From assembly GCF_003148665.1 (NCBI RefSeq), contig NZ_QGGQ01000001.1, forward strand, positions 265,762 to 329,761: a stretch of 64,000 bases of DNA, in the 5' to 3' direction. Made by a program: the position numbers and the translations under genes. Positions 1 through 64,000 of the stretch are shown here, one piece after another; within the stretch, counting starts at the first letter, position 1, and every line of letters starts with the position of its first letter. This DNA comes from Maribacter polysiphoniae (GTDB lineage: Bacteria; Bacteroidota; Bacteroidia; Flavobacteriales; Flavobacteriaceae). Under the pieces are notes generated by a model, which saw only the letters and a program-made list of their open reading frames with translations, was not told the DNA's origin and ran no database searches.

Positions 1-978
1 GAAACGACGAATATCGTACTTCAAGTACAGACGATAAATGCCGTATTATCAGATGCCAGTAAAATCGATGTAACCTCCGATATCGCCACCGGCTTTTCGT
101 ATCAATGGAAAATGAATGGCACCGATGTTTCCGGGGCAACAAGTAATTCAATCAGCTTAACCGATACCACTGAAAATGGTGACTACACCCTTGAAGGTAC
201 TATTGGTTCCTATAACGCCACAAGCAATAGCTTAAACGTTCAATTGCTTACCTCAGAAACATTGAACATCCAAAGTACAAGTACCGTGTATTGCAGTGCT
301 TCCGATTTAGTTACCCTAAGCACCCCAACAGACCTATCAGGGGAAACTTTTGAATGGCAAAAAGATGGTGTAACCGTAAATACAACGGACAGTGCTTTTG
401 ATATAGATGCCATAGGTACATACCGTTTGGTTTTAAATAAAAATGGTTGCTCCTTGACATCGAACGAAATCACGATACAACCCTTGGATGAATCCTTGAT
501 CACCTTGGATCCCTCATCCGATGTGGTTTTACCGGAAGGGACTTCGAGAACGATCAGTGCAAGTGGAGGTACCGCCTATCGATGGTTCGATGCTTCCAAC
601 AATGAGATCAGTACCACTTCTTCACTTAATGTTAGCGAGGCGGGTACTTACACGCTTATCGCAAATATTGATAATTGTGAAATATTTCGAGAAATAAACG
701 TTACCCTATTAGATACCTTTAAGATACCCAATGTTATCAGTGTTAATGGAGATGGTATCAACGACCAATGGGTCCTACCTAATTCGTATTCGAATAAGGC
801 CGATGTTAATGTGATCATTTACAATGAAAAAGGAGAGGAACTATTGAATGAATACGATTATAAAAATTCATGGCCATCCTCATCCCAAGCGTTTCCCAAG
901 CAGAACATGGTATTTTATTATAAGATACGGAATGCCCAAGGAATCCTGAAACAAGGTACAATAACTGTAATTAGATAA
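1..978 (+). CDS. Surface protein with gliding-motility-associated C-terminal domain (partial, 5' end outside window)
   Basis: The frame is open from base 1, so the gene begins upstream and only its last 325 codons are seen. The visible part holds Ig/PKD-like beta modules with spaced Cys residues, as in Bacteroidota cell-surface adhesins. The last ~85 residues (from FKIPNVISVNGDGINDQW) match the CHU_C / T9SS type B C-terminal signal pattern, with a plant-like 'GDGINDQW' loop, an IYNEKG strand and a final hydrophobic strand ending ITVIR. Such proteins cross the outer membrane by type IX secretion. It lies 9 bases before a PorP/SprF-like gene, the usual adhesin plus partner-barrel arrangement. 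Its ligand and full length cannot be judged from this end. Confidence 0.85.
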   Translation, partial: ETTNIVLQVQTINAVLSDASKIDVTSDIATGFSYQWKMNGTDVSGATSNSISLTDTTENGDYTLEGTIGSYNATSNSLNVQLLTSETLNIQSTSTVYCSASDLVTLSTPTDLSGETFEWQKDGVTVNTTDSAFDIDAIGTYRLVLNKNGCSLTSNEITIQPLDESLITLDPSSDVVLPEGTSRTISASGGTAYRWFDASNNEISTTSSLNVSEAGTYTLIANIDNCEIFREINVTLLDTFKIPNVISVNGDGINDQWVLPNSYSNKADVNVIIYNEKGEELLNEYDYKNSWPSSSQAFPKQNMVFYYKIRNAQGILKQGTITVIR

Positions 979-987
979 ACTAATACA

Positions 988-3123
988 ATGTTTAAGAATA
1001 GATTTTTATTTATACTAATGCTTATTACGGCACTGACCCAAGTCAATGCCCAAGAAGACTCACCATTTGTTACCTATGATGTGCCTTCCCAAAACTTGTT
1101 GAAGTATAACCGATTCTTGATCAACCCAACGTTTTCAACGGTTCGGGAAGATGTTTCGTATATAAATCTATTACACAGAAACCAATCGGTACAATTTGAT
1201 GATAACAACCAGAATTACTTCTTAAGTTATAGTGGTAGGATCAGTGATAGGACAGGTCTAGGTTTAAGTCTCTATTCCCAACGGGAAGGTACCGTATCCA
1301 ACTTTGGTGTTTTGGCCAATTATGCCTATGGTGTCAAATTAAGTGATAAAAGTAATTTTACTTTCGGTGCCAACGTATCCTATTACAATAGTGGTTTCGA
1401 CCAAAATCGTGTGACCACGGTTGAGGAGGATCCCTTCCTTGCCGGTCTTCAAGATAGTAATCTTCTTTCATTTCAACCCGGTTTCAATATCTCTTACGGT
1501 AAGTTCGATTTCGGACTTTTTGCCGAAAACCTATTCGATTATAATTTAAAAACCAGTGAATCGGTAACTGAATTTAAAGACAAAACCTTTTCTGGACACT
1601 TACAATACACCCACGAATTTGAAAATGCCTCCGGTATTCTTGAAAGTGGACGGTTAATGCCTTTGGCACGTGCCCGTAAAGTTGGTGAAGATGATGTCGT
1701 TTTAGGAGGTAGTCTCATACTAGACCTTCCAAAAATCGGTTGGGTCCAAGGAGGTTATGACAGTTTTTATGGAGCTTCAGCAGGGGTTGGTTTCAACTTA
1801 AGTAAACGTCTTTCATTGGGTTATACCATGGAAAAAGGGCTGTCTAGTAATTTTGACAACTTTGGTGTTACCCATGAGATTTCCTTTGCATACTCCTTTA
1901 CCCCTAATTTGACCGAAGACCGTGTACTACTTGAAAAAGATAATGATCTGGTAGATGCCGATGAACCCATTCGCGAAGACGCCATGGCCAGCTCCGATGA
2001 CCTTGAGGACCTAAAAAGAAAGTTAGCGGAAAACGATGCTATCATCGAAGAACTGATGTTTAGGCAAGATTCCTTGGAGGCCAATCGTAAAGCAGACCTT
2101 CAAAAAAGGTTTGAGATGGTTATGCGCATGGTCAGAAATGAAACGAATGGTACACGACCCGACCTGGAGGAAAAAGCCAAAACAATGTTCCTTGGGGGTA
2201 AACCTCCTGTCGCCCTTGCGGATAACAACACCAGTAATGATGGCAGAACCCCATCAGGCAACCAAGAATATACCAATCAGTCTACTAATGGGCCGAAAGC
2301 TAACGAAAATCCTGTTTTTGAAACAACTACACCTTCTGATAGGGTGAAGGATGCCGTGGCCACGACCAAATCCACTTATACCACAAAACCTGAAACCGCA
2401 AGGGATAGGGTGCAACATGATTCTCCCACTCATAACGAAGTACAACATACGATTAAAAGTCGCAAGTTTCGTGATTTGGAAGGCGTTGAAGATGGTTATT
2501 ACGTTGTCGCCAATGTTTACAAAGGCGGTGTCTACATGAACAGATTCATTGAAAACCTTGAACAAAAAGGCCTATCGGCAGATTATATTGATAACCCCAA
2601 TAACGGACTTAAGTATGTGTATTTAGAACGTTACGATACGTGGCAAGAAGCTGTAGCAGCCCATAATAGCAATATTGATGGTAAATATGATGGGGCAACA
2701 TGGATCATGAATGTAGACAATCGCTACACCAATGAAGCTTATGCCGAAAATTCGAACAAAATAAAAGAGCGATCTTCCAAATACAATACCGATATACTAC
2801 AAAAGAATGTCATTGTTAAGGATAAGGTTGCCGCCAATAACCTGGAACTAAAAACCCAAATCATCCAAGGTATTGATTCTGGTTATTATTTGATTGCCAA
2901 TGTTTTCGCCAATCCGAACAATGCCAAACGATTTGTGAAACTATTGAACTCTTACGGATTGCATGCCAGTTATTTCATCAATCCAGAAAATAACTATAGG
3001 TATGTTTATTTGAAGAAACATCAGTCTTGGAACAACGCACTTATTTCGTACTATACAAAACTGAATGACTCTTATGATGACCAAATGTGGATTATGCGGG
3101 TTACCCCAAATCAAATAGCATAA
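988..3123 (+). CDS. PorP/SprF-family outer-membrane protein with two C-terminal SPOR-like modules
   Basis: A signal peptide (MFKNRFLFILMLITALTQVNAQ) is followed by a PorP/SprF-type beta-barrel domain over about residues 30-310, including the 'NPTFSTVRED' region typical of the family. PorP/SprF proteins associate with T9SS cargo adhesins. After the barrel come a charged coiled-coil-like stretch (about 325-385), a low-complexity Asn/Thr/Pro-rich linker (about 395-490), and two related ~75-residue modules starting near residues 499 (DGYYVVANVY) and 628 (SGYYLIANVF). Both modules end in a W-I-M-x-V strand and have a SPOR-like beta-alpha-beta-beta-alpha-beta pattern. At 711 residues it is more than twice the length of the plain SprF at 20763. 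Inference: the tail binds peptidoglycan and anchors the barrel. It is co-transcribed with the upstream adhesin (9-base gap). Confidence 0.85.
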   Translation: MFKNRFLFILMLITALTQVNAQEDSPFVTYDVPSQNLLKYNRFLINPTFSTVREDVSYINLLHRNQSVQFDDNNQNYFLSYSGRISDRTGLGLSLYSQREGTVSNFGVLANYAYGVKLSDKSNFTFGANVSYYNSGFDQNRVTTVEEDPFLAGLQDSNLLSFQPGFNISYGKFDFGLFAENLFDYNLKTSESVTEFKDKTFSGHLQYTHEFENASGILESGRLMPLARARKVGEDDVVLGGSLILDLPKIGWVQGGYDSFYGASAGVGFNLSKRLSLGYTMEKGLSSNFDNFGVTHEISFAYSFTPNLTEDRVLLEKDNDLVDADEPIREDAMASSDDLEDLKRKLAENDAIIEELMFRQDSLEANRKADLQKRFEMVMRMVRNETNGTRPDLEEKAKTMFLGGKPPVALADNNTSNDGRTPSGNQEYTNQSTNGPKANENPVFETTTPSDRVKDAVATTKSTYTTKPETARDRVQHDSPTHNEVQHTIKSRKFRDLEGVEDGYYVVANVYKGGVYMNRFIENLEQKGLSADYIDNPNNGLKYVYLERYDTWQEAVAAHNSNIDGKYDGATWIMNVDNRYTNEAYAENSNKIKERSSKYNTDILQKNVIVKDKVAANNLELKTQIIQGIDSGYYLIANVFANPNNAKRFVKLLNSYGLHASYFINPENNYRYVYLKKHQSWNNALISYYTKLNDSYDDQMWIMRVTPNQIA

Positions 3124-3171
3124 ACCAATCGTTCTTATTAACTAAATATCCTATTATACTCATCGCACACT

Positions 3172-3194
3172 AGGTGTTGGTTTTTTCAAAACCC
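3172..3194 (+). terminator. Weak hairpin after the barrel-SPOR gene
   Basis: An AGGTG arm with a following GGTTTT pairs imperfectly with AAAACC-CACCT about 50 bases past the stop codon. There is no clean T-tract after it. It may help termination together with the stronger hairpin downstream. Confidence 0.3.
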
Positions 3195-3247
3195 ACCTTT
3201 CATAAACCTTTTTTAAGGGGTATGTTACCATTTTAAATTTTGATATT

Positions 3248-3278
3248 AATCATCCTTTTTGCTAAGGATGATTTTTTT
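3248..3278 (+). terminator. Rho-independent terminator
   Basis: A perfect 10-base stem, AATCATCCTT / AAGGATGATT, with the 6-base loop TTTGCT, runs into a T-tract of seven. It ends the adhesin/barrel-SPOR unit and separates it from the sprB unit. Confidence 0.85.
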
Positions 3279-3575
3279 ATGGCGGTATTTCACCATGGAT
3301 TATCCTCTTTCCCATTCATGGCAATCCCATTCCAAAGCTTTTCCTACAACAATCCATTTACTCCAAAATAGGTTGTAATCCAGAGGGACAAACCGCACGT
3401 ATACAACGTTTCACAACATAAAATCAACGTACTACAACATTAAATTTCCTCCCTGATTTTAATAGGTAATATTTGTTAATGGTAGTTCTTGGAATGTCAC
3501 ATTCCGAGACTGTCTAAAAACAATCAAAACAGAGATTGAATCAAACAAACTGTTAAAACCAAACTTACTGACCCA
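3279..3575 (+). promoter_or_regulatory. sprB leader and promoter region
   Basis: About 300 noncoding bases precede sprB. A near-consensus -7 element (TAATATTTG) lies around 3467-3475, which would give a ~95-base 5' UTR; no clear -33 TTG is seen. Three ACAACRT motifs lie at 3403, 3413 and 3434. Within the putative leader, 3488-3508 forms a hairpin: GGAATG-TCA-CATTCC extended to a 9-pair stem with one G-T wobble. No ORF here looks real. Confidence 0.45.
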
Positions 3576-6500
3576 ATGAAAATTAAGTCGACCAAAATAC
3601 TTTTATTAACCTGTTTTCTCTTTTTAGGTGTTCTTTCATCCTTCTCCCAAGTAAAAAACGACTTTGATGTACGTTATGAGGCAGATATTCGTGGTGAAAT
3701 CACATTTGTTGGCAATAACATTGTCAACCGTCAAATTGATCCCCATTGGGAAGGTGCATACGAAAGATGGGGATGGTGGTGGATATGGAATCCACGCGCC
3801 AATTGGGTCTCAGACGTAGTAAGTCCGAACACGCCTTACGACTTAACCGGTAATTCATCGGAGTCGAACGATGTTCTCAATATGCAATATATTGATATTG
3901 ACAGTGATCCCGATACATTCAGTTCCAGTAGTGCTACCTTGGATATTCCTGATGTAGATTGCTCCTTGGTCCGGTACGCAGGGCTTTATTGGTCCGCAGT
4001 TTATGTCAATTCAGATCGAAGTAATATTGATAATATAAAATTCCAAGTACCAGGGGGTACCTATCAAGATATCACCGCCGATGAAATTCTTTTTGATGGT
4101 GATGGTGATCCTGATTTCGGTTATTATAGTCCGTATGCCTGTTATAAGGATGTAACCTCCATTGTTTCCGGGCTTTCCAATCCCAATGGGGAATATTTTG
4201 TGGCAGACGTACTTGCCAGCTCTGGAAGTAGTATTTCCGGGGGTGTTTCCGGGGGTTGGAACTTAGTGATCGTCTATGAAAACCCGAACCTTCCTGGTAG
4301 TAAATTCATAACCACTTTTGATGGGTATGCCGGTATTGCCTCGGCGGCTCCGGATGTAGATATTCCCATAAGTGGATTTACCACCCTTCCCGCTCCTTTC
4401 AATGTAAATGCCAATATTGGTATTGCTGCCCTTGAAGGTGATAATCGAATTCGCGGTGATGGACTTGAAATCAACGCAAATGGTTCTTTTAGCGCTCTTT
4501 ACAGCACACAGAATCCAGCTAACAACTTCTTCAATTCGAACATTACCATTGATCCGGATATTATAACCACCCGAAATCCGAACAGTGTAAATACCCTCGG
4601 GTGGGACGTTGATTTGTTCCCGGTGACCAACCGACCTAACAACAATGTTATACCAAATGATGCCACAAGTGCCACGTTACGGCTTAGCTCTACCCAAGAT
4701 AAATACGACGTGTTCTTCACGTCGTTCGATGTAGAGATTATAGAACCTAAAATCGTATTGGAAAAAAGGGTGAAAACCCCTGGTGGCATTGACATTACCG
4801 GGCAAGGTGTACATCTTGGCCAAATCCTCGACTATGAACTTACCTTCCAGAATATCGGAAATGATGATGTCGACGGTTATATCATCAGGGATGTACTCCC
4901 CGTAAACGTTGCTCCACCTAATGGCATTGATTTCACAGATTCAGATTTCGTACTGCCTTCAGGAGTAACCTATTCTTACAACAGTGCTTCCCATACCATA
5001 GAATTTTCCATTCCTAATGCCTTGGTATTACAGGGGCTAACACCGTATTCCATTCGAATGCGCGTTAAGGTAGCCGAAAACTGCTTTGATTTTGTTGACG
5101 CCTGTTCCGATTTAATCCAAAACTTGGCATACTCAACCTATCACGGTGTTCAGAACGCGGCCCAAGTTACCGATGACCCCAGTGTCACGGATTTCGATGC
5201 ATGTGGATTCGTTGTCCCTGGGGCAACAAACTTTTTATTGGATGACCTTTCTGACTGTAACTTCTCCCGTACCGTAGAACTCTGTGGTACCGAAGCTATA
5301 TTGGATGCCGGTGATAATTTTGATGGTTACGTATGGGTAAGGGACGATAACGGCAATAACCTGTTTGATTCGACTGATACCGTAATTACCGATGGTGATC
5401 CCGATAACGACCCGAGTACCATGTCGGTAACCGAGGTTGGAACGTATATTGTAGATAAAATAGCCACCGATCCATGTAAGGGTTTTAAAGAAATCATTAC
5501 CGTGGTACCTTATGGTTCAGGTATCATACCCAACCCTGTCATAGAATATTTCAATTCCGTAAACAGTGATACCGATCCTTCCAATGACCTGGCCGGGGAA
5601 ATAGTACAATGTAGTGTTGACAATGACCTTCTTCCCAAATTATTCCTTTGTGGGATAGGGGATACACGCCAAATTCAAGTAAACATACTCGATGCCCAGA
5701 GCATTGTATGGGAAAAATTGGATGAGGGCAGTTGTGACGCCGCCGGGGATGATTGTGCAAACAAAAACCTCACCTGTACTTGGAGTCCTGAAGGAACAGG
5801 GAATAATTATCTCGTATCGAGTGAAGGTAAATACAGATTATCGGTCACCTATCAGAATGGATGTACCAGTCGTTTTTACTTCAATGTATTCCAAAATACA
5901 TTGGACATAGAATATGACCATAACGATATCATCTGTACTACACCAGGTAATATAACCATCACCAATTTAGGCACCGGTTACGGTTACCAATTGGTTGATG
6001 ATGCAACTGGCAATATCATAACCCCTTTTAGTGCCAACAATGGACCTAGTTTCGATTTTGGAACTGGCGAAAACGGAGCTTATAGGGTACAGGTTACACA
6101 ATTGGACAATGCCGGAAACCCTATTGACGATGCATGTATTTTTGAAACACCGGTTATTGGGATTGTTGAAAGGGATGTACAATATGAAGTTGAGGTAACC
6201 CCTGCAAACTGTACGGTTTTAGGTACTGCCACCATTCGAGTGACCAATGCCGATGCCAATTATGAATATGAAATTCGATTGGATGACGGTACTAATGGGG
6301 GACAAGGTACATTGGTTGATAGTGAATCTGCCCAGACCAATAACAACTTTACGTTTACAGGTCTTAATCCAGGCAATTATATTGCCGTAGTACGCACGGA
6401 TGACGGGTGTAACTATAGTGAGCAAATAACGATTATCGATGAAAATGATCTGGACTTGGATGCCCGGGTGCTACAAGCCATTACTTGTGATCCAGGAACC

Positions 6501-9500
6501 ATACTCATGGAATCAACAGGGGGACAAGCTCCGCATGTCTACGCCATATGGGAATATGTAAACGAAAGCGGAACAACAATAACCTCATATGCAACCATCA
6601 ATGATATTCCGTCAACCGAATTCCAAACCAATACCACTTTCGAAGTACTCGCTCCAGGTGATTATACGTTTGTTGTAGTTGACGACAATAACTGCCCGGT
6701 TTTTTCAAATATGGTTTCGATTGAATTTCGGCCAGCTGCTGAATATGACCCAGTTACCATCACCGATGTCCAATGTTTCGGTGACACAACAGGTGAAATT
6801 CAATTCAATCTGACCAATGACCATGGTTACGCTATAACCTATTTCTTGAGTGATGATACCGATACCCCAATAAGCTCCAACAATTCCGGCTATTTTACGG
6901 GATTGGCTGCCGGTAATTATTCGGTTCGTATCAATCAAACTTTTGGTACCGCCTCATGTGATTATACCGAGGATATTACCATTGGTGCACCAACAGCTGC
7001 ATTGAGTGCTATTAGCACTATAGTTCAAGATTATACTTGTGTACAAGATGCCATTATCGAAGCCCAGAGCGTAACAGGGGGAACCACACCTTATTCCTAC
7101 AGTATTGACGGTGTTACATTTATTCCTGATACGACTCCAAACGCCCATAGATTTGGGAATTTGACCGATGGTACCTATACCATCACGGTTAGGGATGCCA
7201 ATGGATGTACGTTCGCAACCCCTGCCATTACGATAGTACCATTAAATGAGCCTAGCGACCTAACATTTACCGCTACGGCCCCGAATTGTCCTACCCAGAC
7301 TTCCGATGTTACCGTCACCGTTGTAGACGGGAATACACCTTATGTTTTTGATATTATTGCTCCTTCATCCATAGCTGCTACTTCCACATCCGGAACGACT
7401 GCTGGTTTTGACGGACTTGCACCCGGTACGTATACCTTTAGGGTCACCGACAATAAAGGATGTACATACACAGAAGATTTTACCATTACCCCCGTATCGC
7501 CAATTACCGTTGCAGGTACCTTGGTCAATAATGTGACCTGTGTGGGGGCTTCAGATGGGGCTGTTGACTTTACCGTAAATGGTTTTTCAAGCAGCTACGC
7601 TTACAGCATTGACGGTGCCACTTCAATAACTGCACAAACCGCAAACACTATTAACCTTACGGGCCTTTCTGCAGGCGATTATACCATTATCGTCACCGAT
7701 GAGATTACGAATTGTACCGACACACAAACTATAACGGTAAACGAACCAACCAACCCATTGGATTTTACATTTAATGTAACCCCACTAGGTTGTACGGCAG
7801 ATGGTTCAGTAACCATTACAGCAACCGATGGTTGGGGCGGCTATTCCTATGAAATTACACAACCCGATGCCGTTGTTCTTGGTCTACAATCCAGTAATGT
7901 ATTTTCTGGACTCAATCAAACCGGAATCCATACCATTCAAGTAACCGACGCCGGAGGATGCGTTGTAACGGATACTTTTACCATTGACGTACCAACTAAC
8001 CCAACGATATCACTTGACGCCACTACAGACCTTTGTTTTGATCCAGGGAGTGGTGTTAGCCTAACTGCAACAACAACAAACGGAGTTGCACCCTATTCTT
8101 ATAGTTTGAACGGAGGGCCAACGCAAACCGGAAATGTATTCAACAACTTAACACCAGGTAGTTATACCGTTGTTGTAACTGATGCCTATGGCTGTAGCGC
8201 CACTTCGAATACCGTTACGATTGAACCACAATTATCGGTTTCCCCTGTTCTTACCAAAGAATTGGATTGCGCGACCTCACCGGATGCAGTCATAGATATT
8301 ACCATAAATGGCGGTTATTCAGCTTTCACCTATCAAGTAAATGGTGGTACCAGTATCCCAGTTACCGGTAATACTTTTACCTATACAACTGCAGTGGATG
8401 GTTCCTTTACTTTCTTGATTACCGACGATGAAGGTTGTACGGCCGAAACAACGGTTGTTGTGGATCCCATTACAAATCCTACGGCAACAACAAATCCAAC
8501 GAATCCGACCTGTAATGGACTAGCGGATGGTAGTGTCGAAGTGGTTATTGATCCCAATTTTGGAACAGCACCTTACCAAGTTGATTTTAATGGTGGTGGA
8601 CTTTCATCGCAAACGCTTTACACCGGACTGGCTGCAGGTACCTACAATTACATTGTACAAGATAGCAAGGGATGTACCTTCAATGGAAGTGTCACCTTAA
8701 CAGCTCCTGACTCCATAACTGCGGATGCAGTATTGACACAACCCTATACCTGCTTGCAAACAGGGACTATTCAAGCCCAAAACGTTTCCGGTGGAACCCC
8801 TGGTTACATGTACAGCATCGATGGTATTAATTTTGTGCCTACGGATACCTTTACCGGACTTACCGATGGTACCTATACCATTACCGTAAGGGATGCCAAC
8901 TTATGTACTTTTGTGACGAATGAGGTGATTATATTACCTCTTGATCCTCCAACGGATATATCCTTTGTTGCCACACCTCCAAATTGCCCTACGGAAACTT
9001 CCGATGTTACCCTTACAGTAACAGGGGGTACAGGAGCAATTGGTTATGAAATTACAGCTCCCGCGGCTTCAACCACAAATATTTCAGGTGCAACTACTGG
9101 TGTTTTTGCCGGACTTGCTCCAGATACCTACACCTTCTTGGTCACTGATGCCAACGGTTGTACCTATACCGAAAATTATACAATCGACCCAGTTACCCCA
9201 ATTGATGTTGTAGGGGTATTGGTCAACAATGTTTCCTGTATGGGAGCAGCTGACGGTGCGATAGACTTTACCATAAGTGGCTTTACCACATCGTACCAAT
9301 ACACTATTAATGGGGGTACACCGGTAACAGGTCAAACAATTGCAACAATCAATCAAACCGGCCTGATCGCAGGTGTTTACACGATTATAGTTACAGACGA
9401 AACAACGAATTGTACCAGTACCACCACAATCACAGTAAGTGATCCACCATCAGCATTGGTCATCGACAGTATTGTACCTACAGACCCAACATGTTTGGAT

Positions 9501-12500
9501 TCTGGTTCGGTTACTGTTAATGTTTCGGGAGGATGGGGCAATTATTCTTATGAATTCATTGACCCAAGTTCGGTACACACAACGAATTCCACAGGAATCC
9601 TTAATGGACTCACCGATACCTCCGCGGCCTATACGGTCAATGTTACCGATGCCAATGGATGTACGATTACCGATAGTTTTACATTAAATCCAGCTGTTGC
9701 TCCGGTGTTAAGCGTTAGTGCGAACAGTCTTTGTTATGATAGTACTACAGGACTCATATTGACCGCTAATGTCACTTCAGGTGGAACGGCTCCATTTCAA
9801 TATAGATTGAATGGCGGAGCGTACCAAAGTGAAGCTGATTTTACTGGTTTGGCACCTGGAAGCCATACCGTTGAAGTAATAGATAGTAAAAACTGTTCTG
9901 CATCAGCCACTATCGATGTATTCCCAACCTTGGCAGCTTCTGCTAACTTGGTCAAAGATCTTGATTGTAGCGCAACACCGGATGCTGAAATAAGTATTTC
10001 AGTAAGTGGTGGAAACCCAACCTTCAATTATGAAGTACTACGGGATGGTAGCTCTGTACAAGCCAGTACAGCTGTTCCTTCCAATCCGTTCTCATATACC
10101 ACCACAACGGCCGGTACCTATGAATTTATAATCACGGATACGGAAAGTTGTACCGTGACCACAAATCAAGTGGTGATAACAGCCAATAATCCGCCTACCG
10201 TTGTTGAGGTAGTTGCCAACCCATTATGTACTACAAGTGCGGATGGTAGTGTAACCTTAAATATTACCGGAGGTACAGCACCTTATCAGGTCGTATTCGA
10301 TGGTAGTGCCCCTTCAACACAAACCACCTATGCCGGTTTGGCTGCAGGCACCTACAATTATACGGTTACCGATGCCAAAGGCTGTGTAACCAATAATAGC
10401 GTAGATTTGATTGCTCCTCCTGTCCTCGTGCCAGGAACCATTGACGTTGTTCAGGATTATACATGTATCAATACCTCAGCAACCTTACAAGTTATAAATT
10501 ACTCTGGTGGAACTCCAGGATACACCTATAGTTTGGATGGTGTCAACTTCCAAGTATCGGATACTTTCAATACAGGAATTACAGCAGGCACTTATACCAT
10601 TACCGTAAAAGATGCCAATGGATGTATAGCAACTACCCCAGCCGTTGTAATAGATCCGCTGGACCCACCAACAGATCTGACATTTGTTGCCACGGCACCA
10701 ACCTGTCCTGCCATAAATTCGGATGTAACAATTACCGTTATTGACGGCAATGCACCATTTAATTATGAAATCACGGCTCCTGCCGCTGCAACTACCAATG
10801 TAACAGGGGCAACAACAGGCGTGTTTACCGGTTTGGTTCCTGGAACATATACCTTCAAGGTGACCGATGCCAAAGGATGTGAATTGGAAGAAAGCTATAC
10901 CGTGGTCGATATACCCCAAGTAACGGCTATTTCCCAATTAACCAATAACGTAAGTTGTTTTGGTGCGGCTGATGGTGCGTTTACCTTTACGGTCAGTGAT
11001 TTTGCAACTACCTATAGTTATACGGTTGAAAACAGTGCATCTACTGTCATACAATCAGATAATAATATCAATTTTACCACTCCAATTGCAGTAGCTGGCC
11101 ATCCAGCCGATACGTATACGGTAACCATTACGGATGATACGACCAACTGTTCCACAACGACCAGCATGGTTATCGAAAATCCGCCAGCTGCGTTGGATTT
11201 CACCTTTACCAATTCACCTGTTACCTGTATCCAAAATGGAAGTATTACCGTTATTGCCACAGATGGATGGGGTAGTTATGAATATCAATTGGAAAATACG
11301 GTTGGTCCTGCCATAGTGTATGCCTACCAAGGTTCAAATACATTTAACAATGTTCCCGCGGGTACCTACAATATTTATGTACGTGATGCAGGTGGATGTA
11401 TCATTGACAAACCCATTACCTTAGACCCTGCTGAAACCCCGACAATTGCGTTGGAACCAGCAACGGATTATTGCTATGATGGTACTGACCAAGCGTCATT
11501 GGTAGTAAGTATTACCGATGGAGTCGCTCCTTACACCTATACCATCAACGGTGGGGCACAAACGGCTGTCGTTGGTAATCCATTTACCATAGCGAACCTT
11601 ACTCCAGGCACATATGATATTCAAGTTACAGATGCCTATGGTTGTGTGTCGAATGCGCTTAACGGTATCCTTATCGAGCCTCAATTGGCTGCTACTTCTA
11701 CCTTAACCAAAGGACTGGATTGTACCGTTTCACCAGATGCAGAGATTGATGTTACTATCACCAATGGATATTTACCCTATGCTTCCTATGAAGTAAGTAC
11801 AAATAGTGGGGTATCTTGGTCGGCGCCTGTTGCCATTGTAGGTAATAGTTTTACATATTCTGCAAGTGTCGATGGAACATATGACTTTAGAATTACAGAT
11901 AATAACGGATGTACCGTAATAACACAAACGGTAGTAAGCCCTATTGTATATCCCGTAATTACATCTCTGGTACAGACCGTGGATATTCTATGTAATGGGG
12001 ATTCCGGAGCTACGATTAATGTTAATTTGGATAACACCCAAGGAACGGCACCTTTTACTATTTCAGTACTCAACACCACTACAGGAACCAACTATGGAGC
12101 ACAAACAGCTGGATTACCATCAGGTACATATGAAGTAACCGTAACCGATGCCAAATCTTGTACGGATATGAAAACCATAATCATATTGGAGCCAGATCCA
12201 ATAAATTATGATATTAATCTTGTGCCAATTACCTGTAACACGGCACTGGGAACAGACCCAGGTTCCATTACCGTGGAAAACTTAACAGGAGGTACTGCGG
12301 AATATACGTACTACTTAACTGGGAATAACGGATACTCGGCAAACTATGTAACTACCGCAGGTGGTGAAGACCATACATTCGCTATTCTAGAATTCGGTAT
12401 ATACGAGGTAGATGTGGTAGATTCAAATGGATGTTCTTTGGTAACAACGAATATTATCGCATCTCCACCGGATGATCTGGATATTGATGTCTCAGCGTTA

Positions 12501-15500
12501 ACCGCTGATTGCGCAACAGGAGGTACGGCAATAGTTACCGTTAGTACAGCAATTTTAGGAACTGATTATACATTCGGGATATTAGATAGTTTTAGTGCCC
12601 CATATGCCTCAACTTTTTATCCACCAGATACACCTGGCGGACCAACAAGAACCTTTACAAATTTAACCCCGGGTATAACCTATACCTTTGTAGTTCATGA
12701 CAATACAACACATTGTGATTATTTTGAAAGTGCTACGGCCCCTATAGATTCGCCTTCCGGACTTACTTCTAATTTAGATGTTGTTTCCAATATAACATGT
12801 ACAGGAAGTGCAAACGGAAACGTAAGTTTTACTTTCGATAATTATGACGCTGGAGCTACCTCTGTAAATTATGAGATATTCAATGCACAATCGAATATCA
12901 CTACCGGTATTTCCGGATCTGCCAATGTAAATCCACCTGCAGTTGGTACAGGCGTTTCAATCTTGAACTTAGGCCCATTACCAAGAGGGGTCTATTATAT
13001 TCTTTTTTCTGAAGTAGGTGGAGCATACAATGGTTGTACGGTAACTTCTGATCAATTCACGATTACCGAATCTACGAATTTACTTGAAGTAGATGCAACA
13101 GCCGATAAAAATGACAATTGTAATGTGAATGCCGGTCAAATTTCGGCTGTAGGCCAATATGGTACGGCACCTTATGAATATCAACTTACTCTATCAACAG
13201 ATCCTGCCCCAATCGTTTCAACTTGGGCCGGAAATAGCACAAATACCTTCAATGTTGAAAGTGGTGATTACATTGTGTATATAAAAGATGCCAATAATTG
13301 TATTCAATCGGATGCTGTTACGGTAATTACCGATCCATCACCAGAGATAAGCGTAGCTTCCACTAACCAATGTACGGCCACTGAAGGTTCCTTTGAGGTG
13401 GATATTAGATTAGATGTGGTAGGAATGTCTCCATATACCATCAGTGTAGATGGTGCTGCGCCCCAAGCAAGTAGTTTAAGTTCGGTTGGGGATACCATGA
13501 CGATATCCAATTTGAGTTCTGGTTACCATACCTTCACCATATCCGATATCAATGGTTGTGGAGAAACTAAGGATATCACTATTTATCCTCCTTTGGATCT
13601 AAGTGCGAACATCACGGCTGCCGACAACTGTGACCCTGCCGATTCCGGTGAGGTTACGATTACCGCAAATGGAGGTTCAGGAAACTATAGTTACACCCAA
13701 ATTACCCCTGCTGGACCTACCCAGGTTTCAGGCGTATTTACCGGACTAACACATTCCATCGCTTATATGTTTGAAGTGGAGGATACCACTACCCATTGTA
13801 CTACCCCAGTAACTATAACGTTACCAGCTCCTGTAAATCCAACATTTACTTTGGCCGCTACCGAGGTAAGTTGTTTTGGAGGAACCAATGGTACCATAAC
13901 CGTAACATTGGATGCCGGAAACATCGATGTTCCTTATGAATATAGTTTGGATGGAGGTACAACGACACAGCCTTCCAATGTCTTTACCGGACTTTCACAA
14001 GGGACCTACAATGTAACCGTAATCTCAGCCAAAGGTTGTGAAGATGTTAAATCAATTGATGTAGATGAACCTACCCAATTGGATATTTCCGCTTCGGCTT
14101 CAGCCTTTAGTTGTAATGATACGACCAGTACGATTACCGTAACAATCAATGATGCCACTCCTGGAAATCCATCGGGAACAGGACCTTATGTCTATAGCTT
14201 TGATAATGGTCTTAATTTCCAAGCAGGAAATACCTACCAGGTACCTTTTGGATCGCCCGATGTCAATGTTGTCGTAAGGGATGCCAATGGTTGTTTGGAT
14301 ACTGAAGTAGTCGTTATTCCGGCCATGCAGGAAGTTATGGCTTCAATCAACCAAACACAGGTTATTGATTGTTCCAATGGAGCGGAAATAATAGAACTTG
14401 TACCATTAAATGGTTCAGGTACCTATACGTATGCGGAACTTCCAAGTGGTAACCCAGTGGCAGATCCCACAAATATTGTATTGACTGCTCCAGGAACCTA
14501 TGTTTACGAAATCACGGATACCGTAACAAACTGTTCGGTCATCGTTGAACATAACATTGCTCCCTATAACCTAATCGATGTTACAGCTACCATGGTATCG
14601 GATGCTACTTGTAGTGATAGTGTTGATGGGGAAATAAGTGTTACCCTAACAGGTTACACAGGAACGTTCAACTATCAAGTATTGGATAATACCGGTGCTC
14701 CTGTAGTTGGTGCTTCCGGTACGGATACTGCCGTTGCAGACCCATATACTTTTACAGCATCCTCAACGCTAGACGCAGGTACCTATACCGTACACATTAC
14801 CGAAACCGCTTATCCTGAATGTGTTGCCACTTCGAATAGTGTAACCATCGATGCCCCAGAGCCATTAGTGTTGAACTTACTTGGTATTATAAATGCCAAT
14901 TGTAACGAAACCAACGCTATTGTCACTATGCAAGCAACAGGTGGTACAGCTCCATATTCGTATGGTGCGGCCATTAGTGGAGCCGGTGACCCTGGTGTTT
15001 ATCCTTTTGACAACACCGTGGAATTGGACCCTACTACAAGTTTAAATTGGGATATATATGTACAGGATGCCAATGGTTGTGTCATTGCAATCCCATATGC
15101 CGTAACCGTGGCTACCGATACCACTCCCGATATTTCATTGGCCTTGGATGATGCCTGTGCAGATGAAGGGGATTTCGGTATCACCGTTTCACTGGATGCC
15201 ATAAATATAGGGGTAGCCCCATATACCATGAGTATTAATGGAAGTGCTTTCCAAAGCATTGCCAGTTTCCCTTATACGTATACGGGTCTCACCGCAGGTG
15301 CGTATTCCATAGAGATCAGGGATGCCAATAATTGTGGTGAAACTGAACCCATTACCATTGATGCTGAATTGACAGCAAGTGCTTTCGTAGTTTCCCAACC
15401 AACATGTACAACTAACGATGGTGTAATTGAATTTACCGTAAATGGTGGTTCAGGTTCTTTTACTGCTGAATTGTTACAATCGGATTTAACTCCGACAGGT

Positions 15501-18500
15501 ATAACCGCAGCAGGTAACCAATTTACGGGAGTTGCTTTTGGTGACTATATCGTACGGGTTACCGATGATACATTAGGAACCCCTAACTGTAGTGTTGATG
15601 TTCCAATTTCTTTGGAAGAACCAACCCCAGTTACCCTGAACACCACCCAGAAAACAGATATTACTTGTTTTGGTGCTGCCAATGGAACGATTACGGTTAG
15701 TTTGGTTACTCCTTCAACAGGGGTAAATGATAATCCACCGTATTCCTATACCGTAGATAATGGTTCAGATCCCGCTATCACAAATGGTACGGGTAGTTTC
15801 TCTGGATTGAACCCAGGTAACTATACCATTACCGTTACTTCGGAAAGAGGTTGTATTGCCACGGATAACATTACAATCAATGAGCCTACAGCATTGGTGG
15901 TTACCGCAAGTGCCACGGATTTTGCCTGTGCCCTTGACAATACCGTAAATGTTTCCGTTCTAACAATAGATGTACCTAGTACAGGAACGACCCCTTATAC
16001 GTATAGCATTGATGGAGCCAATTTCTTTACAACAAATACCTTCAATGTAATTGATACGGGAGCAACACAAACGATTACGGCAACCGTAAGGGATGCCAAT
16101 GGCTGTTCCAATTTTGATACGGTTACCATAAACCCATTACCAACCATAACCGATGTAACCGTTAGCCAACAAACGGCTATAACTTGTGCCAATGATGAAG
16201 TTGCACGTGTAACTGTTACCGATGGTTCAGGTGATTTCACTTTTGAATTGTTACCAACTGGAAGCGCTCCAGTGCAAACGCCAGGAGCAGGAAACTATTC
16301 TGCCGACTTTACGTTGACAACCCCAGGGGATTATACCTTCAGGGTAACCGATAATGTGACCGGTTGTTATTTCACCACTGCTCCCTACACTATTGCTCCT
16401 TACGACCTTATTGAGGTTGTCGCAACTCCTGTTTCTCCAGTGACTTGCTTCGGGGACAATGATGGGGTTATGGAAATCAATGTTACGGAGTATAACGGAA
16501 ACTATTTGTATGAGGTCTTCAACAGTGATGGAACATCAACTTCCATTACCAATACGGGTGTAGCTCCAGGTATCTTAAGCATAACCGGATTGTCCGCAGG
16601 AAACTTCTATGTAGTTTTTACTGCAACGGATACCCCGTTCTGTCCGGCTACATCGAACACGATTACCATAGGATCACCGGATGCTGCTGTTCATCTTGTT
16701 GAGCTAAGCAATATCAATGCGAATTGTACTATTGGGGCCCAAGTAAGTGTACAGGCGACAGGAGGAACTCCAGGGTATACCTATGCATTTGTCCCAACGA
16801 CTACCTCACCAACAGGATTGTACACCTCAAATGCAAGTGCCATTCTAACGCCAGCCACATATCCTGCAGCTTATGACGTATATGTACAGGATTCCAGAGG
16901 TTGTACCGATATGATCACCATAAACGTAGATGAAGATCCTATGCCTACGGTAACGGCACCTACTTATGCAACTGACCAATGTACCTCCAACGGAACATCC
17001 TATACATTTACCGTAACTGGTAGTGCTGGTATTGCGCCACTTGAATACAGTATTGGAAACGGATATCAGTCCAGCGATACTTTCACTGTAACCGCACCAG
17101 GAACTTATACCGTTACCGTACGGGATGCCAACGGATGTACAGCAACCGATACCATAGAGATTTTACCGCCACTTGGTTTAACACCTGCTGCAACCGTACA
17201 ACCTAGTTGTGCCCTTAATGATGGTGTAATAACAATTACGGCAACTGGCGGGTCCCTAAATTATGAATATGACCTTTTGGATAATGGTGGTACAAGTGTA
17301 ACCGGTGGAGTTAGACAGGCATCCAATGTCTTTAACGGACTTGCGCCTGGTACTTATACTGCTTTAGTTTATGATACCAGTGCTTCGGGTTGTGATGCCC
17401 AAGCCCCAATTACCCTTGAAACACCAACACCAGTAGTATTTACATGGAACAAAGAAGATGTCTCCTGTAATGGAGGTGCTGATGGGTCTATCGAGGTAAA
17501 CCTTGCTCCTTCCAATGATAATCCACCGTATACCTATACTTTGGATGATGGAACGAACCCACCAACGGTACAGACCAGTAATTTATTCACCGGTTTACCC
17601 ATGGGAACCTATGATATTACGGTAAGTTCCGGCAAAGCATGTTCAGATACACAACAGGTGATAATTGTTGAGCCTGATCCCGTTGATGTAACCGCAACCG
17701 CAACTGATTTTGCCTGTAATCCTAATAATACGGCATCGAGTTCAGTTATAACTGCAACCGGTATTGATGGTACAGCACCTTATACCTTCAGTATTGATGG
17801 TACGAATTTCTTTACCTCGAATACATTTACCATATTGGATACTGGTTCTACGCAGACCATTACGGTAACCATAAAGGATGATAATGGTTGTACGGATACG
17901 GCATTAGTGACCATTGAACCATTGAACACGTTTACTGCTACGGTTAGCACAATTACCAATATTTCTTGTGCAGGACCTGAACAAGTGTTGATAACCGTGA
18001 ATGACAATGGTGATGTGGCCAATACCTATACCTATGAATTGTTGCCAATAGGAAACCCTAACGGCACTGAAGTGGCAACAGCATTGAATACAACAACACA
18101 GTTTGATCTGACTGCCGTAGGTAGTTATACGTTCCGTATTACGGATACAACAACCGGATGTTATGTTGATACACTGCCTTATGAAATAGCGCCCTATGAT
18201 TTGATCGAGGTAACCGCAGTGGCTATAGATCCAGTTATTTGTTTTGGTGATGGCAATGGTTCGATAGAATTAACTATTGATGGTTATGTAGGTGCTTACG
18301 ATTATCAAGTGTTTGATAGTAACGATAACCCTATTGGACCTTCGGTAAGTACTGATACAAGTGTAAACCCAAGAATGATTACCGGACTTTCTGGTGGTAA
18401 CTATTATATACGGGTTACTGAAACCGCTGCTCCTTTATGTTCTGATGAAACCAATACAGTTACCATCTCATCACCCGATATGGCGTTGACCGAGACAACA

Positions 18501-20744
18501 ACTGTTTTGAGTGGGGTAGAATGTACCGATGATCAAGGGGAAGTAAGGGTAAACCCAACAGGTGGAATAGCTCCTTATGATATTACCTTGACCAATACCA
18601 CAACAGGGGATTCCTCCGGTACTTTGAATGATGTAACCGGTGCAGTATTCTCAGGCTTGTCTGCTGGTGACTATAGCGTTACCATAGTGGATGCAGGAGG
18701 TTGTTCCATAACAAATGCTTATCCCATTTTATTGGATATGCCAACACCTGTGACAGCAAATGCCATTCCGTTGAACACGGCACTAACCTGCTTTGGCGAT
18801 ACCACGGGAAGTGTTTCCGCTGTGAATGTATTGAACGGAAGTGGAAACTATGAATACCAATTGAACTATTACGATGCTTCAGGTACAACCATTGAATTTA
18901 CAAGTACTCTTCAAAGTGGTCCTGACTTCAATAATTTAGGAGCAGGTATCTATAGTATTACTGTTTCCGATGGATGGAACTGTGATGTGGAAACCAATCA
19001 GGTTACCATCACAGAACCTACACTTATTGAAGCAACATTGATCCGTACCGATCCATTGACCTGTGCTACAGGTGTGGAATTCGAATTGAGTGCCACAGGC
19101 GGAAGCGGTGTTTATGAGTACAGCTTGGATAATATTACTTTTAGTCCGATGACCAGCAATCCAATGCCTTTACCAGAAAGTGGTATGCTTGGCTCAGGAT
19201 CACACCAGTACTATGTACGTGATCTAGGAGGTGCTTGTGAATCGGTACGTTCCAATGCCATAACTGAAACAGCGATTGTACCCCTTGCGTTGACCGTAGA
19301 CACGTCAGCCGCTGTGATCAATTGTAATGGTGAGGCTACGGCGATCATCTATGCCAGTGCAGCAGGTGGTTTAGGTAACTATCAATATGAATTGTATACC
19401 GATGCATCCTTGAGCATTGCAACACGCGTAGCCGGTCCTCAAGGATCTGGTAAGTTCACTGGACTTCCCGCAGGTACCTATTACGTGAATGTAACCAGTG
19501 AGGATTGTACCACTCCGGCAGAGGAGGTTGTTATCATACAACCAGAACCTTTGACCTATACCGAAAATGTTGTGGACGTCACCTGTTTTAGTGACACCAA
19601 CGGTAGTATAACCGTTACCCTTTCAGGTGGTGCAGGTGGATATCAATATGCAATTTCCCCTAACCTTAACCAATTCGATACAGAAAATACCTTTACCGAT
19701 TTGGCACCTGGGGATTATACGGTTATCGCCCAAGATATGAACGGATGTTTCGAAATATTGGAATATACCATTGGTCAACCGGATATGTTACAGATTTCCG
19801 CAACCACCACCCCTGAGATTTGTGTGGGTGAAGCCAACGGTACAATTACCGTATCAATAACAGGAGGTACCGCTCCATACAGCACAAGTCTAAATGATAA
19901 ATCGAACTTTGTTCAAGATCAATTGGATTTTACAGATGTCGCTGCTGGTAGTTACCTATTGTTCGTAAGGGATGCCAATGGTTGTGAGGATAACATCATT
20001 GTTGAGGTTGGCGCAGGTGAAAACCTTAATGCCACTGTTGAACCTGTATATGAATGTACCGGTGATACCCCGAACAATTATATTGTGGTAACATTGGAAG
20101 ATCCTTCTATTACCAGTGATGTATTGTATGCAATGGATTCAACAGATCCAGCTGATATGCAATTGACCCCTGACTATAGCAATTTGGCACCAGGTACACA
20201 TGCATTGACCATTGCCCATAGTAATGGATGTGTAAATACCGTCGATTTTGAAATCCTAGGATTTGAACCATTGACCTTGGAATTGCAGAACAACAATATC
20301 AATGAAATTACTGCAGTTGCCACAGGGGGAAGAGGGGAATACAACTTCTACTTCGGAGATGTTGATAATGGTTCTGATAACACCTATATGATCAATAGGA
20401 CTGATACTTATGTTGTTAGGGTTGTTGATGAGAACGGTTGTGAGGTCATTGCTAACATTGCAATGGAATTCATAGATATCGAAATTCCTAACTTCTTTAC
20501 ACCTGATGGAAATGGTGAAAATGACATATGGTTGCCCAGAAATATTGAGTCATACCCAAAAATACTAATTAAAATTTATGATCGTTATGGTAGAGTAGTT
20601 GAAGATAATGTAGTCAGTAAAAACGGATGGGACGGCCTATACCATGGTGCAGAACTACCAACCGGTGATTATTGGTACATCATTAAACTACAAGGTGAAT
20701 CTGATGATCGTGAATTTGTTGGACATTTTACCCTATATCGCTAA
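3576..20744 (+). CDS. sprB: Giant SprB-like gliding/adhesion surface protein (5722 aa)
   Basis: A signal peptide ends near SSFSQ (residue ~25). Residues ~30-390 form a unique head with a Trp-rich start. A DUF11-type module follows at ~395-510 ([11 protein letters not shown] ... [10 protein letters not shown] ... RDVLPVNV). The body consists of dozens of ~80-residue SprB-type repeats, each with a conserved Cys near its start (patterns such as NVSCxGxxDGxIxF) and an APYxYSIDG ... GTYTITVxDANGC core. The last ~85 residues are a CHU_C C-terminal domain ([18 protein letters not shown] ... GHFTLYR), the T9SS export and attachment signal. In Flavobacterium johnsoniae, SprB is the mobile surface adhesin propelled along the cell during gliding. 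The SprF-type partner follows after 18 bases. Two exact-order super-repeat arrays are described separately. Whether this is the orthologue of SprB or a paralogue cannot be settled here. Confidence 0.9.
7038..12176 (+). repeat. Super-repeat array 1 in sprB: three 1713-bp copies of seven modules
   Basis: The Cys codon of the module reading YTC(V/L/I) falls at 7038, 8751 and 10464 (residues 1155, 1726, 2297). The spacing is exactly 1713 bases (571 codons) twice. Each copy has the same order of seven Cys-led modules: YTC, APNCP/APTCP, NNVSC, a WGxYxYE-containing module, DLC/SLC/DYC, LDC, and NPTCNG/ILCNGD. DNA identity between copies is clearly below 100%, so the duplication is old, yet copy length has been kept. 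Confidence 0.8.
12798..18239 (+). repeat. Super-repeat array 2 in sprB: three ~1.8-kb copies of seven modules plus a partial fourth
   Basis: The first module's Cys codon falls at 12798, 14610, 16446 and 18240 (residues 3075, 3679, 4291, 4889), giving spacings of 1812, 1836 and 1794 bases. The order within each copy is NITC/DATC/PVTC, NCN/NAN C, a DQC/DAC module, a NC/PTC/PSC module, a TCFG/SCNG module, xFxC, and an xIxC module ending APYDLIEV. A fourth copy starts at 18240 and loses register after its second module. Module identities differ from array 1. Confidence 0.75.
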
Positions 20745-20762
20745 ACTTAACCTATAATTCCA

Positions 20763-21707
20763 ATGCGTACTAAAATAGTAACAGTTCTTCTTTTTGCAAG
20801 CGTCTTTATGATGAAGGCCCAAGAACTTACCATTCCCCAACTATCGCAATACTTAGCTGATAACCCCTTTGTAATGTCACCCACATATGCGGGTATCGGG
20901 GATCATGTTAAGATTCGTGTAAACGGACTTACCCAATGGGTAGGTATAGAAGATGCCCCAGACACCCAATCCTTAGCTGCCGATATGCGTATTGGGGAAA
21001 GATCCGGGATAGGAGCCTTATTGTACAACGATAGTAATGGTGAAACCAAACAACGAGGGGCTAGATTGTCCTTTGCCCACCATTTGACCCTAGATAGATA
21101 CGATGATGAGTTTCTATCGTTTGGACTGTCGTACAACTTCAACCAATTTCGAATAGATATTGAAAATTTTGATGCTTTGGATCCCAGTGTTACAGATGAC
21201 CGGGCCACTACAAACCATAACTTCGACGTTGGGGTAATGTACCGATACGACAAGTTTTATTTTAGTTTGAATGCCTCAAATATATTAAACAAGGATCTGA
21301 CCAAATTCAATCCAGTATTTGAACCCAACACCCTTCGTAATTATTATGCCTACACAGGATATCGATACACCAAGAACAAGAACAGTCGATTGGAAATTGA
21401 ACCCTCGGTCTTCTTTCAACTTTTTGAGAGCGATGGTCGTTCGGTAACCGATTTGAACGTGAAATTCAGATGGTATGATTTTGAGGACTACTACTACGCA
21501 GGGGTAACCTATCGATTTTTGAACGATCAAATAGGTGATCCATTATATATTGCACCTATTGTAGGACTCAAAAAGAACAATTTTTATTTTGGATACTCCT
21601 ATCAGATCATCTTAAATGAAATACTTGGGTATAGTTCCGGAACGCACGTGATTACCTTAGGTGTGGATCTATTCCAGGGCATCAGTAATTGTAGATGTAC
21701 CTATTAG
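20763..21707 (+). CDS. sprF: PorP/SprF-family type IX secretion outer-membrane protein
   Basis: This 314-residue protein has a signal peptide (ends MMKAQ), then the family start 'LPQLSQYLADNPFVMSPTYAG' type pattern with an N-P-x3-SP-x-YAG core and a Trp-containing strand (GLTQWVGIED). The rest alternates aromatic beta-strands consistent with an outer-membrane barrel. It sits 18 bases after the giant adhesin, the classical sprB-sprF order. In F. johnsoniae, SprF is needed for SprB to reach the surface. The length is normal for the family. It is co-transcribed with sprB; no separate promoter is visible in the gap. Confidence 0.9.
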   Translation: MRTKIVTVLLFASVFMMKAQELTIPQLSQYLADNPFVMSPTYAGIGDHVKIRVNGLTQWVGIEDAPDTQSLAADMRIGERSGIGALLYNDSNGETKQRGARLSFAHHLTLDRYDDEFLSFGLSYNFNQFRIDIENFDALDPSVTDDRATTNHNFDVGVMYRYDKFYFSLNASNILNKDLTKFNPVFEPNTLRNYYAYTGYRYTKNKNSRLEIEPSVFFQLFESDGRSVTDLNVKFRWYDFEDYYYAGVTYRFLNDQIGDPLYIAPIVGLKKNNFYFGYSYQIILNEILGYSSGTHVITLGVDLFQGISNCRCTY

Positions 21708-21781
21708 GGAACGAATTATTTTCAGACACCTTATTTAAAGATAAATTAAATATATAGTCTTCTGATTTCATTGGATTGATT

Positions 21782-21789
21782 TAAGTTTG
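21782..21789 (+). promoter_or_regulatory. -7 promoter element of folB
   Basis: TAAGTTTG matches the Bacteroidota -7 consensus TAnnTTTG and lies 20 bases before the folB start codon. No TTG stands at the ideal upstream spacing, so the -33 box is weak or absent. Confidence 0.5.
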
Positions 21790-21809
21790 CGGAAAATTTC
21801 AATAACCGA

Positions 21810-22169
21810 ATGGGGATAATCAAACTAAAAAACATCAAAGTACATGCACGTCATGGCTGTCTGAGCGAAGAAAATATCATAGGTAGTGAATATAGGGTTG
21901 ATATCGCGTTGAAATCAGATCTTAAAAAGGCCTCTATTTCCGATAACCTTCAAGATACTGTTGATTATGTACATATCAATCACATAATAAAGGAGGAAAT
22001 GGATATTCCTTCCAAATTATTGGAACATGCCGCTAAAAGAATCATAGATCGGGTTTTTAAGGAATTAAAGTCCGTAACTAAAATAAAATTGGCCGTTTCC
22101 AAAATAAATCCACCTATAGGGGGTGATGTAGAAATGGTAACTGTTGTTTTACGTTCAAAAAGATCATAA
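21810..22169 (+). CDS. folB: Dihydroneopterin aldolase
   Basis: At 119 residues this is the usual FolB length. It starts GIIKLKNIKVHARHGCLSEE, the family's 'hGxxxxE' opening, and ends with the K-I-N-P-P-I-x-G motif that carries the catalytic lysine region. FolB cleaves 7,8-dihydroneopterin to 6-hydroxymethyl-7,8-dihydropterin and glycolaldehyde in cytosolic folate synthesis. No other folate gene is next to it. It has its own promoter candidate and is followed by tRNA-Cys. Confidence 0.9.
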   Translation: MGIIKLKNIKVHARHGCLSEENIIGSEYRVDIALKSDLKKASISDNLQDTVDYVHINHIIKEEMDIPSKLLEHAAKRIIDRVFKELKSVTKIKLAVSKINPPIGGDVEMVTVVLRSKRS

Positions 22170-22178
22170 ACAATAGTT

Positions 22179-22208
22179 TTGATACCTTAAAATAAGGTGC
22201 TACCTTTG
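22179..22208 (+). promoter_or_regulatory. Promoter of tRNA-Cys
   Basis: TTG (22179-22181), 19 bases, then TACCTTTG (22201-22208) is a full match to the Bacteroidota consensus. Transcription would begin a few bases before the tRNA 5' end at 22221. Confidence 0.75.
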
Positions 22209-22220
22209 CACCTCGAAAAT

Positions 22221-22291
22221 GGCATCGTGGCCGAGTGGCTAGGCGCAGCTCTGCAAAAGCTTGTACAGCGGTTCGAATCCGCTCGATGCCT
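22221..22291 (+). tRNA. tRNA-Cys (anticodon GCA)
   Basis: The acceptor arms GGCATCG / CGATGCC pair perfectly. The anticodon loop CTGCAAA (22251-22257) carries GCA at 22253-22255, with the normal T before the anticodon. The T-arm GCGG-TTCGAAT-CCGC is perfect. The CCA end is not encoded. A short CATAAG-ACTC-CTTATG hairpin follows at 22292-22307. Confidence 0.92.
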
Positions 22292-22363
22292 CATAAGACT
22301 CCTTATGTTTCAAAGAGTCATTTTGAAACAGATGGATTAGGGTACTAAGTTTACACCTCAAAG

Positions 22364-22434
22364 GGCATTGTGGCTGAGTGGCTAGGCTAGGCCCCGCAAA
22401 GGCTTATACAGTGGTTCGATTCCATTCGATGCCT
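22364..22434 (+). pseudogene. Degenerate tandem copy of tRNA-Cys
   Basis: This 71-base copy lies 143 bases after the intact tRNA-Cys and can still fold: GGCATTG / CGATGCC has one T-G wobble. The GCA anticodon is kept, but the base before it is C (22395) instead of the near-invariant T/U33. The T-arm and D-arm have gained wobble pairs. Its upstream -7 element is TAAGTTTA, with the final G of the consensus lost. It could be a weakly used or dead gene. A scanner may still call it tRNA-Cys. Confidence 0.65.
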
Positions 22435-22470
22435 CAAAAAAAACCTCCTTGTTTAAGGAGGTTTTTTTTT
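22434..22470. terminator. Bidirectional Rho-independent terminator
   Basis: CCTCCTT-GTTT-AAGGAGG (22444-22461) is a perfect 7-base stem flanked by an A-run on the left and nine T on the right. It can stop both the rightward tRNA transcripts and the leftward rnr/DUF2807/LysE run, whose last stop codon overlaps the T-tract. Confidence 0.88.
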
Positions 22471-23143
22471 ATTCCCTTATCTGTTCAATTTGTTCTATTC
22501 CCTTCTCAATATTGAATTGATCCTTTGGTAAAAACCCTTTGGTAATAAGGACTAAACCACATATGATCAATATAATACCCAGGATTTTCTTTATTCTAGA
22601 AATTCTTTTGTAGGTCAATTTACGTTTCAATTGCTTGGCCAATAAAATCTTGAAAATATCAGTTGTTAAATAGGCTCCGAGCATGGCAGCAAAGAAAACT
22701 ACAATACGATTGGGATCATTGTTCAGGCTCGGACCGACCACAATAATAATACCCAACCAAAAAACAAGTACACCAATATTGATGAAATTCAACAAAAAAC
22801 CTTTGACAAATAAACCAAGATAATCGCTCTTCTTGGTTCTAAATGCCGGTTTATCTTTTTTAATATCGGTCTTAAAGTATGTTGTAATACCATAAACCAA
22901 TAATATAACGCCACCAAAAACATAAAGACCGGGTTGGTTGCTTAAATTTTCCAACAATTGAAAACTACTGAAATAAGCCACCGTCAAAAAAAGAACATCC
23001 GCAAGGATGACCCCTAAATCAAAGGACAAAGCTGCCCTAAAACCTTTTACCGCACTGGTTTCGAGAAGAACAAAAAAAACAGGCCCAATCATAAAGCTTA
23101 ACAAAAAACCCAATGGAATCGCTGCCTGAATATCGTCTAACAT
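22469..23143 (-). CDS. LysE/RhtB-family membrane exporter
   Basis: This 224-residue protein has about six hydrophobic segments and opens with the family pattern GFLLSFMIGPVFFVLLETS, in which the G-P motif of the first helix is clear. LysE/RhtB proteins export amino acids or related small molecules across the inner membrane. The C-terminus is short, charged and rich in Lys, Glu and Gln. It lies 8 bases after the DUF2807 gene, so they are probably co-transcribed. The substrate cannot be predicted. Confidence 0.85.
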   Translation of the reverse strand: MLDDIQAAIPLGFLLSFMIGPVFFVLLETSAVKGFRAALSFDLGVILADVLFLTVAYFSSFQLLENLSNQPGLYVFGGVILLVYGITTYFKTDIKKDKPAFRTKKSDYLGLFVKGFLLNFINIGVLVFWLGIIIVVGPSLNNDPNRIVVFFAAMLGAYLTTDIFKILLAKQLKRKLTYKRISRIKKILGIILIICGLVLITKGFLPKDQFNIEKGIEQIEQIRE

Positions 23144-23151
23144 CTGTGCCT

Positions 23152-23832
23152 TTACATTCTAGTTATTATACCTCCAAATACAGTTTTCTCCTCCATTTTT
23201 TTAGGATCACCATAAACCAATACCTCACCACCCGCCTTAACGGATGCCTTTACATAGTCCGTGGCATAAATCTCTGCCTTGGAACCGGCATTCACATTAA
23301 TGGTCGAAAACTTCGTAATCAAATCCTTTCCCTCATAGACACCTCCGGTATTTATGGCTACATCCTGTAGGTCCGCAGTACCCGAACTTTTGATAACCCC
23401 TCCGGTAACCGCTTTTATCAACAACTGTTCAACCTGGGCATTGATATCCAATTCACCACCTTCTTGTGCCTTAAGCTCCAAAACATCCTGGCTAATAGCC
23501 TCTTTGGAGTAGATTCTAGCATCTTCATTGACATCGACCACTACCAACTTATCGGTATAATATAAATCGATGAACGTTCTATAACCACTGAATATCTTGG
23601 TGATCTGCATACGTATCTTCAACACTCCCTGATTATTGACAATAACCACGTTATCGGTATTCGCACCAGTTATAACAGCCTTGTTTTCAGTTGATTTTAT
23701 CAAATTAACAGATAAACCATCAAATGCCTTCAATTCTGAAAACGGCTGTAAATCCTGTGTAATTTTATTGTCTTGTGCTACTGTTATTTGACAAACAAAA
23801 ACGAGCAACACAAGCCCAACCAAATTTTTCAT
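23152..23832 (-). CDS. Secreted DUF2807 (head GIN domain) protein
   Basis: The chosen ATG at 23832 gives a clean signal peptide (MKNLVGLVLLVFVCQITVAQ); the frame runs 13 codons further upstream without need. The mature part is a repetitive beta-helix-like fold of short strands with recurring G-G turns (AQEGGELDI, VTGGVIKS, NTGGVYEG, KAGGEVLVYG), as in DUF2807. The biochemical role is unknown; these proteins are common, exported and often found in Bacteroidota. It lies 60 bases downstream of rnr and 8 bases upstream of the LysE-type gene. Confidence 0.8.
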   Translation of the reverse strand: MKNLVGLVLLVFVCQITVAQDNKITQDLQPFSELKAFDGLSVNLIKSTENKAVITGANTDNVVIVNNQGVLKIRMQITKIFSGYRTFIDLYYTDKLVVVDVNEDARIYSKEAISQDVLELKAQEGGELDINAQVEQLLIKAVTGGVIKSSGTADLQDVAINTGGVYEGKDLITKFSTINVNAGSKAEIYATDYVKASVKAGGEVLVYGDPKKMEEKTVFGGIITRM

Positions 23833-23892
23833 TGTTTTAGTTTTTAGGTATTTTCTTACTAACTTAAACAAATTCTATTCCAAAAAACGATT

Positions 23893-26082
23893 TTACTCGT
23901 TCTTTCCGATGAGTGAAAAGTCAAGATGACGTTTTATTAGATCTGTGTTTTTTACCATTACAACAACCTCATCCCCTAATTGATATGTTTTCTTGGTACG
24001 TTCACCAACAATAGCATATTCCTTTTCATCAAAGATATAATAATCACCTTTTATATCGCGAATCCGAACCATTCCTTCGCACTTGTTCTCAATGATCTCT
24101 ACATAGATACCCCATTCGGTAACCCCAGAGATAACTCCCACAAATTCCTGGTCTTGATGGTCCTGCATAAACTTAATCTGCATGTACTTAATGGAATCGC
24201 GCTCCGCATTGGCCGCCAAACTCTCCATATCCGAGGAATGCTTGCATTTGTCCTCATAGATTTCCTCCTTGACCGATTTACCATTATCCAAATAATGCTG
24301 TAACAAACGGTGTACCATTACATCGGGATATCTTCGAATAGGTGAGGTAAAATGGGTATAATAATCAAAGGCTAAACCGTAGTGACCGATATTATCGGTG
24401 GTATAAATAGCCTTACTCATACTACGGATTGCCAAAGTATCGACCAAATTCTGTTCTTTTTGGCCTTTCACATCCTCTAAAAGCTGGTTTAAAGACGCAC
24501 TGATCGATTTTTTATCCTTAAAGTCAAGCTTATGTCCGAATCTTGATATAATGGAATTCAAGGCTATTAATTTATCCTCATCGGGATCGGCATGGGTTCG
24601 GTAAACAAACGTCTTCTTAGGTTTTTGTTTCCCAATGAACTCTGCCACCTTGCGATTCGCCAACAACATAAATTCCTCTATCAACTTATTGGCATCCATA
24701 GCCTCCTTGAAATAAACACTTTCAGGCTCATTGTTTTCATTCAAATTGAAACGAACCTCTACCTTATCAAAGGAAATAGCGCCTTGGTCCATTCTTTTGG
24801 ACCTCATTATCTTGGCCAACTTATCCATGGTAAGGGTAGCTTTTACAACCTCTTCGGAAACCGAGTAGGCTTTACCCCTAATCGATATTTCAGTGGGTAT
24901 ATCACCATTACCATGCTCAATAATGTGCTGGGCTTCCTCATAAGCAAAACGCTCATTGGAATCTATAACGGTTCTACCAAACCACTGGTTTTGTATCTGA
25001 GCCTTGTCATTGAGTTCGAAAATGGCAGAAAAAGTATATTTTTCCTCATTGGGACGTAATGAACAGGCATTGTTTGATAATACTTCAGGCAACATGGGAA
25101 CCACCCTATCTACAAGGTATACGGAAGTAGCCCTATTATAAGCTTCTTCGTCCAACAGGGTATCCGGTTGTAAATAATGGGAAACATCGGCAATATGTAT
25201 CCCTATTTCGTAATTGCCATTATCAAGTACTTCAAAGGATAAGGCATCATCAAAATCCTTGGCATCCTTAGGGTCAATGGTAAAGGTCAATACCTCTCTC
25301 ATATCCCTTCTTTTAGCTATTTCCTCGGATTTTATAGAGGTATCCAGGGTATTGGCATACTGTTCAACCTCAGAAGGAAATTCATAAGGCAAGCCATATT
25401 CCGCTAAAATGGAATGTATCTCCGTTTGATGCTCCCCTGGTTTACCCAATACATCGATGATGGTACCAAAGGGGGAATCGGTATTATCGGGCCATTCGGT
25501 AATTTCAACAACTACCTTATCACCATTTTCAGCGCCCTTTATCTTATCTTTTGGAACGAAAATATCGGTATACATTCTAAAATCAGAAGGTCTTACAAAG
25601 GCAAAGGTCTTTTGCATATCAACAATACCCACAAAATTGGTTTTGTTGCGTTCAACTACCCGTGTAATCTCCCCTTCCAGTTTTTTACCCTTCCTTTTTG
25701 GAAAAATATAAACCTCGACAGTGTCTTTATGAAAGGCCTTATTCAATTTATTGAACGGAACAAATACATCTTCATCTATTCCATCTACAATAATATAGGC
25801 ATTGCCCCTTCCTGTAATATCAACCCGACCGGTATGGTAGGTTTTGGTTGAGGGTAAAGCCCTATAATGGCCTCGTGTCTCTTCTATAATTCTCTTTTTT
25901 TCTTTGAGTTGGGTAAGTCGTTTTATCAATTGATTGCGCTCATTCGCATCAGTAACGCCGATTCTTTCGGCAATTTGTTTATAGGTAAAGCCTTTTTTAG
26001 GGTCTTTTTCAAGTACGGTAAAAATTCCTTTAGTTATTTCGTTTATTCTATGGTTTCTTGCTTTCTTATTATTCTTTGACAT
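23893..26082 (-). CDS. rnr: Ribonuclease R (RNB family exoribonuclease)
   Basis: At 729 residues this is a normal length. The order is an N-terminal winged-helix domain (about 15-70, RIGVTDANERNQLIKRL), cold-shock/OB domains (about 75-220), the RNB catalytic domain (about 255-580) with the metal-binding signature DPKDAKDFDDALS and the MLPEVLSNNACSLRP segment, and a C-terminal S1 domain (GVISGVTEWGIYVE). RNase R degrades structured RNA 3' to 5'. It is divergent from rpiB across a 610-base AT-rich gap and heads a leftward run with DUF2807 and LysE-type genes. Confidence 0.95.
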   Translation of the reverse strand: MSKNNKKARNHRINEITKGIFTVLEKDPKKGFTYKQIAERIGVTDANERNQLIKRLTQLKEKKRIIEETRGHYRALPSTKTYHTGRVDITGRGNAYIIVDGIDEDVFVPFNKLNKAFHKDTVEVYIFPKRKGKKLEGEITRVVERNKTNFVGIVDMQKTFAFVRPSDFRMYTDIFVPKDKIKGAENGDKVVVEITEWPDNTDSPFGTIIDVLGKPGEHQTEIHSILAEYGLPYEFPSEVEQYANTLDTSIKSEEIAKRRDMREVLTFTIDPKDAKDFDDALSFEVLDNGNYEIGIHIADVSHYLQPDTLLDEEAYNRATSVYLVDRVVPMLPEVLSNNACSLRPNEEKYTFSAIFELNDKAQIQNQWFGRTVIDSNERFAYEEAQHIIEHGNGDIPTEISIRGKAYSVSEEVVKATLTMDKLAKIMRSKRMDQGAISFDKVEVRFNLNENNEPESVYFKEAMDANKLIEEFMLLANRKVAEFIGKQKPKKTFVYRTHADPDEDKLIALNSIISRFGHKLDFKDKKSISASLNQLLEDVKGQKEQNLVDTLAIRSMSKAIYTTDNIGHYGLAFDYYTHFTSPIRRYPDVMVHRLLQHYLDNGKSVKEEIYEDKCKHSSDMESLAANAERDSIKYMQIKFMQDHQDQEFVGVISGVTEWGIYVEIIENKCEGMVRIRDIKGDYYIFDEKEYAIVGERTKKTYQLGDEVVVMVKNTDLIKRHLDFSLIGKNE

Positions 26083-26642
26083 TAAAATTCTATTTGGGTT
26101 GAAAATTACAAATTATAATCCATTACCTATATCTATTAACCTTTCTTAAGCTTTATTTCACATTAATTAAGGTTATCAACATATATATCATACAATCCAT
26201 TTTTTCTTTTATAAATTTAAAACAAAATGATGTTTATTATAGCTTGTTAATAGTGGTTATAAAAAAACGTTTAAAAAATAGGTTTGCACCCATAAAACAG
26301 TTTATCGACAACTTATCACAACATACTTTCATTATTTATCAGATGATTATAAATCTTATCAACGATTATTGATAACCTATTTCAACATTGATTTATTAAT
26401 AAGTAAATGTATATTTATTGTTAACTACGAAAAGATTTAACTTAATATCTTCCTGTTATTTTCTTAGAAGTAAATTCTTTTTTTAACGTAATGTTTTGTA
26501 AGACGAAAAGGAAAGGTAATAACAAAATTTAAATACCACTTTTTTCAACTTAATTATTAACAAGTTAATAAGGGATATTAGGAAGATAATAACAATGTAG
26601 TTTTACATACAATATAGTATAAACGTGATCGGTCCATTATTA
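26083..26642. other. AT-rich divergent intergenic region with DnaA-box-like sites (possible oriC)
   Basis: The gap is strongly AT-rich and has no credible ORF. Five nine-base sites resemble the DnaA box TTATCCACA within about 200 bases: TTATCAACA (26173-26181), TTATCGACA (26302-26310), TTATCACAA (26313-26321), TTATCAACG (26356-26364), and TTATCAATA on the minus strand (26367-26375). Both flanking genes are transcribed away from it. Against this, dnaA, rpmH and gyrB are not adjacent, and more distant genes show no matching strand bias. The rnr promoter must also lie here. Confidence 0.3.
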
Positions 26643-26677
26643 TTGTGAATAACAATGTATTTGTACATTTGTACAAA
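26643..26677 (+). promoter_or_regulatory. rpiB promoter overlapped by a palindromic operator
   Basis: TTG (26643-26645), 18 bases, TACATTTG (26664-26671) matches the Bacteroidota promoter. The -7 box lies inside the perfect 18-base palindrome TTTGTACATTTGTACAAA (26660-26677). An 18-base element AACAATGTA-TTTG-TACAT (26651-26668) is repeated with two mismatches exactly 60 bases upstream (26591-26608). The layout suggests a dimeric repressor. Confidence 0.6.
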
Positions 26678-26692
26678 ATATATACGATAACC

Positions 26693-27124
26693 ATGAAAAT
26701 CTCTATAGGTAACGATCACGCGGGAACAGAATATAAATTGGCTATAATCGGACTTTTGAAATCTATGGATATCGAAGTTACAAATTATGGTACCGATGGT
26801 GCGGATAGTGTTGATTATCCTGATTTTGTGCATCCTGTGGCCCAAGATGTTGAAGAAGAGAAGGTTGATTACGGAATTATTATTTGTGGTAGTGGCAATG
26901 GCGCTTCAATGACGGCAAATAAACACCAAAAGATTCGATGTGCCCTATGTTGGAACAAGGAAATAGTCCAATTGGCAAGGGAACATAATGATGCAAATAT
27001 TTTAAGTTTACCAGCAAGATATATATCCTTACCACAGGCATTGGATATGGTCAAAGTATTTTTAAATACGGATTTTGAAGGGGGTCGACATGAAAGACGT
27101 ATTGAAAAGATACCTTGTTCATAG
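26693..27124 (+). CDS. rpiB: Ribose-5-phosphate isomerase B
   Basis: The ATG at 26693 gives the family start MKISIGNDHAGTEYK and a 143-residue protein, the usual length; the frame extends 16 codons upstream, but those codons cover the promoter. The active-site segment is IICGSGNGASMTANKH, with the catalytic Cys and the phosphate-binding G-S-G-N-G loop. The family interconverts ribose-5-phosphate and ribulose-5-phosphate; some members act on allose or galactose phosphates. A CDF exporter gene follows after 53 bases with its own promoter candidate. Confidence 0.93.
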   Translation: MKISIGNDHAGTEYKLAIIGLLKSMDIEVTNYGTDGADSVDYPDFVHPVAQDVEEEKVDYGIIICGSGNGASMTANKHQKIRCALCWNKEIVQLAREHNDANILSLPARYISLPQALDMVKVFLNTDFEGGRHERRIEKIPCS

Positions 27125-27136
27125 TAAGTACTTTTG
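27102..27136 (+). promoter_or_regulatory. Promoter candidate of the CDF exporter gene
   Basis: TTG (27102-27104), 24 bases, TACTTTTG (27129-27136). The -7 box is exact; the spacing is one base over the usual range. It lies at and just past the 3' end of rpiB. Confidence 0.45.
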
Positions 27137-27177
27137 TATTGATTATATTTTGATGGATTCTTTTCATTTACCCTATT

Positions 27178-28089
27178 ATGGCACATAATCACGGACACTC
27201 ACATGCACATACAGACTTAAAGGGAAAAAACCTCTTAGTATCTATATTTCTCAATATCATTATCACTGTTTCCCAAGTCATAGGAGGGTTGATTTCGGGA
27301 AGCTTGTCCTTGTTGTCGGATGCATTGCATAATTTTAGTGATGTTCTATCCTTGATTGTAAGTTATGTGGCTACCGCGCTTTCAAAAAAGGAAGCTTGTA
27401 CCAATAAAACATTCGGTTATAAACGGGCAGAGATTATTGCCGCTTTTGTAAATGCCGCCACGCTGGTAATAGTGGCTATCATTTTGATCAAAGAGGCTAT
27501 TGAACGCTTTATGAATCCTATTGCAATCGAATCGAATTTGGTTATTTGGTTATCTTTATTAGGCATCGCTGCCAACGGCTTCAGTGTGTTATTATTAAAA
27601 AAACATGCAGATAGCAACATGAACATGAAATCTGCGTACCTACACTTATTGACCGATATGTTGGCTTCTGTAGCCGTACTCATCGGGGGTCTCTTGATGA
27701 AATTCTATCAAATGTATTGGGTGGATCCGGCGTTGACCTTGGCGATTGCCCTTTATCTCATATTTATGGGATATGATTTACTTAAGGAATCTACAAGGGT
27801 ACTCATGTTATTTACCCCAAGTACCATTCATGTTCAACAAATAGTAGAGACCATTAATAAAATCGATCCCATTAAGAATGTCCACCATGTACATATTTGG
27901 CAATTGAACGAGGATGAGGTGCATCTTGAGGCCCATATAGACTTTCTAAAGGATATAAAACTTTCGGAATTCGATGTCATTTTAGACAAAATTGAAGATG
28001 AGGTATATCATAATTTTGGAATTAACCATGTTAACATCCAACCCGAATTCGGAAAGTGTGATGCCAAACAAATTATAGTACAGGATTGA
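27178..28089 (+). CDS. Cation diffusion facilitator (CzcD/ZitB-type metal exporter)
   Basis: The 303-residue protein starts with a His-rich metal-binding stretch (AHNHGHSHAHTD), then has six membrane segments. The two intramembrane HxxxD zinc-site motifs are visible, LSDALHNFSD in helix 2 and HLLTD in helix 5. A C-terminal cytoplasmic domain carries the HVHIWQLNEDEVHLEAH pattern. CDF proteins export Zn2+ or similar divalent ions in exchange for protons. The ElaA-type gene starts 3 bases after the stop, so the two are one transcript. Confidence 0.92.
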   Translation: MAHNHGHSHAHTDLKGKNLLVSIFLNIIITVSQVIGGLISGSLSLLSDALHNFSDVLSLIVSYVATALSKKEACTNKTFGYKRAEIIAAFVNAATLVIVAIILIKEAIERFMNPIAIESNLVIWLSLLGIAANGFSVLLLKKHADSNMNMKSAYLHLLTDMLASVAVLIGGLLMKFYQMYWVDPALTLAIALYLIFMGYDLLKESTRVLMLFTPSTIHVQQIVETINKIDPIKNVHHVHIWQLNEDEVHLEAHIDFLKDIKLSEFDVILDKIEDEVYHNFGINHVNIQPEFGKCDAKQIIVQD

Positions 28090-28091
28090 AA

Positions 28092-28532
28092 ATGAACATT
28101 TCCATTAAAAATTTCGAAGCCCTTACATTGGAAGAGTTATATGGTATTCTTCAATTGCGCTCCGAAGTTTTTGTGGTTGAGCAGGATTGTGTTTATCAAG
28201 ACTTGGATGGTAAGGATAAAAAAGCGCTACATATTATCGGGACCAAGGATAATACAATAGTCGCCTATACCCGAGTTTTCAAACCTGGCGATTACTTTAT
28301 TGAAGCCAGTATCGGCCGTGTAGTAGTCAAGGCATCCGAACGCCAATACGGTTATGGTTATAATATCATGATGGCTTCGATAAAAGCTATCCAAGAATAT
28401 TTCAACGAGACTACCATTAAGATCTCAGCACAGACCTATCTTAAGAAATTCTACAGTTCCCTCGGTTTTAAGGAAATAGGGGATGGCTATTTGGAAGATG
28501 GTATTCCGCATATAGGAATGCTAAAAGACTAA
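28092..28532 (+). CDS. elaA: ElaA-type GNAT acetyltransferase
   Basis: The ATG at 28092 is preferred over an in-frame TTG two codons earlier that overlaps the upstream stop codon. The 146-residue product has the ElaA opening (LEELYGILQLRSEVFVVEQDC, with YQDLDGKD) and the GNAT acetyl-CoA loop region IGRVVVKASERQYGYGYNIM. The acceptor substrate of ElaA proteins is not established. It is probably co-transcribed with the metal exporter. Confidence 0.88.
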   Translation: MNISIKNFEALTLEELYGILQLRSEVFVVEQDCVYQDLDGKDKKALHIIGTKDNTIVAYTRVFKPGDYFIEASIGRVVVKASERQYGYGYNIMMASIKAIQEYFNETTIKISAQTYLKKFYSSLGFKEIGDGYLEDGIPHIGMLKD

Positions 28533-28540
28533 TATCACAA

Positions 28541-28915
28541 TTAGATACGAATGGGTGATTTGTTGGAAAGATTAATATCCTCCAACATAGTATCCGTAAA
28601 TTTATAATGTCCTTTGGTGGTGATGATCCGAAACCGATTCGATTTTAAACGGCTTAAAGTATCCAAAAACAACCATTTGGACTTCAAAAGCAATGGTTTT
28701 TCAGATTTTAGACTGATTTCAAAAATATACTTGATGCCATTTTTAAGGGCTACGATGTCCGGGGTTATTTTTACACCACTTTCTTTTCTAATATACGATT
28801 TTGGGGTTTCGTATCCCTCCATATCGGCTTTGATATTTTCAAAACCGGTGGCTTCCAAATGATGGATGGATTTTTCCAAAAACTCCTTGTTTTCTATTTT
28901 TTCTACTTTGATCAT
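28541..28915 (-). CDS. Conserved-looking protein of unknown function, possible nuclease-like fold
   Basis: I do not recognise this family. The ATG at 28915 (MIKVEKIENKEFLE) gives 124 residues; an upstream ATG adds 15 hydrophobic residues in the noncoding gap. The middle reads TPDIVALKNGIKYIFEISLKSEK, with a P-D, a short strand-turn-strand and an E-x-S. This loosely resembles the PD-(D/E)XK core arrangement, but the usual Lys is not in place. It is basic and convergent with elaA (8 bases between stops). Confidence 0.6.
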   Translation of the reverse strand: MIKVEKIENKEFLEKSIHHLEATGFENIKADMEGYETPKSYIRKESGVKITPDIVALKNGIKYIFEISLKSEKPLLLKSKWLFLDTLSRLKSNRFRIITTKGHYKFTDTMLEDINLSNKSPIRI

Positions 28916-29066
28916 CCTTGAAAATAGCAGAAAAATCTTATAAAAACAAATTTTAAGCATTGATTAACAATGTTTTATGTTAATTAACACCCGTATTTTA
29001 CCTACAATGCCGTTTTGGTCGTTTTTTGGTAATCATTAGTGCGATATGGACTTACCATAAAGGATT

Positions 29067-31433
29067 TTAATTGATCAAAATGGTCTTTTTGAGTCGAATA
29101 TCCTCAGAGGAACTACCAACCATTATTTCAAATTCGCCAGGTTCTATCTTGTACACCATATTCTTGTCCCATAGTCCCAATTCTGTGATGGGAATACTAA
29201 AATCAATGCTAATGGTATCAGATGGGCGTATGTTCACTTTCTTGAATTCTTTCAAAACCTGAATAGGCGTGGTAACAGAACTTATCTTGTCATTAATATA
29301 TACCTGAACGACTTCTTTTCCTGTCATTTTCCCCGTATTTTTAATATCCATTGAAACCTGAATGAACTCGTTCTTATCCAATGTGGTGTTCGCAACCTTC
29401 AAATTGGAATATTCAAATTGGGTATAGCTCAACCCATGACCAAAAGGGAAAAGTGGATCTGGTGAGGAAAACACATAATCCCTTCCCGGTTTTTCTTTGG
29501 TTCCCCGTTGGTGATAAAATCCCTTTCCCGAGGGTTTGGTATTATAAAAAGTGGGTACATGTCCTACACTTTTCGGTACCGATACCGGTAATTTACCTGA
29601 TGGATTCACCTCCCCAAACAACACGTTGGCGATGGCATTTCCACCCTCTTCGCCAGGGTACCAAGCCTCTATAATCGCAGGAATATTTTCTTTTTCCCAT
29701 GCAATGGAATAGGCACGCCCATGAACCATAACCAATACTATCGGTTTCCCGGTTTCATGTATGGCCTTAATCAATTCCGGTTGAATACCAGGGGGTGTTA
29801 AGGTGGTTCTATCAAAACCTTCACCTGAAGTTGCAAAATCTCCGGGAATCTCTTTTCCCCACCCAATTCCCGATAAGGTCATGCTGGTACCACCAATCAC
29901 CAAAACCACTACATCACTTTGCTCCGCCGCTTTTACGGCAGCCGGTATATTGCTGTTATCGAGACCGGTAATGGTACACCCTTGGGCATAATTAACATTA
30001 ATGGTATTGTTTACATAATTTTTTATTCCCTCCAGTATGGTTACACCAGAGGCATTATCCTTGGTGGCACTGTAATCACCATATTGAACTTGATCGGCAT
30101 TGGGACCGATGACGGCAATGGAGTTTACTTGGGTAACATCCAAGGGCAATAGTTGATTTTGGTTTTTTAGAAGGATTATGGATTCTTCAGCAACTTCACG
30201 TGCAAGGTTTTTCGCTTCTTGGGTGTGAACCAAGTCGGATACTTTTTGAGGTGCGGTATAGGGTTTATCGAATAAACCAGCCTTGAATTTTGCGGTTAGT
30301 ATGTTACTAACGGCTTGATCGATCAATGTGCTATCGATCTTTCCGGTTTTGACCAGGTCTGCCAATTCGGAAAACGCATAAGGTTTTGGTGCTTCAAGAT
30401 CAATACCGGCCTTTATGGCTTCAATGGCGGTTTCAGTCTTATCATGGGTAACCTTATGAAAGTGCTCCAACATCCATACGGCCTCATAATCGGAGAACAC
30501 ATAGCCCTTAAAACCCAATTCCTTACGTAAAATGTCTTTCATTAGGTATTCGTTGCTATGCATCGGAATCCCATTGACTTCATTATAGGCAGGCATTACG
30601 GAATAGATATTGGCTTCCTGTATCACTTTTTTAAACGGATATAGGTGTAAATCCCTTAAATCCCGGGGACCAACATTATTGGGCGCCAGATTGATACCCG
30701 CAATAGGGGTGCTATAGGCCACAAAGTGTTTCGCCGTACACATAAGTTTATGGTCAGGAATACGGTTTTTTGTAATCTCGGGGTCACCCTGCATACCAAT
30801 AACAAAGGCTTTTCCCATTTCCGCAACATGATAGGGGTCCTCCCCATAACATTCTTCAACCCTTCCATATCTTGGGTCCCGGGCTAGATCGAATAATGGT
30901 GATAAAGCCTGATCTACCCCGGAAAGACTCGCTTCGTAGGCAATCTGGGTACTCATTCTTTGTATCAATTCGGTGTTCCAAGTACTTCCCTGTGCAATGG
31001 CTTGTGGAAAAATGGTAGCCCCAAAGGCCAACTGCCCATGCAGGCATTCCGCAATTTGAATGGCTGGTATGCCCAATCTTGTTTTATTCCGAAGATAGTT
31101 ATCCGCCGCTTCAGAAAGTTTAGCGATTTGGTCTACCCCAATGAACGGACTCTCCAAACAACCAATGCTTTGTCCGTGGAATAAGCTATCCAAAGAACTC
31201 GGACTGACTTTTTCATTTTTGTCGAATCCCAAGGAAGATAAGCTTAACATCTGCATCTGTGAAATTTTTTCCTCCAGGGTCATACGGCCCAACAGATCCT
31301 TGACACGGAGATCCACGCTTAGGGCGTTATCCTTATAAGGTGCATTTTGTATCGGTTCTTGTGAAAAACAAGCCGTAATAAGGCCCAAGCATAATACCGT
31401 TGGGAAAATTGATCGAATGAAACGTATGGGCAT
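29067..31433 (-). CDS. bglX: Glycoside hydrolase family 3, beta-glucosidase-like lipoprotein
   Basis: The ATG at 31433 puts an N-terminal signal with lipobox L-I-T-A-C in the right place; an in-frame ATG six codons upstream is possible. The order is a GH3 N-terminal TIM barrel, with the nucleophile Asp in GYVFSDYEAV (about residue 315), then the GH3 C-terminal sandwich (SIAVIGPNADQ ... VVLVIGGTS) and a fibronectin III-like end domain (DIKNTGKMTGKEVVQVYIND). GH3 enzymes release beta-linked glucose, xylose or similar sugars from oligosaccharides. It is probably exposed on or under the outer membrane. It lies downstream of the GH106-like gene in the same direction. Confidence 0.9.
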   Translation of the reverse strand: MPIRFIRSIFPTVLCLGLITACFSQEPIQNAPYKDNALSVDLRVKDLLGRMTLEEKISQMQMLSLSSLGFDKNEKVSPSSLDSLFHGQSIGCLESPFIGVDQIAKLSEAADNYLRNKTRLGIPAIQIAECLHGQLAFGATIFPQAIAQGSTWNTELIQRMSTQIAYEASLSGVDQALSPLFDLARDPRYGRVEECYGEDPYHVAEMGKAFVIGMQGDPEITKNRIPDHKLMCTAKHFVAYSTPIAGINLAPNNVGPRDLRDLHLYPFKKVIQEANIYSVMPAYNEVNGIPMHSNEYLMKDILRKELGFKGYVFSDYEAVWMLEHFHKVTHDKTETAIEAIKAGIDLEAPKPYAFSELADLVKTGKIDSTLIDQAVSNILTAKFKAGLFDKPYTAPQKVSDLVHTQEAKNLAREVAEESIILLKNQNQLLPLDVTQVNSIAVIGPNADQVQYGDYSATKDNASGVTILEGIKNYVNNTINVNYAQGCTITGLDNSNIPAAVKAAEQSDVVVLVIGGTSMTLSGIGWGKEIPGDFATSGEGFDRTTLTPPGIQPELIKAIHETGKPIVLVMVHGRAYSIAWEKENIPAIIEAWYPGEEGGNAIANVLFGEVNPSGKLPVSVPKSVGHVPTFYNTKPSGKGFYHQRGTKEKPGRDYVFSSPDPLFPFGHGLSYTQFEYSNLKVANTTLDKNEFIQVSMDIKNTGKMTGKEVVQVYINDKISSVTTPIQVLKEFKKVNIRPSDTISIDFSIPITELGLWDKNMVYKIEPGEFEIMVGSSSEDIRLKKTILIN

Positions 31434-31652
31434 TCTTAAAGCTGCTGGCATAGTCTTATTGTATGTTAATATTTTGATGTGTAATAGATGTGGTACTTGA
31501 AGTCTAAAAGTAGCGAATTAGGTTGGAATTCCATTTAAAAATACCTTGTGAACAACAGTAATCCAATTATATTGAAGTGACTATACCGTTCAATTGTTTT
31601 TTATTTCCTGAATCCAAGGTGTTCTTAAGAAATTGCTACTAAAAACTATTGA

Positions 31653-34475
31653 TCAAATGATTCTAACAGGGCCTATGATTCCCATAGGATAATACTCCTG
31701 ATTCCTTGTCCAATTTTGAGCTACCTTATTATCCTTGAGGCTTTTTAAATAATTCCCTGTAATGGTGGTTAGTTTTATGGTTAATTTATTTTGTCCATCC
31801 TTAAGCATATTTTTAACATCATATACATGACTACCATACCATCGGGTTCCAATCCACTCGTCATTCAATGTAAGCTCGGAAACCCCTTGTACATTTCCAA
31901 GATCTATATATTGGTATTTATCCTTGTCGATGTTTATTGTTTTCTCATAAACGACCTCACCCGCAAAGTGTTTCGTTTGCTTAATTTTAAGCAAATCCGT
32001 AAGGGTTGTTATTTGTAGTTGTTGTTTTTCACCATGGATGGGATAAAGTTTTAACTGCCATTCCCCTGTAATATCTTTTCCATCTTTATAAAAATCAAAG
32101 GAAGGTAGGGCTTCTGTTGGACGATTATTTTCAAAGACGATCAAAATGGAAGTGGCACGCGGAATTTCCAAGGCCAATTTATTTTGTGCCCCATTGGTTT
32201 TACAAGGTTTTCTTTCACCGGTTTCAGGATTCCATATCCAAGGGTAAAGCGTTTCTTTTACCTGGAATTCAGCATTTACACTGATATGATCGGATAAACC
32301 GGTATTGGCGATAAAGAAAATAGGATGTCCGTCTAACAAGTAGTTCGACTGGCTTAGGTATTTGTGGGTTTTATCAAATTTGACATAAGGTTTTAGGCCT
32401 ATCCCATTTTGTAATTTCCCATACCAGGCGATAATATCCTCATCGGGCCCCGGATACTTAAAAACATTATCGGCGTGATCTTTCAACACCTTGGTGATAT
32501 GTCCGGCTACTTTTAGATCATCCTCCTTTCCACGGATAAAGGATGGGGATTTATAAGGTGTTTTATTGATAAAGACAATTTTGCCCCCTGCAGCGGCAAA
32601 AGCCATCAAAGATGCAGCGGTGGCAACCTCCAATGTTTCAATCCCGGGTAGGAGTATGGTCGAATAGGAACGCTCCCCGTAAACCATATTTCCATCTTTG
32701 AATGTGGCTTTTTGAAGAATGTTTTCACTGATATAATCGCATCCCCCACCATTTTGGACAATGGCTTCCCATAGGTTGTTTTGGTATTCGGGATACCATT
32801 TTTGGGGAAAGGGATCTCGCTGTGGCCCGATTTTCAGCCAAAGGTCCGTTAAAGGCTGAAGAATGGCAACATTTGCCTGTGGAACGGCATTTTGAAACAA
32901 ATGGGATAAACGGCTCTTATAGTCAGCCCATTTTTTAAAATAGGGCCACCATGTATTCCGTTCATTGAAATAAGATCCGTAACGTATCCAACCAGGAAAT
33001 TCAGCTTCTGGGGGGGAGTAGTTGAAACCGTGTAAAATGGAGTGGTTGACCCCAGAAATATTACTTTGGTCACCAGCTATCTTTATGTTTTCAAGTGTAG
33101 CCATAAAGGCCATTTCAGTGTTTGTCATTTCCTCACAACCCACCAGTTTTTTTCCAGCGAGAACCGCACCGGAAGAAACATACTTATTGCACATTCTTGG
33201 TGCCCGACCGGATAATCCTGTATTGGGATATTCCCTTCCCACATCCTTAAAAAGCCATGTTTCACATTCAGGAATATCGACACCCATACTTGCTTCAAGA
33301 GGGTGCATGCCACGACCATAGGCCTGCATTCTGGATTTAACGTTATTTTGATGGCACCACGTGTTGAAAGTGTTTATAAAACGTTCTTTAAAAAGTTCTA
33401 TCCTTGTTTTATAAAAGTCCAATTCAACCCGTTTAATTTGGTCAACCACTGCTTTTGGAAATACAGTGCCATACTCTTCGTCAATCGGGTTTCCCATATG
33501 CCCAACTTTTTTCAGTACAAAAGGAAGATAAGGCTCTAATGCATACCCTCTTCTTTTTTGAAATTCCTGGGGTAGATCATCATTCCAGTTGGCACCTTCA
33601 AGTTCCATGCTATCACAAAACATGGCCCTGATATAAGTACCCATATTACCTATTTTCCCTGTAAGTATATTGGATATTCTGTTGAGGTATGCCTCAATCG
33701 CTATTTGATTATAATGGTTCAAAACAGGGCCTGAAGCGCCGGGGGCACCATTGATTACGGCCATGTAGCCGGTAAGTTTGATTACGTAATACAGTACATG
33801 ATCGCCCTTTGGGACATCCACTTCCAGAAGGTCATTGTCAATATAAGGCATCATGTTTTCGCCTTCTATAAATTCTTTTGCATTTTTTGGAAGCAATCGG
33901 ACCATAATGAGGTCCTTATATACGGTTTTGTTCTTTGAATGAAGATCGGGATCCACTTTTGCCAACATATCCGATACGCTGAAACTGTGTTTGCCCCCTT
34001 TGATGGCAATTGTCCCAATGGTGACCATTTGGGATTGCTCTTCTTTTTTTAGGAATTCACCCCCAAACGGCCAACCAGAACCAACAATCATATCACAGAC
34101 CATTCCACGTTCCTTGGCACCTTGTAAAGCGGTATGCAACATCGTTAACCAGTCATCATCAAAAATGGTAAGTGCTTTATAACCAAGGGGGTCCGTATTA
34201 AAGGGAAATGCAATAGGATTGATTTCGACGCCCCCGATTCCGGCCGATTTCATTACGTCCAACTCCCTAAGAATTTCTCCCTTTGAAAGTCGGTTGCCAT
34301 TCCACCACCAACGCACAAAAAGCTTGGCATTGATAGGTGGATTTTGAAATTCATTGAAAAAGGTATCTAATGGATTTGATTTGAAAACCGGTGAACCTGT
34401 CCCCCATACCGAATTCATAAAACACATACCCGATGTGGTTAAAATACTGTTTTTAACAAACGTTCTTCTTTTCAT
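31653..34475 (-). CDS. GH106-like alpha-L-rhamnosidase, Tat-type signal
   Basis: The 940-residue protein begins MKRRTFVKNSILTTSG, a twin-arginine export motif. The N-terminal half matches GH106-type enzymes: KLFVRWWWNGN, GIGGVEINPIAF, MIVGSGWPFGGEF, and the NPETGE strand later on. A C-terminal jelly-roll module follows (VSELTLNDEWIGTRWYGSHVYDVKNML), typical of glycosidase carbohydrate-binding ends. GH106 enzymes remove alpha-L-rhamnose from plant or algal glycans. It is upstream of the GH3 gene (200-base gap), consistent with stepwise breakdown of a rhamnose-containing substrate. No SusC/SusD pair is near. Confidence 0.8.
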   Translation of the reverse strand: MKRRTFVKNSILTTSGMCFMNSVWGTGSPVFKSNPLDTFFNEFQNPPINAKLFVRWWWNGNRLSKGEILRELDVMKSAGIGGVEINPIAFPFNTDPLGYKALTIFDDDWLTMLHTALQGAKERGMVCDMIVGSGWPFGGEFLKKEEQSQMVTIGTIAIKGGKHSFSVSDMLAKVDPDLHSKNKTVYKDLIMVRLLPKNAKEFIEGENMMPYIDNDLLEVDVPKGDHVLYYVIKLTGYMAVINGAPGASGPVLNHYNQIAIEAYLNRISNILTGKIGNMGTYIRAMFCDSMELEGANWNDDLPQEFQKRRGYALEPYLPFVLKKVGHMGNPIDEEYGTVFPKAVVDQIKRVELDFYKTRIELFKERFINTFNTWCHQNNVKSRMQAYGRGMHPLEASMGVDIPECETWLFKDVGREYPNTGLSGRAPRMCNKYVSSGAVLAGKKLVGCEEMTNTEMAFMATLENIKIAGDQSNISGVNHSILHGFNYSPPEAEFPGWIRYGSYFNERNTWWPYFKKWADYKSRLSHLFQNAVPQANVAILQPLTDLWLKIGPQRDPFPQKWYPEYQNNLWEAIVQNGGGCDYISENILQKATFKDGNMVYGERSYSTILLPGIETLEVATAASLMAFAAAGGKIVFINKTPYKSPSFIRGKEDDLKVAGHITKVLKDHADNVFKYPGPDEDIIAWYGKLQNGIGLKPYVKFDKTHKYLSQSNYLLDGHPIFFIANTGLSDHISVNAEFQVKETLYPWIWNPETGERKPCKTNGAQNKLALEIPRATSILIVFENNRPTEALPSFDFYKDGKDITGEWQLKLYPIHGEKQQLQITTLTDLLKIKQTKHFAGEVVYEKTINIDKDKYQYIDLGNVQGVSELTLNDEWIGTRWYGSHVYDVKNMLKDGQNKLTIKLTTITGNYLKSLKDNKVAQNWTRNQEYYPMGIIGPVRII

Positions 34476-34817
34476 TCAAATAAAGGGGTTAAGATTCATC
34501 TTACACAACAAAAATATGCAAGGGCTAAAACGTAATAAATATAATGATTTATACTGATAAGGATTGAAGCCACTAAGCTAAAAATAGCACCAATGACACT
34601 GATTCCCCAATGTCGTTTAAACCAGAAGAATTAGGTGGGCATAATACCCTTTGTGTTCCCCAATAATTGGATTTAAAAGTAGGGTTGGACAACCATAATG
34701 AATGGCACAAAAATTTCATAGGGAAAGGTTCGTTCATCATCTGCTGTAATGATATTCGGAATTGGGTGCATGTGGGAGTTAAAATGTAATTGATCGACCC
34801 TGTGGTTTGTAAAATAA
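34476..34817. other. Noncoding gap between the GH106-like gene and the restriction gene
   Basis: About 340 bases lie between the GH106 start and the restriction gene's stop. CAAAAATA at 34509-34516 is a -7 box on the minus strand (TATTTTTG) for the GH106 gene, 34 bases before its ATG, without a good -33. An 82-codon minus-strand frame (34573-34821) gives no recognisable protein and is not called. No clear terminator is seen. Confidence 0.4.
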
Positions 34818-35432
34818 TCAAACGAAACGTTTGGCAATACCGTTTTCAATCAAGAAATCAAGCTTTAATATCAGGTTAAAAGGCTTTTCCGCCTTGTTTT
34901 GGGTCGATGCATAAAGGTAGCCTTCCGAGTGGGAATCCAGTTCGCTTATTTTGATCTTACCATGTTTACCATGGGCTTTTTCCCAATAAATTTCCAAGCG
35001 GCTTTGGGAGAGTTTTCGGGTCGTTAATAAGTCGAGAAGTTTGGGACGGTTCACAAAGGTGATCTTACAAGAGGTAAAGGTTTGGGGCTCGTCAGCATAG
35101 ATGGCCGTAACCAAGGCATAGAAATCTGTTTTCTTAGAGGGATCGTACAACCACCCTGGTTTTGTTTTTCCGTTTTTTTGATAATTGATTTCAAAGGCGA
35201 AAGTGGGTAAATCGTCGTTTACATAATCCAATTGGGCCTTCTCATCAACAAAAAATGTCTTTTGGGTGTTTTTTTGAATCATGATCAGGTCAACACCCCT
35301 GTGTTGAAGGTTTAAATCGGATACCCGTTTAAAACCGTAATTTTTCAAGTGGTTGTGATACATCGAATCCAAAAGGATTGCAAGTTGTTTCTCTTTCTGC
35401 AAATCACTTTGAAAATGACTTTTATCACCCAC
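34818..35432 (-). CDS. Putative type II restriction endonuclease (PD-(D/E)XK-like), unassigned family
   Basis: The 204-residue product lies 3 bases after a C5-cytosine methyltransferase gene in the same direction, the usual place for the partner endonuclease. Its N-terminal half contains GVDLIMI (Asp48), then 14 residues later the strand FFVDEKAQ (D63-E64-K65), which fits the D ... (D/E)-x-K nuclease core. A second acidic strand, AFEINYQ, follows. I cannot match it to a named restriction enzyme. The assignment is from context plus the motif, not from family recognition. Confidence 0.6.
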   Translation of the reverse strand: MGDKSHFQSDLQKEKQLAILLDSMYHNHLKNYGFKRVSDLNLQHRGVDLIMIQKNTQKTFFVDEKAQLDYVNDDLPTFAFEINYQKNGKTKPGWLYDPSKKTDFYALVTAIYADEPQTFTSCKITFVNRPKLLDLLTTRKLSQSRLEIYWEKAHGKHGKIKISELDSHSEGYLYASTQNKAEKPFNLILKLDFLIENGIAKRFV

Positions 35433-35435
35433 GAT

Positions 35436-36662
35436 TTAAATGTTGATTTTACCGAACAGTGTTTTACCGATTTGTTCAACCACACCAACTACTAAGGCAT
35501 TGCCCATAAAAAATGCCCGTTTGGTATCCGAAATACCCTTGATTTGGGTATGGTTGTCTGGGAACATGTTCAAGCGTTCCAGTTCCATAGGTGTCAAACG
35601 ACGAAGTCCTTTAGGGGTCTTTACAACATGTTTGAACCTAGACGGACTCTTACCCCCTTCACCGGTAATAATGGTCCGTGAGGCATTGTCCAGAGCATCT
35701 GGGAAGATCATACCGCCTTCGCTATAGTTGTATTCAAAACCATTTTTTGCAGTTCTTACTTCCTTTTTGGCCCCTTTTAAATATTCCCATTTAGGATATT
35801 CATCGGACGGAATATAAAAATCCTCGGTCACCTCGCCATTTTGAAGCACATCGGCAAGCACTGTCCGTGGCCCGTCATAATTTGGATGGGTCTTTGCCGT
35901 AAAAACGTCTCCATTGATACTGGCCCCTGTATTGCCAAAAGGGGATAACTTTTCACCTTGATTGAATGTTTCGGAAATTTCAACCAAGTCCCCCTTAATG
36001 GTAAATTGATTATAGTTTTCCAAGGTGTTTTGAACAGGAAATGCATTGGCTATGGTACCCTGTTGGGCAATCCAATCTTTTTTGTCCGCTTTTTTCAATG
36101 CTTTATATAAAGGGGTTGATTTATGGTAACCCAAGAAAAATATACGTCTACGACGTTGGGGCATACCATAATCCGCAGCATTGATTACCCGCCACTCCAC
36201 AGCATAACCCAAATCGTCCAAACTTTTGAGCATGAGGGCAAAATCCCGGCCTCTTTGGGTTGAGGGTGATTTTAATAGGCGATCTACATTTTCAAGGAAA
36301 AGGTATTTAGGCGGCGTTTTTTTCTCCGATAGGATACGATGTATTGACCACCACAACACCCCTTTCTTACCTATAAGTCCTTTGGAATTCTGCAAGGTCG
36401 TTGCCACGGAATAATCCTGACAGGGAAAACCACCTACTAAGATATCAGCATCGGGAATATCCTTTGTTTGGACTTCTGAAATATCCTCATTACAGTGGTT
36501 TTGACCGCCAAAACGGGCCTCATAGACCATGGAGGCATGTTGGACTTTGGTTGAGGGTTCCCATTGGTTCGACCAAACAACCTCGTAATTACCTGTATGC
36601 TCAAGTCCCAGGCGAAAACCGCCAACACCTGCAAAAAGCTCTATGACCTTTAATTTTTTCAT
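35436..36662 (-). CDS. DNA (cytosine-5) methyltransferase of a type II R-M system
   Basis: The 408-residue protein has all key C5-methyltransferase motifs in order: motif I IELFAGVGGFR (7-17, AdoMet binding), motif IV GGFPCQDYS with catalytic Cys81, motif VI ENV (124-126), and motif VIII QRRRRIFF (169-176). The C-terminal part has the RRLTPMELERLNMFPDN pattern near motif IX and a final GNALVVGVVEQIG (motif X). It protects host DNA from the adjacent endonuclease. The recognition sequence cannot be read from the target domain by eye. Confidence 0.93.
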   Translation of the reverse strand: MKKLKVIELFAGVGGFRLGLEHTGNYEVVWSNQWEPSTKVQHASMVYEARFGGQNHCNEDISEVQTKDIPDADILVGGFPCQDYSVATTLQNSKGLIGKKGVLWWSIHRILSEKKTPPKYLFLENVDRLLKSPSTQRGRDFALMLKSLDDLGYAVEWRVINAADYGMPQRRRRIFFLGYHKSTPLYKALKKADKKDWIAQQGTIANAFPVQNTLENYNQFTIKGDLVEISETFNQGEKLSPFGNTGASINGDVFTAKTHPNYDGPRTVLADVLQNGEVTEDFYIPSDEYPKWEYLKGAKKEVRTAKNGFEYNYSEGGMIFPDALDNASRTIITGEGGKSPSRFKHVVKTPKGLRRLTPMELERLNMFPDNHTQIKGISDTKRAFFMGNALVVGVVEQIGKTLFGKINI

Positions 36663-36736
36663 TGTTGGCTAAATTAGGGAAAAACAGGATAAAAGTATAA
36701 AGCAATTGTTCCCCCATGGTAGTAACCTTCCGGAAA

Positions 36737-36771
36737 TTGGAAGGATAAAAATCATTAATTGTCTATTTTTG
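36737..36771 (+). promoter_or_regulatory. Promoter candidate of the NlpC/P60 gene
   Basis: TTG (36737-36739), 24 bases, TATTTTTG (36764-36771). The -7 box is exact, with the start codon 17 bases downstream. Confidence 0.5.
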
Positions 36772-36787
36772 AATAAAATTTCGATGT

Positions 36788-37981
36788 ATGGATTTTAGAC
36801 GTGTTTTGAACTATGTTCCCTTGCTCTTATTGGTATTACAGGGATGTAAGGAGGATAAGGTGCCGATTAACCTATTGCAAAATCAAATTGATGAGATTGG
36901 AAAAGAGGTTGCCCCGGACAAACGGGTGGCACTTTTTGATATAAAGGCGATTAAAGACAACGATACATACATTTTAAAGGGGGAAAGCAATCTACCCAAT
37001 GCCATTGAAGCCTTAAAAACGAGGTTGTCGGCTGAAAACGTTGATTATATTGATAGCATCCAATTGTTACCGACTAAGGCGCTTGAGGGGAAAACACAGG
37101 GAGTCATTACGATTTCCGTGGCCAATCTACGCAGCCAACCAAAACACTCCGCCGAATTGGCTACCCAGGCCACTTTGGGCACGCCCGTCAAGGTTTATAA
37201 AAAGTCCGATGGTTGGTATTTGATACAAACACCGGATCAATACCTTTCATGGGTCGATAGTGGCGGTATTCAATTAATGGATTCCATTTCGGCAAACCAA
37301 TGGCGGTCTTCCGATAAAATCATATTCACAAAGACCTACGGGCATACATATGCAACAACCGACGTAACTTCACAAGTGGTTTCCGATATGGTGGCTGGGG
37401 CAGTTCTTGAAAAATTGGGAGAAGACAAAGGATTCTACAAAGTGAAATATCCAGATAGTAGAATCGCATATATTCTTAAGGGTGAAGCACAGGATTATAA
37501 TCAATGGTTACAGGATTTGAACCCAACCACCGACGCCTTGGTGGAGACATCCAAAAAATTAATGGGCGTACCTTATCTATGGGGCGGCACCTCTACCAAA
37601 GGGGTTGATTGTAGCGGATTTACCAAAACCATCTACTTTTTGAACGGTATGGTCATTCCAAGGGATGCTTCCCAACAGGTCCATACAGGGAAATCCATTG
37701 ATTCACTAAAGAATTTTGATGATCTTGTAAAGGGTGATTTGTTGTTTTTTGGCCGAAAGGCCACCGACTCTACCCCGGAAAAGGTAGTACACGTGGGTAT
37801 GTGGATTGGCAATAATGAGTTTATCCACTCTTCCAATATGGTACGTATCAGTAGTATGGACCCTAAGGCCCCAAATTTTGATGAATGGAATCTGAAGCGT
37901 TATTTGCGTACCAAAAGGATTTTAAAGGAAGAGGAGGACGGATTGATCAATTTGGCCAATACCCCGATTTTCAAGGATTGA
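36788..37981 (+). CDS. NlpC/P60 cell-wall peptidase lipoprotein with SH3 domains
   Basis: This 397-residue protein has a lipoprotein signal ending VLQGC (Cys20). Two SH3b-like modules follow (about 110-160, SVANLRSQPKHSAELATQ, and about 180-235). The C-terminal NlpC/P60 domain has catalytic Cys275 in KGVDCSGFTK and the His in KVVHVGMWIG. Such enzymes cut peptides of peptidoglycan, usually between gamma-D-Glu and the diamino acid. Being lipid-anchored, it would work in the periplasm. It has its own promoter and is convergent with the kinase-like gene downstream. Confidence 0.92.
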   Translation: MDFRRVLNYVPLLLLVLQGCKEDKVPINLLQNQIDEIGKEVAPDKRVALFDIKAIKDNDTYILKGESNLPNAIEALKTRLSAENVDYIDSIQLLPTKALEGKTQGVITISVANLRSQPKHSAELATQATLGTPVKVYKKSDGWYLIQTPDQYLSWVDSGGIQLMDSISANQWRSSDKIIFTKTYGHTYATTDVTSQVVSDMVAGAVLEKLGEDKGFYKVKYPDSRIAYILKGEAQDYNQWLQDLNPTTDALVETSKKLMGVPYLWGGTSTKGVDCSGFTKTIYFLNGMVIPRDASQQVHTGKSIDSLKNFDDLVKGDLLFFGRKATDSTPEKVVHVGMWIGNNEFIHSSNMVRISSMDPKAPNFDEWNLKRYLRTKRILKEEEDGLINLANTPIFKD

Positions 37982-38003
37982 ACAACCGTATTCACTGACA
38001 ACG

Positions 38004-38882
38004 CTAATCGAAATACTTTTTCAATAGGTGTTTCACAGCGGAATAATACGATGTTCCGAATAAATTTAAATGGACCAACAGGTAATAGAGTTGGTAAATA
38101 TCGGTGCGTTCCTTGGCGCCATCAATCCCAGGAAAATGCTCCGAATAAGCGTCATAAAATGAGGTTCCAAACCCTCCGAAAAGTTTGGTCATGGCAATAT
38201 CCACCTCATGATGGCCGTAGTATACCGCAGGGTCTATGAGATAGGGGAGTCCATGGGTGTCAATACAATAGTTACCACTCCATAAATCCCCATGAAGTAA
38301 TGCGGGTTTTGTATGGGTAAAGAATTGCTGACATCCTTTGACAAGGCTATTTTCGGTAGGAATTTCATCAGGACCCAATAGGCGTTTTTCCCTGGCCGTT
38401 ATGAGTTGGGGCAACAAACGCTCTTGAACATAGAATAGGGACCAGTCCGGGTGGTTTTTGTTCGATTGTGTTAAACTTCCAATGTAATTGTCCTGTTGCC
38501 ATCCAAAAGAATCTCCCATAGCTAGGGAATGCATTGCCGCCAATTGGTGGCCAAGGGTTTCGAAGTCCTTGGAATCTGCACTTTTAGAGGCAATAAATTC
38601 CATTAAAAGATAAGAAATGCCCTCGTGTTGTCCACAAGCGAGTATTTTGGGTACACCTATGGTTTTGGTGCGCTCAATGTGTTCAAGTCCGGCTTTCTCC
38701 ATATTGAACATATGCAATGCGCAAGGACTGTCGTTCACCTTGCAGAAAAACCGTTGTGTTTGGGTGTACACCCCAAAAGCCTTTGATATGTCACCTCCTA
38801 GGACAGCTTCGACTTTTAGGACCTTGCAACCCAAAATTTGGCTGATATGTGATTTAAAAGAAGAAGACAGCATTGCTCCCAT
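38004..38882 (-). CDS. Fructosamine/ketosamine-3-kinase family protein
   Basis: The 292-residue protein has the aminoglycoside-phosphotransferase-type kinase fold: GGDISKAFGV near the N-terminus, the FN3K-type segment FGWQQDNYIGSL, the catalytic loop LLHGDLWSGN and the metal-binding segment LIDPAVYYGHHEVDIAM. FN3K enzymes phosphorylate ketosamines on glycated amines, starting their removal from proteins. An alternative start three codons in is possible. It lies 18 bases after the S10 peptidase gene and is probably co-transcribed with it. Confidence 0.88.
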   Translation of the reverse strand: MGAMLSSSFKSHISQILGCKVLKVEAVLGGDISKAFGVYTQTQRFFCKVNDSPCALHMFNMEKAGLEHIERTKTIGVPKILACGQHEGISYLLMEFIASKSADSKDFETLGHQLAAMHSLAMGDSFGWQQDNYIGSLTQSNKNHPDWSLFYVQERLLPQLITAREKRLLGPDEIPTENSLVKGCQQFFTHTKPALLHGDLWSGNYCIDTHGLPYLIDPAVYYGHHEVDIAMTKLFGGFGTSFYDAYSEHFPGIDGAKERTDIYQLYYLLVHLNLFGTSYYSAVKHLLKKYFD

Positions 38883-38900
38883 ATATACTTTTAGGTCAAT

Positions 38901-40409
38901 TTACTTTACAGTAAGGAAATCCCGGATGTCCTTTGATAGTTTTATCAAATCAGGTTCATGAACATACATCATATGTCCGGCTTCATAATAAGTCATGGTA
39001 ACCCTTTCCTTTACGATTCCGTTTCTGGAAAAAGTATATTCGGCATCAAAAAAGGGAGTGATGAGGTCAAAATATCCACTGGCTACCAAGACCCTCATTT
39101 CAGTATTTCGTCTCATGGTTTCGCCCAGTGCCCTGGAAACATTCACAGGGGCTGGTTCCCAATAACTACCATCAGGTACGGTTCTCCAACGCCATTTACT
39201 TCCTATCTTATCATTAGAGGTTAAATAGGGCCTATCCATATCCACTTTTAGTGCAGAAGCGAAATAATGGTTCAAGGCAGCTGTATATGCCGAGCTGATT
39301 TGATAACTGGAGGCATCGCCCAAATGCGGCCCTTCTGAAAGTTTATCAGCTTCGTCCCCCATAAACCGACCGTCTAAGCGGCCTATCGACAGGCCTTTAT
39401 CGGCCAATAACTGCTTTTGAAAACGATGCATTAAGATACGCAGGTCCGATCTGAGGATATAATCTTTATCCAGCCCAATGAAATAAGACATTTTTTCGGC
39501 AATCGAATTTTTCTCCTCATGGGTCAATAAGTTACCCTTGTATAGGGCAGGGGTGTAGACGTTATATGTGAATTTACGGCACTCCTCAAGAAAATCCTCC
39601 AGGTCTTTGCCTTGTCCCGCTTTCTTATGATACCATGCTGTGGCCGCCATACTGGGCAAATAGGTAACATAGGAGGTAATGTTATTGTGTATGGATGTGG
39701 AACCGTCATAATCCAGGGCTTGGGATATTAAAATAAGTCCGTTCAAGGCCATGTTCTGTCCCCCTCCTTCCAAAGCCTTGCCCACTGCAGCAGCCCGTGT
39801 GGTGCCATAACTCTCACCGGCAATATACTTGGGGGAAAACCATCGCTGGTTCTCTGTGATCCATAGTCGAATGAACTGTGCCACCGAGGCAGCGTCTTCC
39901 TTTAATCCCCAGAAGTCTTTTTCCTTGCCCTTACCAACAACACGGCTATAACCCGTACCTACGGGATCGATAAAAACCAAATCGGTAAGGTCTAATAGAC
40001 CGTGTTCATTGGTTTGTAAATCATACGGGGCGGCACCGTCATCCTTTTTGGCATCGGAATCGATTTTTACGATTTTAGGACCAAATAATCCCATATGCAA
40101 CCAGACCGATGCAGAACCCGGACCCCCATTGAAAACAAATGTTACAGGTCTTTGGGCACTATGGGTTATGCCATCTTGGGTATATGCTACGGACCAAATG
40201 GTCGCGACCGAATCGCCTTTTTCACTCTTTAGGAAGGTTTCTTTAGCGGTGGCCTTGTAAGAAATGGTTTTGCCACCAAAAACCCCTTTATGGTTCGTAA
40301 CAAATGATTTTGGTACAGGAATGGGTTTGGGGTTTGATTTTTCTTCTTTTGTTTGGGCAGCCATAGAAAGATGGCATACAATGACAAGGACAAGCACTAA
40401 TTTTTTCAT
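38901..40409 (-). CDS. Secreted serine carboxypeptidase, family S10
   Basis: The 502-residue protein has a signal peptide (ends MAAQ). It contains the S10 signature NGGPGSASVWLH, the nucleophile Ser in IAGESYGTTR, the Asp region VLVASGYFDLITPF and the catalytic His in EAGHMMYVHEPD. S10 enzymes remove C-terminal residues from peptides, often at low pH. In Bacteroidota they are exported to the periplasm or outside. It heads the pair with the ketosamine kinase-like gene. Confidence 0.92.
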   Translation of the reverse strand: MKKLVLVLVIVCHLSMAAQTKEEKSNPKPIPVPKSFVTNHKGVFGGKTISYKATAKETFLKSEKGDSVATIWSVAYTQDGITHSAQRPVTFVFNGGPGSASVWLHMGLFGPKIVKIDSDAKKDDGAAPYDLQTNEHGLLDLTDLVFIDPVGTGYSRVVGKGKEKDFWGLKEDAASVAQFIRLWITENQRWFSPKYIAGESYGTTRAAAVGKALEGGGQNMALNGLILISQALDYDGSTSIHNNITSYVTYLPSMAATAWYHKKAGQGKDLEDFLEECRKFTYNVYTPALYKGNLLTHEEKNSIAEKMSYFIGLDKDYILRSDLRILMHRFQKQLLADKGLSIGRLDGRFMGDEADKLSEGPHLGDASSYQISSAYTAALNHYFASALKVDMDRPYLTSNDKIGSKWRWRTVPDGSYWEPAPVNVSRALGETMRRNTEMRVLVASGYFDLITPFFDAEYTFSRNGIVKERVTMTYYEAGHMMYVHEPDLIKLSKDIRDFLTVK

Positions 40410-40768
40410 AATCTTAGTTGGAATGGGTGGACGTAATCACATTAAATACGGTTATGGCTTTTATTCGGTTAAAGGTGTTCATCAATGCCTTTACAGATTT
40501 AAATGTAATTAATCATTACCGATTTTTTGCTGTTTTAGCCATTGTAATGTGGCACAGCTTGTTTTATCGACTAAAGAACCAGACTAAATTTGGCATATCC
40601 CATGGATTGGACAGGGAATCATTTTGAATCAATCTCTTGTCATAACCCATGGTTTATCACAGCTATGGGTTTGTTGTTGTTCACGGTACTTTAAGATAGT
40701 TCATTCCTATTTCAGAGGAAGGTATTCGTGCTGTTTTGTAAATGGAATCAAAGACACGCCCTATGGTG
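40410..40768. other. Intergenic region between the S10 and S41 peptidase genes
   Basis: About 360 bases. Short plus-strand frames at 40418-40627 and 40624-40857 give no recognisable protein, and the second runs into the S41 gene on the other strand. I see no consensus promoter or clear terminator. The S10 promoter should lie near its right edge relative to 40409. Confidence 0.4.
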
Positions 40769-42397
40769 TTATTGTAGAATACCTTTGTACTTGTTTTCAT
40801 TGGACAACAATTCCTTGGCAGCCAGTATGGCCTCGTCATGGGTTAAATAGTAGGTAAACAATCCTTCTCTATAAAAATACCTTTTAATGATTTCGTCTTC
40901 CAATTTTTTCTTGATCTCTTTATGGTACTTATCCAAGGCTATGATTTTGCTCTTTTCAATCTCATTCAACAAGGAGGTATAGTTTTCTTGAACGGCATCA
41001 CCCAAAATATCATCATTATCGACGGTCATAGCTTCTTTGAGTGCCTTTTCGGTTTTTGTTTCGTAGGCAAAATTACTTTGGGCCACAAAGGTTTTGAAAG
41101 CATTGAAATCGGCATCTGAAAAAGTAAAATCACTCAAACGCTCAAGGGAATTCGAATAATGGTAGTTTGTGGCGTAATCGAAAATCACGTTATTTTCGTC
41201 CAAGGCCTTCAATAAGGAATTCGTATTGAGTTCATCAATCAGAATATCGGGCAATACACCACCACCATCTTGTACTTTACGGCCGTTCCTTGTTTTAAAT
41301 TCGTTGAAGTGTGTTTGTCGAACGGCATGGCCATTTTCATCCCTATTCCAATAATCCAAAGATTGTATACACCTTCCCGAAGAGGTATAGTAGCGGCTTA
41401 TAGTCACCTTCAATTGGGTGCCATAGGTGAGTTTTAGAGGCCTTTGTACGAGTCCTTTTCCAAAACTCCTTGCCCCCATAATCACTGCACGATCTAAATC
41501 CTGAAGGCTTCCAGAGACGATTTCACTAGCCGAGGCACTATTACCGTTGACCAAGACGACCAAGGGTATTTCAGTGTCTACCGGTCTGTTTTTGGTCCTG
41601 TATTCCGAGTTGAACTTTTTAACCTTCGATTTTGTAGTGACTATTAATTCCCCTTTGGGTACGAATAGATTGGTTACATTGATGGCTTCGGATAATAGGC
41701 CCCCTGGATTTCCACGTAGATCCAGAATGATTTTTTCAGCCCCTTTTCCTTTTAGGTCAAGGAGTGCATCCTTGGTTTGTGAAGAGGCTTTGGCATTGAA
41801 TTTTGCTAGAACGATAAACCCTGTTTTGTCGTCTACCATGTCATAGTAAGGCACGGCATCGACTTCAATGGCCTCACGCTTTATGGAGGTGGTGTTGATC
41901 TTACCCTGTCTTTTATAAGTAATGGCCACTTCAGAATTATTGGCCCCCTTAAGAAGTTCGCTGGCGTTGTCATCAAAATCCGCAACATTGATATTCCCGA
42001 TTTTAACGATTTCATCCCCGGCCTTTAGTCCGGCCTTGTCCGCAGGGTAATCCTTGTAGGGTTCAATGACCAATAGGCGGTCATTATACGAACGCACCAA
42101 TGCGCCGATACCCGAGTATTCACCGGCATTGTTGATTTTGTAGGCCTCTACATCCTGTTCATTCAAGAATTTGGTATAGGGATCCAATTCGTTCAACATA
42201 TTCTTGATGGCGGTGTCCATCAATTCAGCTGGATTGGTTTCATCCACATAGTTCATGTTCAACTCCTTGAATAGGGTAGTGAATATCTCTATCTGTTTTG
42301 CTATTTCGAAAAAATCGCTTTTGAAACCACTACCAACGAGTAAAAAAGTAATCGCCAATACGGGGATCAGCACCTTTTTTTTAATCAACTTTTGCAT
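40769..42397 (-). CDS. C-terminal processing peptidase, family S41
   Basis: The 542-residue protein has an N-terminal membrane anchor or signal (KKVLIPVLAITFLLVGSG), a PDZ domain (about 95-180, YSGIGALVRSYNDRLLVIEP ... AGLKAGDEIVKIG), then the S41 catalytic domain with Ser in NGNSASASEIVSG and Lys in SFGKGLVQ. CTP-type proteases cut periplasmic or envelope proteins near their C-termini. Its start overlaps the end of rnpA by 17 bases, so translation of the two is likely coupled. Confidence 0.93.
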   Translation of the reverse strand: MQKLIKKKVLIPVLAITFLLVGSGFKSDFFEIAKQIEIFTTLFKELNMNYVDETNPAELMDTAIKNMLNELDPYTKFLNEQDVEAYKINNAGEYSGIGALVRSYNDRLLVIEPYKDYPADKAGLKAGDEIVKIGNINVADFDDNASELLKGANNSEVAITYKRQGKINTTSIKREAIEVDAVPYYDMVDDKTGFIVLAKFNAKASSQTKDALLDLKGKGAEKIILDLRGNPGGLLSEAINVTNLFVPKGELIVTTKSKVKKFNSEYRTKNRPVDTEIPLVVLVNGNSASASEIVSGSLQDLDRAVIMGARSFGKGLVQRPLKLTYGTQLKVTISRYYTSSGRCIQSLDYWNRDENGHAVRQTHFNEFKTRNGRKVQDGGGVLPDILIDELNTNSLLKALDENNVIFDYATNYHYSNSLERLSDFTFSDADFNAFKTFVAQSNFAYETKTEKALKEAMTVDNDDILGDAVQENYTSLLNEIEKSKIIALDKYHKEIKKKLEDEIIKRYFYREGLFTYYLTHDEAILAAKELLSNENKYKGILQ

Positions 42398-42821
42398 TAT
42401 CGATTTTTTTTATAAATTTTTGAAGTATTGTTTGCATGCCCTTTTCAACCACCGGATAACTAGGCATTTCCTTCCCAAGGTATAAAATTAGAAACGCAAA
42501 GTTTCCCTCACTATTGTTAAAAACAAGTTGTTTGTTAAGACGGTACGATTCACGTAATAACCTTTTTATGCGGTTTCTCTGGACTGCACTCTTAAATTTT
42601 TTCTTAGGAACAGCCACCCCGGTTTTAATCCGGACATCCATGGGGGAATCCAATTCCAAATAAAGCAATTTCAAGGGATAGCCGTTGAGGTGTTTCCCTT
42701 CTTTAAAAAGTCGTTCAATCAACTTTTTACTCTTTAATTTTTCTTTTTTCGGAAATGAAAAGTTATGTTTTATTACGTTGTTTGTTTTAATGATGTTATG
42801 CCTAAATAGGGAAATCCCCAA
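42381..42821 (-). CDS. rnpA: Ribonuclease P protein component
   Basis: The core FSFPKKEKLKSKKLIERLFKEGK and the RNA-binding motif AVQRNRIKRLLRESYR identify RnpA, which assists the RNase P RNA in maturing tRNA 5' ends. There is no ATG in frame upstream of the conserved core; the only standard start is TTG at 42821, giving 146 residues with a ~22-residue N-terminal tail. A -7 box on the minus strand (CAAAAGTA, 42859-42866) would give a ~30-base leader to that TTG. The rpmH gene that often precedes rnpA is absent. The 3' end overlaps the S41 gene. Confidence 0.9.
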   Translation of the reverse strand: MGISLFRHNIIKTNNVIKHNFSFPKKEKLKSKKLIERLFKEGKHLNGYPLKLLYLELDSPMDVRIKTGVAVPKKKFKSAVQRNRIKRLLRESYRLNKQLVFNNSEGNFAFLILYLGKEMPSYPVVEKGMQTILQKFIKKIDNAKVD

Positions 42822-42891
42822 TTTATATATTCGCTATGGCATATTTTATGCCCTACTGCAAAAGTAAAGAAAAAACACTGTAATGGTTTTT

Positions 42892-42905
42892 ATGACAATT
42901 GTCAT
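42892..42905. promoter_or_regulatory. Perfect 14-base palindrome between divergent genes
   Basis: ATGACAATTGTCAT is a perfect palindrome midway in the 164-base gap between rnpA (leftward) and the GCS2-CBS gene (rightward), upstream of the -7 box assigned to rnpA. It has the form of a binding site for a dimeric regulator. Confidence 0.4.
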
Positions 42906-42985
42906 TTGCCTTCAGCATAAAAAGGTTCTATCTTGTATGGAATAATACCTATTTTAGAATAACTTGCAGACTTTAATACAATATA

Positions 42986-44836
42986 ATGGGAGAATTGAAT
43001 GTTGAGAAATTAATTGGCAATCCTAACAAGGGATTGTACTTGAAACAGCTAATGGCTGATATAAAGGCATTGGAGTTGATGCTCGAGAACGACATGTTCG
43101 AGAAGGACATTTCCAGAGTAGGGATCGAACAGGAATTTTGTTTGGTCAACGAGGAATGGGAGCCTGCCAAGAATGCCGATAAAATACTGGAAAAGTTGAA
43201 TAAGAAGTATTTTACTTCTGAGTTGGCCCTATATAATCTGGAGATTAATATGGAACCCGTGGAGTTCAAGGGGGAATGTTTTTCTACGTTACATGGCAAA
43301 TTGAATGAGCTCCTCGATCAGGTACAGGAGGTTGCAAATGAAAACAACACTAAACTGGTACTTACGGGTATATTGCCCACCATTAGGACAAAGCATCTGA
43401 AATTATCCTATATGACTCCTTTAAAACGATACCAAGTTTTGAATGAGGCCATTACCGAGATTAGGAAAAACGATATTGAATTGCATATAAAAGGTGTTGA
43501 TGAGCTGAACCTTAAGCACGATTCTATACTTTATGAAGGTTGTAATACCAGTTTTCAGACCCATTTGCAGATAGACCCCAATGATTTTGCCGATACATAC
43601 AATTGGGCGCAGGCCATTGCCGGTCCAGTATTATCCATTTGTACCAATTCGCCTTTATTGATGGGTCGGGAGCTATGGGAAGAATCCCGGATTGCACTTT
43701 TTGCACAAAGTGTCGATACCAGGGCCAGTACCTTTATAATGAACGAAAGGGAATCAAGGGTAGGTTTTGGAAATGAATGGGCACAGGGATCGGTAGTCGA
43801 TTTCTTCAAAGATTCCGTGATTCGCTTTAGAAGTATACTTACCTCCGATTTTGAGAACGATAGCCTTACCGAACTGGAGCAAGGGAATATTCCAAAATTA
43901 AAGGCATTGAAACTGCACAACGGAACAGTGTATAAATGGAATAGACTATGTTATGGGACCACCAATGGCAAACCCCATATGCGATTGGAAAACAGATATT
44001 TGCCCTCAGGACCCTCTACGGCCGACGAAATGGCGAACATGATGTTCTGGGTTGGTCTTATGAAAGGTAGGCCCAAAGAGTTTGATAATGTTCATACCAT
44101 AATGGACTTTAAGGATGTTAAAAGTAACTTCTTTAATGCCGCCAGGTACGGAATGGCCGCCCAGTTTTACTGGAACAATACATTAATATCGAGCCATGAC
44201 CTTATCCTGGACCACCTCTTGCCAATGGCCTATAGGGGATTGTACAGTATGAAGGTTGCCCCTAAGGATGCCGAGCATTACTTAAAGATCATCAAACATC
44301 GGGTACAATCAACCAATGGATCACGTTGGATGGTTGAAGGATTCAGAAAACTAAAGAAAGATTATAAAACCACCGATGCCTTAAAAATATTGACTGCGAC
44401 CATTTATGAAAGGCAGCAAAAAGGGTATGCCATCGATGCTTGGCAGTTACCAAGAGGGGATGAGTTCAAGATACCCAAAGAAAACAGGAAAGTGGGTGAA
44501 CGTATGAACCTTAGAACCATTACGGCACAGGAGAATGACAGTTTGGAGCTTGTATTGCGTATGATGCAATGGAAAGATATCCATCATGTACCGATTCTGG
44601 ATAATCACATGGATCTTGTAGGACTACTCACTTGGACCGATGTTGGCAAGTATTTGGACAGCCCTGAAAATCACGGTGAGAATATTCAGAATATCATGAA
44701 ACGTGATTTGGTTACGGCAACTCCAGCCACACCTTTGGAAGAGGCCAAAAGCCTTATGCAGACCCATAAGATCAATTGTCTGCCGGTAGTACGGGGTAAG
44801 AAACTTGTTGGTATTATCACCTCCAAAGATTTTTGA
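42986..44836 (+). CDS. GCS2-family glutamate-cysteine-ligase-like enzyme fused to CBS domains
   Basis: Residues ~35-480 match the GCS2 (YbdK/carboxylate-amine ligase) fold: GIEQEFCLV with E48 and E50, NINMEP-type ELALYNLEINMEP, NTSFQTHLQI, and LENRYLPSGP. These enzymes join glutamate, or a similar acid, to an amine using ATP. About residues 505-616 form two CBS domains (DLVGLLTWTDVGKYL; KLVGIITSKDF), which usually bind adenine nucleotides and regulate. Three bases separate it from the aspartoacylase-like gene. True gamma-glutamylcysteine formation is not certain. Confidence 0.82.
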   Translation: MGELNVEKLIGNPNKGLYLKQLMADIKALELMLENDMFEKDISRVGIEQEFCLVNEEWEPAKNADKILEKLNKKYFTSELALYNLEINMEPVEFKGECFSTLHGKLNELLDQVQEVANENNTKLVLTGILPTIRTKHLKLSYMTPLKRYQVLNEAITEIRKNDIELHIKGVDELNLKHDSILYEGCNTSFQTHLQIDPNDFADTYNWAQAIAGPVLSICTNSPLLMGRELWEESRIALFAQSVDTRASTFIMNERESRVGFGNEWAQGSVVDFFKDSVIRFRSILTSDFENDSLTELEQGNIPKLKALKLHNGTVYKWNRLCYGTTNGKPHMRLENRYLPSGPSTADEMANMMFWVGLMKGRPKEFDNVHTIMDFKDVKSNFFNAARYGMAAQFYWNNTLISSHDLILDHLLPMAYRGLYSMKVAPKDAEHYLKIIKHRVQSTNGSRWMVEGFRKLKKDYKTTDALKILTATIYERQQKGYAIDAWQLPRGDEFKIPKENRKVGERMNLRTITAQENDSLELVLRMMQWKDIHHVPILDNHMDLVGLLTWTDVGKYLDSPENHGENIQNIMKRDLVTATPATPLEEAKSLMQTHKINCLPVVRGKKLVGIITSKDF

Positions 44837-44839
44837 CCT

Positions 44840-46060
44840 ATGATCGATACCTGGAGCCCCGAAGCAGAGATAAAGACCAAACGTTTTATAGGTCATATCC
44901 GGGGAGAACACCCAGGACCGACCTTGGTTTTTTTCGCGGGAATCCACGGGAATGAAAAGGCTGGTGTAACTGCCCTAGAAAAGGTTCTCAATGAACTCGG
45001 AAAGGGGGCATTTACTTACTATGGAAGCATTTATGCGATAAAAGGTAATTTACCGGCCTTGCAAGAAGGTAAAAGATATCTGGATAAGGATTTAAATCGT
45101 ATTTGGACAAAGCCCGAAATCGAAAGCATCAAAGAGCGTGATACTAAAGATCTTCTGAATGAGGAGAAAGAATTACTGGAGCTCCATATGCTGGTTCATG
45201 GTATTTTGGAGCATGAAAAGGGACCTTTTTATTTTATTGATTACCACACTACGTCCAGTAAAACCCTGCCCTTTATTACCATTAACGATGCATTGATCAA
45301 TCGAAGGTTTTCCAAACTTTTCCCGGTTCCCATTGTTTTGGGCATTGAGGAGTATTTAGACGGGCCCCTATTGAGTTATATCAATGAAAAAGGGTATGTT
45401 TCATTAGGGTTCGAGTCTGGTCAGCACACCGAGGAAATGGCCATAAAAAATAGCATTGCTTTTACTTGGTTGGCCATGGTTTATAGTGGTTTTTTGAAAA
45501 AGGATGAAATCAACGGATTTAAAGGCCACTATGAACAACTTCAAAAATCCGCAACAAGCAACTCCAGTTTTTACGAAATCATTTATCGGCATCATATTGA
45601 TGATAATAAGGATTTCAAGATGATGGAAGGTTTCCATAGTTTCGAGGAAATTATTGAAGGAACTCCCTTGGCCATGGAAAAAGAAGAGTTTATCAAAGCA
45701 GAAAAAGACACCATAATCTTTATGCCGTTGTACCAACAAAAAGGGAATGATGGTTTTTTCCTGATCCGAAAATTACCGACTTGGGTGCTTAAACTATCGG
45801 CCTTTTTTAGAAGAACCAAGATCGGTAACCTATTGCATTACCTTCCTGGACTTTCTTGGGCCAATAAGGATAAGGAATCGTTATTGGTCAATACGAAGGT
45901 GGCCCAATTTTCGACAAGGCCGTTTTTTCACCTTTTAGGCTATAGGAACCGCGTATTGGACGAAACCCATATTGTGATGAATAATAGGGAGTTCAACGCT
46001 AAAACCGAGATGTACGGAAACACTTGGTGGTATAGGATCACAACCCGGAAAACCCGGTGA
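44840..46060 (+). CDS. Succinylglutamate desuccinylase/aspartoacylase-family zinc hydrolase
   Basis: The 406-residue protein has the M14-type zinc site: His and Glu in GIHGNEKAG and a later His in FIDYHTTSS, with DKDLNRIW between them (the substrate-binding Arg pattern). Family members hydrolyse N-acyl amino acids or related amides. The C-terminal third (about 270-400) is a beta-rich extension. It is translationally adjacent to the GCS2-CBS gene, so the two probably act on one metabolite. It is convergent with the M1 peptidase gene. Confidence 0.83.
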   Translation: MIDTWSPEAEIKTKRFIGHIRGEHPGPTLVFFAGIHGNEKAGVTALEKVLNELGKGAFTYYGSIYAIKGNLPALQEGKRYLDKDLNRIWTKPEIESIKERDTKDLLNEEKELLELHMLVHGILEHEKGPFYFIDYHTTSSKTLPFITINDALINRRFSKLFPVPIVLGIEEYLDGPLLSYINEKGYVSLGFESGQHTEEMAIKNSIAFTWLAMVYSGFLKKDEINGFKGHYEQLQKSATSNSSFYEIIYRHHIDDNKDFKMMEGFHSFEEIIEGTPLAMEKEEFIKAEKDTIIFMPLYQQKGNDGFFLIRKLPTWVLKLSAFFRRTKIGNLLHYLPGLSWANKDKESLLVNTKVAQFSTRPFFHLLGYRNRVLDETHIVMNNREFNAKTEMYGNTWWYRITTRKTR

Positions 46061-46081
46061 ATCCCATAATTTGCCTTTTAT

Positions 46082-47941
46082 TTATTCTTGGGCTTGCCAG
46101 AGATTGTTCTCCAGATCAACATCGGCCATAAGTTGTGATGGATCGATTAAAATCGCCGTTATCTCATTCAAAGGCTTGTCAATGGTGAATCCATAGGTTG
46201 AATAAGCCCATGGCCAATCGTCCAAGACCGTACGTTTGATTTCTGGGTACGGATTTGCCTTTTCTCCCCGCATCATACGTAGTGGTGCGTACAAGGTCTC
46301 CTGTGTGCCGTCGGCATATACAACAAGAATATCCAAAGGCATTGGCATTAGTCCGATCCTCTCCATGGTAACCTTGGTTTTGCCGCCATCGGCAACCACT
46401 TCCTTTATACTGTAATCTATGGTATTGGTCGTCTGCGTCCAATCTACCAAATACCAGTCCAGCTCCATTCCGGAAACCTTTTCCGCCGTTCTTTTAATAT
46501 CGTTGGGTACCGGATGCTTGAATTTAAAATCGTTAAAGTATTTTCTAAGGGTCTCCATTAACTTATCCTGACCAATGATATAACCTAATTGGGCGAGGAA
46601 AATCGCTCCTTTACTATAGGCAGAAATCCCATAGGCAAAGTTGTTGTCATAGCGATCGGCATAGGTTGTTTGGGGTTGTTCTTTACCTGATAGGGCTAAT
46701 CTACGATAACCATTATACGTGTTATCAAAAGGGTTCTCTTTATTTTGCGCCATAATCTGGTTCATACAAAGGGTAGAGATAAATGTAGTGAAACCCTCAT
46801 CCATCCACTCGTGTTTGGCCTCGTTGGTTGCCAATACCTGTTGAAACCAGGAATGGGCCATTTCGTGGGTCATCACCCCAACCAAACTACCGAATTTTCG
46901 TCCTCCGGTAATGAGTGTACCCATGGCATATTCCATACCTCCATCACCACCATGTATCACAGAATACTGCTCATAGGGGTATTTGCCGATATTCTTACTG
47001 AAGAATTCCATGGCCTCCGCTGTTTTGGGCTGCAATTTCTTCCAGTTATCAACAATTTCCGGGTCGTTTTTATAAAGGAAATGAAGCACGGGGCCATCTT
47101 CCATTTTTAAGGTATCATGTATAAAATCAGGATCTGCGGCCCACATAAAATCATGTACCATGGGGGCTTTAAAATGCCAGGTAAGTGTTTTTCCCTTTAC
47201 CTTTTTCACTTTGGTACCCGGGGTTTCATACCCATGTCCTATTTCCTGTGGATTCTGTAAATAGCCCGTACCACCGACCACATAATCCTTATCGAGGGTC
47301 AGTTTTACATCAAAATCGCCCCAAACCCCATGAAATTCACGGGCGATATAGGGGTCGGCATGCCACCCTTCAAAATCATATTCGGCCAATTTGGGATACC
47401 ATTGACTCATAGAGAGCGCTACGCCTTCGGCATTGTTACGGCCTGAACGACGGACTTGGACGGGTACCTGACCCTTGAAATCCAATTCAAAGGTGGTTTT
47501 ACCCCCAGACGGAATAGGCTTGGCCAATTCAACGACAAGTACGGTACCCTCTTCCTTAAACGTAACATCCTCTCCGTCCTGTGTAAGGGAGGATACATGT
47601 AAAAACCCTATTTCATCAGGTTTTAAATCAGCAATCCTACTTTTCCCATCCTTCATCATTCTTCCATCGGGATCTTCGATATTCTGTAGACGCATGTCCA
47701 TTTCACTGCCGGGTTGGAAGGCATTGAAATATAAATGATAGTATACTCGTGACAGTTCATCTGGTGAATTGTTCGTGTAGATCAATTTTTGTGTCCCGTT
47801 ATATTGGTAATTCTTTACATTCATATCAACTTCCATAGTATAGTCGACATGTTGTTGCCAATATGAATTCGAGTTTTGTGCTTGCACAAAAATGCTAAAG
47901 GTCAATAGGGCTAAAAGGAATACTGTTTTTTTTGACTGCAT
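46082..47941 (-). CDS. M1-family metallopeptidase (aminopeptidase N-like), secreted
   Basis: The 619-residue protein has a signal peptide (FVQAQ). It carries the zinc motif HEMAH (359-363) and Glu382, exactly HEXXH-X18-E, and the upstream GGMEYAMG strand that stands in for the exopeptidase GAMEN motif. M1 enzymes remove N-terminal residues from peptides. The GGMEY variant leaves aminopeptidase specificity uncertain. It lies 24 bases after the S8 peptidase gene, so both are probably one transcript. Confidence 0.92.
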   Translation of the reverse strand: MQSKKTVFLLALLTFSIFVQAQNSNSYWQQHVDYTMEVDMNVKNYQYNGTQKLIYTNNSPDELSRVYYHLYFNAFQPGSEMDMRLQNIEDPDGRMMKDGKSRIADLKPDEIGFLHVSSLTQDGEDVTFKEEGTVLVVELAKPIPSGGKTTFELDFKGQVPVQVRRSGRNNAEGVALSMSQWYPKLAEYDFEGWHADPYIAREFHGVWGDFDVKLTLDKDYVVGGTGYLQNPQEIGHGYETPGTKVKKVKGKTLTWHFKAPMVHDFMWAADPDFIHDTLKMEDGPVLHFLYKNDPEIVDNWKKLQPKTAEAMEFFSKNIGKYPYEQYSVIHGGDGGMEYAMGTLITGGRKFGSLVGVMTHEMAHSWFQQVLATNEAKHEWMDEGFTTFISTLCMNQIMAQNKENPFDNTYNGYRRLALSGKEQPQTTYADRYDNNFAYGISAYSKGAIFLAQLGYIIGQDKLMETLRKYFNDFKFKHPVPNDIKRTAEKVSGMELDWYLVDWTQTTNTIDYSIKEVVADGGKTKVTMERIGLMPMPLDILVVYADGTQETLYAPLRMMRGEKANPYPEIKRTVLDDWPWAYSTYGFTIDKPLNEITAILIDPSQLMADVDLENNLWQAQE

Positions 47942-47965
47942 AAATTTTTTAGGATTTATCTCTAT

Positions 47966-49585
47966 TTATTTTTTGGACATTGCTTTAGCCATGATCAATG
48001 CGTTATAGGCATTTACGATTTTACCCGATGTACAAATTTCATCCATCGTACTACTTTTGGAGGAATTCCCTCCCAAAATCACTGGGGTCTTGGTGCCAAG
48101 TCCTGATTCAAGAATGATTTTCTTTATTTGGGAAGCACTTAGACTTGGATATTGTGACCATACCAAAGCGGCAACACCTGCCACGGCTGGTGAAGCCATT
48201 GATGTACCGGGCATAAACTCATATTCATTATGGGGTATGGTTGAATAAATATCAGTTCCTGGAGCAAAAATATCTACATTCACTTTCCCATAATTCGAAT
48301 AAGAGGCTACCATTTCAGAACCATATTCTGGGTCTAGGGCACCTACTGTAATTACATTATCGGCAATTTCCGGGCCATTGTTGATTTGGTCGTTGGGAAA
48401 ATTAGGGTTGTTGGGATCATCCAAATCAACACCGTCATTACCGGCTGCATGAACGATCAATACGTCTTTGGAAGCAGCGTATTTAATGGCATCGTACACC
48501 CAATCCGCATTAGGTGAAAATGATTTACCAAAACTACAGTTAATGATCTTTGCACCATTATCAACGGCGTAGCGTATACCCAAGGCAATGTCCTTGTCAT
48601 ATTCATCACCGTTAGGTACGGCGCGAATGCTCATTATTTCCACATTATTGGCTACCCCTTTGGCACCAATACCGTTGTTTCTTTCCGCTGCGATAATACC
48701 GGCAACGTGGGTACCATGGCTTTCGTCTTTAACCCTGTTCTGGGGGTTGCCGTTGCCATATTTTGTATCCATAAGGTCATAAGGGTCATCGCCAACTACC
48801 TTCCTGCCATCGAAATCAACATTAAGGTTATAATTTAATTGATCGGAAAAATGTTTTATGCCACCTTCCAATTCCTCCATTAATTCAGGAATGGTATCGG
48901 CATAAGTGAACATTTGGGTTAGGACGGCAACATTTCTTTGCATGGTCTCGGTCTCAGCCTTAATACCCGAAAGGTCTTCCTTGGTATATTCCGATTTTCC
49001 TAAATGTTCTTTTACCGCTTCATCTGCATTTTTTACCGTTTGTAAAATCTGCTCGTATTGTTGTTTGTTTGCAAGGGCTTCTGGGTATTCCTTGTCCAGT
49101 TTGGCCTGTGCCTTGGCTTGCAAATCGGCATCCCCGAGTTTTAATCGAAGGATCCTTACGTATTCCAATTGCTCGTCATAAGACTCCCCCAATAGGTTAT
49201 ACCCATGAATATCATCTATATAACCATTATTGTCATCATCGATGTTATTGCCTGGTTTTTCTTTCTTATTGGTCCATAGAACATCATCCAGGTCCTCGTG
49301 TGTAAGATCCATACCGGAATCAAGGACAGCTACAATGACCTTGGTGCCTTTTTTGTTACCAATAATTTCACGATAGGCTTTGTCGACACTCATCCCGGGA
49401 ATGGTATCGGTAAGTAAATCGGCATGACTCCAGGATTTTTTCTGACTTTCGGTCATATCCGCGATCTTAAGCGGCATGGAATCAATATTTTCAACAGGTG
49501 TCGAAATTATAGCGGTTGCCCCGCAACCCATTAATAAGCTTGCTATGAAATATCCTAATATGGGTCTATAAAGTTTATGTGTCAT
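47966..49585 (-). CDS. Subtilisin-like serine peptidase (S8), lipoprotein
   Basis: The 539-residue protein has a lipoprotein signal ending LLMGC (Cys21). The catalytic triad motifs are Asp in VLDSGMDLTHEDL, His in SHGTHVAGIIAA and Ser in PGTSMASPAVAGVAA. A ~140-residue helical insertion (about 130-265, rich in Glu, Lys and Gln) separates the Asp and His motifs and is unusual for a simple subtilase. It would be anchored in the envelope and degrade proteins broadly. Confidence 0.92.
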   Translation of the reverse strand: MTHKLYRPILGYFIASLLMGCGATAIISTPVENIDSMPLKIADMTESQKKSWSHADLLTDTIPGMSVDKAYREIIGNKKGTKVIVAVLDSGMDLTHEDLDDVLWTNKKEKPGNNIDDDNNGYIDDIHGYNLLGESYDEQLEYVRILRLKLGDADLQAKAQAKLDKEYPEALANKQQYEQILQTVKNADEAVKEHLGKSEYTKEDLSGIKAETETMQRNVAVLTQMFTYADTIPELMEELEGGIKHFSDQLNYNLNVDFDGRKVVGDDPYDLMDTKYGNGNPQNRVKDESHGTHVAGIIAAERNNGIGAKGVANNVEIMSIRAVPNGDEYDKDIALGIRYAVDNGAKIINCSFGKSFSPNADWVYDAIKYAASKDVLIVHAAGNDGVDLDDPNNPNFPNDQINNGPEIADNVITVGALDPEYGSEMVASYSNYGKVNVDIFAPGTDIYSTIPHNEYEFMPGTSMASPAVAGVAALVWSQYPSLSASQIKKIILESGLGTKTPVILGGNSSKSSTMDEICTSGKIVNAYNALIMAKAMSKK

Positions 49586-49674
49586 GAATGGAATATTAAA
49601 TTAATTTCTATGATTAGTGTATGTTGTGAAGTATGGGGGTTTTTAAAATTCAGATAAACGTGGGTAATTAGGTG

Positions 49675-50535
49675 TTAATTGAACAAATCATCGAACGTGT
49701 ATATTTTGTCTAATCGTGCCCCTTTGGCTGTATCTTTTAGGGTACAGATTTGATGGTGGGCATCATGCTCCAAAAAGAGGTAGTAGTCATTTGACAGGGC
49801 CTTATCCATAAACACTTGTTTTTCGTCCATACTCAATAGTGGACGTGTGTCATATCCCATTACATAAGGTACGGGAATGTGACCTGTAGTCGGCAGTAAA
49901 TCAGCGGCAAAGACCAAGGTCTTTCCTTTATATTGGATATGGGGAAGCATTTGTTTATCGGTATGTCCGTCGACAAATAGTATGCCAAAGCCCAATTCTG
50001 ATTTTTCGATATAGGTACGGTCGTTCCTGGCAATGAACTTAAGTTGTCCGCTTTCTTCCATGGGGAGTAGATTTTCCTTAAAGAAAGAAGCTTTTTCGCG
50101 AACGTTCGGTTCAATGGCCCATTGCCAATGTTCTTCATTGGTCCAAAAATGGGCATTTTTAAAGGCAGGTTCATATCCCGTTCGGTCCTTGTTCCATTGA
50201 ATGCTGCCACCACAATGGTCAAAATGAAGATGGGTCATAAACACATCGGTGATATCGTCACGGTGAAAGCCGTATTTCGCAAGGGATTTGTCCAAGGAGT
50301 GGTCGCCCCATTGATAGTAATAACCGAAAAATTTCTCCGACTGCTTGTTTCCCATACCTGTATCAATGAGAATCAATTTGTCGCCATCCTCGATCAGGAG
50401 GCTTCGAGCGGCCATATCTATCATGTTATTACTATCGGCAGGGTTGGTATTGTTCCAAATGTTTTTAGGAACAACCCCGAACATGGCACCGCCATCTAAC
50501 TTAAAATTACCGGTTTCAATAGGATATAATGTCAT
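49675..50535 (-). CDS. Metallo-beta-lactamase-fold hydrolase (lactonase-like)
   Basis: The 286-residue protein contains the di-zinc motif MTHLHFDHCGG and the later His in FVDGHTDKQM and Asp in VFAADLLP. The N-terminus LDGGAMFGVVPK and overall size resemble N-acyl-homoserine-lactonase-type and related hydrolases. No signal peptide, so it is cytosolic. The substrate is not fixed by these motifs: a lactone or another ester is possible. Confidence 0.85.
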   Translation of the reverse strand: MTLYPIETGNFKLDGGAMFGVVPKNIWNNTNPADSNNMIDMAARSLLIEDGDKLILIDTGMGNKQSEKFFGYYYQWGDHSLDKSLAKYGFHRDDITDVFMTHLHFDHCGGSIQWNKDRTGYEPAFKNAHFWTNEEHWQWAIEPNVREKASFFKENLLPMEESGQLKFIARNDRTYIEKSELGFGILFVDGHTDKQMLPHIQYKGKTLVFAADLLPTTGHIPVPYVMGYDTRPLLSMDEKQVFMDKALSNDYYLFLEHDAHHQICTLKDTAKGARLDKIYTFDDLFN

Positions 50536-50603
50536 TGCGCTCTAATGAAAAAAAGTGCAAATTAATAAAAGTGTGGAGTTTATCTGTTGTGGTTCCTGTT
50601 TTA

Positions 50604-52847
50604 TTAGGTGTTTTTAACAAAAATATAGCTGTTTTGATGGTTTTGGACCAAAGCATTAAACTGTTGTCCAAAATAGAGCAAGGCCTTTATTTCCTGAACA
50701 CTCAATAGTCTTTCTTTTTTTAGGATAAGTAGGGATGACCCGTTCGATTCTATGTGGTAATAGGGGTGGCTTTCCAGAAAAAGGATCAAATCATCGGAGA
50801 ACAAAGACAAGATGGCCTCTGGATCCTCACCACTTAGAAAAAATCGTTTGTTGAAGTCCGGATGATTGTCAATCTCAATATCCTTAAATCCGGCGAGACT
50901 ATATTTAAAACCTAACAGGCCTTCCTTATCCAATGTAAAGACGGGGATATCAAAATCCAACACTATATGCATCACCGTTGTTTTAACGGCTTCCCTGGCG
51001 ATAAAAGTACCTTCGGTGAATTCGACGTCACACAGCCTATATCCTTTATCCTCATTTGATAAGGTATTGTAGGTGTAGGGTATGTCCCTATTCCTGAAGA
51101 ACACAAAATTGCTTAAAAATCCAGTTCGGGTATTTCTTTGTGCCGCATAGGACAATTTGAAATTTTGGGCTGTTGACTTCAGTAGTTTTTGTCTTTTCGT
51201 AAAATAACGTTCGATGGGCATAAGCTTATCGAACGGAAGGACCTTACGGATCGCAAAGGGGTGATGCGAATCGGTTATGTGTTTGTCCAAGCCGATGATT
51301 TCAATATTGCCTCCCTTTTTGGCAAAGGTTTCGGTATAATTCCCCAACCCTTCCAAAGCCGTATGGTCGACGAAGTTGCAAAGTGAAAAATCGAGAATGA
51401 CATCCTGGTCTTCAGGAACCATATCGAGTTTGGCCTTGAGCTTATAAAAATTGACAAAAGTGCAAAAGTATTTGACACTCACGTAAAAGTTGCCCTCATC
51501 CTTTTCCTTGTATAAAAGGATATTGGGTTTCAGTAAATTCGATAGGAAGAAAGCAATGTCCTTGTTGATTACGGCGTGAATGACAAATGTTACTATAATG
51601 CCTGCGAATATGCCCGTAATCAGATTGGTGAATAAGGTGGTCAATAGGGTAACAAAGAAAATAATGATTTGTTCCCTCCCGATTTTAGCGATTTTGGTAA
51701 TGGTCTTTGGCGTGGCAAGTTTGTAGCCTGTATAGACCAATATCGCAGCCAATGCCGCTAATGGGATTTTACGTAATTGATCTTGGAAGAGCAAAACGAA
51801 AACAATCAAAAATAGGGCGTGGAAAAAATTGGAAGACCTATTCGTGGCTCCGTTGTTCACATTGACCGAGCTCCTTGCGATAACCGTAACCACATTCAGC
51901 CCCCCTAAAAATCCGCTCAAGGTTGTAGCGACACCTAAGGCTTTTAAATCCTTGTTTACGTTGGATCTTCTGCTTTGGGGATCCAATTTATCAACGGCCT
52001 TTATGCTCAACAACGATTCAATACTTGCAATCAATGTAATGGCAACGACGGCTTCAATAAAATCGAATTGAAAGGCTTTGGAAAAATCTGGGAAAGCGAG
52101 ATTGGACATCACATTATCGGGAATGTTGATCAAATAGGAATCATCCAATGGATAAGGGATGTTCAAAGCGGCCAAAAGATAACTCAGGCCCACGGTCAAA
52201 ATAAGAATCCACATGGGGGCCGGTATCAATTGAAAATATTCATTCCTGATCTTGGAGTATAAGATCATAATCAAAAGACTCACAAAACCTATTCCCGCAG
52301 CAACGATGGCGGGTAGGTCAAAGTTTTGGAAAAGATCGAAAATTCCGTTGGGGATTTGGGCCAACAGGCTTATGATGCTTCCATGTTCATTATTGTGGCC
52401 GATCATAATATGGAATTGCTTCGCAAAAATTCCGAGACCAATGGCAGCCAACATGCCTTCAATGGCCGATGCCGGGAAAAAATCGGCCATACGACCCATT
52501 TTTATGAATCCCAAGAGTATCATTAGAACTCCGGATATTACTATGGCGGCCAAGGTATACAGGTATCCCTGGTGCATGTCTCCTGCCCCTAGGGTGGTTA
52601 TGGCCCCCAGAAGCACGATGACCAGGCCATTTCCAGGTCCGGTGATGGTAATATTGGCTCCTCCTATGATGGCGGTTATCACACCACCAACGATTGCCGC
52701 AATAATTCCCGATATGGGTGGCGCCTCACTCGCCAAAGCCAAGCCAAGGCCTAAAGGCAATGCAATTAATGACACCACGAAACCCGCAAAGATATTCTTG
52801 GGTAGTGCCGTGATGAAATTCTTGGTTTGGTTGGTTTTTGCAGGCAC
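50604..52847 (-). CDS. SulP/SLC26-family anion transporter with STAS and long C-terminal region
   Basis: Residues ~10-425 contain the many membrane segments of SulP, with the first-helix pattern GFVVSLIALPLGLGLALAS and the ITGPGNGLVIVL strand. A STAS domain follows (about 455-530, DVILDFSLCNFVDHTALEGL). A further ~210 residues extend beyond the usual STAS end without recognisable motifs. SulP proteins carry bicarbonate, sulfate or other anions. It lies 3 bases after the universal stress gene and is co-transcribed with it. Confidence 0.9.
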   Translation of the reverse strand: MPAKTNQTKNFITALPKNIFAGFVVSLIALPLGLGLALASEAPPISGIIAAIVGGVITAIIGGANITITGPGNGLVIVLLGAITTLGAGDMHQGYLYTLAAIVISGVLMILLGFIKMGRMADFFPASAIEGMLAAIGLGIFAKQFHIMIGHNNEHGSIISLLAQIPNGIFDLFQNFDLPAIVAAGIGFVSLLIMILYSKIRNEYFQLIPAPMWILILTVGLSYLLAALNIPYPLDDSYLINIPDNVMSNLAFPDFSKAFQFDFIEAVVAITLIASIESLLSIKAVDKLDPQSRRSNVNKDLKALGVATTLSGFLGGLNVVTVIARSSVNVNNGATNRSSNFFHALFLIVFVLLFQDQLRKIPLAALAAILVYTGYKLATPKTITKIAKIGREQIIIFFVTLLTTLFTNLITGIFAGIIVTFVIHAVINKDIAFFLSNLLKPNILLYKEKDEGNFYVSVKYFCTFVNFYKLKAKLDMVPEDQDVILDFSLCNFVDHTALEGLGNYTETFAKKGGNIEIIGLDKHITDSHHPFAIRKVLPFDKLMPIERYFTKRQKLLKSTAQNFKLSYAAQRNTRTGFLSNFVFFRNRDIPYTYNTLSNEDKGYRLCDVEFTEGTFIAREAVKTTVMHIVLDFDIPVFTLDKEGLLGFKYSLAGFKDIEIDNHPDFNKRFFLSGEDPEAILSLFSDDLILFLESHPYYHIESNGSSLLILKKERLLSVQEIKALLYFGQQFNALVQNHQNSYIFVKNT

Positions 52848-52850
52848 TGT

Positions 52851-53708
52851 TTATCTTCTTATGATTAAAAGGTCAGTTGGTAGGTCTGAAAGGATATGTT
52901 CCAGATCATGTTTAAAAATACGGTCGAGCAATCCAATTTTGGTGGGGGCGTTCATGACCAAAAGATCGGCCCTTACGACTTCTGCGTAATGTCCGATGGA
53001 ATAGCCTCGTTTACCAAATATACTTTGTGTCTTTACTTTGACCGTATTGGTCAAGGAGGCAGGAAGGTCGGCCAATATTTTGCGTATGCGGAAATCTTCA
53101 CGGTGTTTAAGGCGTTCCTTTACCAAATTCGCCTTTTTCAAGGAACGGTCATCTTTTACCGTTACATGTATTTCACTTTGTTTTATCTCTTCGACAATGG
53201 TCAATTGTTGGGCATCCAATGCGTTGGCCACGTAAAAGGCGTCGGTAATCGCCAAAGGGGTATCCGGTGCATTTAAACCATTGACCACAACATGCTTACA
53301 GGCTACTCGAACGGCAGATGGTTTAATGAGCAATAGCACGGAACAACAGACTTTCCTTGTCAGTTTCCGTGCAATGGAACCCACATAAAATTGAAACATA
53401 TTTTCATGCTGTAAGGCCCCGAGGATCAATAGGTCTATGTGTTGGTTTTTACAGGTATCCAAGATAACATCATAAGGTTTTCCCTCTTGCCATTTTATAT
53501 CGATAGGGAGGTCCCTATGCTCGATTTCGGCGATTATCCCATCGATTGTTTTTTGCTTTTCAACGGTTTTTTCACCCACATGCAACAAAATCAATTTTGC
53601 ATTGAAATAATGGGCAATACGGGCAGTTTCCAATACATTCGCCTTTAAGGAAGGGGAAAATGCAAAGCCAAATAGAATGGTTTTGAACGGATGTATTTTG
53701 GGTGGCAT
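52851..53708 (-). CDS. Universal stress protein with two Usp domains
   Basis: The 285 residues divide into two Usp-like halves: residues ~8-140 (TILFGFAFSPSL ... LILGALQHENMFQFYVGSIARKL) and ~150-285 (HVVVNGLNAPD ... LLVMNAPTKIGLLDRIFKHDLEHIL). The first half keeps a G-x-x-x-R-K-L end similar to the nucleotide-binding loop. It is cytosolic. With a 3-base gap to the SulP gene, it may sense or regulate transport. Confidence 0.87.
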   Translation of the reverse strand: MPPKIHPFKTILFGFAFSPSLKANVLETARIAHYFNAKLILLHVGEKTVEKQKTIDGIIAEIEHRDLPIDIKWQEGKPYDVILDTCKNQHIDLLILGALQHENMFQFYVGSIARKLTRKVCCSVLLLIKPSAVRVACKHVVVNGLNAPDTPLAITDAFYVANALDAQQLTIVEEIKQSEIHVTVKDDRSLKKANLVKERLKHREDFRIRKILADLPASLTNTVKVKTQSIFGKRGYSIGHYAEVVRADLLVMNAPTKIGLLDRIFKHDLEHILSDLPTDLLIIRR

Positions 53709-53816
53709 CTAAAATGTTTGGGTGGTCCAAGATACTACATTATTATTAAGCAAATTGCTGTAGCTATATATTGTACGTTAAGTAATAAAAAGGTATTTTT
53801 CGTTAAAATTTGATGA

Positions 53817-55682
53817 ATGATTGAATTAGCGGGAATCGTAATACTTGGAATTATTGCGCAATGGGTGGCATGGCGTTTAAAATTACCGGCCATTTTACCA
53901 CTTATCTTAATTGGTTTATTGGTTGGACCCATTGCTACTTTGTTCACTGAGGATGGAAGCAAATTAATAGAGCCTATTTGGAATGGCCAGAAAGGGCTTT
54001 TCCCTGGGGAAGGCTTATACTATTTCGTCTCCTTGGCGATTAGTATTATCCTATTTGAGGGGGGCTTAACCTTAAAGCGGTCTGAGATAATCAATGTGGG
54101 GCCGGTCATCACAAAATTGATTACCGTAGGTTCCGTGGTTACATTTTTTGGCGCAGGTTTGGCCGCTCATTATGTTTTCGGGTTAACCTGGCAAATATCA
54201 TTTTTATTCTCTTCCCTGATTATCGTGACAGGTCCTACGGTAATCACTCCTATTTTGAGGAACATTCCCTTAAAGAAGGATGTTTCCGCGGTTTTGAAGT
54301 GGGAAGGCATCCTCATCGATCCCATTGGTGCCTTGGTAGCGGTATTGGTATTTGAATTCATAAGTGTCGGTGAAGAACAAGCCTATACCCTGACCGCCTT
54401 GATCGAGTTTGGTAAGATCCTCCTTTTTGGATTTACCTTTGGATTTACCTTTGCGCATGCCTTGGCTTTTGCGATCAAGAAAAGCCTTATACCGCACTAC
54501 TTGCTCAATGTGGTCTCTTTGTCGGTAGTCTTATTGGTTTTTGTGGAATCGGATATTTTTGCGCATGAATCCGGATTATTGGCTGTAGTTGTCATGGGTA
54601 TGGTCTTAGGTAATATGGATTTGCCCAATATTAAAGAGCTATTGTATTTTAAGGAGTCGCTGAGTGTATTGTTGATTTCCATCCTTTTTATTTTATTGGC
54701 CGCCAATATCAACATGTCCGACCTCGAATTGATCTATAATTGGAATACCGTTATCCTTTTTGCGATAGTCGTCTTTGTGATTAGGCCTTTGGGGGTATTT
54801 CTTAGTGCTTCGGGATCCAATTTGAAACCCAAGGAGAAGTTATTCATCGGATGGGTGGGCCCAAGGGGTATCGTGGCAGCAGGTATTGCTTCACTTTTTG
54901 GTTCCAAATTGATGTTGAGGGGAGAGGTCGATGCCGAATATATAACGCCGTTGGTTTTTATGATCGTACTGGGTACGGTCTTACTCAATGCCACGACAGC
55001 ACGTATTTTCGCAAAGGTTGTTGGGGTGTTCCTGACAAAATCGGAAGGTATCGTCATTATTGGGGCCTCCAAGGTATCACGATTGATTGGGCATTATCTA
55101 AAAATGAACAACAGGCATGTGGTCCTTATCGACAATAATGAATCGAATATCAATAAGGCAAAAAAAATAGGATTGGAGGCTTTTACGGCCAATATCTACT
55201 CTGATTCGCTTACCGATAACATCGAACTGAATGATGTGGGTTATTTGATGGCCCTAACGGGAAACTCGGATATCAACAAATTTGCCATAAAGAAATTCGA
55301 AAAACAATTTGGGGAAAACGGCTCGTTCCGTTTGGTCGATGCCGATGAGATGATCGATTCTGGGAACAATCCCAAGGAAGGCTTGTTTTCCCATACCGAT
55401 GATTTTATCAAATTAATAGAGGCGGCCAGGAAATACCCTGCCATTCATGAAATAACCTTGAACGGGCAGGAGCATTATCAGGATTTGATTGCGATCACCA
55501 ACAAAGATGATGACATTATTCCGATCTTTTTAAAAACCCCTGATGGGGAACTAAAGATCATTTCTTCCCACAGTGACCAATTTAAGGACGTAAAAAAAGG
55601 TTATCAGTTGGTTTATCTTGGAAAAATGTTCGATATCGATGAGACAGAGACCGCTTTGAAAGCTGAAATTTCAACGAAGTGA
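53817..55682 (+). CDS. Cation/proton antiporter (CPA1, NhaP-type) with RCK/TrkA-N domain
   Basis: Residues ~1-405 carry about 12 membrane segments with the CPA pattern (ISIILFEGGLTL, TGPTVITPIL, WEGILIDPIGAL). Residues ~415-530 form a Rossmann-like TrkA-N domain (GIVIIGASKVSRLIG ... VVLIDNNESN) with an atypical glycine loop. It would exchange Na+ or K+ for H+ across the inner membrane under nucleotide control. It is divergent from the universal stress gene, and its 3' end overlaps the convergent DUF4038 gene by 12 bases. Confidence 0.9.
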   Translation: MIELAGIVILGIIAQWVAWRLKLPAILPLILIGLLVGPIATLFTEDGSKLIEPIWNGQKGLFPGEGLYYFVSLAISIILFEGGLTLKRSEIINVGPVITKLITVGSVVTFFGAGLAAHYVFGLTWQISFLFSSLIIVTGPTVITPILRNIPLKKDVSAVLKWEGILIDPIGALVAVLVFEFISVGEEQAYTLTALIEFGKILLFGFTFGFTFAHALAFAIKKSLIPHYLLNVVSLSVVLLVFVESDIFAHESGLLAVVVMGMVLGNMDLPNIKELLYFKESLSVLLISILFILLAANINMSDLELIYNWNTVILFAIVVFVIRPLGVFLSASGSNLKPKEKLFIGWVGPRGIVAAGIASLFGSKLMLRGEVDAEYITPLVFMIVLGTVLLNATTARIFAKVVGVFLTKSEGIVIIGASKVSRLIGHYLKMNNRHVVLIDNNESNINKAKKIGLEAFTANIYSDSLTDNIELNDVGYLMALTGNSDINKFAIKKFEKQFGENGSFRLVDADEMIDSGNNPKEGLFSHTDDFIKLIEAARKYPAIHEITLNGQEHYQDLIAITNKDDDIIPIFLKTPDGELKIISSHSDQFKDVKKGYQLVYLGKMFDIDETETALKAEISTK

Positions 55683-57326
55683 TGGTTTTTTAATCACCAA
55701 TACCCAAGGGTTGTTGTCTGGGGCCTTGAAATTTCCATGCGTCACTTTCCCCATTTGTTTTAGAAGCCCGTTTTTTGGGTTTATCCAACTATAATCCAAG
55801 TTTTCGGGCAAGTCCTTTATGGTAAGTTCCCCACCATTTCCCAAATAGGAAATATATAATTCACCTTCCTTGGCCAATAAGGGTTTTCCTTCGGCAAGGT
55901 CCCATCTTTTTTGAATATCCTTGATGTTCAGGTTCTTGGTCAATTGGCCAAGAATACCGACATAAGTGGCGCCTTCCAACTGTAGCGCCCCTTCCCAGGA
56001 AAGAGGTTGGTCTGTCCAGGCATCCCATCCTTTTTCATCCGGTGTTATCTTCCATTGCCATAGGCATGCTGCACCGTAAACCACGCCCATAGTGCCGCCG
56101 TGCATCAACTGCATCCATGCTTCTTCACCCTGCCACCAACCGAGTCCATGTTGACCATTACCCATGCCTTCATAGGTAGGCTCCCCATTGGCGACCGCCT
56201 TTGTGGGTTGGTTTTCATACATACGATCTACTTTGTGGTAAAGATGCTCGCCTTCATGTCCGGTTTGCGCCCATTGGAAATCCAACCATGCCTCATCCTG
56301 ATAGGTTTTGTTATAATGCATGCAATGCTTCCGTGGATCGTCGCCCTTGGCCCAAGTTGCCACATAATCATCACAGGGGTTATAATGTATCCCAACGGGT
56401 TGTTGATAGCAATCCCATTTTTGGAACATTTCCCCACTCTCCTTAACTCCAGGGTCCTTTCCGTTATGGTCCCCGGCGATTAACCATAGGGCAGGCATAC
56501 TTCCATATCGGGCTAGGAGGTATTTGGAGTAGCGCACATATTCCTGGGGATCGATATTTGTTCCCAATACTTGTAATCCTTTCCATCCAAATCCATGAAA
56601 AACAGGTTGATATACAGGGACTATTCCATGGTCGATGAGAATTTGAATCAAGGAGTCAAAGTATTGAAAGTAGGTAATGTCCATTGTATTGATGTGTCCC
56701 TCGGACAGATCTTTAAAAGCCCTTTTAAAACCCATGACGGTATTGCGTTCATTAGGCCCGTCAGCGTTCATGTCGGGTTGAAGGGTCATCATTAACGCGG
56801 TATTAAAGCCTTTTTGCTGTCGGTCTTGGGCGTATGCGGTCACTTGTTGTTTGGTAGCCCTAAAGGGTATGGCCCAAGGCGTATCCGCGACCATTAAAAA
56901 GGACTTGCCCGAATGGTGCATTACATTTCTATGGCTCGGACTTATTTTCATCAACCCTTCACGCAGTAAATCGTTATTTCCTGAATATGGGATTGATTTG
57001 AATAGACCCGTTTGACCATGCAGTCCAGAATCTTCCTTTTCGGAGGCATAGGACCTCCATGCCCATATTTGATTGTCATCGGTTGGGGCAAAACGAATTT
57101 TCCAGGTATTGTTACCATCCCAAAAGGCAGGTCTTATGAGGGAATCCCCTTTTTGATTGGTAAAAGTGGCCCATACCTCAACATCGGTATAAGGGTTGGG
57201 GTAGTCCAATGCGGCGGTTAAGGAAATCTCCATGGTGGTCCATTGGGATACTTTTTCATGGACTTCCTGGCCGTATGAGAAAATCCCCAGCAACACCAGA
57301 ACGATTATAGCACTTCTATTTTTCAT
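55671..57326 (-). CDS. Secreted DUF4038 glycoside hydrolase (GH140/apiosidase-like)
   Basis: The 551-residue protein has a signal peptide (ends FSYGQ), a DUF5060 beta domain (about 25-115, VEVWATFTNQKG), the DUF4038 TIM barrel (about 120-450, FLMVADTPWAI), and a C-terminal collagen-binding-like beta domain (about 465-550). Candidate catalytic acids are the Asp in LWLIAGDHNG and the Glu in VANGEPTYEGMG. Relatives in GH140 release apiose from rhamnogalacturonan II; this substrate is inference. It is not in a gene cluster with transporters. Confidence 0.85.
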   Translation of the reverse strand: MKNRSAIIVLVLLGIFSYGQEVHEKVSQWTTMEISLTAALDYPNPYTDVEVWATFTNQKGDSLIRPAFWDGNNTWKIRFAPTDDNQIWAWRSYASEKEDSGLHGQTGLFKSIPYSGNNDLLREGLMKISPSHRNVMHHSGKSFLMVADTPWAIPFRATKQQVTAYAQDRQQKGFNTALMMTLQPDMNADGPNERNTVMGFKRAFKDLSEGHINTMDITYFQYFDSLIQILIDHGIVPVYQPVFHGFGWKGLQVLGTNIDPQEYVRYSKYLLARYGSMPALWLIAGDHNGKDPGVKESGEMFQKWDCYQQPVGIHYNPCDDYVATWAKGDDPRKHCMHYNKTYQDEAWLDFQWAQTGHEGEHLYHKVDRMYENQPTKAVANGEPTYEGMGNGQHGLGWWQGEEAWMQLMHGGTMGVVYGAACLWQWKITPDEKGWDAWTDQPLSWEGALQLEGATYVGILGQLTKNLNIKDIQKRWDLAEGKPLLAKEGELYISYLGNGGELTIKDLPENLDYSWINPKNGLLKQMGKVTHGNFKAPDNNPWVLVIKKPSLR

Positions 57327-57443
57327 GGTCTTTACGGAATGAGTATAGAAAGGTACTAAAATTAACGTATTGGGATTGAAGTGTCCCTTGGTATTTTATG
57401 CCGTGTATGTAGGGTGTACCCTTATTGGGTGGGTTTAATCGGT

Positions 57444-57677
57444 CTATCCGTTAAAAGGTTCTGCCCGCCAAATGGTAACGGTAATATCCTCAAGGTCTAT
57501 TTTATAATTCTTACCGGCCACCATATTGAAGAAATGAACGGAAGACTCCCTTTTAATCTTATCGGCAAGCATTGAAGTATCGATTTCACCACTATCCTGT
57601 CGCCACATAAAAATGGAATTTTCCTCTACTTGGATGATGCGGTGTTTAGCTGTAAACTGTGCAATATAAAGCGTCAT
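57444..57677 (-). CDS. Small hypothetical protein (77 aa)
   Basis: I do not recognise it. A 77-residue protein starting MTLYIAQFTAKHRIIQVEEN, mixed alpha/beta, no signal and no Cys. Support for it being real comes from protein-like composition and a -7 box on the minus strand (CAAAGATA, 57697-57704) about 20 bases upstream. It stands alone between the DUF4038 gene and lepA on the same strand. Confidence 0.65.
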   Translation of the reverse strand: MTLYIAQFTAKHRIIQVEENSIFMWRQDSGEIDTSMLADKIKRESSVHFFNMVAGKNYKIDLEDITVTIWRAEPFNG

Positions 57678-57696
57678 TAACTAAGGAAATTTAGTA

Positions 57697-57704
57697 CAAA
57701 GATA
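57697..57704 (-). promoter_or_regulatory. -7 promoter element of the 77-aa gene
   Basis: TATCTTTG on the minus strand matches TAnnTTTG and lies 20 bases before the ATG at 57677. No clear -33 TTG is present. Confidence 0.45.
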
Positions 57705-57876
57705 CGGCGTAATTTTGAATAATTGGAACTGAAAATCCCCATTATCCATACGTTTCCATGATCAACAAAAACCCCATAAGGTCAATATATTACAGCTGTG
57801 ATTACAGGTGATCCCACCCCGAAAGATATTCAACCCATATTGGAAAAAGAACAAAATCCTTCCTGTAAGGGCTTTC

Positions 57877-59673
57877 TTAGTCGTTCAATTTTAGAACGGC
57901 CATAAAAGCTTGCTGTGGTATTTCCACATTACCCACTTGACGCATCCGTTTCTTACCTTTCTTCTGTTTTTCCAAAAGTTTACGTTTACGCGAAATATCA
58001 CCCCCATAACATTTGGCGGTAACATCCTTTCGCAGGGCCTTGATGGTTTCCCTGGAAATGATCTTTGATCCGATGGCAGCCTGAATAGGAATATCAAATT
58101 GTTGTCTTGGGATAAGTTCCCGTAATTTTTCACACATTTTCTTTCCTATGTTGGCGGCATTATCGGCATGTATAAGGGCCGATAAGGCATCAACGGGTTG
58201 TGCGTTCAGAAGAATATCGACCCGTACCAATTTAGAGGTACGCATTCCGATAGGGGCATAGTCAAAAGAAGCATACCCTTTGGATACGGTCTTTAATCTG
58301 TCGTAAAAATCAAATACTATTTCCGCTAGGGGCATATCGAAATTCAATTCGACCCGCTCAGTGGTCAAATAGGTCTGATTGGTAATGACTCCCCTTTTTT
58401 CAATACATAGCGACATTACGTTACCCACAAAATCGGCCTTTGTGATTATAGTGGCCTTTATATAAGGCTCTTCCACACGGTCTACTGTTGAAGGATCGGG
58501 AAGGTCGGAAGGATTGTTCACAATCAAGGGAACTTCAGGATCCTTTCGTGTATACGCATGGTAACTTACGTTGGGTACGGTAGTGATTACCGTCATATCA
58601 AATTCACGTTCCAGTCTTTCCTGGATGATTTCCATGTGAAGCATGCCTAGGAAACCACAACGAAAACCAAAGCCTAGGGCTGCACTGCTTTCTGGAGTGA
58701 ACACCAAGGAAGCATCGTTAAGCTGTAATTTCTCCATAGAGGAACGAAGCTCTTCGAAATCTTCGGTATCCACTGGATATATTCCAGCGAAAACCATGGG
58801 TTTTACATCTTCAAAACCTGCTATGGGGTTTACGGTAGGATTGTTGGCATCGGTGATGGTATCACCCACTTTGACTTCCCTGGCATCCTTTATACCGGTA
58901 ATCAAATAACCCACATCCCCGGTTCGAATGACCTGTTTGGGATGTTGCGTCAATTTCAAGGTACCTACTTCGTCCGCATAGTAGTCCTTATCCGTGGCAA
59001 CGAATTTTATTTTTTGTCCCTTTTTTATTTCGCCATTAATAACCCTAAAGTAGGTTTCTACACCTCTGAACGGATTATAAACAGAGTCGAAGACCAAGGC
59101 CTGTAAAGGTTCGTCGGCAACGCCCGTTGGTGGTGGAATACGTTCAATAATGGCCGTAAGGATCTCTTCGATCCCAATACCGGTCTTGGCACTGGCAGGA
59201 ATGACCTCGTCGGCATCACAGCCTAAAAGATCCACAATATCATCGGTAACTTCCTCTGGGTTGGCACTTGGTAAATCCACCTTATTGAGAACAGGAATGA
59301 TCGTAAGGTCATTTTCCAGGGCAAGATATAAGTTGCTTATGGTTTGTGCCTGTATACTCTGTGCGGCATCGACTACCAATAGCGCACCCTCACAGGCCGC
59401 TATGGAACGGGATACCTCGTAGGAAAAATCAACGTGGCCCGGGGTGTCGATCAGGTTAAGGATATATTCCTCACCCTTATAGACATAGTCCATTTGAATG
59501 GCATGACTTTTAATAGTGATACCACGTTCACGTTCAAGATCCATACTATCGAGAAGTTGTTCCTTTTTTTCACGTTCTGTCACAGAACCTGTAAAATCAA
59601 GCAACCGATCGGCCAAGGTGCTTTTACCATGGTCAATATGGGCAATAATGCAAAAGTTTCTTATTTTTTTCAA
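57877..59673 (-). CDS. lepA: Elongation factor 4 (LepA GTPase)
   Basis: The 598-residue length is typical. The start [22 protein letters not shown] holds the G1 loop; DTPGH (G3) and NKVD (G4) follow. The C-terminal domain specific to LepA ends in [24 protein letters not shown]-4 acts on ribosomes in stalled or back-translocated states. It is transcribed leftward from a promoter with a -7 box at 59747-59754 (CAAATATA on plus). Confidence 0.97.
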
Positions 59674-59746
59674 CTACTCTTCAGATTAAATATCGATTAT
59701 CAAAGGCCTTAAGTCTTCATAAGAAGACCCATTTCTTTTAAAAGTG

Positions 59747-59754
59747 CAAATATA
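59747..59754 (-). promoter_or_regulatory. -7 promoter element of lepA
   Basis: TATATTTG on the minus strand fits TAnnTTTG, giving a leader of roughly 65-70 bases to the lepA ATG. The -33 is not obvious. Confidence 0.45.
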
Positions 59755-59891
59755 ATGTAAAATAAACCGTGGTTGATTTGAGGTATTTATTTATAGCAGT
59801 GTTTTTTATGATAAACTCGATGAATCGTACATATATTTGTAGGATTATTCAGTTAATAATTGTTAAATTCACGGGCCAATTACATCGTTAC

Positions 59892-62306
59892 GTGAAATAT
59901 AAAGAACTTTTCCTTACCTACCTTTGTTTATTAACTACAGGTTTTATAATACAAGCCCAGGAGTTTTCGATACAAGGGAAAGTGATCAGTAACGAAGGGG
60001 AGCCTGTTTGGCTGGCCAATGTATTGTTGTTAAGCCCTACGGATACTGTTTTGATCAATGGGTCCTCCTCGGATGAAATCGGGCTTTTCAAGATTACCAG
60101 AATACCACCTGGCAATTACCTTCTTAAAGCCAGTTACCTCGAGAATGAATCTGATTATGTGGCTGTGGATATTACCTCCGATATGAACGTTGGTACATTG
60201 TCGATCAGTAATTACGCCCAAATGTTGGATGAGGTGGTTGTATCTACCCAAAAACCAAGGATTGAACGCAAGGTCGACCGTTTGGTGTTCAATATCGGTA
60301 ATACGGCCCTTTCCGACAGCGATATTTGGGAGGCCTTAAAACGTGCCCCAGGCGTCGTGGTCATTAATAACCAGCTTTCGGTCAATGGGAATAAGGATAT
60401 TGGGATCATGATCAACGGTCGAAAGGTTAACCTTCCTAAATCGGATGTGATCAATCTTCTTTCAGGAACATCGGCAAGCAATGTTGAATCTATTGAGGTG
60501 ATTACCAATCCACCTTCAAAATATAGTGCCGAGGATGGCATGTTGATAAACATCAAAATGAATAAGAACCTTGTTGCAGGCTATAATGGGGCCATATTCA
60601 ACCGATATACGCAAGGGGTCTTTCCGAAACATACCGTAGGTACCGACCATTATTTTAAGGGGAATAAGGCGGGATTGTCCTTAAACTACAGTTTTAACAA
60701 GGAAAAATGGTTTACAAAATATACCGATATCACCAATTATATCGAAGATGGGGAGGTAGCCTCTACCTGGAAAGCCAATGAAGACTACATTCGACACCGG
60801 GAACGCCATAATTTCAATGCCTTTTTCGATTATATGTTCAATGATAAAAATACGCTGACCTTTTCTACCTTAAACCAGTGGAGTCCAAGGATAGATCGGG
60901 TCTATTCCACCGAAACCGATATTACCGATGCCAATGGTGGCGATCTTTCAAGTTTTATAACGATAAACGATTCAGGGGAAGATCAAATAAATACTTCATT
61001 TTACCTTGATTTTGTACATAAATTCGGAAAAAAGGGGGCCGAACTGTCGTTGAATACGCATTATACCTATTACGACTATGAACGGGGCCAGGATTTGAAC
61101 ACTACCTTTTTTGATCGAAATCAAGCGCTGACAGACAGCAACGATTTCTTTACGAATGCGACCCAGGATATCAACCTTTTTAGTTTACAGGCCGATTTTG
61201 TTACCCCGATGGGTACGTTTTCAAATTTCGAAACAGGGCTTCGGTTTGCGGGAATCCACTCCGGTAATGAGATAGACCAATCGGGATTCGATCGTGACCA
61301 ACCAGGTATCAACCCTACCGAATCCGCATCATTCGACTATGATGAGAGTATTTTTGCAGGCTATGCGAGTATGGATAATAAATGGGGAAAATGGAATTTT
61401 AAGGCCGGTTTACGGGGCGAATTCACCAAGACCAAGGCGAATTTGGATGTTCTCAATTCATTTAACAAGGACACCTATTTAAAACTTTTCCCTTCGTTAT
61501 CACTTCAATATACACCCAATAATGAGCATGATTTCCATTATCATTACTATCGAAGGATTACGCGACCTCGTTATAACAGCTTAAACCCGTTTCAGATTTT
61601 TCAAAGTTATAATTCGGTGATCGAGGGTAACCCGGAACTTTTGCCCTCATCACGACACTATATGGAAGGCGGGTATACGTATAAGCGGGCCTATACCTTT
61701 GAGTTGTTCTATAAAAATCGGGTAAACAATTACCAATTACTGGTATTTCAGGACAATGACAATAAGTTTTTGCGTTTTATAAGCTCCAATGTGGATAGGG
61801 ATATCGCCTATGGTTTCAATGTGACGGTAAATAAGAACCTCACCAATAATTGGAGTTTCTATTTTATGGCATCGACCTCATACATGGAAAGTAATTTTAC
61901 TGATCTGGATTCGGGACAAAAGGTCAAGGAAGGGTTGTGGAATACCTACATACGATCCAATAGCGGATTCACTTTCCTGACCGATAAAAGCCTTAAGGCC
62001 GATGTCAGTATCCTTTATTCTTCCCCCGTGATCCTCGGTAACTCACGGCAGGAGGATTATTTTAATATGGGTATAGCCCTACGCAAAACCATTTGGGACA
62101 ACAATGCCAGTATTTCCTTGGGTATCGATGATGTTTTTAATGAGGCCAGCCTTTTCAACACCAGAAAATACCTGAACCAGAACAACACCTCGTATTATCG
62201 TCCGGAAAGCAGGTTGTTGGTGCTCGGTTTTAGATATCGTTTTGGGAACACCAAAATACGCAGTAATAAAAAATCGAAAAAGGTCGATGAACGAGGTCGT
62301 ATTTAA
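59892..62306 (+). CDS. TonB-receptor-like outer-membrane beta-barrel protein with N-terminal carboxypeptidase-like domain
   Basis: The preferred start is GTG at 59892, giving the signal peptide (V)KYKELFLTYLCLLTTGFIIQAQ; the frame is open 41 codons further upstream (GTG 59769, ATG 59808), but those residues do not look like a signal. After it come a carboxypeptidase-regulatory-like beta domain (FSIQGKVISNEGEPVWLANV), a plug-like region (EVVVSTQKPRIERKVDRLVFN ... SVEVITNPPSKYSAED), and a long barrel ending in an aromatic strand (LLVLGFRYRFGN). It resembles the outer-membrane beta-barrel family related to TonB-dependent receptors. No SusD partner is adjacent. The ligand is unknown. Confidence 0.88.
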   Translation: MKYKELFLTYLCLLTTGFIIQAQEFSIQGKVISNEGEPVWLANVLLLSPTDTVLINGSSSDEIGLFKITRIPPGNYLLKASYLENESDYVAVDITSDMNVGTLSISNYAQMLDEVVVSTQKPRIERKVDRLVFNIGNTALSDSDIWEALKRAPGVVVINNQLSVNGNKDIGIMINGRKVNLPKSDVINLLSGTSASNVESIEVITNPPSKYSAEDGMLINIKMNKNLVAGYNGAIFNRYTQGVFPKHTVGTDHYFKGNKAGLSLNYSFNKEKWFTKYTDITNYIEDGEVASTWKANEDYIRHRERHNFNAFFDYMFNDKNTLTFSTLNQWSPRIDRVYSTETDITDANGGDLSSFITINDSGEDQINTSFYLDFVHKFGKKGAELSLNTHYTYYDYERGQDLNTTFFDRNQALTDSNDFFTNATQDINLFSLQADFVTPMGTFSNFETGLRFAGIHSGNEIDQSGFDRDQPGINPTESASFDYDESIFAGYASMDNKWGKWNFKAGLRGEFTKTKANLDVLNSFNKDTYLKLFPSLSLQYTPNNEHDFHYHYYRRITRPRYNSLNPFQIFQSYNSVIEGNPELLPSSRHYMEGGYTYKRAYTFELFYKNRVNNYQLLVFQDNDNKFLRFISSNVDRDIAYGFNVTVNKNLTNNWSFYFMASTSYMESNFTDLDSGQKVKEGLWNTYIRSNSGFTFLTDKSLKADVSILYSSPVILGNSRQEDYFNMGIALRKTIWDNNASISLGIDDVFNEASLFNTRKYLNQNNTSYYRPESRLLVLGFRYRFGNTKIRSNKKSKKVDERGRI

Positions 62307-63409
62307 TCTTGCCACTCGGCGATAAACAGATTGGTATCCCTACCACCCCCATTGTTTCGATTGCTCGAAAATGCCAAATACTTACCGTCGTTCGAGAACA
62401 CAGGGAATGCATCGAACGTCTGCCCATGGGTTACACGTTCCAGGTTTTTGCCATCAATATCAATGAGGTATAAATTAAAAGGAAACCCTTTCTCAGCCTC
62501 AAAATTGCTCGAAAAAAGGATTTTTTTCCCAGAGGGATGAAAAAACGGACTCCAATTGGCATTGCCCAAAAAGGTCAGTTGTTTTAGGTCGCTACCATCG
62601 GCATTGCAGATAAACAGTTCCATTTCGGTAGGCTGTACCAGTCCTTGCGCCAAGAGGTCTTTATATTCCTTAATGGCTTCCGGTGTTTTGGGTCGCGAGG
62701 CCCTAAAAATCAATTGGGTGCCATCAGGGGAGAAAAAGGCCCCACCATCATAGCCCAACTCATTGGTAATCTGTTTTACATCGCTTCCGTCCAGGTTCAT
62801 GGTATAGAGTTCCAGATCCCCACTTCGGGTAGAGGTGAAAACAATCTTGTCTCCTTTGGGCGATACCGTAGCTTCTGCATCATACCCCGGTTCATCGGTT
62901 AATTGCCCCGTGATATTTCCTTCCAGATCAGCCACAAAAATATCGAAGGAATCATAGACGGGCCATACGTATTTACCATTTTTACGTAAGGGTACTTCAG
63001 GACATGCAGCATCGGCCAAATGGGTAGAACCGTATACAAAATGTTTGTTGTCGGGAAGAAAATAGGCACAGGTGGTTCGTCCCAAACCCGTACTGACCTT
63101 AGGGGGTTTCCTGTTCTTAAAGTTTTCATTGACATCCATGAGGAACATTTGGTCGCATTGGAGTCCCCAATCGGGATTGTTAGACTGAAAGATCAGCTGA
63201 TGGTCATCAAAACTCCAGTAAGCTTCCGCATTGTCGCCCCCAAACGTAATTTGACGAATCGATTTAAAGTGTTTTTCCCCATCGTAGATCAAGGTATCTG
63301 AACCGGCCATTAACGATGTAGGTTGTTCTTTTTCCACCAGTGCCTTCTTCGACTCGGTCTTACAGTTCGTGAATAGGATTACAAGGGCGAAACACAGTAA
63401 TAATCTCAT
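62303..63409 (-). CDS. TolB-like beta-propeller lipoprotein (PD40/WD40-like repeats)
   Basis: The ATG at 63409 gives a lipoprotein signal MRLLLCFALVILFTNC (Cys16); the frame extends 36 codons upstream into the M28 gene on the other strand and is not used. The body repeats the PD40 motif: AEATVSPKGDKIVFTSTRSGD, GGAFFSPDGTQLIFRASR, WSPFFHPSGKKILFSSN and FPVFSNDGKYLAFSSNR. Such propellers act as scaffolds or accompany peptidases. It is divergent from an M28 peptidase with 35 bases between starts, suggesting joint control. Confidence 0.9.
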   Translation of the reverse strand: MRLLLCFALVILFTNCKTESKKALVEKEQPTSLMAGSDTLIYDGEKHFKSIRQITFGGDNAEAYWSFDDHQLIFQSNNPDWGLQCDQMFLMDVNENFKNRKPPKVSTGLGRTTCAYFLPDNKHFVYGSTHLADAACPEVPLRKNGKYVWPVYDSFDIFVADLEGNITGQLTDEPGYDAEATVSPKGDKIVFTSTRSGDLELYTMNLDGSDVKQITNELGYDGGAFFSPDGTQLIFRASRPKTPEAIKEYKDLLAQGLVQPTEMELFICNADGSDLKQLTFLGNANWSPFFHPSGKKILFSSNFEAEKGFPFNLYLIDIDGKNLERVTHGQTFDAFPVFSNDGKYLAFSSNRNNGGGRDTNLFIAEWQD

Positions 63410-63444
63410 AGGATGTTTATTTTTGGTAAAAACTTGGTACAAAA

Positions 63445-64000
63445 ATGATAAAAAAGATAGTAATACCGCTGATTTTAGTTTTGATCGTTTCCTGTAAGCA
63501 AGAAAAGTCGATTGCATATCGGCTCCAAGACGATGTTTATTTCTTGGCGAGTGATAGCCTAAAAGGAAGGGCTACGGGAACCGACCAGGAGCTACAGGCT
63601 GCATCGTACATTAAAGAAAGAATGCAAGGGCTGCACTTGAAACCTGCGGGGGATTCGGCCACTTTTTATCAGGCCTTTTCCTTTACACCCAAGAAAGACC
63701 CCCACCAAGAGGCTACCTATGTCCATGGTGACGACGCTGTAACCGGTACCAATGTGATAGGTTTTCTCGACAATAAGGCAGAACATACGGTAATCATCGG
63801 TGCCCATTACGACCATTTGGGCATGGGAGGGGAAGGTTCACTTTATCGGGAGGGTACGGCCATACACAATGGGGCGGACGATAATGCCAGTGGGGTGGCG
63901 GTAATGCTTCAACTTGCCGATAGCCTACAACAAAAAGACTTTAAGAACAACAATTATCTCTTTATGGCCTTTTCCGGGGAGGAAATTGGCCTCTTGGGAA
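63445..64000 (+). CDS. M28-family metallopeptidase lipoprotein (partial, 3' end outside window)
   Basis: The ATG at 63445 begins MIKKIVIPLILVLIVSC, a lipoprotein signal with Cys17. The frame stays open to base 64000. The zinc-peptidase motifs of M28 are in order: His in VIIGAHYDHLG, Asp in GADDNASGV, Glu pair in AFSGEEIGLLG at the window end. Enzymes of this family are aminopeptidases that remove N-terminal residues in the periplasm or outside. A -7 box (TATTTTTG, 63418-63425) lies just upstream. Divergent from the TolB-like gene. Confidence 0.93.
   Translation, partial: MIKKIVIPLILVLIVSCKQEKSIAYRLQDDVYFLASDSLKGRATGTDQELQAASYIKERMQGLHLKPAGDSATFYQAFSFTPKKDPHQEATYVHGDDAVTGTNVIGFLDNKAEHTVIIGAHYDHLGMGGEGSLYREGTAIHNGADDNASGVAVMLQLADSLQQKDFKNNNYLFMAFSGEEIGLLG

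Follow-up and report, generated by a model that had tools for sequence, protein, structure and literature searches.

How a giant surface protein made of similar modules keeps those modules in order while its sequence and length change is the question raised by a 5722-aa ORF (3576–20744; this and all features below are on the + strand) in the window, the 64,000-nucleotide stretch of a Maribacter genome analysed here. In Bacteroidota gliding, contact with the ground is made by the adhesin SprB. The ORF carries SprB repeats (PF13573; two pieces scoring 230.2 and 325.5 bits against a cut-off of 28) and ends in a T9SS type B sorting domain (TIGR04131, 20478–20741; 88 bits, cut-off 35). Directly downstream is SprF of the PorP/SprF family (20763–21707; TIGR03519, 212.7 bits, cut-off 90.55), whose tail, ...SNCRCTY, has the Cys-Xaa-Cys motif described for SprF (PMC12635249). 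Upstream are an ORF with a CHU_C sorting domain (1–978), cut by the left edge of the window, and a 711-aa ORF with a PorP_SprF domain (988–3123), which are named SprC-like and SprD-like by position and domain only. The order of the CHU_C ORF, the PorP_SprF ORF, the adhesin and SprF is that of sprC-sprD-sprB-sprF, the operon order in Flavobacterium johnsoniae (PMC5879114). Because of this gene order, the type B T9SS signal and the SprF with the Cys-Xaa-Cys tail in the next gene, the 5722-aa ORF is identified from its sequence as a Maribacter SprB, the gliding adhesin. It shares with the 6497-aa gliding adhesin SprB of F. johnsoniae (PMC9870892) the SprB repeats, the type B CTD, the dedicated SprF with its Cys-Xaa-Cys tail and the gene order. 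The Maribacter genome also encodes GldJ. The bacteria probably use this giant surface protein to glide, and the Maribacter protein would be expected to move and bind as SprB does.

The shaft of the protein is built of Ig-like modules in a row, and these follow a seven-slot period that is repeated about six and a half times. Four N-terminal modules, n0–n3 (5889–6992), delimited by their Cys pairs and recognisable by profile in many relatives, stand ahead of the super-repeat. The super-repeat consists of modules 4–48 (residues about 1140–4967; window 6993–18476), 45 modules in register that form six full units of slots A–G and three further modules. The units are unit 1 (6993–8705, 571 aa), unit 2 (8706–10418, 571 aa), unit 3 (10419–12188, 590 aa), unit 4 (12189–14066, 626 aa), unit 5 (14067–15881, 605 aa) and unit 6 (15882–17669, 596 aa), followed by the partial unit 7 with slots A–C (17670–18476), whose modules find their best matches in the same slots. 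Modules c49–c55 (18477–20261) lie outside the seven-module period, and the last module before the sorting domain (20262–20477) has its second Cys (residue 5622) and lacks the first.

A first-pass annotation of this DNA had described three copies of an exact 571-residue unit. There are in fact six units plus slots A–C. Each of the three stretches noted there does contain seven modules with one Cys pair per module, and the spacing of exactly 1713 bases, reported twice, is real for the leading Cys of slot A, which falls at residues 1155, 1726 and 2297, two steps of 571 residues. For the other 13 Cys the offset is 566–572 between copies 1 and 2 and 573–592 between copies 2 and 3. Likewise, the length of 571 residues fits units 1 and 2, but copy 3 has 590 residues, so that the end placed at 12176 cuts copy 3 short. 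The same order of seven Cys-led modules in diverged copies was borne out. Among modules 4–24, amino acid identity was 47.6% between modules of the same slot (21 pairs) and 32.1% between modules of different slots (189 pairs); none of 20000 permutations of the labels reached the observed difference in score. Same-slot modules are thus the more alike, the reverse of the alignment that the annotation had named as evidence against its proposal. The best match was in the same slot for all 21 of these modules and for 44 of the 45 modules 4–48, and in a scan of periods 2–15 only 7 and 14 stood out. No direct DNA repeats of at least 60 nt were found inside the adhesin ORF, and Tandem Repeats Finder (periods to 500 only) listed no repeat in it; the likeness between the copies is at the protein level, not at the DNA level.

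The slot order extends beyond Maribacter. To train slot profiles, modules labelled by position were taken from four Maribacter genes (the window gene, L049, L050 and L051). In 109 ORFs of other Flavobacteriaceae, 2045 of 2727 adjacent labelled pairs (75%) advanced by one step in the order ABCDEFG, against 14.7% (maximum 17.2%) with shuffled labels; after removal of repeated genes the figure was 1988 of 2652 in 106 ORFs. The control, SprB-repeat proteins from five other families (10 ORFs, 7 genomes), gave 22 in-order steps of 206 (10.7%). These profiles labelled the middle units poorly in relatives with four units, for example Muricauda. Modules were counted in 93 unique ORFs that had both landmarks and a stop inside the retrieved DNA; 40 of 140 ORFs lacked a landmark and were left out (29 cut by the locus end, 11 uncut). 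Between the landmarks, 77 of the 93 ORFs have 17, 31 or 45 modules, that is 7k+3, six of them assigned after hand correction, and two Arenibacter ORFs have 38. A stable exception is formed by 13 ORFs of about 2740 aa with 11 modules, which are without C-D-E and G-A-B, and one ORF has 37; module number thus does change by steps other than multiples of seven, and such changes persist. The length differences between related species are nevertheless mostly whole sets of seven: within one genus, Arenibacter species have 5, 6 and 8 units and Maribacter species 4 and 6. Five Flavobacterium records have two seven-module units, in contrast to six here, and an extra C-terminal three-module array. In a unit tree (85 clean units, 21 sources), an N-type (43 rows) and a C-type (42 rows) were split with an SH-aLRT of 100; both types occur in species of many genera, and expansion is lineage-specific. 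An insert of about 150 aa sits at the slot-B position in all ORFs that could be phased by eye, 28 of the 29 that bear it; one copy searched matched no Pfam family at the cut-off.

What is kept is slot order and module number rather than residue length. The 217 clean units span 562–643 residues (sd 24.0), and adjacent units were equal in length in 9 of 141 cases, whereas the domain number per unit is constant in clean units. Exact length was rejected as a selected trait on these figures, and the conserved length from which the first-pass annotation had argued for selection on spacing, for example a fixed axial period, does not hold. A period counted in domains may still be of consequence, but the ORFs with 11 and 37 modules show that it can be broken. 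The 571/571 pair is common to M. luteus and M. aquimaris and reads 571/567 in the Maribacter gene L051, so that the pair is inherited, and breaks. The Cys-to-Cys linker between neighbouring modules, in contrast, is nearly constant (26.2, sd 1.41), which makes the joints far steadier than unit length. An AlphaFold2 model of slots A–G plus A was confident per residue (pLDDT 92.8), but its pTM was 0.47. With an Ig domain of 4 nm, seven modules would give about 28 nm per unit. The ladder of Cys residues suggests disulfides across the module joints. Strand order in the model and the last module, which in 92 of 99 ORFs has a single Cys, point to a possible bond between the A-B-loop Cys of a module and the F-G-loop Cys of its successor. 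All three Cys checked are kept in 4134 of 4225 adjacent module pairs, two pairs show a loss and the rest are unaligned there; because these Cys are almost never lost, a co-loss test of disulfide partners is uninformative.

Recent changes mostly keep the same period. Exact matches of at least 30 nt inside the ORFs, with repeated genes removed, amount to 16942 bases, of which 14339 are 7 modules apart and 905 are 14 modules apart. A further 984 come from Flavobacterium, where the C-terminal three-module block c53-c54-c55 is amplified. The remaining spacings contribute 176 bases (6 modules), 167 (1), 143 (5), 130 (8), 62 (12) and 36 (2), those at 5 and 12 falling in a gene with a run of N. The longest duplications, of 1952, 1611, 1517, 1470 and 1297 nt, start in slots D, C, B, B and E; both starts in slot B are at the same module in two Arenibacter and perhaps reflect one event. 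Several lineages carry near-identical seven-module duplications, which begin in different slots. Many of the genomes are apparently short-read assemblies, five congeners have a contig that stops within the gene or next to it, and one gene has the N run, so that some copy numbers may be wrong. The window itself carries a six-for-six module swap (3F–4D, 11676–13331) with its edges at module borders. The flanks (11120–11660 and 13340–14180) are 97–100% identical to M. luteus, whereas inside the block identity falls to 29–60% in 60-nt windows. The block has 37–40% amino acid identity to four congeners, which are 79–93% alike among themselves. Its form was not found in 11 other Maribacter genomes searched, where no match exceeded 53 nt, and no near donor was found: any match was seen in 121 of 397 genomes, the best, from another genus, having 73% DNA identity over the whole block.

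We consider that homologous recombination in register keeps the seven-slot phase and that SprB has been built and resized in this way (probability about 0.8). SprB would leave the cell through the T9SS and be anchored at the surface by SprF. One unit of the N-type, one of the C-type and a partial unit ABC would already have been present in the ancestral protein. Individual lineages would then lengthen or shorten SprB by homologous recombination between same-slot modules one or more units apart, each event adding, removing or replacing modules with the phase unchanged. Since modules next to each other differ too much (about 32% amino acid identity at lag 1) for ready recombination, the phase would be kept, while residue length would drift through indels in loops and slot order would mostly stay. 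Homologous recombination is thereby the putative cause of the module changes. Recombination that keeps register, which the first-pass annotation had offered beside selection, is well supported by recent duplications mostly 7 modules apart, by differences in whole-unit number and by the six-for-six swap.

Selection may instead keep a fixed axial period: the filament would repeat structurally every seven modules, and selection would purge out-of-phase units. The 7k+3 counts, the persistence of slot identity across many genera of Flavobacteriaceae, the nearly constant linkers and the place of the insert at slot B all agree with this. However, unit length varies and adjacent units are seldom equal, the eleven-module proteins persist, recombination alone suffices to hold the phase and no lattice of partners for SprB is known to us; such selection is improbable as the cause. 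The swapped block and the seven-module duplications could also be assembly chimeras of near-identical repeats, a concern raised by the draft assemblies and by the contig ends in the five congeners. A misjoin with a known neighbour does not fit a block that lacks any close match in the genomes searched, the duplications recur with different starting slots in several lineages, and the seven-slot period is independent of both block and duplications, so that we regard chimeras as very improbable. That the super-repeat is a chance pattern, or the product of seven classes imposed on Ig-like modules that are all similar, would draw on the fold common to all modules, on their identity of about 31% across slots and on the positional labels of the training set; permutation, the period scan and labelling across genera all reject it, and the slot profiles reveal no order in the control families, which leaves it a negligible chance.

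A fixed axial period would resemble that of titin, an unrelated eukaryotic protein whose super-repeats of 11 domains fit the 43-nm period of the thick filament and titin's partners, whereas the residue length of the SprB unit is not constant. In the titin A-band, a chain of Ig and FnIII domains, domains of the same super-repeat position are nevertheless most alike, as in SprB, and the chain has grown by recursive duplication (PMC10665226). Periscope proteins are cell-surface rods that change length by whole repeats, as SprB does between species of one genus, and homologous recombination has been proposed for them; their repeats have very high sequence identity (PMC9704523), unlike the SprB repeat, which is made of seven unlike domains in mostly diverged copies. 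The best solved relative by profile is GhpA (grappling hook protein A) of Aureispira sp. CCB-QB1 (E 1.8e-47), which also accounts for the top three Foldseek matches listed. GhpA has a role in predation hooks and assembles from seven chains (56 chains across 8 entries), for which no link with the seven SprB slots was evident. Its Cys spacing is similar to that of SprB modules in the part of the alignment shown, but the profile aligns to it in registers that overlap and are shifted, and no shared seven-slot order was seen.

By title and the beginning of the abstract, none of the literature matches listed (some lists covered the best matches only, one of them the best 12 of 24,242; the founding SprB papers lay outside the search) concerned a seven-slot SprB repeat, and in the portions of the literature available SprB is described as a single huge filament without internal order. 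The seven-slot plan, common to many genera, gives SprB an inner order, shows cut points for foldable constructs and predicts the commonest lengths, 7k+3 modules. It also indicates how sprB can alter its length and exchange parts with the phase intact, and natural variants of 2, 4, 5, 6 and 8 units make the effect of filament length on gliding testable. With its many natural length variants, SprB is in addition a bacterial counterpart of the titin super-repeats. The seven slots may do different jobs. A bolder reading, which we hold to be rather unlikely, is that SprB is a titin-like filament of bacteria, with functionally distinct slots (such as one that accepts inserts), joints stapled by disulfides and a reach tuned by unit number. 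If this is true, seven modules would be one working period, and the reach of the adhesin would be tuned stepwise by that period.

The adhesin ORF (window 3576-20744, 5722 residues) contains 56 modules of about 83 residues each, which start at residue 787 after an N-terminal part and carry one Cys pair per module. They are followed by a final single-Cys module and then by a T9SS type B sorting domain. Two ORFs are located 5' of the adhesin: a CHU_C-bearing one, truncated at the window edge, and one of 711 aa that has a PorP_SprF domain. SprF lies directly 3', and its C-terminal tail is SNCRCTY. This gene order matches sprC-sprD-sprB-sprF as given in PMC5879114. PMC12635249 reports that the Cys-Xaa-Cys motif of the SprF tail is invariant among closely related SprF proteins and forms the disulfide link to GldK in the gliding track. 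GldJ was found in the same genome. On these features the adhesin is read as SprB. Between SprF and the next gene (22217-22467) there is a 108-nt direct repeat in two copies, which are 75% identical and start 143 nt apart. Further downstream (34818-36662), an ORF judged by eye to resemble a C5 cytosine methyltransferase adjoins a small ORF, and the two possibly form a restriction-modification pair.

The first-pass annotation had described three copies of seven Cys-led modules exactly 1713 nt (571 residues) apart, with modules in the same slot expected to be more alike than those in different slots. With the slots lettered A to G, such likeness was found. Identity was 47.6% for same-slot (21 pairs) versus 32.1% for different-slot comparisons (189 pairs) among modules 4-24, and 38.9% (30 pairs) versus 30.2% (246 pairs) among modules 25-48. 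None of 20000 label permutations matched the observed score difference for modules 4-24, 25-48 or 4-48 combined. In a scan of periods 2-15 only 7 and 14 stood out, and 44 of the 45 modules 4-48 had their top match in their own slot. Therefore, the seven-slot register extends over six units, each one A-G set, and slots A-C of a seventh. The slot-A Cys residues are at 1155, 1726, 2297, 2887, 3513, 4118 and 4714, so the units are 571, 571, 590, 626, 605 and 596 residues long. Thus, exact spacing holds for the first two steps at the slot-A Cys, but the other 13 Cys are offset by 566-572 and 573-592, and the third copy is 590 residues long, not equal to the first two. The 217 clean units pooled from all loci ranged from 562 to 643 residues, with a mean of 593.5 (sd 24.0). 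Neighbours were of equal length in 9 of 141 cases, several of them one inherited pair; twice-fetched genes are counted twice in these statistics.

Slot profiles were trained on the window adhesin and three other Maribacter genes with slot positions assumed; order within these four is by construction, and the loci of relatives were themselves located by their resemblance to these units. Among adjacent labelled module pairs in 109 non-Maribacter ORFs, 2045 of 2727 advanced by one slot (1988 of 2652 in 106 ORFs after removal of repeated genes). Shuffled labels gave a mean of 14.7% and a maximum of 17.2%, and ten control ORFs with SprB-like modules, from seven genomes in five other families of the order, gave 22 of 206; an eleventh, from Flavobacteriaceae itself, had no labelled pair. 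Thus, the ABCDEFG order is not a product of the profiles. The seven-slot super-repeat of the SprB adhesin is real and common to many Flavobacteriaceae genera, and its order is a trait of SprB and close paralogues. A paralogue in the window's own genome (L099, contig C9) shows it in two units. Two other SprB-repeat adhesins are encoded there, L100 (C2), in which the order is less clear than in L099, and L101 (C1:616000-624500). In contrast to the seven-slot type, a protein from another family (L193, genome G076) has period one, with 21 consecutive modules all best on the slot-G profile at nearly equal scores.

Modules were counted between two landmarks, n3 before the super-repeat and c49 after it. 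Of 140 ORFs, 40 were dropped for want of a recognised landmark (29 are cut by the locus end). Among the remaining 100, with a slot-B insert taken as part of slot B, 76 had 17, 31, 38 or 45 modules, 13 had 11, and 11 were irregular. Read by hand, seven of the irregular ORFs became 31 or 17, one stayed at 37, one was unsettled, and two were a single gene containing an N run. Excluding duplicates and 3'-open ORFs left 93: 45 modules in 6, 31 in 42 and 17 in 29 (sum 77), 11 in 13, 37 in one, and an uncertain number in two. These counts are not independent, the 31s and 17s surely being mostly inherited. Unit number varies within genera (5, 6 and 8 in Arenibacter; 4 and 6 in Maribacter). Two results are contrary to a strict rule: the 11-module class, stable across 13 ORFs, lacks C-D-E and G-A-B, and a three-module C-terminal block is amplified in Flavobacterium. 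In five Flavobacterium loci (L130, L135, L149, L152 and L165) the SprB-like ORFs carry two units of seven modules plus an extra period-three C-terminal array (c53-c54-c55), and all except L135 have exact repeats three modules apart.

In 28 ORFs (e.g. L071, L094, L068 and L062), one slot-B module per protein bears an insert of about 150 residues; the one copy examined had no Pfam match at cut-off. L072 has two long gaps that are unphased. In genome G059 the orthologous adhesin (L068 and L069) has one in-frame stop at the joint of 4445-aa and 1418-aa ORFs, which may mark a pseudogene or stem from recoding or from an error in sequencing.

An AlphaFold2 run of slots A-G and the following A, with 118 units, gave a model (pLDDT 92.8, pTM 0.47) that predicts repeated all-beta modules, with their relative placement unsure. 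The closest solved relatives are GhpA hook fragments. Because fibronectin fragments (Z 11.1 and 11.0) score like GhpA (11.0) in structure comparison, the structural likeness is that of a generic Ig/FnIII fold, and the stronger evidence is the profile match to GhpA. In the secondary structure of a module, Cys 1 lies between strands 1 and 2, and Cys 2 between the last two strands. Since these positions correspond to the A-B and F-G loops, which are at opposite poles of the Ig fold, a disulfide within one module is unlikely. We infer that Cys 1 of module i would meet Cys 2 of module i+1 at the joint. The last module has a single Cys in 92 of 99 ORFs, and its Cys 2 is present in 99 of 100 where aligned, which is in keeping with such a ladder.

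In a comparison with M. luteus in 60-nt windows, identity of the adhesin gene is 97-100% in the stretches 11120-11660 and 13340-14180, and 29-60% in the sequence between them. The edges of the divergent block (about 11676 and 13340) lie near module borders at about 11676 (slot F, unit 3) and 13326 (slot E, unit 4). Over these six modules the window protein is 37-40% identical to M. luteus, M. aquimaris and two further congeners (L051 and L056), which are mutually 79-93% identical. The window's form had no match longer than 53 nt in 11 other Maribacter genomes searched (three less than 90% complete), and DNA matches of 69-73% spanning nearly all of the block were found in other genera. The most direct reading of the sequences is that the swapped block was imported from another lineage, six modules replacing six; a chimeric assembly is an unlikely alternative.

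The first-pass annotation had offered selection on spacing or recombination that keeps register. Exact within-ORF matches of at least 30 nt, with repeated genes removed, amounted to 16942 bases, of which 14339 were seven modules apart, 905 fourteen, 984 three (from the arrays in Flavobacterium) and the remaining 714 at 1, 2, 5, 6, 8 or 12; with some genes counted twice, the values were 17278 at seven and 1350 at fourteen, of 20531. A fixed recombination site would give a single starting slot, and same-slot homology would give starts in different slots. The longest matches start in slot D (1952 nt, M. arenosus), C (1611 nt, uncultured Maribacter), B (1517 and 1470 nt, two Arenibacter, which may be one event) and E (1297 nt, G059). 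A quick-search tree, with SH-aLRT as its only support measure, was built for 85 clean units taken from 21 sources, and in it N-type and C-type units split with a support of 100. Each kind is present in species of many genera, and the ancestor thus possessed one or more units of both types. Later expansion was lineage-wise, and some nearest neighbours cross genera. The phase of the super-repeat is thus most simply maintained by homologous recombination. Selection on spacing, taken as conservation of length, is not supported, and units can drift in residue length. A seven-domain functional period is possible.
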